Shown: in pieces, positions 1 through 64,000 of the stretch | Layout: each line of letters starts with the position of its first letter | Position numbering within the stretch: the stretch's first letter is position 1 | Assembly: GCA_001692895.1 (NCBI GenBank) | Contig: KV748182.1 | Location: 3,414,341 to 3,478,340 of the forward strand | Source: Cenococcum geophilum 1.58 | Taxonomy: Eukaryota > Ascomycota > Dothideomycetes > Gloniales > Gloniaceae | DNA length: 64,000 nucleotides | Reading direction: 5' to 3' | The notes under the pieces: model-generated | The model's input: the letters and a program-made list of their open reading frames with translations, nothing else | Told to the model about the DNA's origin: nothing | Databases searched by the model: none | Program-made: the position numbers and the translations under genes

Positions 1-781
1 ATCAGCCAGAAGCGGAATCGAGAACTTACTCTCTTTTTGCCGCGTCCTGTCTTCTAATGTCCGACATAAAAGGGTTCACATCGACTTCATGCCAACTGGC
101 AGCGCTACGTGGCCGTAAATTTGGCATAACCAATGAAAAAGCATCAAATCAAAAGGCCACGACACCTATCGTATTGCACTGTAGAGCCTCCCAAAATACA
201 AGGAAATATGAGACCTCAGACGAGAGGAATATTTGTCACTGCTTGTCCTCGGCTGACCTTGAAACTGCGTAGGGGGAGCGGCTGGAGTTCAGTCTCTTGT
301 GAAAGGTATTAAAGCTCGAATTTAGCCTGAACATAGTTCGTCATGGCTCTAGAGTCTCAACTTTGCCTGCAGAGGCGAATTGTGATGATGTGCGAGAAAA
401 CAGTAGATAAACGACGGAGCATAGTGGACCTTTAGTAGTTATAGATTTTGGAATGCAAGAGAAAGTCATGAATGAGAGGATAGGTGGAAACATCGTCATG
501 GTGTTGTATCATTCGCAATACATGAGTTGGCCTAATTTGCTGTCTTCTCGAGTACGTCAGCTATTCCCCCAACCACAACAAAGCGGCTGGAAAGACAGCG
601 AAGGTATGATTGTTGTCAGCGTGAGATTGGCGCTGTCTTTACGCCCCGTTGAGTCGACAAGTCAGCTTTGAGGGTGGCGAACCCTCCAAATAGCACCGTA
701 ATGATCTGTTCTTGTGAAGAAGAAAAGGAAGTTGCTCCAGAATCAAATACAATGGTATGAAATTCTACTACTTACAATGAG
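1..781. other. upstream region, no gene assigned
   Basis: Base composition is ordinary (CA and TG present), so this is not RIP-mutated. Only short unconvincing open frames occur (for example 57-272 and 453-671, both +), without a recognisable domain. It probably contains the promoter of the DUF6594 gene that starts at 782. Confidence 0.5.
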
Positions 782-1952
782 ATGCAGAAGCAAGCGATCG
801 GTGCGCCTCCAGACATCGAACTCGCAATTCCTAGAGCGCCGAGAGCCCCTAGAGACGGCTATCCTGCGCTCGCCGCTTGGATTGCGCATGATCCTAACAA
901 CGAGTCGTATGTCTTCCGCAAATTTGATCGACTCAGCGCGCGCAATCTTCTGTACCTCCAGAGCCAATTGATTGCGTTAGAAGGGACCTTGGATAGGCTG
1001 GATGAAGAAACACAAGAAAGCCAGGACATGGAATTGAGGTTGTCGGCGCAGAGGTGGGAAACGTTTGTGGAGAATGCCGAGAACCCGAATCGGCCTGAGA
1101 GAAGGCGCATGGAGCTCGCCGAGCTCATCCAGAAAAAGATTAAGGAATACCGTAAGTCAACTACAATACTCGAATATTATTTCCATTAGATTTTCGAAAT
1201 TACAGGCGTCATAACCCTCGCGGTGCCTCTTTCTCTGAGTTGGCTTCCTCAAATGCTAACCTTTACGGACGTTTTAAGTGTTGTATTCCGATATGACATT
1301 ATAGACGAAGCGTTCTTTTGCATTTCTAACCAGAGACTAGATGAAGCATTGCTGCTTCAATCACAAATTGCGAATCTCGACCGACCTAGTAGCCGGGTAC
1401 TCACTGCTTTCCGTAACTGGTTCAATGGAAAGAATAGGTATCCAAAATCGCGCGGAGAGAGTCCAATCCTGACCGGAAGAGCGAAGTCCATGCTAGATGA
1501 TGAGAAAGATCTCGCTGCCCTTCGACCTCCCACAGATAAAGATGCATTATCCCGCTTTCTACAGGACCACTGGCCCTTCCAGGTAACGTACCCGCTTCCT
1601 GATTCAATCCCTACCTAATATTTTACACAAGGACAAAGCATACCCAGACCCTGGAGATAATACGAGGCACTTCCCCGAGCGCCATGTCATGTGGGCGGTA
1701 GCATTCATCAGCACTGTCATCGCTGCAATTCTTCTCATCGGTGCCATTACAAGTTTATACTTTGTGACAAATCCGGGTGCTAAACTCGGGATGATTTCTG
1801 GCTTCACCATTCTCTTCGCTATTGGCGTGGGGCTTCTAACTAATGCGAAAAGGTCAGAAATATTCGCGGCGACGGCAGCCTACGCAGCCGTTCTGGTGGT
1901 GTTTGTGTCTGGGAATCTAGGCAATACTAATACTGCTCCGAAAACTCCCTGA
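782..1952 (+). CDS. DUF6594-family membrane protein, three exons
   Basis: Fungal DUF6594 family, function unknown, probably in a cellular membrane. The N-terminus has the family's opening (GYPALAAWIAHDPN, then RKFDRLSARNLLYLQSQL and a charged helix). The middle has EALLLQSQIANLDRPSSR. The last exon encodes three hydrophobic segments (from WAVAFISTVIAAILL, FTILFAIGVGLL, and AAYAAVLVVFVSG). Proposed exons are 782-1151, 1341-1582 and 1632-1952, giving about 310 aa. The second intron (GTAACG...ACAAG, 49 bp) joins in phase 0. For intron 1 (donor GTAAGT at 1152) I prefer the acceptor at 1340, because KIKEYH-EALLLQSQ restores the family's continuous block. An acceptor TTACAG at 1205 would also keep the frame but add about 45 unconserved residues. 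No break is seen. Family assignment is from memory of the conserved blocks. Confidence 0.85.
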
Positions 1953-2650
1953 ATATCGAACCCAAATTACTTCGGGAGATTGACGATTAAAGTAGAAGTG
2001 TTTCAGAGCCTATACATCAATGAATCATCAAACCGCAGTACGGGATCATCGTGCATTTGATGGTATTCGATATACTACAGCATATACACTCAGAATAGTG
2101 CCTTCGCCGTATAATGGTATCTGATGATAAATAAACCTACAAAGTAGCGGATGAAATGAGCTAACGAGCGCTAAGGGGTACAAAAAAGACTCTAGCAGTA
2201 GAGCATCACTCTGCGCCAAATAGTGTAACAGCCAAGCGTCAACGTACGGGAATCAAGGCTCATAGGAGAAGGCTAAGGGATTTTCAAGTGACAGAAATGA
2301 AATATGTGTGAGGGTGCTACTGGCGGAGCATCTTTCCACCCTGGCGAGTGTAGCCAACTTGGCGTCGACATTTAGAATAAAAGCTGATGGAAGGAGGTCG
2401 AAGACCTCGAAATCCAAGCAATAAAGATGGCTTTGAGTGGTTTTGGGGCGGAATATGCATTTATATAGTAAAAAACAACATGGAGACCACGCATCAGGAA
2501 ATGGAGGTTCCTTTACGGGCAAGGCGCGCTCGCTTCCCCACCCCAGTTCGGCCAAGACCCAACCTCAACCTCGACCATAAAAGGCCTTCTTCCTCGCTGC
2601 TTTTGCCCTTATGCTCCATCTCCTCTTTTTTTTCCCGCTACCGTGCTACC
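1953..2650. other. intergenic, transition into RIP-mutated DNA
   Basis: Ordinary composition at first, then pyrimidine-rich stretches (around 2,620-2,640). Overlapping open frames on the two strands (2,253-2,555 - and 2,387-2,674 +) show no domain and are not called. TA enrichment begins near 2,650-2,750. Confidence 0.5.
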
Positions 2651-4300
2651 TCGGACTCTAGCTGTCAGCCGTGAGGCATTTTCCATCCCCTTAGCGTCTA
2701 TGTAGGTGCTCTGCCCGCCTTCCCTAATCTCCGCATGTTTTATACTAACGATAACCTAGCGCTGCAACTCCCGGCCCTTTTTATAGGACACATTTATACT
2801 CTCTCCTAGTGTTAACGCGTGCTTCGGTTCTACTATATTCCTCCTCTCTTCTCTTTCTCCTCTTCTCCTGACCACGTCCCCTACCAATTAGTGCACTGGA
2901 ATAACATTTCCGTTTATCCTCTTCTTTACCTCTGCATCTAGCAGTGTCTTAGGCGTGACTACAGTATATGACTTAATCCCTGTCGGAATAGTTATAAATG
3001 GCTATAAGGCTATGCCGAGAACCGCCTAGTAATAGATTATATAGGTTATAGCTGCTGCGAGCTGCGGGACGCGTTAGGTAGTGTCGCATTATAGCATTAT
3101 AATAAAGGCGAAGCCGGAAGCCGAAGTGGGTCCTTAGTGAAACTATAGGCTGATACTAGTTACTTAGCTTAGTTAAAGCTACGCTGCTAAAAACTAAAAG
3201 CCTTTACCCTCCTTAGCGCCTTCTTAACCTAGACCTAAACCTTACTTTTCCCTAATAATTAGAGGATTGTATTATAATTGGAGAAGCCGCTAAGCTTTAG
3301 CCTAATTTAGCCCCTTATTTAGCTGAGGAGGTATAAATTATATGGAAATATCCCTTATATAGACCTAAGACTTATAAGGTAGAATCTAAAGGTAAACGGC
3401 CTACCTAGTAGCATAGCCTGGCTTCTAGTAGAGTTGGTGTTATAATCTTACTCTTAGCTAACAAATACTGGAGGAAAATTCGCGTATTTAATCTCCTAAC
3501 GGAGATGGACTTTATACGGTAGCTGTATTAGCTAAAAGGGCATAATAGGATAGATATGAGCGTAATCACCTAATCTACTCGCGCTATTTACCCCCTTATG
3601 TTATTTATAATATCTAGCTATAGGTAAGAGTAAAAGTGAGGCTTTTGCGCATATTTAGGAGGCTAAGCAGCAGCTATAAGCTTTATAGAGTATAACTAAG
3701 GAAGTTCCTTAGATCCTAGGGAGAGATTTAAGGATACCCTTATTACTTAGAGTGTCTTTTAATACTTATAGTAAAATCACGGCACGCCCTTTACCTACCT
3801 AATATTAGGAATTATAGTCTTATAGAGGATCTAGCGTGGAGGATCTAGCTCTTTAGCATAATTAGGTTAGAAAATAGACATATTAGCGCTAGCCCTAACC
3901 CTAAGGAATAAGGGCAAAGGAGGTACTTCGCCACCAACCTCCTTAATAAGGAGGCTTAGTGCGATGCCCCTATTAGAGGCAGAATGTGCTAGCTTAGTTA
4001 GTTAGGTCTTAATCGCAGTTTCCTAATAGGCGTTAATCTTATAATAGAGTTTAAGCCTATATAAACCTTTATATATTGCGAACGGTAATTGCTAACAAAG
4101 CGTAGATTATATATTTTAATTCGCTATTAAGCTAGTAGGGTTATTTTAGTGTAGATGCTGCGGATATAAGCTAGTGGCGAAGAGGGGACTAGCGTGGGCT
4201 TAAAAGCCTAGCGTGACCCGTCCTTTAGGGCTATTGGAAAAATAATAGCAGCAACGGTGGCATCTTCTCAACCCCTTTATTTTCATTTAGAAATTTCACT
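2650..4300. other. RIP-mutated DNA, unclassified
   Basis: Stop codons in all frames, CA and TG nearly absent, TA very frequent. Short coding-like runs can be sensed (around 3,880-4,270 +), but I recognise no family. Confidence 0.6.
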
Positions 4301-4309
4301 TAATAATAT

Positions 4310-5870
4310 CAATTTCTACACTACACCCCCTAAAAAACTAAGGACTTCTTAGTATTATGTAATTACAGCTTCTGAGGTAAATGTAAGTAACACACCTAAA
4401 AAGAGGAGGACGAAAAAAGAGAGAGTACCTTACTTCCCTCTAAGAGATAATCCTGTGAAATATTTAGGCTAGTTGCGCTTAGGCAAGTTATTCCATATTA
4501 CCTTTTTTAAACATTCTACCTAATAAGGCACCTGTAGATCCTGAGGCTTTTAATAAGTATAAAGATATTTATAAGAATAAAAGTAATAGCTAAGACGCTA
4601 GAGGAAGCAATTAAGGTAATTTAGCAATTATCCCCTCCCTTTTTCCCTAATAACTATAAATATGTCTAACGGCTAGCAGCGAATCTAATATTTATTAAAG
4701 ATAATACAGCCGACCTAGACTTAAAACCTAAAGGCGATAGAGCCGGCAATACTAGCAATGAAGCTAATAAAGTTAGTAATTAACTAGCACCTCATGAGTT
4801 AGGTATACACTTCCCCCCTATATAACGGCCTTACTTAATAATTATTAGGTAACGGAAATGGCCGTAGTAATAAGGACGACAAAAATAAGGAGCTACCTTC
4901 TTTAAAGGAGCTAGAAGATCTCTTTAACGCATCTTTATATTACCATCTTAAACCTACGGCAGAAGACGTTAACAAAATAGATAGTCTAGCTAAGGGAATT
5001 AATATTATAACTGTCCCTTAGGCTATACAGAAGTTGGAGACCCATATAGTAACTAACCAAGACTCCTTAATAGCCAATGATGCGGATAATATTAGTAAGT
5101 TATAAATATTAAAAATATTATTACTATAACCTAATAACCATAACATATAGACAATCCGCTTATTAGGGAGGAGGGTAATTATAAAAAAGGGAATATGGGA
5201 GGCAAATTATCCTTTATGCTAAGGAAGCGGAAGCTTAATTAGCTTAAGCGGAACAACGTCACCAATTATAATTCTAACAACCCTACTAAAGAGAGTAGTA
5301 GGGGTGGCGAGGGCGGCGAGGGTAGTAATAGTCCACGTCCCCAGAAGCAATAAAGGCCACCCACCTATTGTAAAGACTTGTCTTCTAGCCCCCCTATCCC
5401 TCCTATCCTCGACCTTAACTCTTAATACCCGCAAGTTAATTAGCAAGCGGTATCTACTCCACGGCCCGCCAGCCCTTCGCTTTAAAAGCCTACCCTTCTC
5501 CACAGCATTAAACCGCTACATAATAAGGCTAGCAATTATACTTATAATAAGGACGAGGATAGTAATAGTAGTGGCGTTACTAATAACTAGGGCGACGTTT
5601 TAAACCCAAAGCCTACTATAAAGCGTTATACCTAGGCTAAAAAAGACAAAATTAATAAAATAAGCTTGGATAATAAATAGGAGATTAATAATATTCTAGG
5701 GGAAAGAATAACTAAGTTAGGGCGTAAATATAAGGTGGCTTAGAAGCCTACCTAGGTCTATAAGAGCGGGCTTTCAAATTCTAAAGATGCCCTTAAGTCT
5801 TACTAAAGACGCGTTCGGCAAGCTAAAGCTAGATTATTATAGGTACATTCTTTTTCTAAAGTTGCAAAAG
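4310..5870 (+). pseudogene. RIP-mutated coding region of unknown family
   Basis: On the + strand a coherent protein can be followed with interruptions almost only at TAG/TAA, as expected if CAG/CAA were mutated. Readable pieces include TPPKKLRTS and PKKRRTKKERVPYFPLRD (about 4,325-4,455), KPTAEDVNKIDSLAKG with TVPxAIQKLETH (about 4,950-5,045), and KRYTxAKKDKINKISLDN and YKSGLSNSKDALKSY (about 5,620-5,805). A Ser/Asn/Pro-rich low-complexity part lies near 5,270-5,560. I do not recognise the family. It could be a host gene copy or the protein of a mobile element. The minus ORF at 5,219-5,503 and the plus ORF at 5,304-5,603 look like shadows in the low-complexity part. Confidence 0.4.
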
Positions 5871-7320
5871 TAAAGGGCAGAGTTACCGTATAGAAGGGAC
5901 GGGACTAGAGCTTAGGCGTATCCCCGTGTTTTAATTAGTAGTAGTTCTTTTACTAGTTAAGGTGATAATTAGTAATACTACCCTTTACACGCTAAAAAAT
6001 AAATAAAACTAGGTTTACTAGGCCATTATATTAATAGGTAGCATCTGCATAGTTATAGTGTCTGCATTTTCTTCTACTTTAGTTACATTTATACGCTATA
6101 TTGCGGCAAGCCTACTGTCTCTAAAAGGACTCCCTTATAGGCAATAACCTTAACGTATAAATATTCCTAATATTATACTTAAGATGATAAAAGAGGATGC
6201 TATTAACGGTCCTTTTCTTAGCGCTTAGCACCTAATTTATATTAGCTACAGATAGACTTATATAGAGTTTAAAGACGAAATTCATTGCTTTGCATTTTCT
6301 TAAGTATCTCGATTCTTCCAAAGGTCTATTTAGGTGGGAAATTTCGCGCCACGACCCCACGATATATCCACTATATTATTTACCTCTTTTTCTAATTCTG
6401 GATGGTAAAATCTAGTAGTTAAAAAGGTAAATCTATCTAATACCCAAAACGCGGCTACGGGAGGTTTATAATTATTCTTAGGAACCCTATAGTTAAAGAT
6501 AATCTAAATATATCTTACTACTTTTGTAATTAAATGCTGTGTAGGCTTTATATCTACTATAGTGTTAGCAAAACTAAGTGTTTACTTAGAGAATATATAA
6601 ATTAACTCTATATCCGCCTAATTAGTATCTAACTAATAAGAGTTAAGTAGAGCTAGGTAAGTGGTAATAAGAACTTAAATTGGGGGCGATATAGTATATA
6701 GTGTCGTACGCGCGATAGTTAAAGCTATAGTTATACTTAAGAAGGTCTTACAACTCTAGAGTAGGGTAAGTATATTTATAATAACTCCCCGCCTAATCTG
6801 GGGTTCCTCTAGTCCACGTAATATTATTATCCATATATTGTCCGCTATAGCCGTTTATTTCCTCCCAGACGTCTTAATCCGTACAGCCACAGCCTACAAA
6901 ATAGTAGGTATATATAAGACACATAAAGCAGTTAGTATTAAGGTTATAATAAATAAAATATATATATAAGTTTAATTATTTCTTAAGTTAGAACCAGATT
7001 AAATAAATAATTAGCTAGCTAAGGCTCTAAAATATTTAACTTTATTACCTTGCATCGAGGTGGTTAGTCCTATACCTTTAGCTATATATTTACTCCCAAT
7101 TCCGGGGTCTTGCATATTTAGCTTCCTGCAAAGCCTTACCCTATGGTTATGTCCTATAAGGCACCAGACGCATTTAGCGCGGCATTTAATAAAGATGGAG
7201 GCCTTATAAAGTTTGCTTCAGCCTTCCACATCCTATATTAGTGTGTTTTAGATAAAGACTGCTGTATATAAAACGCTGTTAATTATCTAGCCCATTCCGC
7301 TTTCGGCTCAACGCGTTCGC
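5870..7320. other. RIP-mutated DNA, unclassified
   Basis: Same TA-rich, stop-dense composition. No family recognised on either strand. Confidence 0.55.
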
Positions 7321-8250
7321 ATTTAGTAGCTTTATAGGCCCATCGTATTGCCAACATCCACCCTGAGAAAACCAGTGAGCCCTTCCAGCATTCGCAGATG
7401 CAAGGCAGCGGCTGGCGTTGAAGGGAATTTGGGCACGAGATAAGGAGGTTTATTTAACGAGTGTTTGTTATAATTAGGACTATGGTAAGTGCTGGTTGAA
7501 GGCACGTGACTCGGTGCGGTGAGCGGATAGACACGTGGGCGGTTCTCGGCCGGAATAACTTGTTTTCCCGAGACGCCTCGAATGGAAGGCAATCACATAA
7601 GGGCTGCATGAAAAGGTTCGCAAGAGCATCACTTTTTTGAGGGCGGTGAGCAAGAACCACTTATCACTACTTATAACGCCACGAACGATAGAGAATGCAA
7701 GGCTGAAACTACGTTCACGACTTGGCTAGCCAATTCAAATCACGTGACACAGCCGAAACTGAGCGGCAGTCCGAATAATATGAAGTCGGGCGTTAATAAT
7801 TAATTAACTCATGCATACGACGTAAAGGCGCATAAACTGGCTGCAGTTAATTTGCCTTATAAATAAGAACAAGCCACGAGAATCCAATCCTTATGAGATA
7901 TTTTAGTTGGTGTCTAATGTATAGCTGAAATGCGCGTTATAGCGGACGCCTTACCCGTTCTACTGTTCGGCTGGTGGCCTAATTATACACGTGATGTTCT
8001 GCGCTAGAAAGCTTTAATGGTGGGGTAGGGCGAATCCGGCCGCAGCTCAGCTCGAGAGGTAGCCGCTTGGCAATTATTTCATATAAGCCTTCCTGTCGGG
8101 CACCAACGCCTGAGCAGCAACACCTCTATTTTCCCTTATAATTTCCCTTTAACCTTTCCCTTTAACCCTACTTCGGTGATCGTTCGCAGCGCAGTTCCGC
8201 AAAGCCGCTCTCTATTTAAGCCTACCATTTACCTCTTTTTATGTTTCTTG
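7320..8250. other. island of unmutated DNA inside the RIP block
   Basis: CA and TG dinucleotides return abruptly (for example around 7,340-7,420 and 7,480-7,780), then fade again after about 8,200. Two overlapping minus frames (7,332-7,592 and 7,454-7,660) lack a domain and a convincing start. I see no gene. It is probably a single-copy stretch or a younger short insertion between older repeats. Confidence 0.5.
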
Positions 8251-10640
8251 CGTTCCGCCTCTCACAGTTATCTAGTAATTCTATTTTTGCCATTAAGGTA
8301 AATATCAGCTTAGCTATTTACCCTTTTCGCGTGCCCCTTCCCAGTTAACCATAAGTTGCATTCTTAAATAAAGTGAATATTAACTGAGCCTTTCTTCCTT
8401 AGCTACTAACAGGCTAATAGGTCTTGCGTAAATTATAGCCTTCCTCCCCTAGCTAACTTAGTGTCTCCGTTAAAACCTTTCGCATTATATTATTTACTTA
8501 TTAATAATAGCGGTTAGATATTTTAAACTTCTATTTTACTCCCTTTAACGTACTTATAGCTAACTTGTATATTTATTTAGAGAGGTAACGAAGCTCTTAC
8601 CGGGTAAGAAGAAAAGGATATCCTAGGTTATTTTTTCCCCCTAACTACCAAAGATAAGACAATATACTTTAAAGGCGAATATCTTTTAATTGTTAATTAA
8701 GAAACTAACGACCGGAAAACGTTTAAAGAAAATATAAGTAAATATTAGGAATATAAGGTGCCTACTAAGTATACTTATTACGTTAAAGGCGCTAGCGTAT
8801 ATTTTAAAATCTAGGAGGAGATTGCATGTTATAGCCCGAAGGCATTAATTAGATAGTATCTATTATGGTAACTACACTAGATGGTAAAGGAGACATCCTA
8901 TATATTATCCTTTAGGAATAAAGTAGCTAAGCATCCTATTATTTCTAATTCTTATTAACTTCTTTTTTATTTCTATAGCTAACTATTCTAAACGGCCGTT
9001 CTAAATAGCTTGGGTAATTTTAAGATATTGCTAGCTAGTGCATTTATATATATATACTTTATTTCTATTAGTAAAATTATTAGTAGGGCCTTATACATAT
9101 TTAAAGCTTCTCCTTACCCCTATTTTCCTTAAATGGTGATAATAAATCGGCTAGTGCTAGTTTCTTTTACTTACTTTCGTCTTTAATACGCCTTTATTTT
9201 CTATGTTTTACTAGCTTCCGTAATAGATCGTTAATTACTAGCTATAATTAGTTCCTTATGCTGTTTTTACTAATCTAGCAGACCAACCTTTAAGAAATTC
9301 GCTGTATTTAGGAGACTTTTATAAAAATTCTTTATCTTCCCTAAGCATGTGTAATATATCTCGTACTATAGGTAGCTATATCTAAACTAACTTAGGCTTA
9401 ATATTGTTAAGGAGGCAGGTAAATACATCTAAGGCTATTAATCCTCTAGCCTAAACGGTAGGCGCGAAAGTAATTACCTATAAAATTACCCTGTTAGGAC
9501 TTAAGCCTTAGATTAACTCGCATCTCTTATAGGTAGATTCCTTCCTAAACTTTACGTCCTTAGAATTAAATTTTAAATCTTTAGGTCCCTTAAATATTGT
9601 AATAATATTTCTCCTAAAGACGGCTAATTATTTCAATCAACCCTTAGCGAAAAGGTTACCCCTTAATAATTATATATTCGACCTATGTTCCTTGCTTTCC
9701 TTCCACGCTTACTATATCCGCAATTCCTTTAACACTTAAATTTTATCCTAAACCTTCTTTACCACCTCTAAAAGTTTTAAGCTTAAGTCGCTTAAAGTGT
9801 CCCACTAGTTATTAGTTGGATAGACTTTACAGAATTTCGGCTATAATTGCTTAGTCTTTTTAAGTAGGCCCTTTAACTGCGAAAGTATCGTAGTTGCTAA
9901 TATACTAAAAGATTAGGGACTAGTGGGCATAGTAGTGGGGGGAGAGAGGGAAAGGAGCTGATTAAATTATATACTATAGGGCCGTTAAAAGCCAGGTTTG
10001 GATTTTAAAGCTAGGTAGCTGCCTAATTTATATAGGTCTATAGAACTTTTAAAGCGAGGGTGGCTGAGTATTATCGCCTAGAGAGGGATGGCGTTAAGTA
10101 CCTGAAAAATCGGATCTTTAATTAGGGGTTCTTTCTAGAGCCCTTCCTAAATGATACACAGCCAAATTGCTTACTGTAATCCGGCCAGCATTACTGGCAC
10201 TAATTCTGCACTTATATCTTTAATTCGACCTAAGACATTACCTATCTTCTGTATGTCAATTAGAGCACTTCCATACTTTAGGTAATGTCTTTTTTTAAGC
10301 TCGCCCTAGTGCCGGAGTTGAAATCCCGTATGTAAGCTAGGGGACTATTTCTATAGGTATAGCAAGCACGTACACTATGGCTTTATTTACTACGACGGAG
10401 ACGATATTAACGTGTCTCAACTAAAGTCTGCTAGGATTGATTGGGGAGGGTAGCCTATTACTAGAAGAGGGGTGCAGACACACCTGTGGCACAGCTTATT
10501 TCGCATCGATAGGTATAAGAGAGGGCGGATCTTGTTTGAGAACTGATACTATCGACCTTCTCTACACTTAGCTCCTCACTCTATACACTTAGCTCATTAC
10601 TAATTTTATACTTTAATTTAGCACTACGTTACCAAAGCTT
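8250..10640. other. RIP-mutated DNA, unclassified
   Basis: Dense stops and TA enrichment. Coding-like runs on + near 8,660-8,940 and 10,340-10,450 are not assignable. A short inverted repeat (AGACATTACCT / AGGTAATGTCT) lies at about 10,231-10,289. Confidence 0.5.
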
Positions 10641-10669
10641 TGTAAAGCAATAATATCGAACTAGCCTAA

Positions 10670-12990
10670 GACTATAAAGCCATATAAGGTGTCTCTAGAT
10701 ACCCCTCCTAGCTACGGAAGTCCGCAAACGCCTCTTTCTAGCCTAGTTATACCGCCCTTAGACCTAGTTACTATTTTTTACCTTACAGAGCTGCTTAAGG
10801 ACGTATTAAAGGTAGTAAAAGTAATACCTAGCGCTATAGACTCTCCTAAGGCTACTAAGCCTTAAGCTATAAATAGTTCCTAACCTTAAGAACTAAGAGC
10901 CTAAGTTTTAAAGGTAGAGTATAAGATAGTTAATGAAATGTATGTCCCTACTAAACCGAAAGTGTAACCCTAGCTGATTTGCCGTATATAGCTAGGATAA
11001 TGCAACCTTAAAGTATAAGATAGTTAAATCCTCTATAGTACCTTCTAAGGTGGACGTATATAACAAATATATATTTATTGTTTGTATATATATTAGTAAG
11101 TACGAAAATAGCTACTAGGTTTATATTACTAACGATAAAATAATAGATAAGAAGACTAAACGTACGACGTACCTTATTAACGTTAAGTTTAAAGGCCTAT
11201 AGGATATACTTAGGTCCGTTCTATAAGGTATAGATAGAACTTTCCTTAAGGAAGACAAACCTACGGTATAAAACCCTATCTATTAGGCCCTAGATCGGCT
11301 GCTAATTTAAGACTAGGTAGAGCGGAATATATTATACTACTTCCTTTTTAAGCTAGAAGCTTATAAGGGAGCCCTAGAAAATAGCACCTACCTTAACCTC
11401 TTAGTGAACTATATTAGGGATATATATGCCTTAACAAAACAGCGCCTTATATCGCTATAAGATAGCGGAGAAATTATATTTAATCTGCTCTAAACTCTAT
11501 TTAAGTTAAATGAATTAGTATATGGGAAATGCTATGGCACTAAGAAGCACAGATGCACAAGATTTAACTTGGGGGAGGTGAAAGAGGACAATAAAGGAGA
11601 TAAATATTTCCGCATTTAAGGTCGGTACCTAGATTTTAATAGTAAAAATTTTGGTAAGGCTGTAACCGCAGCTACTATTTGGAAGTTCCTAGGTTTGAAG
11701 CCAATACATAGCCTTGCATATTTTCCCCTTAAATACTACCCTAACGCAGAGGAGGAGAAGCAAGAACTTGCTAATAGCGGTTATAAATTCATTTTATTAA
11801 TGGGGATACACTACCAATAGTATAAAGGTAAAGCCTTTTATATAGAGAAAGGAAAGCCCTCTAGATTATCTATTAATGGTCGGATTATAGTCGACCCGGT
11901 ACTTTTCTAAGAGAATAATCTAAACTATGCCAAACCTAGCATTGATAAGTAGCGAAAATACTAAACCAATAATATTTAGACGATTTGTTTTAGTAAACTG
12001 GCTAAAAAAAAACTTAATAAAGTTAAGAGTAATGGCAAGGAGCCTACCGAGTTAAAATATAAGGACTTGCTTATTTGCAGCCTAACTATATTAGGGTTTA
12101 GTTTTAATAATAAGCTCTAGTGTAAGTTCCTAGATTCGCGAGCTAAGAAGACTGTAAAGCTAATTTAATATCTAGTAGTGGAGTTTGCTGTTAATAATAT
12201 TAGCGATATTAAGTAGAATACTCTCTTTTTTTGGAACCTTGCCATCCCAAAGGACCGGAAGAAGCTTATTTGGGCTCTTGTAGCTTTTTACGCAAATAGG
12301 GCTTAGTTTAATAATTTTATACTAGGTAAAGGACGTAGTTTAATTATACTACTATAGTACGAGCTCCGTTCTACTTTATACTTAGAGAAAACTAATATAG
12401 AGCATTAGTAGTCCTTTTAGAGTTGGAAAAACCTTAACCGCAGAAAGACTTTTAAAAGAGCTGTAAAAGCCGCTTTACACGGTATGCCCTACTTATTTAA
12501 ACTGCTACTATTTGCCTAACTCTTTTAGTTATCTAGTAGGGACCTAGCCACTAACGCAAAGGAGGTTGAAATTTAGCTTTCTTGCGCTTTCTAGCTGGCT
12601 AGCTGTTAGAATACTATACTTTTATTAAATAAAGCTGACGTATTTATAAAGTAACGATTATTAGATTATATAGGCAACAACCTAACTTTAATTTTTCTGC
12701 GGAAACTTAAATACTATAAAGGAATTATAATCCTCACTACTAATTATATAAAAGACTTTAATGACGTAATGCAAAGCAGAATATATATAGCCATAAAATA
12801 CCCTCCCTTAGGCGCTAATATAAGACGGGGCCTTTAGGCCAGTTTCCTAGCGAAGGTAGTTACTAGTAGGGCAAGATTTAGTTATAAAGAGCTTAAGGAA
12901 TTAGCACGACGGGAGCTTAACGGCTAATAGGTAGGAATACTAAAGTCCTAGTAGAGAATTTTTATGCTAAATTATTTATATTTCGTAGAT
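10670..12990 (+). pseudogene. RIP-mutated DUF7025/AAA+ ATPase gene
   Basis: A dead copy of the large fungal AAA+ ATPase family with an N-terminal DUF7025 domain; cellular role unknown. Translation of + gives DTPPSYGSPQTPLSS (about 10,700), VEYKIVNEMY (10,915-10,945), then DUF7025 blocks such as LINYIRDIYALTKQRL-like (11,400-11,450), RCTRFNLGEVKED (11,550-11,590), GRYLDFNSKNFGKAV (11,623-11,665) and YPNAEEEKQELANSGYKF (11,740-11,790). The AAA part follows: KKLIWALV, GKGRSLIILL (12,325-12,352), GKTLTAE (12,424-12,444), DLATNAKEVEI (12,541-12,573), Walker-B-like ILLLNKADVF (12,615-12,647), ILTTN (12,730-12,744) and an ADLNG/ARRELNG-type lid motif (about 12,905). Most interruptions are TAG/TAA where the family has Gln or Trp. 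The P-loop is split by about 60 extra bases between LIILL and GKT, so GPPG is not visible. No functional copy lies in this window. Confidence 0.85.
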
Positions 12991-13400
12991 CAAAAATACT
13001 ATAGGAGCAGCCCTTGCCTTAGCGCACGAGGAAAAAAAATCGTTATCCTATTAGTATCTGGAAACAGTTCTACGACTAGGTAATAAGTTTAACTATAACT
13101 ATAAGGGTCCAGGCTAAGTTAGCAATTTAAATACTTACTACTAAGTATTTCCCACTTTTTAAGACTTCTAGGCAGCTGCGATTTTGGATATAGATACGGT
13201 CGGGTGGTTATATATTAAATCCCTAGTTATAGGCCCGGGTTCTAATAAATATAACTAGATAACTTAAAGTACCTATTATTGTCCTAAAACCTCAATTATG
13301 GGTAGCTAGTACGTAAATAGCTCCTATTCCTATACGGGATATAAGCCTATATACTTCCTTACTCCTATAACAATAAGGCCTATATAGTAGGCTATAATAT
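12990..13400. other. RIP-mutated DNA downstream of the ATPase relic
   Basis: TA-rich sequence without recognised coding content, leading into the minisatellite that starts near 13,400. Confidence 0.4.
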
Positions 13401-14085
13401 AGGCGAATTTAGGAACGGGAGAACAGGAGCCGTAGGGTATTAGTTCCCGTAGAGGAGTAGAAGATATAGGTGTTAGTTCCTATAAGGAACTAAAAGCTAT
13501 AAAGGGATAAAGAACGCCGGTATTAATTCCTATAGAGAACTGAAAGCTATAAGAGATTAGTTTCCGTAAGGGAGTAAAAGTTATCGCTACTAATTCCTAT
13601 AGAGGAGTAAAAGCCGTATAGGAATAGAAGTTATAGGGTACGGTTCTTATAGGGTAGTAGAAGATATAGTTACTATATATAGGAACGGAATTTATAGGGG
13701 ATTTGTTTCCGTAGGGGAGTAGAAAAGGTGGCTAATAGTTTCTATAAGGGAGTAAAAGCCGTATAGAAATGTAAGCCGTAGGGCATTAATTCCTATAGGG
13801 CGGTAAAACACGTAGGCGTTAGCGCCTAGAGGGGATTTATTAGAGTAAGGGATTTATTAGAGTAGGGGATTTATTAAAAAGGGGATTCGTTAGCGTAAGG
13901 GATTTATCGGCGTAGGGGATTTATTAAAATAGGGGACTAGATCCCGTAGGGGATTTATTAAAGTAGGGGACTAGTTCCTATAGGGCGGTAAAACATATAG
14001 GCATTGGCTTCCGCAGGGGATTTATTTAAGTAGGGGACTTATTTAAGTAGGGGATTAGTTAAAGGAAGGAATTAATTCTTCTACG
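13400..14085. repeat. degenerate minisatellite, two unit types
   Basis: The first part (to about 13,800) repeats variants of TTAGTTCCTATAGGGAGTA with a linker AAAGCTATA. The second (about 13,840-14,060) repeats a unit of about 17 bp, GGGATTTATTAGAGTAG, with GGGGACTAGTTCC variants. It lies between the AAA ATPase and FunK1 relics. Units are uneven, so copy number is not stated. Confidence 0.75.
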
Positions 14086-14269
14086 GCCTCTATTTAGGCG
14101 GCATAAGGCGGCTTCTAATAGGCTAAGGAGTAGATTATATGTTTTGTGGAAATATAAAGCCTATATAGGATAGTGGGGTATAGGGACCCTATGCTATTTT
14201 ATATGCGTTTTAACTAAGGCTACTATCTAGCCTTAGCCGCCCAAATCTCTGCAAACCTTTAACTTGTGC

Positions 14270-16720
14270 GGTAAAAGAGTATAGGGTAATAAAATGTTAT
14301 TCTATCTACTCTGCTAATACCTTTAGATCCTTCTATACTTATTAAAGAATCTCTTTTATTTAGGAATAAAGCGCTCTATCTTCCTTCTCCTACTTCCCGT
14401 CTATTGGGAAAACTACCTTCTACAGCCTATTAACCCACGGCTTTAGCGGTTAGTAGTAAGGTATAAATGCCTTAGCTATACGGTTAAGAAAATGGCCTTC
14501 TCTACTTACTAGCCCTAATTTTAACTTAGCTAGCTTTATAGTATTCTTATAGTTCTAATACTTAAACTTAGTTGGACTAATATCTTTACCTAACCTATTA
14601 TAATGTATATATATCCAGAAAAGCACTTAGAAGAACAATTCTAGATTATGCCTAAAGGAGTGTTTCTCGCCTAGAAGCACTCCTATAGCCATAAATACTC
14701 TTATACTAGTCTTACCCCGTGCTCCTAAAGGTCCTTCTTACTTCTCTTTAATCGCGAGATTAAAGTCAATTAAGAATGCCGATTAAGAAGGATTATTATC
14801 TTCCTTATTTATTATAAGGTTGCCTATTAAAATATTATATTAGATAATACTGGCCTGCGTATATAAAGACTTATATTCTTTAATGCTACCCTTTAGTATA
14901 GTAAGTATTGCAGCCTAAGAGCTTGCCTTATAAAGAGGCTTTTTATAGTTACTAGTAATAACATATTAGTATATGCAATTCTATATAATAAGGCGCTTAG
15001 TTAAAGAGGTTAAACACGGGCGTTTACTAGGCGGTAATGGGGCGCTATAGCTAGAAGACCTCTTTCTACTAGAACTTTGACCTTTTTTTATACTTCCTTA
15101 CACTCTAGCTAGTCTTAAAGGCATTATTAAACCTTCTAGCTTATAGTTTGTCGCTTTTATAATATCCAGCCCCTTACGAATATTAAAGATGTTATTATTT
15201 TATCCACTTACGTGAATAGTCTTATAGTGATAGTACCTGGCCACGTTAACTACTCCCTTCTCTAATATCTTATATAGTAGTTTACCTTCTTTCTTGCGCT
15301 CTGGGTACTACTATAAGTCTTTAATAATAAGGGGTATCTTAGGTGTCCCCTTACGGTATACTTTCTAGTAAGTAGTCGCTTAACTAGTGATATAGCGTGC
15401 CCGCTTTATAAGTTCGTTAAGGATAAGACGCTTAGTCTGGTTATTACGTATAATTTTGATATACCGTTTGCCGTCGTCTGATATTAGAATAGTAGGGTTA
15501 AACCTAAGCTGCTTCTTATTTATCTAGAGAAATCCTAATATCGCCGAGGTAAATTATAGTCCGTCTTTATTAATATTAAATAGTGATAATGCGATGCCTT
15601 CTACCTGGTTATACTCCTATAGCCATATAATAGATTTATAGAGGGTAAAGCCTAGGATAAAGCGACGACTGTCTTAAGTAGCGAATACTTCCCTTATATA
15701 TTTCCCTAAATTAAACCATACTTTTAAGGCTATATTAGTATTTAAATTACTCTTTAGCTCTTTTAGTATAAGTATATGCAACCAATGGCATTAGGAGCTT
15801 TCGCTAGCTATTAGATTATCTATAAAGCCAATATCTAGCTTTTAGTCGGCCGTAGATCCTTATAAGGGCTGCTAAGTATACTCTACTAGTCTTTATCGTG
15901 CCTTTGGAACGAACCCGTGCTCCTTTATAAAATTTAGAAATAATATAATTAGCTTATTAAACCACTTTAGGACTCTACGTTCTTTTGCGCCTTTAGGCCA
16001 GTTACGCCAGCCGCCCTTAGCGTATAGTGGATTGTCCCCTTTCTTACATTTCTTAAAAACGGCGGCGCTTGCTTCTTTAAGACTTTCTACTTCCCTAAAG
16101 AATGCTTTATATAAGCCAGGAATCCCCACGTAAAGAGGGCCTAGCTCCTCCTTTAGAATATTATCCACGTATTTCCTATATTTAGACGAGTTAGCGAAGC
16201 TGCTTATATTATATTAATATAGGGTTTAAATATAGAATGGCAGCGGTTGGGGAGGAGGCGTGGACTTTATTATAGTGGCGATAGTATTGCCCTAAACGTC
16301 CTTATCTAATTCGTAATTAAGAACTATTTTTAGGAGAGGGGTAAACCGTTTAATATTAAAGTTATCGGAATTAACCAAAGGGAGAAGTTAGAGAAGGTCA
16401 CTATGAAGAGTGCCGCGGCTAGTACTAGATAGGAGTAGTTAAGTAGTGGGAAGGTTTTATAATGCTAGGATAAGGTTAATAACGAGATTCTTAAGCCCTA
16501 TGTGTGTTAGACGGGACCTATAATAGACTAATTAACAATTACCTTTATCGCCTATTTAGTGCAACAAGTTTAAAGAGCTAGAGATGTCTAGATCCTAATA
16601 AGTCAACTTAAATAAATCGCGAAAGTTATTTAGTCCTTCTCCGATAGGTTTTGTTTTAATTATCTCTAATTTAGAGAGACTCGCTATTATAAGCAAACGC
16701 GCTAAGAGCTATGTCGGGAG
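14270..16720 (-). pseudogene. RIP-mutated FunK1-type protein kinase gene
   Basis: A dead copy of the fungus-specific FunK1 kinase family (Pkinase_fungal). Read on the minus strand, an N-terminal block related to 49,340-49,610 lies at 16,440-16,715. Next comes VDNILKEELGPLYVGIPGL (16,168 downward), the start of a 91-codon stretch open to 15,893. Then KLDIGFIDN (about 15,820), the beta-rich middle with DGKRYIKI (about 15,475), and the kinase core: NILIGNLIINKEDNNPS (14,845-14,795), matching the family's ISxGNLMMNEED, and FLIDFNLAIKE (14,780-14,745), equivalent to the usual FLIDLDLAIKE. Most breaks are TAG/TAA in place of Gln/Trp codons. The kinase core shows Asp to Asn (GAC to AAC) in LIDFN, as RIP would produce. 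The C-terminal end near 14,270 is approximate. Confidence 0.88.
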
Positions 16721-17235
16721 GGCCGACTTAGCAGGCGAGTAGGTAGGCGAGGGGGGGATATTAAAGGGGCTAGTATATAATGGAGGGTATAATAGTAGAG
16801 AAGTAAATAAGTGTAGGGAGGCTGAGGACACGTTAAGCGCGTCTTGCAATGAGGAAATAATGAGGAAAAAAGTGTGAGGAATAAAGTAAGGTGTAAGCGG
16901 AATGCAAGGAGGACTAAAGATTGGGCGTGGAAAAGTCAAGCCAATCTAACGTAGCTTAGACTAGGGCTTTACGGGGCTTAGTTAAATGCTAAGCCACAAT
17001 GACCCAAAGTGCAGGAACATCGTTTGCAGTCCTAGTTGTGTAGGTTAAAAATGTAGTGCGTATATAGGGTTCCGGCATTATTAGAAAGTTATAGGCAGCA
17101 TTTATTAGTCTATAACTAATCGTAGTTATTAGCTTTAGTTTATTCCGCGACGTATAAGGCCTAAATAGAGTGAGGCTCTAATATAGCGATGCTAAAAGGG
17201 CGCTAGGTAAGGTATAGCTAGCGATAGCGGGTTAA
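16720..17235. other. RIP-mutated to mixed DNA, no gene seen
   Basis: Contains a minus frame at 16,709-16,939 that is Pro/Phe/Leu-rich and without a domain. The stretch 16,705-16,735 includes a T-repeat-like piece (GGGAGGGCCGACTTAGCAGG). Confidence 0.4.
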
Positions 17236-17237
17236 TT

Positions 17238-17385
17238 ATAAGGGGGTGATATAAGCGGGCTGCCGGCCCTCCCTATAAGTTTTGGTGGCATTATAACTAT
17301 ATTAGTAGTATTTTAGTGGGACGCTACTATAATGCCACCAAAACTTGTAGGGAGGGCCGGCAGCCCGCTTATATCACCCCCTTAT
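17238..17385. repeat. near-perfect foldback element
   Basis: Left arm (about 17,238-17,295) and right arm (about 17,328-17,385) are reverse complements with one visible mismatch over nearly 58 bp, around a loop of about 32 bp. Each arm carries GCGGGCTGCCGGCCCTCCCT, which resembles the T-repeat core seen at 35.1, 45.5, 52.4 and 55.5 kb, plus AAGTTTTGGTGGCATTATA. The arms keep CA and TG inside a RIP-mutated neighbourhood. Likely a small non-autonomous foldback/MITE element; the family is uncertain. Confidence 0.85.
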
Positions 17386-20300
17386 ATTATTAGGTTGGTT
17401 GTATAAGCGCCTACGATTAATTATATAGCTAGTCTTAAAACGAGCTAAACCTAATATGCTAAATATAGCATTTTATAGTACTTAATCGACCTATTTTCTA
17501 TAAACTAGGATCTAGTTCCTAGAACCGGATCCTTTTTTAAAATCGCGCCCTTTTTGTAGTAGTTAATTGGTCTGCTTCGTGAACCTAAATTAGGATCTTA
17601 GTTTTAGAATTAGATTCCGTTCCTAGAATTGTAACTTAAGCTAGAACTAAAAATAGCTCCTCTCTTCTAAGACTATTGAACCGCTTAGCCTAACGCTATA
17701 CCTTTTTAGTCACGTTTGGTACGTTTAGCTCAGAATTGGGATACGGTCTCTAGAATTAGGATATAGTCTTTAGAATCGGATCCAGTTCTTAGAACAAGAT
17801 CCCGTTTTCAGAGTTATAACTTAGGCCAATATTAAGAGAGATATCCTATATTTATTCTCAGCATTCCTAAAGTTAAAGAGGATGGGCTAACGAAGGTTAA
17901 TTCTAAGACATCCCTTCAATCTAACGTATATGTAAACGATAATGAGATACTCTTAACATAGAAGTAACTAATAGAAAAACAATACCGAGCCAATGAAATC
18001 CTAATTGACGCCTTAACTCTTAACGCCAGAAAACAAGAACGTGATTGCGAAAATCCTTTCTTATAAGAAATTTCTTATTTCCTTAGCTTCTTAAAGGCTC
18101 TATCTACGGTATAATCCGCCTTTCTCTTACGTGTCCCTCCTTTTAATGGATCTTCTAATTGGTGGTCTAGTGCCTCTCCTGGTGGGTTTCTTTACTTACT
18201 ACTCCGAACTATCTCTATTATAACATCTTTAAGCGGTTTATATATCCTAGTATAACGATAAAGGTGACGTGGATTCTTAGTATAGTATGATATAAGTCTC
18301 TTATATGGTATACCCGCGGGTGAAACCCAGGTAGGATACTAGTATACTACTGCGATAGGACTAAATGTGGATATAATATATCTATATCCAGGGTTTTAGA
18401 GACGCTTTAAGTCCGCTATTATATAGTAAGTTGGCAACTACGATAAGAGATACTTTAGTTATCCGTCTAAAATTGTAGTATTGGAAATTGTTAACACTTT
18501 AGTCGGGGGAGATATATCTTTAAGGAAGTTTATAGGATTAGCCAAACTATTCTCTGCTTAATTGTTAGTATTGCTAAACAATATATAGGTGTTTTATAAT
18601 CATACCTAGAGGTACTAGCGATATATGTTTAGGACCTACGACTATATCCGTTGGCTGGGATGAACCTTTAATATAGTTCTCTTTTAGTTAAGGCGAGTTT
18701 GTCTTAGTCTCGCTATTGCCCTCTATTGGCTTATATAAGCTTACCTTTGCTTTACCGTGGCCTTCTAGTCCCTTAAGGTAATTGGGGTACATTTCTGTGT
18801 CCTCTTATATATCGCCCTTTATATTATCGTCATTTTCGTAAGAATTAACCTTATTAGGTGTTTAAGTAGGCGTATAAGGCATCTGTTTCTATATGGGGTT
18901 AGAAAGCTACAATTATTTCTTCTCCCTATTAGTAGATGCCGTGTCTTTATTATTAATGTAATTCTAAGATAATTTAAGGTTCCTAGTAAGTTAATAAATA
19001 GGTATATTATCTTTAGGGCGATAGTATATCGTGATGTTTTTATAAGCACTAATTGAGGACCTATAGGTTATATTAGTAACGTATTAAACTTAGTTAAGGT
19101 AATATATATAATGTCTAGTATTCTTATAAAGATAGTAAGGGATATATGGTTAAGAGGTTAGATTTAAAGGTAAGTCGATTTAATGGCATATAAGAACTAG
19201 GAGCACAACGTTTATATTCTATTTCTCTTTTAGGGCGGAGTTAGGATAGAAGGTAGAAGGGAAAGGCGGAGTATACTAGCCGTCCTTTTCTACTTTATAT
19301 GGTGTCTATAATACAATATTTAGTAGCTATAATTACTCTTAGCTTATATATTGTCTGCGCCTAAGACTATAGGCGCCTAGAGTAATCTATAAGTGAGGTA
19401 TTATTGGGAAGTAGCTATTAGCTAAGCTATTACTAGATATAAATGGCTGACAATCCCTAATAGACGCCGCGTGCCTTAGTAGGGTTTAGAGAAATTTGTA
19501 TAAAGTTGTGAACTAAAACCGGAAGGCAACAATGACCCCCTAATAACGCCTCCCTTAGCAGGAATAGCATTATATAATCTACTTTTAACGCCCATCCTTT
19601 ACGGGGCAAGATACTACTTAAGCAGTAGATATATCCCAGCCAGTCAATCTCGTATATTAACTCCCTATCTATAGTAAAGGAGCTATTAGTGCGCTACCAG
19701 GAGGTTTAATTAGTATTTTAGCTAAGCCCTTTATAAGTGCTCCGCCTTATATAGGCGGTATAATAACTCCTACTAATCTGCCTTGCGCTAAGGGAGGACT
19801 TATATTTAAGGCGCTAAGCAGCCGGTACTTAGAGGTCTATAGGCTTGTTTTATATCCTAACAACATCGACCACAATTTCTCCTTAAGTGGTATCCCCTAA
19901 CCTAAGTACCTACAAGCGCAGCGTCCCTAAATTATTAGTTAGTAAGTAGGCGTTTATAGATAGAGAAACCGACTTCAGAGATGGCGACGGTAACGTAGTG
20001 GCGTTAACTGGTTAGGAAAGTGACTTTAGTAATAAGGATTAAGAATGGGACGCAGAGATATTATATGGCGGAGAAAATCGTTTTAGTACTAAAGATTAAG
20101 AAATAGGGGCAGACAGCAATGAAGAGATATTAAGCGATAAGGCTATATAGGCGACGATTAAATACGGTGTCCTTAACTTTATAGTCTTAAATCTGTAAGT
20201 ATAGGATATAAATATAAAGAAGAGTTCTAATAAAAGCTAGTAAAAGGGTTAAAACTTTGGCCTCTCTTCGTTTAGCCTATCGCGAAACAAAATAATATTT

Positions 20301-20870
20301 TACCATTCCTACTAGAGTCTCTGCCCGCTTAACTTATAGTAAGCTATAAAGTATTTATAACGACCTATACCTTCCCTTAGATAAATTTATTTACTACCTT
20401 AAAAGCGATAATAGAAGGTAAGTCTATGCTAACGACTTAGGATTTTTTAAATTTCTTATAGACCTAGAACGCATACTACATTAGTAACTATTAGTTGTGT
20501 TTAAGACTATAGTACTTATAGATTTATACCTTAAGGATATAAATATATTATTTTATAGTGTTTTCTTTTTGTTTAAATTATTTCTCTACTTATTATATAT
20601 AGCGGTTGTTTAACTATTTGGGTATAGTAGGGAGGGGTAGTTAGGTTATGCGAGGGGGCTTAGACTTATAGCTACGCTTATAGGGCTGTTTACGTGTATA
20701 TATATATATATATGTATATAAAGGGGCTTTGAGTTATTGTAAAGTTTATAGGGGTCTTTATATAGGAACTTCTTCAATGTTTTTAGATCTGGCCTTGTAT
20801 ATTCCTTTAGTTTTTAGTTTTAGTATTTTTATAACATTTGCTTCCTATCAATTTTATACTAGGCATAAAT
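17386..20870. other. RIP-mutated DNA with dispersed short repeats
   Basis: At 17,500-17,830 the motif GGATCTAGTTCCTAGAAC and variants recur several times. Around 17,870-18,060 a coding-like + run is readable (IPKVKEDGLTKVNSKTSL; KQYRANEILIDALTLNARKQ), of no known family to me. 18,100-20,870 is stop-dense on both strands. The minus frame 18,819-19,049 is a chance opening in TA-rich DNA. A TA dinucleotide run lies near 20,697-20,714. Confidence 0.5.
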
Positions 20871-20879
20871 AGATATACC

Positions 20880-21965
20880 TCTAACCTAGCTTGTATAATT
20901 ACCTAGCCCGCATAACTAGAGCTGCAATATTAATTACGCACTAGTATAAATAAGCATTCTGCATAGACTATGCGGCTTTAATGCTGTAAGCTAGGTAATT
21001 ATATAAGCCTAGAAATCCTATAAGAATTAGCTAGTATTAAATCTTTTTATAGCTTTTAACTAGCTCGTAGGATTACCTAGCTCGCATAATTTACTAGTGG
21101 TTATTTTTAACTTTATAAAGGTAGCAGGACAGACTTATACTTAGACCCCTACTATTACCTAGCTTATATAATCGCCGAGCTTGCGTAATTACCTAGCTTA
21201 TAGGATTGACTAGCTCGCAGGATTAAAGCTATAAAGTTGTTAAACCTATTAATATCCTATTTACACGCTAGGCGTTAATAGAGGGCGCTAGGTTAGATTA
21301 CCCTACTTATATAATTACCCTACTCGCACGATTACCTAGCTTGTACAATTACCTAGCTTATACGATTACCTAGCTTATATAATTACCTAGCTCGCACAAT
21401 TACCTAGCTCGTACGATTACCTAGCTCGTACGATTACCTAGCTCGTATAATTACCTAGCTTGTATGATTACCTAGCTCCCACAAGCACCATACTCGCACA
21501 ATCACTATGCTCGCACGATTACCTAGCTCGTACGATCACCTAGCTTGCATAATTACCTAGCTCCCATGAGCATTATGCTCGCATGATTACCTAGCTCGCA
21601 TAATTACCTAGCTTGCACAATTACCTAGCTTATAGGATCAGCCAGCTCCCACGAGTATTTAGCTCGCATAATTACCTAGCTCGCATAATTACCTAGCTCG
21701 CACGATTACCTAGCTTATAGGATTAGCCAGCTCCTATAAGCATCCAACTCGTACGATTATTTAGCTCGTATAATTACCTAGCTCGCACGATTACCCAGCT
21801 CGCACAATTACCCAGCTTGTAGAATCGCCTAGCTCGCAGGATTAAAGCTATGAAGTTATTAAACCTATTAATACCCTATTTGCACGCTAGGCGTTAATTA
21901 GAGGGCACTAGGTTAGATTACCCTACTTATATAATTACCTAGCTCGTAGGAACCCCCAGCTCCTA
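20880..21965. repeat. 17-bp minisatellite with higher-order structure
   Basis: Tandem variants of ATTACCTAGCTCGTACG (17 bp), densest at 21,296-21,960, with interspersed AGCTCCCACGAGCA variants. A longer block, beginning AGCTCGCAGGATTAAAGC and containing GCACGCTAGGCGTTAAT, occurs at about 21,205-21,310 and again at about 21,829-21,945, roughly 624 bp apart. This suggests duplication of an array segment. Confidence 0.9.
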
Positions 21966-22324
21966 TAACCTCTTAGCTTATAGGACTGAAGCCGCAACTA
22001 CTAAAGCCGTTAAGATCCTAGCTGCACTTTTAGAGGGCGCTACGCTTCGGATCAGTCTGCTTTGGCTCGCTATTACGTTAGGCGTATGCTAATTGGAACG
22101 GGTATAATTTTCCCCTATTTAAGTTCCGGAAATAATTAGATAAGTAATTAGACGGTATAAGCTACGCGTAACGTTAGAGCGGGTACTTATAGTATTATTA
22201 GACCAGTATAGGGGTGTATAAGGAAGATAGACTAGTATATAAGATGTATTAATATATATATAGGGAAAAAGTGGAATGGCCTAATTAGTGGACCGGTACG
22301 TAGTAATAGGCCTTATATACTAGT

Positions 22325-22510
22325 TCCTTATCCTTGCCTACCTATACTAGTAGACTCTCCGCACTAGTCTAATCTATATATAGTAGTATATTAGTCTATT
22401 ATTTATACTAGTCCTAGAGCTCTAGCTAGGTAATACTAGTCCGCTCTATATACTAGTCCTATTTAGCAATCTTATATACCAGTCTACCTTTTATACTAGT
22501 CTAACTTTTA
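22325..22510. repeat. TACTAGTCTA-type minisatellite
   Basis: Repeated TATACTAGTCTAACTTTTATA-like units separated by variable bases. A better preserved array of related units lies at 58,340-58,545, so this looks like the RIP-mutated relative. Confidence 0.65.
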
Positions 22511-22689
22511 TAGGCGAAACTTCTAGGGTGCTAAAAATAGGACCTAAATATTAGTATTAACTACTAAGTTTAAAATAGGCTTTAATAACGATAAGACCGA
22601 AAATAATCCACTCTAAATTAAGATTGTATCTAAGGCAAGGTTAGGAGCGGTATAATCACGATCTAATAGCACTTAGAAAAACACACTAT

Positions 22690-22860
22690 ATTACAATCTA
22701 ATATTTAGCATAAGCGGCAAATACTAGAGTATTTACGTTGCTGCTTGCGCTAGTCTAGTTATAGGCTATTAGTGGATAATATGGGCCATTAGATTTATGC
22801 GGGCCATTATAAGGTATTGATAAATAATTTGTACCAATATATATATAACTAAAGAAAATG
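22690..22860. repeat. dispersed repeat, copy 1 (direct, with 24,430-24,680)
   Basis: Shares ATAAGCGGCAAA, CTAGAGTRTTTAYRTTGCTGC, CTAGTTATA and the AATATATA...AAGAAA end with a copy 1.74 kb downstream in the same orientation. Family unknown. Confidence 0.7.
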
Positions 22861-23159
22861 ATCATTGGATTTGCTAAGACTAAACTAGTATAATATAGGT
22901 TTAGGTGGGGCATCCTAAGGGATGTTTCTTCCTTGGGATGGCCCTAAATTAACTATAGTAAAGACTTTTGCGGAGATCTCTAGTAATTACTATAACTTAG
23001 CTAAGAGTTATATTATAATTAAAGTATCTATTTTCTAATTTATAAAAATAAAGCGGTGTAAATACTAACTAAATAGTATGCTTTCTTATAAACCCGCACG
23101 CAAAACCCGCTAACAGCCAGCTAACTCTAGAAACGGCCACTGAAAACCAGCTAAAGGCA

Positions 23160-23400
23160 TATTATACCATCGTAGGTACTCCCTAACATTATAGGTGCCT
23201 CCCGTTAACGTAGGCACTCCCACTTATAGGCACTCCCCTTTATCGCGGGTACTCTTTATTGTCGTAGGTACTCCTCATTATCGTAGGTACTCCTCATTGT
23301 TATAAGTACTCCCCATTGTGGGTACTCCCTTCTATTAAGGGTGCTCCCCGTAATTATAGGTACTCCTACTTATAGGTACTTATCAATATCGTAGGTAGGG
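23160..23400. repeat. about 19-bp minisatellite
   Basis: Tandem variants of CATTATCGTAGGTACTCCT and TATAGGCACTCCCC. About ten imperfect units. Confidence 0.8.
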
Positions 23401-23524
23401 TTTATGGTCCGCTAAACTAAAATTTAATTAAGTATTGGGTGTATTACGGGTACCTAAACTAGCCTTGCTATTAGTAACGTGTCCTTTTTAAAACTTTTAA
23501 ATATGTCTGAGTGTACGCTATAAA

Positions 23525-24065
23525 AACGTATGTATGTATATATATATATATATTCTATTATAGCTATGCACCCCTAGGGTATAGGCCGTTACTAAAAGCC
23601 AGCTAAATATATCCTACTATTAGAGTACTAGCTCTAGTTTAGAAGCCAACTATGCAAGCTACGTGTCTATTACTTAACGCGACGCACTAGGAGGCTCGCA
23701 GTGTAATTGGTTAGGAGGTATAGGTAGAAGGGGATCCTTAGGAGTATTCGCTTATTGAGATTAGCTTATACGCTTACTGTATCTTATTTACTTGGGTATA
23801 AACGTCCTATCTTCTTCGCAAAGTAAATCGCAGCTTTAACTACGCTAATGTCTAGGAAACGCTACAAAAACAAGTCGAGATGGCGTTATTTCCTTGGTTA
23901 AGTATGGTGTTAAGCAATAGATATATTGCTCTTATAGTTGGCTTCTAAACTAGAGCAAGCATATTAGTGGTAGGAAGTATTTAGCTAGCGCTCTATAATG
24001 GCCTATACTTAGATAGTATATAGCTATAATAGAATATATATATATATATATATACATACGTAAAC
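23525..24065. repeat. composite of dispersed repeats P and Q, with inverted P copies
   Basis: Block P (TA-microsatellite, ATTCTATTATAGC, GTATAGGCCGTTAC, TCTAGTTTAGAAGCCAACTA) occurs at 23,525-23,690 (+) and reversed at 23,925-24,065. Block Q (ATCCTTAGGAGTATTCGCTT ... CTTTAACTACGCTAATGTCT) lies between them at about 23,735-23,870. P and Q recur at 29,340-29,990, and an unmutated Q lies at 45.55-45.89 kb. All copies here are RIP-mutated. The type of element is not clear. Confidence 0.8.
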
Positions 24066-24250
24066 CCGTTTTTGGCGCTTATAGGAACGCGTAAATATAG
24101 TATAATAAAGGGTTGGAAGGTGTATTATATAATATAAGGAGAATTACTACCTAAAGCTATAGATTATGGATGCTCTGCATTCTAATTTTATCGGAGTAGT
24201 TGTAGTTTAAAGCGCTTTAGCAAGAGGGTGGGATAGAAAATCTGTAAGCC

Positions 24251-24396
24251 GTATCCCTTAACCCGCTAATTTAGGCACTACGTTATTAATAAGACTTTAG
24301 CTAATAAGGAGTCCTAAATTAACGAACTTTTGGTATTCTATATATACGGACTATTATCTTATTAATAACGTAGGACGCCAGTGGGTTAAGGGATAG
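24251..24396. mobile_element. MITE-like inverted-repeat element
   Basis: Ends GTATCCCTTAACCCGCTAAT and (reverse complement of the right end) TATCCCTTAACCCACTGGCG, followed in both arms by CTACGTTATTAATAAGA. The total is about 146 bp. No protein. Target duplication not resolved. Confidence 0.75.
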
Positions 24397-24429
24397 CGCT
24401 GACAAAGAATACCCTAAGCATTATTGCAA

Positions 24430-24680
24430 TTTAGTGATTAGTATAAGCGGCAAACACTAGAGTGTTTATATTGCTGCTCGTGCTAACCTAGTTATAAGCT
24501 AGCGAGCCTAGCAGCGTAGGTGATACGGGCTATTAGGATTACGCGGCTATTAGATTTATACGGCTATTAGATTTTAGTAAAGGTCAACTAAAAAGTAAAT
24601 CGCTTAGTGTAGGAAGGGGAGGTATTGGTAAATGTTTTATACTAATATATACGTAACCGAAGAAATTCTAAGGAGTTTTA
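24430..24680. repeat. dispersed repeat, copy 2 (direct, with 22,690-22,860)
   Basis: Second copy of the repeat at 22,690. It is somewhat longer, with an internal reiteration of CGGCTATTAGATTTA. Confidence 0.7.
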
Positions 24681-25059
24681 GATAACCTTACGCTTGAAAT
24701 CATCTAGTGTGTATTATTATACCATTAACCTTCACCCGATTAACCCTCTATGGCTTCGCCTTTAACTAATATTTTAAGACGTCTGGTACGGGTTCTTATC
24801 TAGACTCGCCTAGCTTAACTTTAGAAGATTTATCCTTTTATTAACTAGGCTAATACTAAGTTAATTAAAAAACTATTAGTTAAAATAACCGGTAGCGTTA
24901 ATACAACAAATATATACTATCTTATTATAAAGATATTAAATAGGAAAAGATCGGAATAAGTAGATATTGTTTTTAACTATAGTGTGCATTATTCTAGGGG
25001 ATAAGAGCCCTAGGGGGCCCTTGCATATATACCCAGTTAAGTAGTTAAGGAATTAAGCC

Positions 25060-25400
25060 GAAAATAGAAGTAAGCCAGAAATAGATATAAAGCCCTAGGG
25101 GGAAGAAGCCTTAGGGGAATAAAGCCCTATGGAAATAAAGCCCTATGGGATAGATCCCCTAGGGAAATAAAGCCCTACGGGAATAAAGCCCTATGGGATG
25201 GATCCCCTAGGGGAATAAAGCCCTAGGGGAATAAAGCCCTATGGGAATGAAGCCCTATGGGAATAAAGCCCTATGGGAATGAAGCCCTACGGGAATAAAG
25301 CCTTATGGGAATGAAGCCCTACGGGAATAAAGCCCTATGGGAATAAAGCCCTATAGAATAAATCCCCTAGGGGAATAATTCCCTGGGGGAATGGAGCGCT
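25060..25400. repeat. 16-bp minisatellite
   Basis: About twenty imperfect tandem copies of AATAAAGCCCTATGGG, with GATCCCCTAGGG variants. It is immediately followed by three direct copies of GAGTCCCTACTCT at about 25,535-25,585. Confidence 0.92.
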
Positions 25401-25589
25401 AGGATTTGTTTTTGTCCTTAGCTTCTTGGCTTTTAATTAGCCTGTACTTCCCTAGCACTATATTCCTTTACCAGCATTATAAGAAACGACTTAGGAACAT
25501 GATACTAATTAAACTTTATTAGATATAGCTCGGCAAGTCCCTACTCTCGGCGAGTCCCTACTCTTAGTGAGTCCCTACTCTTAACAATT

Positions 25590-27280
25590 CCTCCTTAATA
25601 TTCTATTGTATTTCCCTAGCGTTCTTATTGCTATTAAAATAAAATATAGCTCTTTTATTATGCTATCTAACTTTTATATCGCCTAGAGCCCCTTATCTAT
25701 ATCCTAGTGCCACCGCAGCTCCACTTAAATCTACTTTACTCCAGTCTAAAAAGATTACTGGCTCTACTATACCCTACTCTTATATAATATGCTATCTAGC
25801 AATATTTTTTCCAAGTTGTATTTCTAGAGAGATTAGAATCCAGTATAGTACTCGTATTCTTTACCTAGCAGTGCCTACTAATCCAATCCCTTAGGGTCAC
25901 GCTCCTTAAGAGTTGTTAACTAGGTCATCTATAGTGCGGTATTTATCGCCGCTGTATAACCCTAATAGTATTTAAGGAAGGGATTTTAGTTCCTTTTAAG
26001 AGGCTTTTAGATTACGCGACTTTCTTTACCCTTTCCTCTTAGTATTCCTAAGTATAGTAGGTCCTTCTCTTTGGAGTTGCTAGTATATAGCCTCTACCGT
26101 AGGCTAAGGAAGCGCTAGTTCTTTAGCAATGGGCTCCTACATTTAGGCTTTACGTTTAATAAACATTATAAGTACTTATATAGTTTTAGCGTAGTACTAA
26201 AATACGTATTATATAGCCTTATAACCTTAGCTGTTTTTAAATTGTCCCGGACTTTCTGTAATTAAAAGTAATAATATTTAATATAGCTTCGTTTGCTTCT
26301 CCCTAGTATATTTTTTAAGATAACTTTCTAGCTTGTATTATTTTCTAGAAGTTTATTAAGCGTCGCATTTTCTTTTAATCGCTATTTATCTCTAGGTAAT
26401 AGAATATAAGAAGTTCCCGCTTGCAATTCTTAAGGCGCTGGTAACAATATCGATATAGAATTATGCTAAAATACTTAATAAAAGTTGCACAGCGCTAAAC
26501 TGTTTATGAAAATTTATATTTAGAAAGAGGGGGCATTTTAACTAGAAGTGGTGATTTATGTAAGGATAATTTAGCTAAGCGCTAGGTTTAATCGTACAAG
26601 TAAGGTAGTTTACCTACTTTAGGCGACGCTTAAAAGTCTCTACGTTGGCGCTTAGTTATACGTTCTCTAAAATAGAACAGTTTATATATAGCTGTTATAA
26701 TGTGTATTTAAGGGAAACTAAATATAAAGAAGCAAAGAGGTGTAACGACTTACAACTTCGTCCCTAACTTTCAACCACAAGTGCAAATACTACTTATGTC
26801 CTTAAATAATAATACTAAGTAAGGGCGGTATCGCTGTAACTGGCCTAGCATCTGACTTAACAGCTAGCTCGGTTAGCCGCGTGAAATTAGCTCTAAACTA
26901 TACACTAAGCTACGTCAATATATTCTATAAGTCCTGCTTAGATAACTTCGTCTTAATATATACGTAGATTGGGCATTTCCGTAGAATTTTTTTAGGATTT
27001 AAATTATAATATAAGGGCCCTTTATTAAGTTAATTAATTTCCAAGTCTCTTTCTATTGTTTAATCTTATTAATAATAATATTTCTAGATATATAATTAAG
27101 GTAATACAAATACCCGATTTTTATTACTCTCTTGGCAGATATTATATAATTATATTTAAACTCTAATGTGTTTAGTAAGCAAGCTGGCTATATAAGTATT
27201 TGGGCCACCCACTACGCTACTAAGGGCAAATATTGTAAGTTACTTAACCACGAATAATTGTATTAAGTGCAGCTATCTAC
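25590..27280. other. RIP-mutated DNA, unclassified
   Basis: Stop-dense in all frames, TA-rich. No domain recognised on either strand. Confidence 0.5.
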
Positions 27281-27289
27281 TATCTACTA

Positions 27290-27750
27290 GTTTGACGTCT
27301 GGGGCACGTACGTGCTATATGTTCTGTTAATTCGCATATACTGTACTTGCGCACTACGCGTTACGGCCGCTTAGCTACTATATCTGCTACAGCCTCCTTA
27401 CGCCTAGTTTAGGCGGTTTGTGCATAAGATAGGCCCTCTACTCCTATTAGAATACCCCCCTTAGCTATATACGTGCGCCGCTTTGCCCTCTTCCTTTTCT
27501 GGCGCTAGTTTTCTGCCTATAGCTTCTCATTTTCGCTTATAAGTAGGATAGCGCTTAATATTGCTATTTCGCAACCTTTGACAAGCTGGCTAAGTGCTTA
27601 CTTTGTTAGACTTGGTGGGGTATGCGTACCTTTTTGTCGACAGACTATTCGGTTTAGAGTTTAGCGGTGAGATTATAACGAATTTGTGCGGAGATGCTAT
27701 ATTGACGAAGTTTGTTAGCTACTGACGTAGCTCTACTGCAGAGGTAAGAC
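27290..27750 (-). mobile_element. C-terminal remnant of a pogo/Fot-type transposase
   Basis: On the minus strand the segment reads a basic stretch RxKRKRAKRRTYIAKGGxL (about 27,455-27,520), the GGxLxGVEGLSYAQTA block, ETRRKEAVADIVAKR-like helix, and a CCHC-type knuckle SICELTEHIARTCP (about 27,300-27,345). In the knuckle one expected Cys appears as Tyr (TGC to TAC, a RIP change). This order (basic patch, KGGVLTVQEG-like block, zinc knuckle) is typical of the C-terminus of fungal Tc1/mariner pogo-like transposases. I could not find the catalytic DDE part in the stop-dense DNA to the right (27.8-29.2 kb), so this may be a fragment. Confidence 0.6.
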
Positions 27751-27759
27751 GGGTGCTGT

Positions 27760-29330
27760 TTGACGTCGGTATTACTCTAGTTTTAACCTGTATTATCACT
27801 CTCTAGAGACCCCTATAGAAGGTCAATTCTCTTATATATATTAGGGCTCTTAGAGCCACCTTAAATAAAATAGATCACTTGTTTAATTCTATATCTCTAC
27901 CTATTAGCTAGTTTATATCATTCTTTATAATACCTGCCTAGCTAAAAAAGTTTATTAGTATATAACGAGTCTGCGTTGCGTACTAGGATATACTAGATAT
28001 ACTAGATAACTATATAGAACCCTAAGCCTACTACGCTCTTTATCTAATACTAGTTAAAATGTAGGAGTATACACTATAGCATTCTAAGAAGCTTTATAGT
28101 GCTCTTCTACCTTATAAGTATTTATATCTTTTACAATTTGCATAACTAATGCGAGATTTAGTAAGTGTCCGAAGGTGTTTTAGATACCACTATTGCAGAA
28201 TATAAGGCTATTAGGGTCCTTAGGCATAAGGGTGCCTATAAGCTCTAGGCCCTACTTTAGTAATTATAAGCTAATTCACCGTTATTCCGTCTTGCCAGTA
28301 TACACCACTATACGAAATTTTAAAATGACGCCTAATCCTTATCTAATGCGCCGTATAGATATAATAAGCTCTTATATCCTTATCGGTAGTATAAAATCTA
28401 CGTCACTAAATTGCTTTAAATAGATCGAGTGTATATCGGCCAATCGCTCGACAGGGCTATTTAAGCGTCGCGATGTCGTAGACGCGCTACTTATAATATG
28501 GGATTGGCGTAGGCACCGAAAGTTAAGGAGTAAGCCTTGGCAAAAAGGCAATGAGATGGTTAAGTCGGGGTGTTTTACTCCCCGGCATAAGGTAATAGCG
28601 AACCACTACTCTAAGTATACGTTATGGTATAGTATAGGATTAAGGATATTTGCTATATAAGCGTACGGTGTCCAAGCTATAATGCGATATTGTTATCTCT
28701 TTAGCTACTTCTATTAAAGTTTTGCACAATAGCTCTTTTGCTACTGTAGTGCTTATTACTTTACTTAGAGACAGCACCTAAAAATCCCCTAAATGCCCTT
28801 GTTCCGTATACTGCTTAGCTCGCTTCTTAGCCTAGTAAGCCTTTTACCTTAACTTTATCCATTTTTACCTCTGATTATATGTTTACTAAAAGCACCTAGC
28901 CTACGTATAAGCACTCTATGGCTTAGGCTATATTGGGTTTTGGCTCTATATTTACAGCGGTGCGGTCGCTTTCTTCTTAGTTAGAATTAGAAATACTATC
29001 TATTATATTTAAACCCTCTACTTCCTTAAACGCCTTATTATACTCTAGGTCGCTTGCCTTTAACTTAGACGCGGAGTTTAACGGGCTTTAGCCTACGTTT
29101 GTGGCGATATTTAGGTAGTTAGGGCTAACAAAATTTATCAGAACTGTGTCGCCTTGGCTAGGCCAAGTGTTACGTTCCTTTCGGCGTCTTCGATGTGGTG
29201 AAACCGCGGCTTATTAGGGGGTAAATGGCGGAGGTAAAGGCGAGGGGGTAGCCTTTAGCTTAATAGGTTAAAGACCAGGAGAGCGACGAAGTATATTATT
29301 AGAGTTGTAGTATAAGCTAGATATAGAAGG
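27760..29330. other. RIP-mutated DNA, possibly the rest of the transposase
   Basis: A plus frame at 28,193-28,423 and coding-like minus runs (about 28,750-28,960) do not match a family I know. A less mutated strip lies at 29,140-29,260. Confidence 0.4.
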
Positions 29331-29339
29331 ATATAGAAA

Positions 29340-29990
29340 TGTAAAATATAGTCGGTTAAAAGGTATAGGTAGGAGAGGGGATCCTTAGGAGTATTCGCTT
29401 ATTAAGATCGGCTTATTATTTGCTTAGGTGTAAACATCCTACTTATACCTCCTTTGTAAAGTAGATTATAGCTTTAACTGCGCTAATGTTTAGGAAACGC
29501 CACGAAAACGTATATATATATATATATATATATTCTATTATAGCCATGTACTATTTAGGGTATAGGCCGTTACAGAGCGCTAACTAAATACTTCCTGCTA
29601 TTAATATACTTGCTCTAGTTTAGAAGCCAACTATAAGAACTATATATCTATTACCTAATACTATACTTAACTAAGGAAAAAATAAAGGAAAGTAATGTGT
29701 TACTATTAAAGAAAGTTAGAGTTTAAAGGCGAGCTTAAGTAAGTAGTTTTTAACGCCTTGTGTCTATAGGGCTATTCCAGTATTATACGCTTCTTAATCG
29801 GCAACGTACTAGTAGAGGTATGTATAGAGGAGGCTCGCGGTATATTTGGTTAGATAATTAGAGAAGGAATTCTTAGGAGTCTTTACTTATTAATATTGGC
29901 TTTTATACTCTCTATATTTTATATACTTAGGTATAGACGTCCGGTCTCCTTTATAAATTTAATTATAGCTTTAACTACGCTAATGTCTGG
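29340..29990. repeat. RIP-mutated copies of repeats Q, P and Q
   Basis: Q at about 29,365-29,500, P at about 29,505-29,690 with a TA microsatellite at 29,510-29,535, and a second Q at about 29,865-29,990, all in + orientation as at 23.5 kb. Compared with the unmutated Q at 45.55-45.89 kb, C:G to T:A changes are seen at CA, TG and also CG sites. Confidence 0.85.
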
Positions 29991-30009
29991 CTTCTAGCGC
30001 TTAATTGGG

Positions 30010-33000
30010 CCGTTAATACTCCTGCCTCCTTCTTATCTACGTAAGTAGCCTCCTAATATATATAATAGATCCCTAAATCGATCTCTATATTACTCTCTTA
30101 GTTTAATCCTCTGCTGCGCCCACCTCCTATAAAAGAAAAGGAAGTGCTATATTAATTTTATAAGCCTATAGTTGTATAACGCCGTCTCTAATATATTAAT
30201 TTTGTGGAGATATTCCTTTAGAAATAACTTACTAGTCCGTAGCTACGTAAAGATAGTAGCTTCTAGGCTAATTAGCTACTAGTATAATCCTATAGCCTTT
30301 CTAAGGTAGAGTACTACGTTAATCTTCCTTATAAACTTACCTATATTAGATCTTCCTAATAGAAGCGGTCCTATTATTATCTTAGCTTTTTTTAAGGCTT
30401 GCGTTATAAGGTACTATAGGAGGCCGTCTCTCTATAGTGGCTCTTCGCTCTCTAGTCTTATCGCTACTTTAGTAAGCTTATTGGCCTTCTCGTTTTCTAT
30501 AAATCCTAAATAGCCTAGAATCTAGTATAGCGTAATATTGTTTAGCTAGAGCTTCTTTAAGATCTCTATAACTATTTCCTAGCAAACTCTAGCCCTCTAG
30601 CTCTATACTAATAGTAATGCTAATTACGAGTTAAAGAATATTCTTATACTAGAAGTAGGTATTGGAAAACCTACTTAGTTAATAGCCGTGTATATAGGGT
30701 CCTATGGCCAGTTAGCTGCCTCGCTAATTGCTAGAAGCTCTATTAGGTAGGCGTCGGCCTACTTAAAGCCCGCTACCGTTTTTAAAAGCGTTACTTTAGA
30801 TGGCGTAGTATATACGCTAACTCCTGCCCTACTATTACGTACCGATATATTAACGTATATGTTAACCTACCCTAGTTTATAGTCTTTAATAATAGCTTAA
30901 GTATACTCTTCGTCCTTGCATATTACTATATTTAGCTTAGCTACCTACAGCGGGTATATATACGGTTTAACCTCTAGCACCCTATTTACCTGGATATCCT
31001 TATATATCTCTACTATCCTCTAAAGCGGCGACCGGTGCCGTCTGTAGAGCCTTTGTCTTTAAATCATCTAATAAGGATATAATTTGCCTAGTTTATAGAT
31101 TAATACCCAGAACGCGATAGCCTGGTTACGCAGCCTTTACTTAAAAGGGAGTAAGCTAGCTTTTACTTTTACTATTAGCAGGGTAATAAAGCGGAACCCC
31201 CTAATAATAGCTTATACCGTAATCCTCTGCGCCTACTAGAGGAGCTGTATTAACTCTTATATTATAAGCGGGTACCATATTAGCAACGCGTAGTCTACTA
31301 CTAATAGGACTAAGCTCTTAGCTAGCTGCTTAACGCTCTTAAACTACAGTCCCTTTAATCTGCGCAACGCTAGCGCTACCTTAGTGGCTTTGCCTACCTT
31401 ATTTACTAGGTGCGCCTTAAACCGTAGCTCCTTATTAAGGATCACCTTAAGGATTTTAACTTCCTAAGTCGGGGGGATCCCTTTTCCTTTAAATTGGAGC
31501 GGCGTAGTGGTATCCCTGCCTGCTTCTTTATATCTAGTAAGGTAGATAAATAACGTTTTCTTCGCTTTAAATTGGGCTCCACTAGTCCTCTCCCATTTCT
31601 TAAGTATTGGTATAATCTCGCCCTAGATAATCTATGTGTTTTCCTCCGCTATAGGGCCTATAACCTATACTAAGTAGTCATTAACAAAGGCTATAAAGCT
31701 GCTATTTTTAGGTGTGTTTTATATAAGATCCACATTAAAGAATAGAAAGAGTATTAGGGCTAGTGCTAATCCCTATAGGAGACCCGCCTATAGGAGCGCC
31801 TATACCTCTAATGTGTATCCATTAACTAGGATATAGGCTTAATAGTTTATATAAAAGTCCTGCACCTATTATATAATCGTCTAAGGTATTTAACGCTGCT
31901 ATAATCTCCTAATTTCCGGCTTTATAGCCATATTATTATACATACCCTTAATATTAAATAATACTAGAGACAGCGTCTTCTTTCCTCTTTATACTCTAAA
32001 TACGTCCTTATAGAGATACGATAGCGTATATATTGTTAATCTTTGCTTCCTAGCTCTAAAGTGCGTCTTAGGTAGTAGGCTATATTCCTCTACTAGGTAT
32101 ACTATCCTCTCCACTACTAGTAATTTAAGTGCTTTTCCTAGCGTCGGGAGGAGGGAGATCGGCCTATAGTTATTTGCTACTGTATAGTCCCCCCACTTTA
32201 GCTTCTATAGCGGTATAATCTTTACTACCTTCTATTTCTAGGGTACCTTTCCTATCTCAAGTAATTTGGTAAAGAGAGTGGTGATTTTACCACTTAATAC
32301 GGGCTATAGCTCTCGCTATACCCTAGCTAGTAGGCCGTCCCTTCTAGAAGCCTTATCTGGGCTAGCCCTAAACACAGCTACCTCGACCTTATATTTGGCG
32401 ATAGGCTTTTATAGCAATTAGTTATAGCTAGTTATAGCTTCCTCCTCTTATTTACACGGCGGCGGGACCGGAAAGAATACCTAGAGTAGTTTTTTTGCAA
32501 TATTATAGTTCTCTATAACGACTTCTCCCTATCCTCTATCCTTCTTAATTAGCGGTATTTTAGTGAACGCGGATATAGCCTACGGATTAAGGTATTTCGA
32601 CGCTTTTTATATATTGTTACTGTTACTAAGAAATTCGTCCTAATAGAGCTTTTTATATCGCCGAATAGTCCTATAAAAAAGCTTCTTCGCTCTTACTACA
32701 ATATTATATAGCTTAGGGTCATCCCTTCTTTACCTCTATATCGCGCTATTTCTATTCCTCTAGTATATATATAACTTCCTCAGCGTTATAAGGTCTTTAT
32801 TCCACTATCTTTTTATATACAGTAATAGTCTGGCCTATTAGCAGTGTGCTTTAAGGGCTTTATTAACCCACCTATTAAAGTAGTTAACTATTTCGTCTAT
32901 ATCTTCTATAGGGAATCCTATCTCTTTCTATTACTTTACGTCTTCTTATATCTTGTCCTAGTTTATATTCTTAATAAGCAGCCTCTCCTAGCTCTTCTAC

Positions 33001-35085
33001 GTGTCTATATTGACCTAGAAGCTAGTATAGATAGCTCTATAGTCTAATCCGTACTTATACTCCTAGATAGCGCACTTTACTAGTTTATTCGCTAGGCCCG
33101 GGGTTATAAATATAAGGTCAATTGTTAATATTCGCCCCGCGTCGCTTTTAAACGTAGGTATTCCTACTAGAAGTAGGCTCTAGAGTAACCGGTCCGCTAT
33201 AAAGTCAATAATTAGTACGCTTTCTTTCTGTGTTAATATGGTACTAATATAACTTCCTCCCTATAGCAGATTGTGCCAATTAAAGTTACCTACGATTACT
33301 ACCTCGGTATATAGGTCGCGTAATAGTTCACCCTAGATTAGCCTATTAATTATCTCTAGTTTGCTAAAGAGCTTCTCTAGGTTCTCTTCCTTAGTTCTCC
33401 TTAAACCTCTATTTAAAATATATACCAATATAATTATAAGTCTCCTTTAGCTAACGTGCGCTACTACCACCATAATGTCTACTAAATCTACCTATAGCTA
33501 TATAGCTGCCAGCTCTCTAAATGCCTAGATATATAACCTAACTAAAAAATACCGCTGCTACCTGCCTATTAGGACGAACCTTATTTACTAGGGATTTAAG
33601 CCAGCTAGCACCACTTCCCTATTTAAGAGAAAGCAATAAGGCTCCTAGCCTAGAATAAAGTAGAAGTCCGCTAGCGCTTCATCATTATATAGCGCATACT
33701 ACGCCTTCCTATACTTCTTTATATTCGCCTAAAGGATCCAGAGTTCTCTATTTATAGCGCTATTATATAAGAATCCTATTTATCTCTTTTCTATATACTA
33801 GGTATTTACAGTATAAGGCTTAGTAAGGACCCTAGCAGTTTACATAGTATAGATTTACCGTCTTACACCAGAGATAGCCTTCCCGCCTATATATTTCGCA
33901 TATATTAGGTTATATATAGTCTCTAGCCCTATGTCTAAACCTTTTACATTTATAGTATGCTATAGGGGTACGTCGCTCCTTAAATGGTGATATAATAATC
34001 GCGCCTCCCCTAAATAACACGTTGTTTAACGTAAGCAGCTTTTCTACATCCTCCTTTATTGCCACTTTAATAATTACTAACACGTACTAGCCGCGCGGCC
34101 TTAGTTATCCTAGCTATCTTATTATACATACCTCTACCCCATTCTCTACCCCAAAGCGCTCTATAGCTGACTTACTTACTTTTCCGCTATTAATATCCAT
34201 TACTAAAGGTACTTTAACCCAGTCCGCCTTAACTGTATACTACTTAGGTCTAATAAGCCTCGCGCTAGGGATATACAGTTTAAGCTATTAAGTAGTCGTC
34301 TACCTAAACACAGCTTCTTTATCTTTTTCCACCGAGAATCTAATAATGCTCACGCTATCGCTTATTCGCCATACGCGGAAGTCCTTAAGTATAGCTCCCG
34401 TAAGCCCCTTAACATCCTTTATACCTTACGCAATAGTTTACTTTACTGCTTTAGTAGTAGCTACCCTCTCTATTACCTCCTTACCCGCTTAGCTAACGTC
34501 TATTACTAGCTGCTAATTAGGTTCCTTAGGGTTCCTAGCGCTTATTATTTATAGCAAGGTTATCTCTAACCCTGCCATGCCTCTACTAGCCGCTACTAAT
34601 ACCTATAATTATATTAGAGCTAAGGGAGTATTTAGTTGCGCTTATAAGGACCGGATGGCCTTTTAGAGTTTAGTGTTTTGCTTTTTAAGGCTTCGCTATT
34701 CCGATTTAATATTTATAAGGTCATTTCTAATGCTCTTAATAATACTATTCTAGTTTATAATAATATTGCTTTGCTATACTATAGTTTCTTTAAGGCTTTT
34801 AATAAGTCGATAAAATTCATTATAATTAATACCTCCTCCTTTACGTTTAGGTAAGGTAGAGACTCTTACTATAGGGAATAGAGGCAGTATATACTATATA
34901 GCTTATAGTCCGGTTTATAGTGCGGTTATCTACTATTTAAACTATACTAATATTTAGGCTCGTGTCCTCAGCAACTACTAGGCCTCTTACACCTTCGCGC
35001 TCGGTTTCTTTATACGTCTTAGTAAAGCTGCTAGCGGGTTTAGAGGTAGTGTTGCTAATACGCATTTAGGGGTCGAAGCAGCCAT
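30010..35085 (-). mobile_element. RIP-mutated LINE with EN, RT and RNase H (Tad-like)
   Basis: Read on the minus strand from about 35,085. A first ORF region (35.0-33.85 kb) ends in zinc-knuckle-like sequence (CKRFRHRARDY, about 33,940, Cys partly mutated). An EEP endonuclease follows, with VGNFNWHNLL (about 33,255-33,290; family GDFNxHxxLW). The reverse transcriptase has SGKITTLFTKLLEIGKVP and NNYRPISLLPTLGKAL (32,310-32,130), and FVND for the catalytic FVDD box (31,670-31,690, one Asp mutated to Asn). RNase H remains include AYLIELLAISEAAN (about 30,700-30,750) and FIENEKANKLTK (about 30,480-30,510). This order and the C-terminal RNase H fit Tad-clade elements of ascomycetes. It carries dozens of stops. 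The 3' end near 30,010 is approximate, with no clear A-tail. The plus frame at 32,844-33,047 is an antisense shadow. Confidence 0.9.
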
Positions 35086-35095
35086 CGGGGCTCCT

Positions 35096-35312
35096 ACGCC
35101 ACGAAAACAACCCTATAGCCGGTGCGGGTCAGCCGCCCTCCCTACTAGCGCAGGCTAGGTGTAAGAATCTTACTTACGGCGCAAGGCCGCGATAATGTGT
35201 TGCGCCGCAGGTCTAGTTCACACGTGAATTAGCGGGGGTAGCAGTGTGGTTCTTTTTACGTGATTTCCCAATTGTATATAGTATATTCTTGGCACTACAA
35301 ATTTTAAAAGCC
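35096..35312 (+). repeat. T-repeat, long copy (left arm of a 10.4-kb bracket)
   Basis: About 215 bp matching the reverse complement of 45,339-45,552 almost end to end: ACGCCACGAAAACAACCCT, then TGCGGGTC(A)GCCGCCCTCCC, GTAAGAATCTTAC, CACGTGAATTA, and CTTGGCACTACAAATTTTAA. It abuts the 5' end of the LINE relic. The core is shared with six other places in the window. Confidence 0.92.
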
Positions 35313-35599
35313 AAGCCCCTAGATTAATTAACGCTTGATCGCAGATAATAACTAGGCTTATTACTACCCATTAGGGCTATTAAATCTACACAAGTTTAAG
35401 TTTCTGGGTGCTATGTCTTGTGCCATGTCTTAGTACTGTTATTCTCCGCTTTTATAGACGCCTAATAGCGTTCGCTTGCTTCGCCTAATACTAGACAAAA
35501 ATGACACGACAAATATACGATGTAAACTCTTTAAGTACGTCCCATAAGAATCGGACAAAGCGACCTATCTATATAAGGCATTATCTTACGTATAAGGCG

Positions 35600-35895
35600 G
35601 TTAAGGACGTCCACTGTACTAATCCAATTGCTTATTAGCAAGCCAGAATAAAAGGAACTTAATATTAACGACTCGCTCATATAGCTCTCGATTTGATAAT
35701 AATTCCACTAATATCGTCAGACCCCGAACGTATATTTAGCCTTATAGGCTTACTCCTTACTACTAATTGCGCACGACTGCAACCTAATATAATTGGAGCT
35801 TTAATGGCGGTAGGATCGTGGGATAAGGAAGATATAGTTTATATAGTAGATGGGCAGTTAAAGCGCCTGTAGAAGGAACAGGATATATACGGTAG
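35600..35895 (+). mobile_element. hAT-family transposase C-terminal fragment
   Basis: The + strand reads NPIAYxQARIKG, LAHIALDLIIIPLISSDPE and RIFSLIGLLLTTNCARLQPN (35,620-35,800). This is the hAT dimerisation block (family: ALDLLSIPAxSSxxERVFSxAGLLLTxRRxRLxP). Three interruptions at TAG/TAA codons in the first part fit RIP. It lies 0.3 kb inside the long T-repeat. Only the C-terminus is recognisable. Confidence 0.8.
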
Positions 35896-35899
35896 AAAG

Positions 35900-38560
35900 G
35901 TGACTTAACACTATACTAAGACTCGCGATAGGCCTATATTAAGAGCAAAGGCGAAAGAAACGACGGTAAAAAACAATCTAGGCGTTAGTAGGTAGGTCTT
36001 TCTATATTAACACTATGCCAAGACTTGTAATAATTACTAACTACTATACTAGTTAAATTTAGTTGCAACCGTTGCAATATTAATTCAATCAATTTAATTA
36101 ACTAAGCCCTCTGCTTATAAAGCTTTCAATTTAATTAATTTAAGGCGTCAATTGAATTAAATTAAATTAATTAATTAGCAAGCCTGGTGATAGATAGGAT
36201 ATTAAACCGCGCGAAGATTAGTTAGACGATGGGACCGAGTAAAGTGGCCTCCTATTCTCTTATATTCTTAAGAATGGCGTTAAAGGACGATATAGACGAA
36301 TTTTATTAAATATTAAAGTTGACGCGTATAGAGCGAATACTGATAGAATAATCAGGATTAGGAAAGGTTAAACCAATGGTTATACTCAGCGGTTCCGCCC
36401 TAACGAGTCGCATAACCTATTTATCTACTTAACGGTTTTGAGCGTAAAAGAAGCCAATATTTATTTAAGGCTGGTTGTCAAATAAAACCCGGTTTTCGCC
36501 TAGGAAAACTGACATAAACCTTATAACTGCTAGACCTTAAACCTAGCAATAAACCTATACCTCTATTGTCCCAGCAAATCCTACTATTAAACTTTAAAGA
36601 GGGAGGAACACCTCTTGATCGTTACTAGCACCTTCCGCGTCTGCCCTCGTCACTATAGCTACCCCCACATTTACATTATCTTTATAGTTCCTACCCATAT
36701 ATATAATATCCATATTTTGGCTAAGCTTAATATTGAGGCCATAAGTGATAACTTGGGCAGCTATGTTCTAAGCCTATCTAGAAGTTAGGATGAAAAAGAT
36801 ACTATAAGGTAATAATATAAAAGCAATATACCTAGAAGTTTCCAAGCTTATAATATAGTTTAAAGAAGCACTCGGAGCAGGTTACTAATAATGGTTAAGA
36901 TATATTAAACAGGGCAATTAAGAATAAGAACTCTGTTTTACTATAAAAGGATTTAGAGCCTTATTAAATACACGAAGTGGGTAAGGCATTTACCCCTAAT
37001 CTAAGCTTAATATAGTAGTAATCGACGCCAGGTCAATAAGATATGCCTTTACTATTCTATTAGGGATTTTTAACTGCAAAACTGAACTAAGTGGTATAAG
37101 ACATAAGTTGCCGCGACCTTAAGGCTGGAGATAGTAGTGGCAGTGAAAGCAGCTAGGTCACCTCTTAAGAGCTAGGATGAATGCTAACCAGCTAATAGTA
37201 ATTAGCTATAAATCGTGGATAAACTAGAGAAGAGAATACAGTATCTTAAGGCATTTTATCTTAGCCTTACATACAGTTAGCTAATAAGGTCACTTACTTT
37301 TAACTAATAAGCGAGCTATAGGCCAATATAGTATGTCCTACTAATTAGAACCAGAGCTAGATATACCCTACTTTTAAAGGTGTCGTTCTTAGAGAGACTG
37401 CGCTAGAAGATATATACGGATATAGATTGGCGTATATAAGGTGATATAGAGTATATTATAGATATAAGAGACCGCTTAAGAGGCAAATGAGCGGTAATCC
37501 AATATTAATATACTTAAATTAAGCCGGACTAAGCTCTAGCCGCCATAGAGGTTTAGCCATGTACTTAATATCTAAATAAGCTCTAGATTACTTATACCCT
37601 CTAATAAGTTTTTTTAAATGCTAAGCCTCGCTACTGGATTATTACTAGACTGGGATAATACTTCGTATCGCCTCCATTCGCTACAAATAGGCATATTTCG
37701 CAAATTTCCTTATACTAGTTGGAGCTAATTTAGGGCGCCTATAGGGAGTTTAAATACGGCTTAGAGAATGCTAATTTGGGCAAGAAACTCTATAATATAT
37801 CGTTATGGACCAAATTCGCAGAAAGACTATCGGGTTTGCTTGTATAGTAGTTTAGTTTAGACGGCCAACATAGTATTAGCTAGGGAATTAGGTACTATAT
37901 GCCTTGGTTTTTAGCTTAATAACGGTTACCTCTTACAATGGTTATTAGGGGGAAAAGAATAACTATATAGGAAATTCGCGTATATAGCTTTACTAACTGT
38001 TTAACAGCTAAAGGTAAAGCGGGCACGAGCCATATAAAAATTCAAGCCTATTGAAGTAGAGATTGGCAGGAACACTTCAATATATAAAGTTGGCTAGAAC
38101 TATTTATACGGCGTTAAAAACGAATAGAAATATAAAAGCCGGTTTATAAAAGGTTGTAATCGCTAATATAAATAAATGTAAATTATGTAAGTAGATAGGT
38201 TCTCTTAATATAATAAGTCACATGCTAGGTATATAGGCTTCTCCTATACAAACAAGAGAAAACGTCCCTCCTCTACTAAAAAAAAAAGCTATAACCGTAA
38301 CCTCTGTATTAACAGTCGGCTAAAACCCCTTAATAATGTAAAGTAGCCTAGGCGGCTTAACCGCAAATATAGACCTTGTATTACCCATTAGTAATATCCC
38401 TAATCTAAAGATATAAAAACCTACCTGGTATCATCACTTATATTAAATATTAAAGGTACCACTACTATTTTCCTTAATATGCACCTCTATTAAACTGCCC
38501 TTAAACTCTACTTAGCTAAATACCTTAATAGACTAAGGATTAATTATTATATAGATATTA
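35900..38560. other. RIP-mutated DNA, unclassified
   Basis: AT-rich start (TTAATTAA clusters near 36,090-36,180). A coding-like + run (about 36,725-37,830) has stops mainly at TAG/TAA; pieces include AKLNIEAISDNLGSYVLSLS and LFERLRxKIYTDIDWRI-like sequence. I do not recognise the family. Confidence 0.45.
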
Positions 38561-38586
38561 TATTCTCCGTGCGTAATATAGACTAG

Positions 38587-39105
38587 TTACTTAGGAGTAA
38601 AGATATAGTCTATACCTAGTTTAACTTTAACAGCGGTAACTAGAGTAGGATCTTTATCTCTAGCCTTCTGGGCAACTCCAATAATACTACTACTAAGGGA
38701 AATATTATTATCGTATGCGATAGCAAAAGTCCCATTATTAGCGTTGCGGGTTTTAGTAGTTTAGATATTAATACTTCCGTCCTATTTATGTATAAGTAGC
38801 TAGGTACTATTATTCTTAATTATTTTAATTATAACCTATTTACTATAGGCTACCGAAATATCGTCTCCGGGCTTTAATATTAAGCTATTAAAGTAACTAA
38901 TAAAGCTAAAGAACTCTAATATATATTTAAATAAATTATAGCCGCCTTTACTAATAGCGTTGGTTTTATACTATATAATTAAGGAAATTTTATGGATAAT
39001 ACCGCCTAAGACCTTCGGAAGTTTAGAGTAGATAATATATCGTCTCTTTATATCTCCGCCAGTTCCGTTCTCAATAAATACCTTATAGGTAAACGTTTTT
39101 TCCAT
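38587..39105 (-). pseudogene. RIP-mutated copy of the HET-fusion N-terminal domain (left arm)
   Basis: Mirror copy of 40,525-41,043 in the left arm of the palindrome, 519 bp from ATG to the stop after the TPK motif. Its translation resembles residues 1-175 of the intact HET protein at 42,587. Broken by RIP-type stops. Function unknown. Confidence 0.8.
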
Positions 39106-40524
39106 TTTAGAGGGTTAAAGAGGGCTATAGGTAGTTTGGTAGGGTAGATAAGATAAAGCTTAGAGGTGTTTTTAAGTAGTTTAGTAGAGTATATAATTAA
39201 CTAGATATACAAATTACATATAAGGATAAGTTATGCCTTTATAGTCTACCCCCTCTATAATTTCTTATAGCCCTCTTATTAAGAGTTCCTAAAAATTTAA
39301 GAGAATTTTGCTATTAGGGACTAGCTTTACAGCAACTAAATTTTATTCGCCTATACAGAAGCTAGCTAATACTAGTAGTTCTAGCCTATAGGCCTATAGG
39401 AGAGAGCATCCTTATCTTAAAAGGCTGTAGCTGTATATAGGGGTGTAAAGCACTTTATTATAGATGTTTTACTTTATTATACTTTACTAAATAAAAAAAA
39501 TGCTGTATACAATATAGGGTTATAAAAGCCTTTTATTTTACAGAGTTTAGGTAGCTATTAAAAAGCGTTAACCTCTTCGCGAGAGTAGTGGCGCCCGCGC
39601 TGTAAGTTTATGCAGTAGTTAATAGAAACGACTTTAAATATAGTAGTATATGACCTTCCCTAGCCTAATTACCGGAGCATTGCAGTATTTCCTATAACCC
39701 CGCGTAATAGAGAGCAGTTAGCTTAATAGGTGCATATATATTTACTAGCGCTAGCTATAAAAAGGACCTTAATAAAGGTATACTACTAATTGCCTATATT
39801 TAGAGCTATATTAGAGAAAGAGGGGGGGTAACTAAAGATCTAGAGGTAATATCACGATTTAATAAGAAGGGGGCGTCGCGAATAGCTTTAGATTTAAGGT
39901 AGGCAAGATCCATCTAGCCCCTACTCCCGTTACACTCCTTCCTACTAGCTCTATATACTAATTTAGGTGCCGCTGTAGCGGAATTAGATGCCGCCGCGTA
40001 TAGGGGGTGGGATACCGAAGGTCGTATACTACTATATTTAAAGTCGTTTCTATTAACTACTATATAAACTTACAGCGCGGGCGCCACTACTCTCGCGAAG
40101 AGGCTGATGCTTTTTAATAGCTGCCTAAACTCTATAAAATAAAGGGCTTTTATAACCCTACATTATATACGGCATTTTTTTTATTTAGTAAAGTATAATA
40201 AAGTAGAACGTCTATAATAAAGTGCTTTACACCCCTATATACAGCCATAGCCTTTTAAGGTAAAGATGCTCTCTTTTATAGGCCTATAGGCCAGAACTGC
40301 TAGCACTAGCTAGCTTCTACATAGGTAAATAAAATTTAGTTACTATAAAGCTAGTCCCTAATAGTAAAATTCTCTTAAATTTTTAGGAACTCTTAATAAG
40401 AGGGCTATAAGAAATTATAGAGGGGGTAGATTATAAAGGCATAACTTATCCTTATATATGATTTATATATTTAGTTAATTATATACTCTACCAGACTACC
40501 TATAGCCCTCTTTAACCCTCTAAA

Positions 40525-41043
40525 ATGGAAAAAACATCTACCTATAAGGTATTTATTGAGAACGGAACTGGCGGAGATGTAAAGAGATAATATATTGTCT
40601 ACTCTAAACTTCCGGAGGTCTTAGGCGGTGTTATCTATAAAATTTCCTTAATTATATGGTATAAAACTAACGCTATTAGTAAAGGCGGCCATAATTTATT
40701 TAAATATATATTAAAGTTCTTTAGCTTTATTAGTTACTCTAATAGCTTAGTATTAAAGCCCAGAAATAATATTTTAGTAGCCTATAGTAAATAGGTTATA
40801 ATTAGAACGATTAAGAATAATAGTATCTAGCTACTTATATATAAACAGAATGGAGGTATTAATATTTAGACTACTAAAACCCGCAACGCTAATAATAGGA
40901 CTTTTACTATCGCATATAATAATAATATTTCCCTTAGTAGTAGTATTATCGGAGTTACCCGGAAGGCTAAAGATAGAGATCCCGCTCTAGTTACCGCCGT
41001 TAAAGTTAAACTAGGTATAGACTATATCTTTACTCCTAAGTAA
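40525..41043 (+). pseudogene. RIP-mutated copy of the HET-fusion N-terminal domain (right arm)
   Basis: The + strand reads MEKTSTYKVFIENGTGGDVK, then YIVYSKLPEVLGG, SFISYSNSLVLKPRNN, NRTFTIAYNNN, VKVKLGIDYIFTPK. This lines up in order with the intact protein: YGVAIRNKT, KYFVYSEPPNVTGGG, SGTFKIITDNK, VELKPGADLVFTPKQ. Stops fall at TAG/TAA where Gln/Trp would be expected. The terminal TAA sits where the HET fusion has CAG (Gln), so it may be a mutated codon and not a true end. Whether the source was a stand-alone domain protein or another HET fusion therefore stays open; no HET domain is recognisable downstream of the arm. Confidence 0.82.
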
Positions 41044-41075
41044 CTAATCTATATTGCGTATAGAGAACATAAGTA

Positions 41076-41500
41076 CGCTCGGTACGTTTAGTACGTCGCT
41101 TAACCTTTATCCTATAGTTCTATATAATTTATACTGGCCTATACTTCTATTGCCTAGATTATATTGTCTAGCTCCTCTTTAAGTAGCCGTAATATATTTA
41201 AGGTAGCGTTTATAACACGTAGGCTGCGCGTAGGCTACGTATTAAAAATATTAAATGCGTTAATAACATTAACTACGTTAACTACCAGCTATTTAGCAGG
41301 CAATTGACGTAATTGGTAGTATTTAATTTTACTTGATAGGTAGTTTAAATTTCAGCCTATAAACTTTTTCCCGATGTAATCTCTTCTTATAGTACTAAAT
41401 ACCTAGTTTACTTTAGTTATAAACTTACCTTCTATTCCTTTAATAAGTTCTATTCTATAAGGTAGAAGTCAAGAAGTATTAACCGCTAATTAGTACTAAA
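41076..41500. other. RIP-mutated DNA, no gene seen
   Basis: TA-rich and stop-dense. It could be a mutated continuation of the domain copy at 40,525-41,043, but I see no clear homology. Confidence 0.4.
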
Positions 41501-41502
41501 AA

Positions 41503-41954
41503 TGTAACGAGCCTTATAGGAAATACCACGGTGGACTTGTTAATGGGCTGGGTATGTAGGTAAACAATAAGACAACGGTTCTGTATCACAACTGGTGGAG
41601 TAGTCGCCCAACAGGTTAACTCCAATTATATCCTAAGATTCACTACAACGAGAGAACTATCTAGGTAGGGACTGTGGTCCTTTAAATACACAACCTAACT
41701 CCTAAGAAATCCTCTCGGTACGTCGGTACGTCAGTACGTCAGTACGTCCACGTCCTCACGTTTCCCGCGTACTGAACTCGGTACGTCGGTACGTCCCGTG
41801 TTCCTACATTCCCACGTACTAAACCCTCAGCACGTAATCTCCCATATAACTCGCCTACCCCTCGTCCCATGGTTCGACTAGTTCCATAGCCTCTGCCATC
41901 ACCCTAAGGTCTTAGAACAGTAGTCCTACCGTCTATAGTACTAGGTCCGTAACA
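41503..41954. mobile_element. solo LTR of an LTR retrotransposon (fossil)
   Basis: 452 bp beginning TGTAACGAGCC and ending GGTCCGTAACA, flanked on both sides by AAAAA, a plausible 5-bp target duplication. An internal GGTACGT-rich stretch (41,719-41,793) repeats. No internal coding region or second LTR is nearby, so it is a solo LTR. It keeps CA and TG while the DNA around it is heavily mutated, so it is probably younger than the main RIP episode or too short to be recognised. Family (Ty3 or Ty1) not decided. Confidence 0.8.
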
Positions 41955-41959
41955 AAAAA

Positions 41960-42586
41960 GATCAATCCTATTAGTAACGCCAATTAGGATAATATATAGC
42001 TTTAAATTTTAATTAATATACTCTTTTAAAGATTAGTAACTCGATAGTAGCTAATAGTTTTTAAAAAAAAATCTCTATTATATTAACAATCGCTTTTTCT
42101 TTTTAGATTTTACTATTTTAGTTATTTAATTAGATCTAGTTCCTCTTAGGTTTAGTTGCCGCTAAAGGCCGCTCTAGGCCCGCTTTAGTCTCGCCGACGG
42201 ATTTAGCCTCTCGGATTTTCGCTTAGATCACACAAAACGTGACGTAAAATTTGAATTTTTCTCTGCCAAGGGGATTAACTCGTGTCGTGTCGTGTCGTGT
42301 CTTGTTGTCGTTGGTGATTCTCAAAATGCGCGGAAGTCACCCGGGCTCAAAACTGTTGACCACTACTGTAATTGGCACCAAAAAGGCCGGTGCTATTGGC
42401 AGCAGCCAATTTGAGCCCATTCCGCTAGTACACTCTGCTACCTCTGCCCCGCATACCCCTTTATAATTACTAGACCGCCTAGGAATCTCTGAGGTTCATC
42501 TCTTCGTCTTATCTCACCTGCCAGACAGCATCGAGATACCTGCTAGCATCTTGTCATTTGTCCTATCAGACAACCTGCAATCACCC
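41960..42586. promoter_or_regulatory. 5' region of the HET gene; RIP boundary
   Basis: RIP-type composition ends at about 42,230. After it come a 5-bp tandem (GTGTC, about 42,280-42,301) and a TATA-like CTTTATAATTA (about 42,458). An open frame 42,251-42,466 starts at TTG and shows no domain. This is likely the promoter and 5' leader of the gene starting at 42,587. Confidence 0.5.
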
Positions 42587-45192
42587 ATGGCGGATCCAGT
42601 TACTTACGGAGTGGCCATCCGGAATAAGACAGCGGACACACATAACTCGCGGAAATACTTTGTCTACTCTGAACCTCCAAACGTCACTGGAGGCGGCGTC
42701 CAAAAGACTCGCCAGATCTTGTGGTCTATAACTGATCCGCTTTGCAACAACAGTGAATCGGTCTTTAAGTACACATCGGACTTCTATGGTTTCGCTGGCA
42801 TTTCCAGTAACGCTAGCTCAAAGTTGGACCAGGAAACGAAGGTTTCCATCATCGATTTTGAACCTGTCAAAATTGGGACTATTAAGAACGATGGCACACA
42901 GCTGTTCGTGACTCCAAAGGACGGAGGCTTACAACTTAAGGATGCCGGCAGCAATGCCGATAGTGGAACTTTTAAGATCATTACCGACAACAAAATCCCG
43001 TATCCTAACAGCTACGTCGTTGGACTGGCCCGAAAGTGTGATGGCAGGATCCACTCAGTCGCAGCAGTTGAACTCAAACCCGGTGCCGATCTCGTGTTTA
43101 CGCCCAAACAGCCAATCTTTATATCAAGGGTTCCTTTTAATGCTGGCTACGATGTAGGCAGAGTGCTCGGTTCTCTTGGGCGAAATGTTCGGATTACATC
43201 CAAAGGAAATCATAGCCGTATAGAGGTTGAAGAGACAGGAGATGGTACTTTTCGTGTCATCGAACCGTACAGTTATTCACCTCTGACGGATGGATCTTGG
43301 ATTCGCATTATAGAATTATTTCCTGGCGCTGAGAGCACGGAGCTTGTTTGCTCGCTTTCAGAAAGGCCCCTTTTGGGGGGTGGGTCATACGAGGCTTTGT
43401 CATGGCATTGGGGCGAGGAGGAGCGCAAATCGATTATCAAAATCCGGCGAGGTGACAAAATCTCTTTGTTCGCTGTTAAGCCAACTCTTGAATCGGCCTT
43501 GAGGCATTTCCGCCGACTAGATACTGCAAGATTCCTTTGGGTTGATACAGTTTGTATCAATCAAGACGATTTTGAAGAAAAGAGCTCCCAGGTACGGATG
43601 ATGACTGAGATATATCAAGAAGCAAGCTCGGTGTGCGTATGGATTGGAGAGGAGGAAAATGACAGTGGATTAGCAATGGACTTCATTCAACTCGTCCAAC
43701 AGTGTATTGAACGTTCCGACGATCTTTTATTGGACGGTAGATACTCCCGACAATGGTGTGCTTTATCAGCTTTGCTGAGGAGGCCTTGGTTTAGCCGCCG
43801 GTGGATAATCCAGGAGATCGCTCTTGCGAAACAGGCGGCTCTGCATTGCGGAAGCAGTGAGGTAGCATGGCCTGAATTCATCTTTACTATAGGACTTGTG
43901 AGGGGTCATGTTTACAGGCTGTCCGATATACACGGGAGGGTCCTTCCCAACGATGAAAGTCGTCCTTGGGCAAGTATCCCTACCTCGGGTGCCGCTCGTC
44001 TTGTTGATGTCACTGAGGGGCTGTTTGAAAAATCAGATCACGGAACCATATTAAAGCGATTCCAAAGTTTGGAAAACCTTGTTCTCAATTTGACAGCATT
44101 TAAAGCCTCAGTGCCTCATGACATTATATACGCAATTCTACCTCTCGCCATGGATGCACGGTCGGGATACAAGTCCCCGCAGAAAGCCTTCAGCGGGGCA
44201 GTGGAGACGCAAAACTTCCCAGTTAACTATTCCAAGACATTTTTCCAAGTGTGCCAGGATTTTGTCCGTCATACGATTTTGAAATCTGGATGTATCGATA
44301 TTATTTGTCAGCATTGGGTACCAAAGGAGATCGAGGGCCTCCCGTCATGGATTGGAAATCTATCCGACGCTGCATTTGAAATTGGTCCTAACAGAGAATA
44401 CTATCGTATCAACGCCGATTCGCTGGTTGGGTTACGGGGTCCTGGTAGAAGACAATATAGCGCAGGATTTGCAGTAGGTAGCCGGATGCTCTCGTGGGAA
44501 TTTGGACAAGGGGTGTGCGCTAAGAGCCTGTCTGTAGACGGGTTTATCTTGGAGTCGATCCAAAAGGTGCAACCGTCAGCTCTCAAAGCCTGTATCCCGC
44601 TCAAGTGGACAAGATTCGTGGGGTGGGATGGAGTTTCATCACCGCCACCTGAGCGCTTTTGGAGGACACTTACTGCAAATAGAGATTCCAGTGGGAACAG
44701 AGCGCCATCGTACTACGAACGGCTTTGCGGATATGCCTTCCAGCAATCAGGAAAGTTCGGCACGGATAATGTTCTCGATATCGGCAGCTTGATTGATAGC
44801 GGCTTTTCGCGTGTGGTAAAAGACTATCTGCAACGGGTGCAATCTGTGGTGTGGAATAAAAGACTTATTACGACTGACTCTCCAAAATCGGAAGGAGGGC
44901 TTCAATTACTAGGGTTGGCTCCAGCAGCCACTCAGGTTGGAGATCTGTAAGTATCTCCAGCCTATCTACATTGATCGATCTAATCATCGTGTTAATGCCG
45001 TTAAGTATCTGCATACTATATGGCTGTAGCGTACCTGTTGTTCTCCGGAAGATCGTTAATGAGAATAGTGATGCCGATAAGTACCACTACAAGCTCATAG
45101 GAGAATGCTATATTCACGGTATGATGAACGGGGAGGCCTGTGAGCTACAGAAGAAATCTGAAAGAGAGAGACAACTTTTTGAAATACAATGA
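42587..45192 (+). CDS. HET-domain protein with an unusual N-terminal domain, intact
   Basis: Putative heterokaryon-incompatibility/NLR-type immune effector. The start is ATG at 42,587 in CACCCATGG, as the frame upstream to 42,551 has no ATG. Exons 42,587-44,946 and 45,006-45,192 give about 848 aa. The intron (donor GTAAGT, overlapping an in-frame TAA) is 59 bp and ends in the unusual acceptor TTAAG. It restores GDLICILYGCSVPVVLRK and GECYIHGMMNGEA, the conserved HET-protein tail. Residues 1-178 form a beta-rich domain (KYFVYSEPPNVTGGG, LFVTPKDGG, SGTFKI, FTPKQ) also present, mutated, at 38.6-41.0 kb. The HET domain starts at residue 268: YEALSWHWG, FLWVDTVCINQDD, QVRMMTEIYQEASSVCVWIG (to about 353), then RRPWFSRRWIIQE (398-410). 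No signal peptide, membrane segment or NACHT/repeat region is seen. All motifs look sound. It lies inside the 35.1-45.55 kb T-repeat bracket. Confidence 0.93.
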
Positions 45193-45338
45193 TTCAGTCA
45201 AAGGAAGCAGTTGGATAGCTTGTCGAAATAGGATGTAATGTTGTTGGTGGTCTCCCGTGGATTAGCGATATATTGTAGCGTCCTCCTTTGTGGCTACCTT
45301 GGTATCAAGTGTTGATTGATTGATTTATCTAGTGGCTC

Positions 45339-45552
45339 GGCTCTTAAAATTTGTAGTGCCAAGAATATACTATATACAATTGGGAAATCACGTGAAAAGA
45401 ACCACTGCCACCCCGGCTAAGTCACGTGTGAATTAAACCTGCGGCGCAGCACATCCTCGCAGCCTTGCGCTGCGAGTAAGATTCTTACACCTGGCCTGCG
45501 CTAGCAGGGAGGGCGGCCGACCCGCACCGGCCACAGGGTTGTTTTCGTGGCG
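45339..45552 (-). repeat. T-repeat, long copy (right arm of the 10.4-kb bracket)
   Basis: Inverted partner of 35,096-35,312. It is less mutated: CAGGGAGGGCGGCCGACCCG with CA and TG intact. It lies 150 bp after the HET gene stop and touches repeat Q at 45,545. Confidence 0.92.
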
Positions 45553-45887
45553 TTTCCCAGACATTAGCGCGGTCAAAGCCACGATCCGCTTTGCGAAGGA
45601 GGTACGGAGGACCGCGCGAAAATAGATTTCCCCTTCCTTTTTGGGATTAGTGGTTTTCCCCCATAAGGTCGCCCATAAGGTTGCTGTGCTTAGGGGGTCC
45701 TATGGGCGCAGACCGCCTAAAATCTCGTTGCTTAGGCGATAGAGCCCCCGTAACTCTGGGGCCTTATGGGGAGTAGTCACTAGTCCCAAAAAGGAAGAGG
45801 AAATCTAATTTTGCGCGGTCCTTCGTACGAGTAGGACGTCTACACCCAAGCGAACAACAAGCCGATCTCAATGAGCGAATACTGGGC
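45545..45887 (-). repeat. unmutated repeat Q, interrupted by a MITE
   Basis: Two halves, 45,545-45,600 (GTTTCCCAGACATTAGCGCG ... CGCTTTGCGAAGGAGG) and 45,831-45,887 (TAGGACGTCTACACCCAAGC ... ATGAGCGAATACTGG), match the reverse complement of the RIP-mutated Q copies at 23.7 and 29.4 kb. The break coincides with the element at 45,602-45,830. The Q end contains the ATG at 45,871, which argues against that codon being the true start of the next gene. Confidence 0.85.
45602..45830. mobile_element. MITE with about 60-bp terminal inverted repeats
   Basis: The left end GTACGGAGGACCGCGCGAAA and the reverse complement of the right end GTACGAAGGACCGCGCAAAA continue as matching arms through CTTCCTTTTTGGGA and CCCATAAGG. 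The centre has its own CCCATAAGGT/CCTATGGGCG symmetry. It sits inside repeat Q; a TA on each side may be the target duplication. No coding capacity. Confidence 0.88.
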
Positions 45888-46002
45888 GACAGTAGTGGCT
45901 GATGTCGCCCCGGAAGCTTCGCTTCGGTTGGTAAAGCAACGCTCAAGCTGCATCAACATCATGCCACTCATTCTATCTCTTGAATATCACCAGCCTCCCA
46001 TT

Positions 46003-47572
46003 ATGACTATCGCACGATACTCGCGCAAGCGCAAACGGCCCCACGACGTTTTCGACATCTTACACGCAACTCGCATCGATGGTCGCCCCGACATTGCGTG
46101 CTGGATAAGCGAGTGCCCTCCACCCGTCACTTCCCAAACTCACAAGCATCGCCGCGCGCTAGCCGACATCTCCCACACCCACAACCCTCAATATCATAAA
46201 CCATCTATTATGAGCAGCACGCTCCGAAAGCAGCGGAAAGCAGATGACGAGGAGAATCAAGCGACGCGGAGTCGCACCCGGAATGCGGCAAGGCTGGGGT
46301 CAGCGCTGTCGCTTCGGTCGACGGTGAATTCAATAGCTGAAGATGAAAACCCTATACTTGTCACAGAAGACGCATCAGTTGTCTCAGCCTTCGACACGAT
46401 ATCGGAAGCTCCATCGTTCCATCCACCGACGACTGTCTCGTCGAAGACATCGCGATCTTCCACCCGCACCCGGTCATCATCGCCGAAGAAGCGGGTAGTC
46501 ACAAAGCGGGAGGATCTAGCCTATCTCAGCCCGCGGATCGAATTCAAAGCGATGAGGCAGGCCGAGAATCTTGGAATTACACTCTCTGGATCTGTACAGG
46601 CGCTCTGGGAGCGTTGCGAGGTATATTGCTACTAATTGTCGCATCGGTGAGGTGAATGTTGATTACTAATAGAGAGTGCCAGGCCCGCCGCAGCGCACCT
46701 CCCTTTGCAAGCTCCCTAATCCCTTTTACCGCGACAGACACCGAGCTGATTAACAACACATTGATAGATGCATTTGATATGGCCGAGAAATGGCGCTCCA
46801 CCAATACCACGGAGTCGCACTGGATCTCGGTCGTCGTGGGCCCGATCCTGCACCTGCTCCGGTGCCTCCACCACTTTTAGAAGAAGAATAAATTAGGGAA
46901 TGAGAATATTACAGTGTTCGACATGTACGTTTACTTGTCCCGACTCCGTAGTGTGGCATGGATTTATCCGTGCGGTGCAAGCTTTGCTAATGTTGGTTTT
47001 GCTACAGCGCATCCGTTGAAATATCTCTGCCTGAGCTTTGCCCTTACTCCTCTGAACCTGATTTGTTCAAAGACCTGGATAAGAAAATTGACTATGCTGT
47101 CGGCCTCGACATTAGCCGACATGCCCTCCTTATGTTGTAAGCGGCCCCAACCGTCACTAAGTCTATTAACCAGACCGCCTCCTTCACGAACTACTACCCT
47201 ATGTTCCTTAATATAGAAGTTAAACGCAACCATATAAATAAAGATCCGGCGATATAATTAGCAGCCTGGATAGCAGCGGAATTCCGAAAGCGGCAGCTCG
47301 AAGGTTGGCCTCTCTCTATGCCAGTCTTTGCAGTGGAAATTCAAACCGATGCTTGGCTTCTCCATGTTGTGACGGCTGAGGAAATTCTAAAGAAACCAGA
47401 TGAATTTAATATGTTCTTCTTGGGACCACTAAGGCTAGGAGATACTTATTCTATAGATGATATAAAGAGGTTGTTTAATAACCTTTGTGATATTACGCTG
47501 TGGGGTCAGAACGAGTATAGGTTGTGGTTTGAGAAGGAGATTTTGTCACAATATGACGAGTGTGTAGGTTAA
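46003..47572 (+). pseudogene. fungal PD-(D/E)XK nuclease-family gene, broken
   Basis: Fungal PDDEXK_12-type family, putative nuclease fold, function unknown. The N-terminal half is basic and Ser-rich (YSRKRKRPHD; SSSPKKRVVTKREDLAYLSP). An intron at 46,621-46,676 (GTATAT...AGAG, 56 bp) rejoins ALWERCE to CQARRSAPPFASS, followed by SHWISVVVGPILHLL. The nuclease core is at 47,060-47,330: KKIDYAVGLDI (the motif Asp), then FLNIEVKRN (the ExK motif), then AAWIAAEFRKRQ, with LPVFAVEIQTDAWLLHVV and a normal C-terminus to 47,572. The reading frame is interrupted after ILHLLRCLHHF, and in the core at MLxAAPT and AIxLAAW, where CAA has become TAA, a RIP-like change. The start is uncertain: ATG 46,003 is preferred over 45,871, which lies in repeat Q. 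Ordinary codon use suggests recent loss. Confidence 0.82.
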
Positions 47573-49335
47573 TACTAATAGTTTCTCCTGCATTCAGTTG
47601 CAATTGATAGTTTTGATTGCACGCCACATTTCTTGCGGAAGAGCAACCTAAAACACTAACCGGCTCGTTGACAGCCTCATACGACCTCCACCATCATTAC
47701 AACGCCAGTATCCATATGGATCCATGGGCTGTGGTTGGCTATCTTCATCTTCACAATAGCCGAGAGTAAAGCCGGTGGTAGCCTTGCACATAATTTCGAA
47801 GGTCGGTTTTCTGTGGATGTTCTGCTCGGATGCTTAGTCTCCTGCATTGCTGCATGAAGCAACTTACCTTTAATACCCAGACAGAGCACTAAATGACCAA
47901 TGATAGCCTTTCTGATGCTCTTTGACTCGTCAGCTTCATACCACTTCTCGCATTGGGATTAGTCTACCGCCTCATACTTTTTACTTGATGTACTGGAAAT
48001 GGCTTTAAAAAAGGGACTCGGGAGAGAAGACAAATATATGGCCCGAAAGTGTTGACATTAGAAAGGACAGAAAGTGGAGGACTTTGTACGTCTTTAACTC
48101 GTCAGGCATCTGAAGGTCTAGCTACACAACTATCTTGCTTCCTAAGGATCAAGTGTTACAAATGGAAACACAACCTGCAAGTAGCTAGGAGGAAAAAGGA
48201 TGTATGGAGCGCAGAATCTAGTTGGTGCGACATTCTGCTAGCTCGAATCAAGTGAAGATGAGAGTGTTGGCGATGTCAAGTGTTGATGATAGTGGCATAG
48301 GATTAAGTGGCCGAGTTGTATGCTAGCGCTGTGCAGTTATAGGAAACTGGAGTTGTCTATGGGCGTCGGCATGTAAGGAACCGTGCCTATTATTCCTGTA
48401 ATAAATGATACACGCGTTTTGTGATATCCCTTTTGTGATACCTTTGTGATACCTCTGTGATACGTGAAAGTCCATTCTTTCGAACCGTCTATTCGTGTCG
48501 AAGTATGATATATTATGTTCTTTGATTAACGTCTGATACGGATCCTAGCTAGGCCCACGCAGACTACTCTGTATATAGGGGAAACTTGTGTATTATACAG
48601 GAAGAAAACCCCTGATATGTTGGGGAGGAAAAACCCTACGAGCCACCTCGGTCGGATGAAAAACCCCGTTGACTGTCTTTACACGTAGTCTACAGCTATT
48701 GCAGCCTGTAGCTACGCCCTGATCTTAATTGGATATTGGATCTCCTTGGAACCACTGCATCCTTATTCCAGCTCATCCGTAGCTAGGGTTCACTGCGTCC
48801 TAGCTAGGCCCTGCCGTTAATTGATTGCTATTGCTTGTAGCAGTTTCTTATATCTTGTGGCCGTCCCCTGTATATGCCACCTCTGTTGTTTACCATGTAC
48901 ACCCTTCCCCCCCTAGAGCCTTTCAACGGTGTAGAACTAGCTCCGTAATACCAAAAGGCGAGCGGGATGTGTATGTGTATGTGCTAGGTATCTTTTGCAC
49001 CTAGGCCCCAGTTACTAGGCCCTCTCTAGGGGTGACTAGTCCGTAGAGAGGAGACAAGGAACACCGTGGAGGGTTATTATCCAGGCTGCTAGGCAGAATA
49101 CGGCGCGGACGTGCTCCGCGGGTGATCGCCCTGGGGTTAGGAAGGGGTGTATTCGTTTGATCGCTCGTTCGTTCGCTCGTCCGTCGATCGTGAGGTATTG
49201 TCGTTGATTTCAATTGGGGGTTGGGGGACGTTGATTCCAATGCGCATCTATGAGGATTACACACAGGAGGCCCGGGGTAAGGCGTAGTAGTCGTCTACTG
49301 TGAAGGGGAACCAACAGTGGTGGTTTTCGAGATCT
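47573..49335. other. intergenic, no gene assigned
   Basis: Ordinary composition. Short frames (47,677-47,889 -, 48,049-48,255 +, 49,001-49,264 -) show no domain. A short tandem TTTGTGATACC (four units) lies at 48,418-48,463. A stretch from about 48,540 to 49,270 has a TATA-like element and repeated CCTAGCTAGGCC, which could belong to an old LTR or promoter, but I cannot define ends. Confidence 0.45.
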
Positions 49336-49339
49336 TACC

Positions 49340-49610
49340 ATCCAAAGAGGTTCTGTAGAGCTAACACCAGGTCAAGCAGAATATCTTCAAGTCCTACGGG
49401 AGTTAGAGAACTCGCGACAGGCATATAGACATTACCTTCACTGCTTATCTGATGCAGTGCGTCCAAGGAACTAGAGATGCCTACAGTTGTACAGGTCGAA
49501 TTAAACGAGTCGCGAAAGGCATTAACCCATCTCCGATAGGTTTTGTCTCGATTATCTCTAATTAGGACAGATTCGCCATTGCGAGAAAACGCAACTCGTA
49601 TGCGGTGGAC
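49340..49610 (-). pseudogene. FunK1 N-terminal fragment, little mutated
   Basis: On the minus strand one frame reads NGESVLIRDNRDKTYRRWVN, AFRDSFNST, SSSLDALHQISSEGNVYMP, LEDILLDLVLALQNLFGW (49,590 down to 49,345). DNA matches the RIP-mutated stretch 16,440-16,715, which sits just upstream of the FunK1 body there. This is therefore a detached 5' piece of a FunK1 paralogue. The kinase domain is absent: the frame stops after LFGW. Confidence 0.65.
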
Positions 49611-51475
49611 GTGACAAGCGACTATGTGAGGTAGAAGACGCTTTTATATACAGATGAGAGGATGATAGAGGAACCATGAACAGTGCAGATGGTAGTAAAA
49701 GAATTAAAGGTTGGAGACACGGCAAAGTGTGAGGCTTCGCACGCCTGAGGTAACACCAAGCCAGGTGCCCATGCTGCGCTACGCCGCGCATGGGCCCAAA
49801 NCATGCACTCACTCCTCACAACAAGCAGTGACTGAGGGAGCATCCGACTGATCCAAAAAAAGTCTTTTGTTTGACGCCTAAAATTGGTTACTCGATTTTT
49901 AGGGTCTACTCGATCCCCTGAACCTCCTTGACATTATTGCCTTCTCTCTAGCGCTCGGCCCCGAGTTGAGTAGCAATGCTGATTATTTGAGCGACAGGAA
50001 ATTCTACTAATAACTCTCCGCTCCGCCTGATTGCTTTTATGGCATCTTAAGTCCGAATAAATCTAGAATGTCTTCTTGATAGGCATTCTCGTCTTGTCTT
50101 CACGCTCGCTCCAGCTACTCTTGTTTATATCGGCCCTGATCTTGACATAGCGCTTAACGGCCTTATTTCTAGTCTGACCGCTATACTTAATAAGAAAGGG
50201 AATAAGCCTCGCCATTTTGCTACAATGTATAGTCTTATAAATATTACAATACTACTTGATTGCTTCGAGCCCGGTAAGGACATATATCTCCAACTTCTAC
50301 GATTGCGCCTCTAAAGTGGCACACTTATAGCACACACTCTTAAAGATACGAAACTCTTAGGGTGTATTGATGACTAACTAAAAGCAATCCATAAATACCA
50401 ACTAAAGCTAGAGGTTCCTTTTAGATGTGTTAAAGACTGGCGCGGATATAGACCTAGAGATCACCCTATTTATACACAAATGGTAAACGCTAGTACCTCC
50501 CAGGATGTCTGGCAAGAATTTAAAGCCGCTATAAGTACTCTTAATTAAAGGCTTCTCTAGTGGACATTCGGCTAATAATACTAAGTTAAGGAAGAACCGT
50601 TTAAAGCCTAAGAAGGGGAAATGTCTATCAGAGGCAGGAGACATTAGCCGGAATGATATAATAAAGTGTTGATTGTAGACATATAATAATTTAAAAGATA
50701 GTGTTGAGAAATAATGTTCTTAAGTTTTTCTGTCTAAGGCTGGAGGAATTTGGAAAGAGAGTAAGGTTTTATTTAACTTGGCTATATTTGTAACTATAAA
50801 TAAAGAGTATTACGTTAGGCACTCCTAACTTTAAAAGGCTTATTCCATTAATTCCGGTGTCCTATACTCTAAATTATAGCCATATATACCCTACAATGTC
50901 CTCGTATTCCAGATATTATTTAGATTATTTTCCGCACACTGTACGCTGTTTTGTCTAGCCGTATTATACTTGCGCGTGCACTTATTAGAGTAAAAGTAAC
51001 CGCAACTATATGAGAGTGTTTCCTAAACACATATAGTATGCCTTTAGAGACGAGTTAGCTGCTTTCTGTGGATAGTAAGGAATGATCTCACAAATTTAAG
51101 GCAGAATGCTGGCTCTTCTTTTATAGGAATTTGTAGTTTTATAGCCTTTTACGGAGTAATATTTCTTTAAGCTGTTGGCATAGAACAGAGCTAAGGAAAG
51201 TGGACTTTGGTAGGTACATAAACTATTAATACTTGCCTCTACTTAAATGAGGCTGGATTTATACATATTAGTGCAGATATGTTGGCAGTAAAGATGCGTA
51301 AAAACAGCTGCATGCAGCAAGAAAATGCACTTAGATATTTAGACTATTCCATTTTAAGGTGCTTACAGTGAGGCTCTAAGATATTAAGTAGTAGCCTTGC
51401 AGGTGTCGCTAACCGGTGAACATGGATCCTTTTACATCTTAGACATTAATATCTAGTAATGCTACCTATAAGTTA
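49611..51475. other. moderately RIP-mutated DNA, one ambiguous base
   Basis: An N at 49,801 marks an unresolved base, so the overlapping short frames there are unreliable. A coding-like + run at about 50,085-50,370 (GPDLDIALNGLISSLTAILN; RHFATMYSLINITILLDCFE) is not recognised. A minus frame at 50,408-50,644 has no domain. TA bias is present but weaker than in 2.7-42 kb. Confidence 0.45.
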
Positions 51476-51780
51476 ATGTCTAAAACGCAGCGAAAGTGGC
51501 AGTATCCCGTAAATAAAATGAAGCAGGGGCGCCAAGCAGGCCATTCCACTATAGGCTTAGTGGGGGCATCCCAAGAGGATATTTTCGCTGCAGATGCCTC
51601 CGCCAAGAGGATGGTGCCTGGAATATGCCTCCGAGCGAGCTCGCATGGCATGAACTGCTAATTTGGCAGCGAGATAATGAATATATACGCTCCGGATACC
51701 GCCCTTCATCCGGCTCTTTTACCTATCGCTACAAAGCCTTTATTTATACAGAAGCTCAAAAGCGCTCTACTTTGGTGCTG
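51476..51780. repeat. dispersed repeat R, copy 1
   Basis: Shares GGCGCCAAGCAGG, CATCCCAAGAGGATATTT and CTCCGGATACC with 58,800-58,960. A shorter GGGGCGCCAAGC occurs at 55,598. Its left-facing frame (51,466-51,651 -) is a by-product. It directly truncates the gene at 51,781. Confidence 0.65.
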
Positions 51781-52155
51781 CTAAGTAGGCATGCGAATAA
51801 CAAGTTGATTCCTCCTGCCGCCATAGTCATATGTCCGACTGGCATCATCAGCTGGCGCCTCTTCCCCGCCAGAGGCTACGTATCGTATCTTGTCCTTAAC
51901 AAATCCAAATAGCGACTCGTCTTGCCTAAGCCGACGCTTTGTCTCATCATATTCCCCTTGTGTAAGCTGAAAGGATGTCCACGGGTTTTGATTGCTGTGT
52001 CTTCCCGCTTGGATGTCTCTGAGAAGCGCGATAACTCGGGGAGCTTGGGTGAAGGCTTTCTCGTCGGTTGGCGGAGGCGTCAAAGGTGCGCCTACGAGGC
52101 TTGAAGGCGGTGTGGTATGCTGAGATTCTTTCAGAGGAGGCTGCGGTGTAGACAT
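51781..52155 (-). pseudogene. N-terminal part of a fungal family, truncated by repeat R
   Basis: 124 codons from ATG at 52,155. Pro/Thr-rich start (TPPSSLVGAPLTPPPTDEKA), then RVIALLRDIQAGRHSNQNPW, GEYDETKRRL and DKIRYVASGG, ending QLVIRMPT. This is the beginning of a common fungal family of 300-400 aa whose following part, as I recall it, carries a Uma2/PD-(D/E)XK-like fold. Here the frame ends right after VIRMPT, where repeat R begins, so the putative catalytic part is missing. Upstream is a T-repeat at 52,383. The antisense + frame 51,922-52,104 is a shadow. Confidence 0.6.
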
Positions 52156-52382
52156 AGCCGTATGTCATGGCATGAGATGGGCTGTATCCTGAAGTTGAAC
52201 GGTGGTCATCTCGAGGGGTTTGGGGGTTCGGCATGGTTCAGTTGACTCAGCAACAGCGCCAAGCCAAACACCGAGCAGCGGAGGCAGTGCATCACCGCCA
52301 CAACGCCACACTCAAGACAACACCAACCACAGTTCCCCATTCCATATTCTCTATTCTTCAATCTTAGGAAGTAGACCCTTAA

Positions 52383-52438
52383 CAGGGGCGTGGTCGGTGC
52401 AGGTCGGCCGCCCTCCCTGCCAGCCGGGGCGAGTTTAA
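52383..52438 (+). repeat. T-repeat, short copy (left end of a 3.1-kb bracket)
   Basis: CAGGGGCGTGGTCGGTGCAG then GTCGGCCGCCCTCCCTGCCA and GGGGCGAGTTTAA. It matches the reverse complement of 55,458-55,506 and continues a little inward (GTATTTTATG / GTATTTATG). It is unmutated. Confidence 0.88.
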
Positions 52439-52439
52439 C

Positions 52440-52885
52440 GTATTTTATGGCCTAATCACCTACTGCAAATACCATTAATTATCCTGTCACTAAACTTGTT
52501 CTAGCAATCCTATGGGAATATTTTTGCTTGGTTGGGTATATGCAGAGATGACGATCAGCTGGCCTTTGGACGGGCTACGTGTCAGCAGCCGATTGAACTG
52601 CCCCGCATCCGCACCACAGTCTAAGAATTTATCGCTCAACCCTAGCACAAAGGCGCACTTAAAGCCAAGCTCTATAAGCGTAGGAGTCTTTCTATACTAT
52701 CTGGTTTATCATATCGTTATCTCTATTAACTACGATTGAACCTATTCCGATGGGCCAAGAAACATGGGAGGATAGCTTGTTCCAGGTAGGCCTTAACAGT
52801 AACTAGACATTGTGATTTTAGCTAACGGGGTAGGTATAGAGGGTAAGCGCTTGTTTTAGATATTGTACTAACATGTTTGATTATA
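52440..52885. other. spacer, no gene seen
   Basis: Between the T-repeat and the minisatellite. A + frame at 52,512-52,739 shows no domain. Confidence 0.4.
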
Positions 52886-52889
52886 GGAA

Positions 52890-53383
52890 GTAAGTAGACC
52901 TGCGAATCCTGAGATGTGAGGCTGCTGCTAATTCTGCCACGTTTGGTGGTGTAGGGTGTAAGTAGACTTGCAAATCCTGACATGCGAGGCTGCTGCTAAT
53001 TCTGCCGCGTTTGGTGGTGTAGATAGTAAGTAGACTTACGAATCCTGACATGCGAGGCTGCTGCTGATTCTGGCGCGTTTGGTGGTGTAGGATGTAAATA
53101 GACTTGCGAATCCTGACATGCGAGGCTGCTACTTATTCTGGCGCGTTTGGTGGTGTAGTTGGTAAGTAGACCTGCGAATCCTGACGTGCGAGGCTGCTGC
53201 TGATTCTGGCGCGTTTGGTGGTGTAGTTGGTAAGTAGACCTGCGAATCCTGACGTGCGAGGCTGCTGCTGATTCTGGCGCGTTTGGTGGTGTAGGATGTA
53301 GGTAGATCTGCGAATCCTGACATGCGAGGCTGCTGCTGATTCTGGCGCGTTTGGTGGTGTAGGAGGCAAGTAGACCTGTGAAT
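52890..53383. repeat. 68-bp minisatellite, about seven units plus a partial
   Basis: Units start at 52,890, 52,958, 53,026 and then every 68 bp, each with GTAAGTAGACCTGCGAATCC, GAGGCTGCTGCTGATTCTGG and CGCGTTTGGTGGTGTAG. The two units at 53,161 and 53,229 are identical by eye. As 68 is not a multiple of three, frames through it (53,129-53,446 -) are artefacts. It ends about 130 bp before the HET relic. Confidence 0.95.
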
Positions 53384-53509
53384 GTCTGCCTTTGAACAGG
53401 GACTAATATGAATGTAGCTCGGCAGCTGGCGCCATACCTTCGACAATAAATTTGCTTTGGAATTCTTTAAGCGCTTGCCATCGAGTGTGCTACCGATTCA
53501 ACTTACCTT

Positions 53510-55153
53510 GTGGCTGCTGATTGCAACATTAATCTTTCTAAAGTCAGTGTTGCTGGAGAAAATTGCCGGCTCTGCGCTCTGCTCCTCCGCACAGTTAAAC
53601 GCCACTGTAATGATGAACTAAATGTTCAAATCGTTCGGGAATTGCCAGCGTTAAAAATAGGGAGCGACGGGCCTCGAATTCTCCGGCTGTGTTCTGATGC
53701 AGGTTAGTACCTTCAACTTACATGCGCTAGGCAGAGCCATTACTTATTGCATATATCTACCGCAGAATGTTTGGCTGATACTGGTCAAGACGTCCAGATC
53801 AGCTTCCCAGTCCTACCCGAAGCGGAAAATCCTGCACGTTTTGCACTACTTCGCGCATGGCTTCGTTGGTGCGATAGGTCCCACAAGTGCAATGACCACC
53901 ATGTTGAATCCAATACAGAATTGCCAACGAGACTCCTCTGCGTCGGCGGTCCGAAGGATCCGGGTAATGTCTTGCGTCTCTACCGTCCCAATGAAAACGA
54001 CAGAATGAAATACGTCGCGTTGTCCCATTGCTGGGGCATACCCACCAAAGAGGAAAAACTCAAGTTCTGCACAACGGACGACAATATCGAATCACGGCTG
54101 AGAATGTTTAGTTTATCTGAGCTACCAAAGACATTTCGTGACGCCATCCAGGTGACTCGAGAACTTGGTGTCCAATACCTCCGGATCGACTCACTTTGCA
54201 CAATTTAGTGGAACCAGAAAGATTGGGAGCACGAGGCCAAATGTATGGAAGGCGTCTTCGCTTCGGCTTACTGCACGATTGCTGCAACTTCGGCTGTCAA
54301 CTTAAATGCGGGATTCCTTGATCGGGACGTAAGCAGTGAGTATGTTTATGTTTAAGACAATTCAGGCCGGTGATTCTATGTTTGCACCGACATTGATGAT
54401 TTTGACAACGATGTGGAGAAGGCTCGGCTTAACACGCGAGCCTGGGTAATGCAAGAAAGAGTTTTGTCACGACGAACTATCCATTTTAGCGCCAATCAGA
54501 CATATTTTGAATGTGGAACCGGGGTTTACTGCGAAAACCTTACTAGACTGGAAAGGTAAGAGCTCAACAATATTTAATAGCCTCACATCTTCCTAACCCA
54601 GGTACTCTACTCAGCTCCCTTCGAAAAGAATTCTTCATGCTTGATCCAAACTTCCCGGACCGGCTCCTTGCATCGGGCGACCAACGTACCATGGAATTCA
54701 TTTACTTTCTTTCCGAGGGCTACTCGAAGCGTGGCTTGACAGATGGAACTGACAGATGTGTTGCAATATCCGGGTTAGAGGCCCGTATTGCACGCGCTAT
54801 AGGGTGTGAAAGCAGATACGGCATCTTTCAGCGGTACCTTCACAGGAATCTCCTATGGCAGAGGTCTGACGGAAAGAAGACGAAGCGGATTGGGTACGAA
54901 ACCTCGATCGTGCCATCTTGGTCATGGATGGCATATGATGGAGGTATTCGAGGCGAGTGGAGACCTTCATGATGAACGGTGTGTTGTTGTCGGGAGGGAG
55001 TTTCATGGGAATGAGCATGGGCTGAGGGATAAAAAGTACTACATATTAGTTGTCAGACCGACCAGTGTGGATGGCGAGTATACGAGGATTGGAGTTGGGT
55101 GGATTCAGAGTGACTACGTAGTGAGACAGAGGCTCAACGTGCGAGTCGTGTGA
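53510..55153 (+). pseudogene. HET-domain gene relic
   Basis: A second heterokaryon-incompatibility-type gene, clearly broken: about three in-frame breaks plus an internal loss. Recognisable order: CRLCALLLRT near the front, an intron at 53,703-53,765, FPVLPEAENPARFALLRAWL, then the HET domain YVALSHCWG (about 54,009), LPKTFRDAIQVTRELGVQYL, LRIDSLC, DWEHEAKCMEGVFASAYCTI, RAWVMQERVLSRRTIHF (about 54,440-54,490). After an intron near 54,557-54,601 come SKRGLTDGTDRCVAISGLEA, YGIFQRYLHRNLLW, VPSWSWMAYDGG, and the family tail YYILVVRPTSVDGEY to RQRLNVRVV (stop about 55,153). The usual stretch between SWSWMAY and the tail is missing, and no start codon is evident. It is not closely similar to the HET gene at 42.6 kb and belongs to another HET subfamily. 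It is bracketed by inverted T-repeats. Confidence 0.9.
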
Positions 55154-55457
55154 ACGGCTTCGTATTTGAAAATCTTGCGGAGTAAGTGATGGATACACGA
55201 ATTCAATGTCAAGTTATGAGGTATGGTCTACATAGTTATAGGCTCCGTCTACCTGCATTATGGATGCTTGGTCAGAGTCGGGCTGAGCATGGCGTTTGAC
55301 TATTCTGGGTAAAGCTCATTGCCGAGACTGCTGCGTGAGGTGAATCTGAATACTTTTGCCACATGCTTGGCTGCAAGGCGACTTCCTCTTTGCACGGAAC
55401 GGTTTCAGCGGCAGCATATTTAGCGGTATTTACAGCAGACTATTAAAGCATAAATAC

Positions 55458-55506
55458 TTTAAACTCGCCCCCGCCAGCAGGGAGGGCGGCCGACCCGCAC
55501 ACCCCT
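55458..55506 (-). repeat. T-repeat, short copy (right end of the 3.1-kb bracket)
   Basis: Reverse complement of the 52,383 copy: TTTAAACTCGCCCCCGCCAG, then CAGGGAGGGCGGCCGACCCG, ending CACCCCTG. No matching target duplication could be seen beside the two ends. Confidence 0.88.
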
Positions 55507-56008
55507 GTGGGCTCATACTGTGATAGAGAAGTATTTTCTCGTACCGTGGCAAATCACGTGCAAACAAGCATGGCGCCTTACTAGATATGTAAAGTGGGGC
55601 GCCAAGCCTTTTGCTTACAGGCGATGTTGCACCTGCACTTGGGCGGAAGCCGATTTCGCTAGCGACTGTAGAATCGCCCGTTCTTATTATGGGCAGAACT
55701 GGTCTAGCTAACGTGAGCAGCTGGTGTCAAGCCGGGGCTGCAGCCAATAAAATATAGGTTCAATCCTAGACCATTGCTTATGTAACACGCATCATCCATC
55801 ATGCCCCTCCAGCCGTCGCAGGTTAGGGCGTTGACATCCCAACGCCTTGTTGCATCGACGTTGACCGGACGGTATTCCACGCAGTTTGACGGATTAATGG
55901 CCGCAACAATGCTCGTTCAGACCTTGGGAGGCAGTAGCACTACGTATATTAGTTAGTCCCCGCAAGTATACCTGACAGAGCTTGCTTAACGTAAATGTAG
56001 ACGTTCCA
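55507..56008. other. intergenic, no gene seen
   Basis: Contains a piece of repeat R (GGGGCGCCAAGC, 55,598). A + frame at 55,520-55,711 has no domain. Confidence 0.4.
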
Positions 56009-56452
56009 ATGTCCGAAATCTTGCACGCACTAAGCCGACCACTACAGCCCCAATTTCCTCTTAACTCTCCTCTCTGCCGCCGCTGTGGCTGGAGGCCTCG
56101 ATATCGATGTACCGTGACAGGCAATCAAAATGGCAATGTCGGCCGACCGTACTACATCTGCGTCCGCTGCCACTGGAATTGCAGTCAAGGCCTACAAGAT
56201 CACCACAAAAGATGGATTACATGGGACGATGACCGTGGAATACGTGGTAGTAACCCACGCTGCTATTGTGGCGCCGCCAGTCGTCAGGATCGAGCGGGTG
56301 CTGAGAGTAGCATGCCTGGGTTGGGGTTTTGGACGTGTGCGACGGGAGAATGTGACTATTTTTCCAAGTTTCAGAACGGCTGGACTGATAAGGAGAGGGC
56401 GTTAAGCCTGCCCAATCCTCAATGTGTTAAGTTTGTCCCGTGGTTATTGTAG
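56009..56452 (+). CDS. small zf-GRF zinc-finger protein
   Basis: Intact 147-codon frame. The first ATG is at 56,009; the longer opening to 55,982 begins at TTG. Two zinc-finger-like modules are visible: CRRCGWRP...GRPYYICVRC...RWITWDDDRGI, the GRF signature (CxxC, GRxYYxC, then Trp-Asp), and NPRCYCGAASRQDRAG...GFWTCATGECDYFS, a second C-x-C/C-x4-C module. GRF fingers bind single-stranded nucleic acid in other proteins. This short fungal form has no other domain, and its function is unknown. No break or intron is evident. It lies between the T-repeat copies at 55.5 and 56.5 kb, so it may be cargo of the same mobile region. Confidence 0.8.
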   Translation: MSEILHALSRPLQPQFPLNSPLCRRCGWRPRYRCTVTGNQNGNVGRPYYICVRCHWNCSQGLQDHHKRWITWDDDRGIRGSNPRCYCGAASRQDRAGAESSMPGLGFWTCATGECDYFSKFQNGWTDKERALSLPNPQCVKFVPWLL

Positions 56453-56544
56453 AGTCTCTGTATTTGGAAGCTGTAATTAAGTTATTCTATTTGCAGAATG
56501 TAGGATGTCTTTATATACACAATGAGGATGATTTGGCACTTGAT

Positions 56545-56595
56545 GCCGCCACCGCTAGCAGGGAGGATGGCCGACCCGCTACGGCCATACCCTTG
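56545..56595 (-). repeat. T-repeat, short copy
   Basis: CCGCCACCGCTAGCAGGGAG, GATGGCCGACCCGC, TACGGCCATACCCTTG. Same orientation as the copies at 55,458 and 57,905. Confidence 0.8.
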
Positions 56596-56599
56596 TTGA

Positions 56600-57310
56600 G
56601 AGGCGTTTTAGCGCTCCGTAACGGCCCATACCCGAAGCACCGCCGCACCGCCACATTTCTGCTCTTGTCGAAGTCCTGACACGAGATCCCACCGTTGAAG
56701 TCCCAATGCAAGCCATAGTTGAAATAGAGAGGAATAAGATTATATTCTGGGAACAAAGTAAATCACGCCGTGCTACGAGGCAGCAAAGGCTTACCGCTAT
56801 ACGACTGAGGGCTATACGGCTGAGGACGAAAAGTAAAAAGGACACGTTGCCGATAGCAAGGCCGGTCCAGGTACCATAATTAGACACTTGGCACTTAACC
56901 AAATTTAGTTAGGAAAAAAGGATCCTGGTTGAGAAGCAAAGGAACAGCTGCGCCTAGGCGGAAGCTGGTTTCGCGGGACTCCAACGCTTTAATACAATCC
57001 CCATGTCAGTTGCTGCCTAAATCCACCAGCAGCGCCGCAGAAGCTTGTTTAAGCAATAACTTTTAAAAACCAAGCTCTTAACTAAGCATCAACTTCTAGA
57101 AACTATACCTTTCTCTCTGCTACGAATCTTCGTTCGTGCTCAAGGAATCGTACCTTTTACATGTCTATATGGCCTATTCGATAATATTTGCTACGGGAGA
57201 ACAGGTTATTTATCATAACTTACATAAGTTTTCAGCTGCGCTTCAAATATCATTCTTAGAACCCAATTCTAGGACCCTCTATTTTTAGCTAACCGTAGTT
57301 AGCAGATCCT
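56600..57310. other. intergenic, no gene seen
   Basis: Minus frames 56,511-56,756 and 56,579-56,902 overlap a T-repeat and show no domain. Confidence 0.4.
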
Positions 57311-57311
57311 A

Positions 57312-57771
57312 GTCACGTCTGGAGGACAGCTACGTCTGGAGGGTTATCGGATGCCTAATTGGCCCAAAATGACGGTCCTCTTGGCAGCGCCAAATAGGAG
57401 GACCACGTCTAGAGAACAGCCACGTCTGGAGAACAGCCACGTCTGGAGAATAGCCACGTCTGGAGAATTATCGGATGCCCAATTGGCCCAAAATGACCAG
57501 TCCTCTTGGCAGCGCCAAATAGGAGAACCACGTCTGGAGAGTAGCCACGTCTGGAGAACAGCCACGTCTGGAGAACAGCCACGTCTGGAGAACAGCCACG
57601 TCTAGAGAACAGCCACGTCTGGAGAACAGTCACGTCTGGAGAGCAAGAACGCCACGTCTGACAGCCACATCTGGAATAGCCACGTCTGGAGCCGTCGCGT
57701 CTGGAGAGCAGTTACGTCTAGAGAACAACTAGTCTGACGAACGGTTACATCCGGAGAATAATAGTCTGCAG
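57312..57771. repeat. 17-bp minisatellite with 125-bp higher-order unit
   Basis: Tandem CACGTCTGGAGAACAGC (17 bp) with variants. Two copies of a larger insert (TTATCGGATGCCYAATTGGC ... CTCTTGGCAGCGCCAAATAG) start at 57,343 and 57,468, 125 bp apart. Predicted frames through it on both strands are artefacts of the repeat. Confidence 0.95.
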
Positions 57772-57904
57772 AAAGTCACAACTAGTCTAAGTCTTACCTG
57801 TTTTGCCTTCTTTCTACCGCGCCTAATATATCTTATTACCATAGATTTAAACGCGGTACTTTTGTTAACGTTTTGGTAGTTCAACTTTAGTAAAAGTAAC
57901 AAGT

Positions 57905-57951
57905 CGCCACCGCTAGCAAGAAGGATGGCCAACCCGTTCTAGCTATACCCT
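57905..57951 (-). repeat. T-repeat, diverged short copy
   Basis: CGCCACCGCTAGCAAGAAGG, ATGGCCAACCCGTTCTAGCT, ATACCCTT: same as 56,545 with several C/T changes. Confidence 0.7.
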
Positions 57952-57954
57952 TAT

Positions 57955-58335
57955 TTGCGTACTATTTTCTCAGAACAAAGATAGCAAGCGGGCAAGAAGC
58001 TATTCTGCCCTAGACTGGCGCGTTGGATCTTCAGCTCGGCGTTGTGGCGATCATAAGGCAAAGTAGATTGGCGTGGCGCGGTTGCTAAGTCAACTAAATC
58101 CTTCTGCGTCGCTCCTTATCTCAAGCCAGACATACTTGGCGCTGCATATGCACCACAAAACTTTCGGGTATGCATTATTGTATCCTCTTATCGCGCACCA
58201 CGTTGTGGTTGCTGCGAGACCAATCTTTTAGAATGCGCTAGAAAACAATCCTAAGAGGGGCCTAAAACTGGACCTACGCAACCCCTTAAGCACGGGAACC
58301 CGGAAGTCAGCTATACTTACCTGGTTACAATTCAG
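57955..58335. other. no gene seen
   Basis: Ordinary composition, no open frame with a domain. Confidence 0.35.
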
Positions 58336-58339
58336 CAAG

Positions 58340-58545
58340 ATTTCGTATACTGGTCTAACCTTTGTACTAGTCTAACTTTAGTACTAGTCCAACCTTTATA
58401 CTATTTAGAGTTCTCTACCAGTCAAACGTTTTACTAGTCTCGCGGTTTTACCAGTCGGGCTTTTTCACTAGTCAAACTCTCTACTAGTCAAACTTTTTAC
58501 CGGTCATACGCTTTTACTAGTTAGACTTTTTACTACAAATGTAGA
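58340..58545. repeat. 16-17-bp minisatellite
   Basis: Tandem ACTAGTCAAACTTTTT variants (ACCAGTCGGGCTTTTTC, ACCGGTCATACGCTTTT). About eleven units, related to the mutated array at 22.3-22.5 kb. Confidence 0.9.
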
Positions 58546-58799
58546 ATTTTAGCATAATTTCATAAGAGGAGGCCAGTTTAATAATTTGCAGTCCTACACT
58601 TAGCTCTACAGAAAGCACGCCCTTTTGGCACATGGGCAGATATACGTTTAAAATTCAGCTATCCTTTCTCTTTACATTTATTCTTGTCAATAGTTGGTTA
58701 GGGGTACGTTGTTTAACTACACCTGTCCATTATATATACATCCCAATAAATTTGCGTTACGCTCGAAATTCAGAACCCAATATCATAAGCGTCCTCAAA

Positions 58800-58960
58800 T
58801 CGAAACGTATACTGGGATACTGTTTGTCCGCTGCAGATAATAGGGCACGGCGCCAAGCAGGTCACCCCATCCCAAGAGGATATTTCCCTCCGGATACCCC
58901 GGCCAAGAGCTTAAATGCTGTTAAATATTCTGCCAAAAATAACAAGGCTATATAACAGGA
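58800..58960. repeat. dispersed repeat R, copy 2
   Basis: Second copy of the repeat at 51,476, same orientation. The + frame 58,632-58,955 runs through it and has no known domain. Confidence 0.6.
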
Positions 58961-58999
58961 AAGGCCACCAGAAATAAATTACTCTTAGGTAATGCTCCT

Positions 59000-59560
59000 A
59001 GGCTATTAGTTGCTCCCAGACGCTGCGGCCGCACACTTTCTATAGGCAGCATATTTTTTTAGCCGCATAATTTTTAGAGGCTGCCATTACTAGCACTCGG
59101 CTCCTAAGAGACTAATTTTTCTAGGAGGCTAAAGCTACTAGGAGCTTTACCTTAGAAGCCTAAGGCCACTAGGAATTATCTAGGTAGGGCTTCTAGGAGG
59201 GCTTAATATCTAAGAGATTTAATTTTAGGAGGGCTTTCGGTCCAGGAGGGCCGATCCCAGAAGGGATGCGATCCTAGGAGAAATAATTATTCCATTATAA
59301 AGTGCTATAGAACTCCTAAAAACGTATTCCCTAGGAACCTAAGGCTTCTAGAAGACTAATTCTCCTAGGAGCTTTAGGTTCTTAGAAGACTAATTCCCCT
59401 AAAACCTAAAGGCTCCTTAGAGCTTAATCCTAGGAGTCCAGGGCTACTAGGAGACCATTACTGGGACATAGCTACTACTCGGACTTGGAGCTCCTTAGAA
59501 AATTAATCCTAAAAGCCTAAGGCTTTTAGGAGACTAAAAATAGAACACCTAATTTGTCGT
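59000..59560. repeat. degenerate CTAGGAG/CTCCTAG repeat array
   Basis: Repeated variants of CTAGGAGGCTAAAGCTA and TTCTCCTAGGAGCTTTAGG, partly palindromic, with a period near 17 bp in places. Confidence 0.75.
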
Positions 59561-60055
59561 AAGGTCAAAAATAGACCCTACCAAAAATAACCCCCACTAA
59601 AAATCACACCCCCGCCAAATCACACCCATCTCTTCTCCTAGCCCTACTAAACTTCCTAGCGCAAATATACTTATTTCCTAATAAAGGTAGAAAGGCTATA
59701 TAGAATTAGTCTTTAGAACTCAATACTTAATTTTATAAACTGTTTAAGTATGGCTTTTAAAGTGCAGAACGCTATTTAATATCACATAGCTTTCCTTACA
59801 CACTAGATAACTGTAGGGAATCTTACATTTAGTGCAAATAAATAAAGAAAGATGTTTATTCTATATAACCGACCCTTACCCCTTACCTCACCCTTTACCT
59901 TACCCTCACCTCACCTATTACCCCTCGCCCCCCTAAACAAATTACACAATCCTAGTTATTATATCTATTCTATTAAACACTAGGATAGGATTAGATGACA
60001 ATAAACTAATAAAATAAAATAAAAAGCGATAAAGAATAATAAGATAAGTGTGTAG
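59560..60055. other. C-rich and A-rich low-complexity spacer
   Basis: CCCTTACC/CCTCACC-like runs at 59,872-59,937 and an AATAAAATAAAATAAAAA run near 60,005-60,025. No gene seen. Confidence 0.4.
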
Positions 60056-60059
60056 TGAC

Positions 60060-62706
60060 TAGGAAAAGGTCCTATATATAAGGAACGTATAGTTTTAAAG
60101 ATACATTTTGTGCTAAAGGGTTACTTCGCAAACGTTATATTTAATCTCACCCTACTACGGGAGTTTAGAGAGATACGCTTATCGGAAATGCTTTATAAAA
60201 GCAGCTAGAGTGTAAAACTTATATATACGCTTACTAATTGTAAGCTTTTTATTCCTAAGGCAGATAAAGTATATTTTTAGTCTTTTCTCCTTATACAAGG
60301 ATGACTTTGCCCTCTCTAGCGCTTTAGCCGCTTTTAAAATCTTAGCATCTTCTTTAATCTTAACTTTGCTAAGGGCGATATCTATCCTAAACTATCTCTG
60401 GTAATAATTCCGCCGATATACTTTACCTTCCTTAATATTATAGTAGTCTATAACCGCACTAATAGCATTATTGCGTCTATATATTTTATCTTCTAGTAAT
60501 ATACCAGAAAGCATTATAATTACTTTAATAAGGCGTTTGTGTTTAACTAATCTATTATCGCTAGATTCTAAAGTTGCTTTAATATCCTCGCTAAATTTAA
60601 CCCCAGAAAGTTGCCGCTTAATATTAATTACAGCTTACTCATTGTCCTAATTCTTCTTAATATTTTCTAATAGTGCATTTCTTTAACGTCGCCTTTTATT
60701 TATAATCTCCCGGCTAAGCTTTTAGTATTCTATATTCCCTATAGCTTTACTTTTAAGGCTGTGCTTTAGCTTAGTTTAAGCTTTAACTAAGAAATAAATA
60801 CGCGGGTCCTCGTTTACTGATAAGGATTGTTTTATTATTAGGCCCTATAGCCGCCACAGATTAATTAATCGGCTTATTTAGTATACTGCTTTTATTAACT
60901 TTTCTTAAGGCTCTAAGCCTTAAACAATTACCTACGTATCTACGCCAACACGCCACAGAAGGTAGTGCTTTAGGAATGTTTAAGCGTCCGCGTACTATAT
61001 TATAAGGTTCTAAAGGGCGTCACTTATATTACCTAGGTAGTATAGGCGTTAGAAAGGTCTTAATAAAACTAGCCCTATACTATAGAACTTACTATTCTTA
61101 TTAAATGCCTTACCTACGCCGTAATGGAGACTATATAGGCGCGCAACCTGCTAAAATCCCGTAATTGCGCTAAGGTCCTTAATCTATAGCAAAAGGGTTA
61201 AGTATAGTAAGGGCTAGTTGGGTGAGACCTTATAGCTATAAAAAGTTTTAATCAATCGCCGAAATATAGGGATATTGTCTAGGTCTAAACGGAGTAGTAG
61301 CGGCAACTTATTACGCCTGGGCTTAATATATAGCTTACTAAGCTACTCTACGGACGTTAGATTAGGGGCTATAAAAGCTTAGTTAGTAAAAAGAAGGCCT
61401 AGGAGAAAGACGTAAGGGCTAAAAATAAGTAAAGGGTTAAAGATAATCTTAGGAATCGGGAAAGTATTACTAGTTCTCTATAAGCGTAAGGAGAGGAATA
61501 AGGTAGAAAGAGAACGTACGCTTCTTTTATACTAAGATATTCCTTAGTAAATTTAAATATAAACTTAGGCACGATCTTATAAGGCCCGCCTTTTAGGTTG
61601 TAAATAAGTATAATTATTATATATTGGTAGTATAGGTTAAGAAGAGCTTTAGGTCAGCTTGCGGTATAAAGGCCTAGTTATAGTAAGAAATGGACTTATA
61701 TCTAATATCGCCTAACTATATATCTTTTCCTCGTTATAACTAAGTTGGTCTTAAGAACTAGGGCAAGATCCTCTACGTCTATAGCGGGTTTTTGTTACGG
61801 CTTATTACTTAAGCTATATTTCTTCGCTAGTTTCTAAAGCACCTAGAAAAGATATCTTAGCTTTAGCTTACTTTGCTAGTTTAAAGGGTTAACTAGAAAC
61901 GTAATTACCTTATATATCTAGCGGTTTAATTTACTAGCGATTTTCCCTCTAGTTGCTCTCTTATATATAAGGCAATAGTACTTCTAGTATACGCTAAGCG
62001 AGCTAAAAAGCTTTATCCTACGCTATTTCCTACCCCCCTTTCCTTGTTTCTAATTTAGGATCTAGTCGAAAAAGCTATAAAGTAGCTAAAGCGAGAGGAG
62101 TTGGTACATTTTCTTAGGGTCCTTCCTTATATAGGTGCAGTATCTAGAAATCATTAGCTTAAGGTTAGGCCTAAAAGAAAGCCGCTAAACAGGTTTTTAC
62201 TTACTAATACTAGTGATCCTTAATACGGTTAAGGAGATTTATACTACTATCGGCGTAGTCCTACGTCATGAAATCGGATTCCTTAAACTCTTCTAACTGT
62301 TTAAGGTAGTACTCTAGTAGATGGTCTTAATCCTCATAAAGCCATGATTAAGCGGGCGCTTCGCAAGCATCGTCAGATCCAGCGATGCTATCAGCGTCAC
62401 GGTTAATGCCACTGTCAGCATCACAGTCGGCGTCACTATCGGCATCACTATCGGCATCACTGTCGGCATTACTATCGAGGACGGTCGGTTCTATCCTATA
62501 GCTGTCACCGTCGCTGTCCGTATCCATATACTTATCGTCAGTAACGCTAGATAATAAGCTACGATTTGATAATTAAGCGCGCCGCATTCTAGGGAGCTAG
62601 AAGAGAACTTAGGGCAATAATGGCGGTAATATAGGGTTAAGGAGATGGGAGGGCAAAGAATAAGAGAAACGGGGCCTGGATTAAACAGATCAGAGGTAGG
62701 AGCCAT
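60060..62706 (-). pseudogene. RIP-mutated DUF3435 tyrosine recombinase (Starship captain-like)
   Basis: Relic of the fungal DUF3435 family, the site-specific tyrosine recombinases that mobilise Starship giant transposons. Minus-strand reading: MAPTSDLFNPGPVS (62,706), an acidic DADSDADSDADSD stretch (62,470-62,390), LLEYYLKQLEEFKESDF (about 62,325-62,270), DYADSSINLLNRI, GGPYKIVPKFIFKFTKEYL (61,590-61,530), FSPYVFLLGLLFTN and APNLTSVExLSKLYI (61,430-61,330), LYSLHYGVGKAFN (about 61,140-61,100; the family has Arg where His stands), TFLKHYLLWRVGVDT with the presumed nucleophile Tyr (60,985-60,940), IKRQLSGVKFSED (about 60,625-60,585), and C-terminal zinc fingers FICLRNKKL...FIKHFR and GEIKYNVCEVTL (60,280-60,125), to about 60,060. 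Many TAG/TAA stops replace Gln/Trp. The first 350 bp are hardly mutated; the rest is heavily mutated. If it was a captain, the element would extend leftward from near 62.7-63.2 kb. Confidence 0.88.
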
Positions 62707-63190
62707 AGAGTATATATAGCTTCAGCGCCAGGCGCGTAGAAGGGTCATATTTCTGGGATGAATTAGTATGCCTGTTGAAAAGCAAGGGGCACGGGGCAGT
62801 AAGTGAGAGGCTTAACGTTAGACCGGCAAGCAAGAGGCTTAAGGCGGCGGGGAATTTTAGCGACGTGACCTCCAAAAACAGCGACAGAACCCTCCCAAAC
62901 CGGCAGTCAGATCTCCATTTTCTTTTTTAATAGAGTAATCTTAAAACCGTAAACGTGAAGCTTCTGTATTATTAGAGGATTTTTTCTATCAACCAAGATC
63001 GTACCTATCACCCTATAACTCACCACCTGTTTCTATTACCTATTACTGACTAAGTGGCAATAAAGAGACAATTATAAATCGTCGTCAGCATCACCGTCAG
63101 TCTTCTTATCACCTACCCTATATACAAGGGGGTAACACGTATAGGGCAAACGCCCTCCCTACTAGTATGCTAGCAGAATAATACAGCCCA
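62707..63190. other. region upstream of the recombinase relic, with a T-repeat-like piece
   Basis: Mostly unmutated. At 63,140-63,175 it carries GCCCTCCCTACTAGTATGCT, like the T-repeat core. If a Starship left end exists it should be here. I could not recognise terminal repeats or a target duplication. A minus frame at 62,690-62,875 is Leu-rich without a domain. Confidence 0.4.
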
Positions 63191-63196
63191 ACCATT

Positions 63197-64000
63197 TTGC
63201 AAGGGTTCGCTTGTTTTGAAAAGATACTAGCAAGGAAGGCGTCTACCCCGTTCGTGGTACCCTCTTATATATATAGTCTCTTTCCTCCTAGAATTATATT
63301 TGAAAAGCTTTGCAATAGCTACGCATTTAAAATCCTAAAATTTAAGGAAAACCACGCAATCGAGGAGGTCTATATAGAAGAGATTGACAAAGATAGAGAC
63401 GAACTAGCAGCTAGTTCTAGCTCCAGTTCTAGCCCTAAAAACTCTACTATAAAGCACCTTTTACAGCCAAAAACAGCTATTATCTCTAGCGTCTAGAGTT
63501 TAACAACTAATTTATAACTAGAAAATAGAGAGAATTTCTCTAAATTAGTAATAACCGCGGTCTCCTCCTATTTCTGCATTCTTTTCTATCTCTAGGGGTA
63601 GTAAGGAAGAAGCTATACAAGAATATCTAAGACTAGTAGAAAATCTATAAGAATCCCTAGAGTGGGACTTAGTAGATATACTATATAGATAGCTCTAAAG
63701 ATAGTAAATTAAGTATAGTACTAGTATATAAAATAGGAGAGAGAAATAGGATTAAATATATAATAAACTAGAATTAAAGACCCTATATAGAAAAACTAGT
63801 AAGAGAAAAAGAACTAGTAATAGAATAAGGATAAAGAAAAATACTACTAGAATCTATAAAGGAGGCTATTCCTTTTCTCTTAAAGCCCCTAAGAATATAT
63901 ATCCTAAAAAGCTATAATTAGCTTTTCGCTAACTAAGGCTAGAAAAAGACTGCTTTAAATCCTTCTTTAAAACAATAGGGAAAGATAAAAAAGGTAAATA
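63197..64000 (+). pseudogene. unidentified coding-like region, running off the window
   Basis: A 99-codon open stretch to 63,496 opens at TTG (Ser-rich near its end). It is followed, in another frame, by coding-like sequence with TAG/TAA interruptions (SKEEAIQEYLRLVENL, LEWDLVDILYRQL, about 63,600-63,690). It continues past the window. Family not recognised; it may be a mobile-element protein. Confidence 0.35.

Follow-up and report, generated by a model that had tools for sequence, protein, structure and literature searches.

The window (the whole 64,000-nucleotide stretch of Cenococcum geophilum 1.58 DNA analysed here, C7:3414341-3478340) belongs to an assembly of 177.19 Mb in 162 contigs, on which the genome-wide searches were run. 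The genome has been described as 178 Mb with 81% repeats (PMC5023957). The right-hand part of the window holds the relic of a DUF3435 tyrosine recombinase, the captain. Read in 2 kb windows, the repeat-induced point mutation (RIP) index is 0.53 to 1.45 across 4-42 kb and 0.74 to 1.36 across 58-64 kb, the captain side; at 42-58 kb it is -0.47 to 0.17, with GC of 0.40 to 0.50. From the captain's outer edge leftwards, the features are:

62935-62938, minus strand: TTAC, the outer edge of the shared sequence at the element's 5' end (30 fetched loci; terminus pattern search)
60062-62706, minus strand: captain relic, a RIP-mutated DUF3435 tyrosine recombinase with an acidic N-terminal part, a core and a C-terminal finger-like block (profile matches, alignment with a relative on contig C49, stop count)
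60962-60964, minus strand: candidate active-site tyrosine codon, in TFLKHYL, kept, with adjacent motif residues lost (C49 alignment; presumed role)
59874-59922, no strand assigned: G-rich tandem tail behind the captain, variable in length (tandem-repeat finding; 30-locus comparison)
59440-59860, minus strand: block M, immediately after the tail, aligned without a break to sister captain L030 as far as 59445 and also found behind other captains
57952-58886, minus strand: further pieces, 58886-58132 and 58114-57952, found again on C10 with order and strand kept, 20 kb past the terminus of L030
49665-52503, minus strand: sharp-ended repeat block of 2.8 kb, which may be cargo or a repeat in its own right, downstream and on the same strand of the window captain and of the class C captains described below
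42467-57112, plus strand: little-mutated gene island, reading opposite to the captain (RIP index, Pfam)
55976-56449, plus strand: GRF-type zinc ribbon (Pfam)
53708-54205, plus strand: HET (Pfam)
47258-47569, plus strand: weak PDDEXK_12, below cut-off (Pfam)
42467-44947, plus strand: HET (Pfam)
14187-17000, minus strand: broken fungal protein kinase PF17667, of the same kind as the first class B cargo gene described below; no tie to the window captain was found (Pfam and DNA comparison)

The captain was recognised by two minus-strand matches to PF11917, both above the curated cut-off: 61471-61094 to profile positions 86-211 (E 1.3e-30) and 61033-60443 to positions 212-418 (E 2.4e-28). The profile had no match in 14 control genomes, which are not stated to be fungi. 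A much less damaged relative on C49 aligns with the relic in five open pieces that follow in order from 62476 to 60062 (E 1.5e-11 to 3e-56), which together take in the N-terminal acidic region, the core of DUF3435, the segment carrying the candidate active-site tyrosine and the finger-like block at the C-terminus. The matches and this colinear alignment uphold the original prediction of a DUF3435 relic with N-terminal, tyrosine-motif and C-terminal blocks in order, with the C-terminal cysteines and histidines kept only in part. The proposed coordinates of the relic, 60060-62706, also hold, 62706 being the first in-frame Met within the interval and serving only as a nominal gene start, but the edge of the element lies 232 bp further right, at 62938.

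The gene is heavily damaged, with stops at 39 of the 731 aligned codons in the five stretches counted. In the alignment, RPYSLRYG of the C49 relative has become RLYSLHYG in the window, and QHADIRTFLRHYL has become *YADA*TFLKHYL. The residues assigned in this motif, including the tyrosine of TFLKHYL, are candidate catalytic residues. Comparison of the window copy with 29 sisters gave 10,478 transitions and 1,220 transversions, and the simplest reading is that the captain was killed by RIP. The C49 relative itself (C49:752543-753905, covering L001 and L005) has a single stop within profile positions 1-211, no stop within 212-418, and intron-like gaps; a search of solved structures up to E 1 gave none resembling its C-terminal piece.

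A DNA search with the relic gave at least 52 rows (40 of 150 candidates scored), and 30 loci were fetched. The shared sequence starts at one base in all 30, within 3 bases in the raw matches, and in the window this base is 62938, where the terminus reads TTACTCTATTAAAAAAGAAAATGGAGATC on the minus strand. Of the 30 loci, 25 have exactly TTAC. The DNA outside it is mostly unlike between copies, its columns being nearly uninformative save for a T favoured immediately ahead of TTAC. The 24-base terminus occurs once in the window (0.00 expected), and a 35-base pattern with up to three mismatches found 68 places in the genome, 53 of them with none, against 0 for the reversed control. This number is a lower bound and not the full terminus count, as the pattern misses the fetched copy L018, which lacks one base; most of the termini beyond the fetched loci are pattern places alone. 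One of the 68, on C12, is a mere 60 bp fragment of terminus, for which reason C12 was rejected as an extra captain locus whose cargo order resembles that of the window. Another terminus of the family, at a distance of 50 kb on the right of the window captain, has the same orientation (C7:3527309-3527343, minus strand). The window captain may thus sit within another element's cargo, and the pair could be nested elements or elements in series.

Behind the captain, the window copy and L030 form one unbroken alignment from 62938 to 59445 (~3.5 kb), continued in pieces to 57952 (~5 kb). Block M has at least 39 other places among the matches listed; seven follow a terminus on its own strand at up to 40 kb and none is on the opposite strand; the single upstream place is the C10 row again, counted against another terminus. 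Six further places (C49, C84, C26, C67, C6 and C45) lie, judged by eye, 2.5 to 20 kb behind PF11917 matches for which no terminus of the family is listed. The recurrence of the next pieces, 57952-58886, 20 kb behind the L030 terminus implies ~15 kb of extra DNA at that place on C10; among the eight listed places of these pieces, two rows, those of C10 and of the C12 fragment, are downstream with the strand kept, one is upstream and one opposite. On the same strand, the 2.8 kb block follows each of the four fetched captains of class C. Of its 25 listed places, five are downstream on the same strand, including one behind the C12 fragment, and one is opposite; one row also counts as upstream of another terminus. 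All these block counts are among the matches listed, with rows chosen by query range.

Across the 30 fetched loci the same terminus precedes at least four kinds of DNA. In our own reading of the comparison, class A follows the tail at 18 loci, class B at 5 (with L025 added) and class C at 4, and class D comprises the window and L030. The first gene of class B is a broken PF17667 kinase, and L015, L017 and L023 are colinear here over 10.4 kb. The DNA 13.0-14.4 kb behind the L015 5' end gave 12 rows at nine loci, its own included (all 11 candidates scored). At seven of these nine, a terminus of the family lies upstream at up to 40 kb with the strand kept, and at none of them does one lie on the wrong side or strand; the two with no listed terminus are on C17 and C11. 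The following stretch, 14.4-24.4 kb behind the 5' end, is common to C9, C45 and C31, with insertions, and partly to C11, and class B DNA is thus common to three loci as far as 24.4 kb. Within class A, L010 and L026 share ~9.4 kb with breaks, and L022 shares just ~0.34 kb past the tail.

Cryptons are short one-gene elements with both ends close to the recombinase gene, and they are known from fungi and, like the family described here, belong to the transposons with a tyrosine recombinase. A small Crypton-like element of ~3 kb, carrying the recombinase gene only, would account for the many copies of a 3 kb captain-plus-tail unit and for the first pairwise matches, which all stopped at the tail. 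It is nonetheless highly improbable, as the copies have no common 3' end and share DNA past the tail over ~0.4 kb (the window and L030), at least 1.4 kb, ~9.4 kb with breaks, or 24.4 kb; a closed 3.07 kb unit of this kind is ruled out by that shared DNA. The four or more kinds of trailing DNA, and class B DNA shared to 24.4 kb, fit Starships and not a small Crypton. The family also differs from Cryptons in that its recombinase matches PF11917, and the Crypton and Starship recombinase groups are described as very distantly related (PMC12134995).

We conclude that the window relic is very probably the RIP-killed captain of one copy in a many-copy Starship family. The exact 5' end, and the long shared DNA that sister copies carry to its left, bear out the original prediction of a fossil captain-type recombinase at an element end, reading left. 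By analogy with published Starships, the captain, encoded just inside the 5' end, would excise the element and paste it into TTAC sites, and cargo would trail leftward from it; after many copies had arisen, RIP would have ruined them. Both transposition itself and the enzyme's use of TTAC we infer from that analogy.

Three loci share their outer flank as well. L010, L015 and L026 all lie against repeat R (448 first-look candidates, 40 scored) and use the same TTAC of it. Two other R copies run through this TTAC (5' side only); the R target keeps TTAC, and position 12 is T in both empty R copies read. L015 is followed by class B DNA and L010 and L026 by class A, and their captains fall on different tree branches. 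The different trailing DNA and the different branches point to separate insertions at one site; an old single insertion shared by all three, with later exchange, is possible. The captain DNA tree groups class B plus L025 with a support of 1.000 and the window plus L030 with 0.999. Class C is scattered in it, and as the local supports there are low, down to 0.072, the tree only suggests that cargo has been exchanged between captain branches. A wider reading, to which we give slightly less than an even chance, is that one captain family multiplied to dozens of copies, and that the same terminus joined to different cargo sets, and cargo blocks shared across captain branches, reflect captain-cargo exchange; RIP would then have silenced all copies, leaving a copy-by-copy record of cargo capture.

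The original prediction also held that the relic could be the scar of a giant element. The window copy itself shares DNA with its sister captain, in pieces, as far as 57952. A giant Starship spanning much of the window would have its captain at 62.9 kb, cargo including the HET, GRF, nuclease and kinase genes, and a left end far to the left or outside. In its favour, the captain faces left, sister elements reach at least 24.4 kb, a kinase of the class B type lies at 14.2-17.0 kb on the captain's strand, and class C elements also contain the 2.8 kb block found here at 49.7-52.5 kb. We nevertheless consider it unlikely, with neither a 3' end nor an empty site found. Both the kinase block and the 2.8 kb block could be independent repeats, as ~20 block places have no nearby terminus.

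The HET gene had been proposed as plausible cargo. This finds no support in the HET block (54950-52882): none of its 11 listed places follows any of the 68 termini at up to 40 kb with the strand kept, and one is opposite. The minisatellite block at 57.1-57.9 kb, which also weighs against a giant element, has one of its 32 listed rows downstream on the same strand, behind the C12 fragment, and three in other orientations. No evidence here ties the HET, GRF, nuclease-like or DUF6594 genes of the window to the captain. Chance figures for the blocks, a guide only because they assume independent rows although the C5 and C11 rows repeat, are 5.8e-15 for class B, 1.9e-08 for block M, 3.9e-05 for the 2.8 kb block, 0.06 for the 58.1-58.9 block, 1 for the HET block and 1 for the minisatellite block, with the C12 fragment left out for the 2.8 kb (k = 4/25), 58.1-58.9 (k = 1/8) and minisatellite (k = 0/32) blocks.

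The same observations can be read as a short or cut-down element, consisting of the captain and a few kb (to ~58 kb), with host DNA and other repeats making up the genes further left. Unbroken sharing with the sister copy stops at 59445 and the pieces end at 57952, the island at 42-58 kb is little mutated and reads in the opposite direction, and 57113 is a repeat edge, where many genome matches stop exactly on that base. This reading is possible, if tentative, given that the sister elements are much longer and that the 2.8 kb block, which lies further left, is also found behind class C captains.

Terminal inverted repeats are present in most, not all, known Starships. In the DNA fetched, none of the copies showed a 3' end, a direct repeat to match the first, or an inverted repeat. 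Reading inward from the 5' end, the right half of repeat R did not appear in the first 14.4 kb of L010 and L026, or in the first 24.4 kb of L015. A check for repeat ends at the window copy, as had been proposed, gave the TTAC at 62938 and no second direct repeat; left of ~60 kb there are 12 loose 10-base inverted matches to the terminus, none then followed by TTAC, and a 13-base inverted terminus pattern is no more frequent in the window than expected by chance. With no inverted terminus and adjoining TTAC seen at the window copy, a giant element is no more than a possibility. A search of the genome with the outer flank found no empty site for the window copy. L068, a 132 bp relative of this flank, was rejected as one as its match ends ~54 bp short of the junction, and a TTAC-like stretch after block M in L060-L063 was rejected as a 3' end as related sequence continues past it.

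The closest known elements are the Starships of the Pezizomycotina, which are led by a DUF3435 captain; the window captain was compared with theirs through PF11917 membership. The DUF3435 recombinase is the gene next to the 5' edge, with 232 bp here to the first in-frame Met; the captain of the Sanctuary Starship is given as ~350 bp from the 5' edge (PMC12506042). Also alike are the sharp TTAC end (5' side), the C-terminal finger-like part and the variable trailing DNA, which reaches at least 24.4 kb in sister copies and, in the window copy, 3.5 kb unbroken and 5 kb in pieces. The family differs from known Starships in having at least 68 termini in one genome, with nearly all inspected copies broken by RIP, and in that no 3' end was found in any copy. 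The Hephaestus family shares TTAC at the junction. Compared by target motif, however, the R target has T at position 12, where the canonical Hephaestus target, TTAC(N7)A (PMC12153272), has A, and with the R target ending in T we assign no Starship family.

In the literature searched, no paper paired Starship with FunK1 or combined Starship, captain and 'high copy number', and one paper mentions both Cenococcum and Starship, in separate places. Most captain-like genes are without known element borders, one survey counting 10,628 orphan captain-like genes against 143 Starships (quoted in PMC12289983). Here, dozens of copies of one family fix the 5' border to the base. One genome, without other strains, shows which DNA travels behind the captain, and cargo gain and captain-cargo exchange become testable inside it. 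This points to many dead Starships lying hidden in large genomes rich in RIP.

Other repeats were noted along the window. On C12, a block ending at 57113 is followed after 10 bp by the 2.8 kb block, and judged from this arrangement the DNA from 57112 to ~52.3 kb, with the GRF and HET genes, looks as if it had been inserted. The multi-copy HET block contains a 68-base tandem repeat (52884-53383) and is flanked by inverted repeats of ~98 bp that are 79% alike (52397-52494 and 55404-55500), and may perhaps be a mobile HET unit. Comparison of 46321-52418 with C44:249039-261271 showed 5.6 kb recurring at 88%, a stretch that takes in the nuclease-like gene and some of the 2.8 kb block, with a further piece past an interruption. 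A repeat block with a 17-base tandem array (17914-22308) also occurs 6-14 kb behind captains L031 and L010 in the same orientation, and may be an unrelated nested repeat. At the window's left edge, pieces of a DUF6594 gene (761-1949, with Pfam matches at 761-1615) lie in little-mutated DNA. Just outside the captain, a short repeat of ~150 bp (63122-63270) matches both strands of its copies and resembles a small inverted-repeat element.
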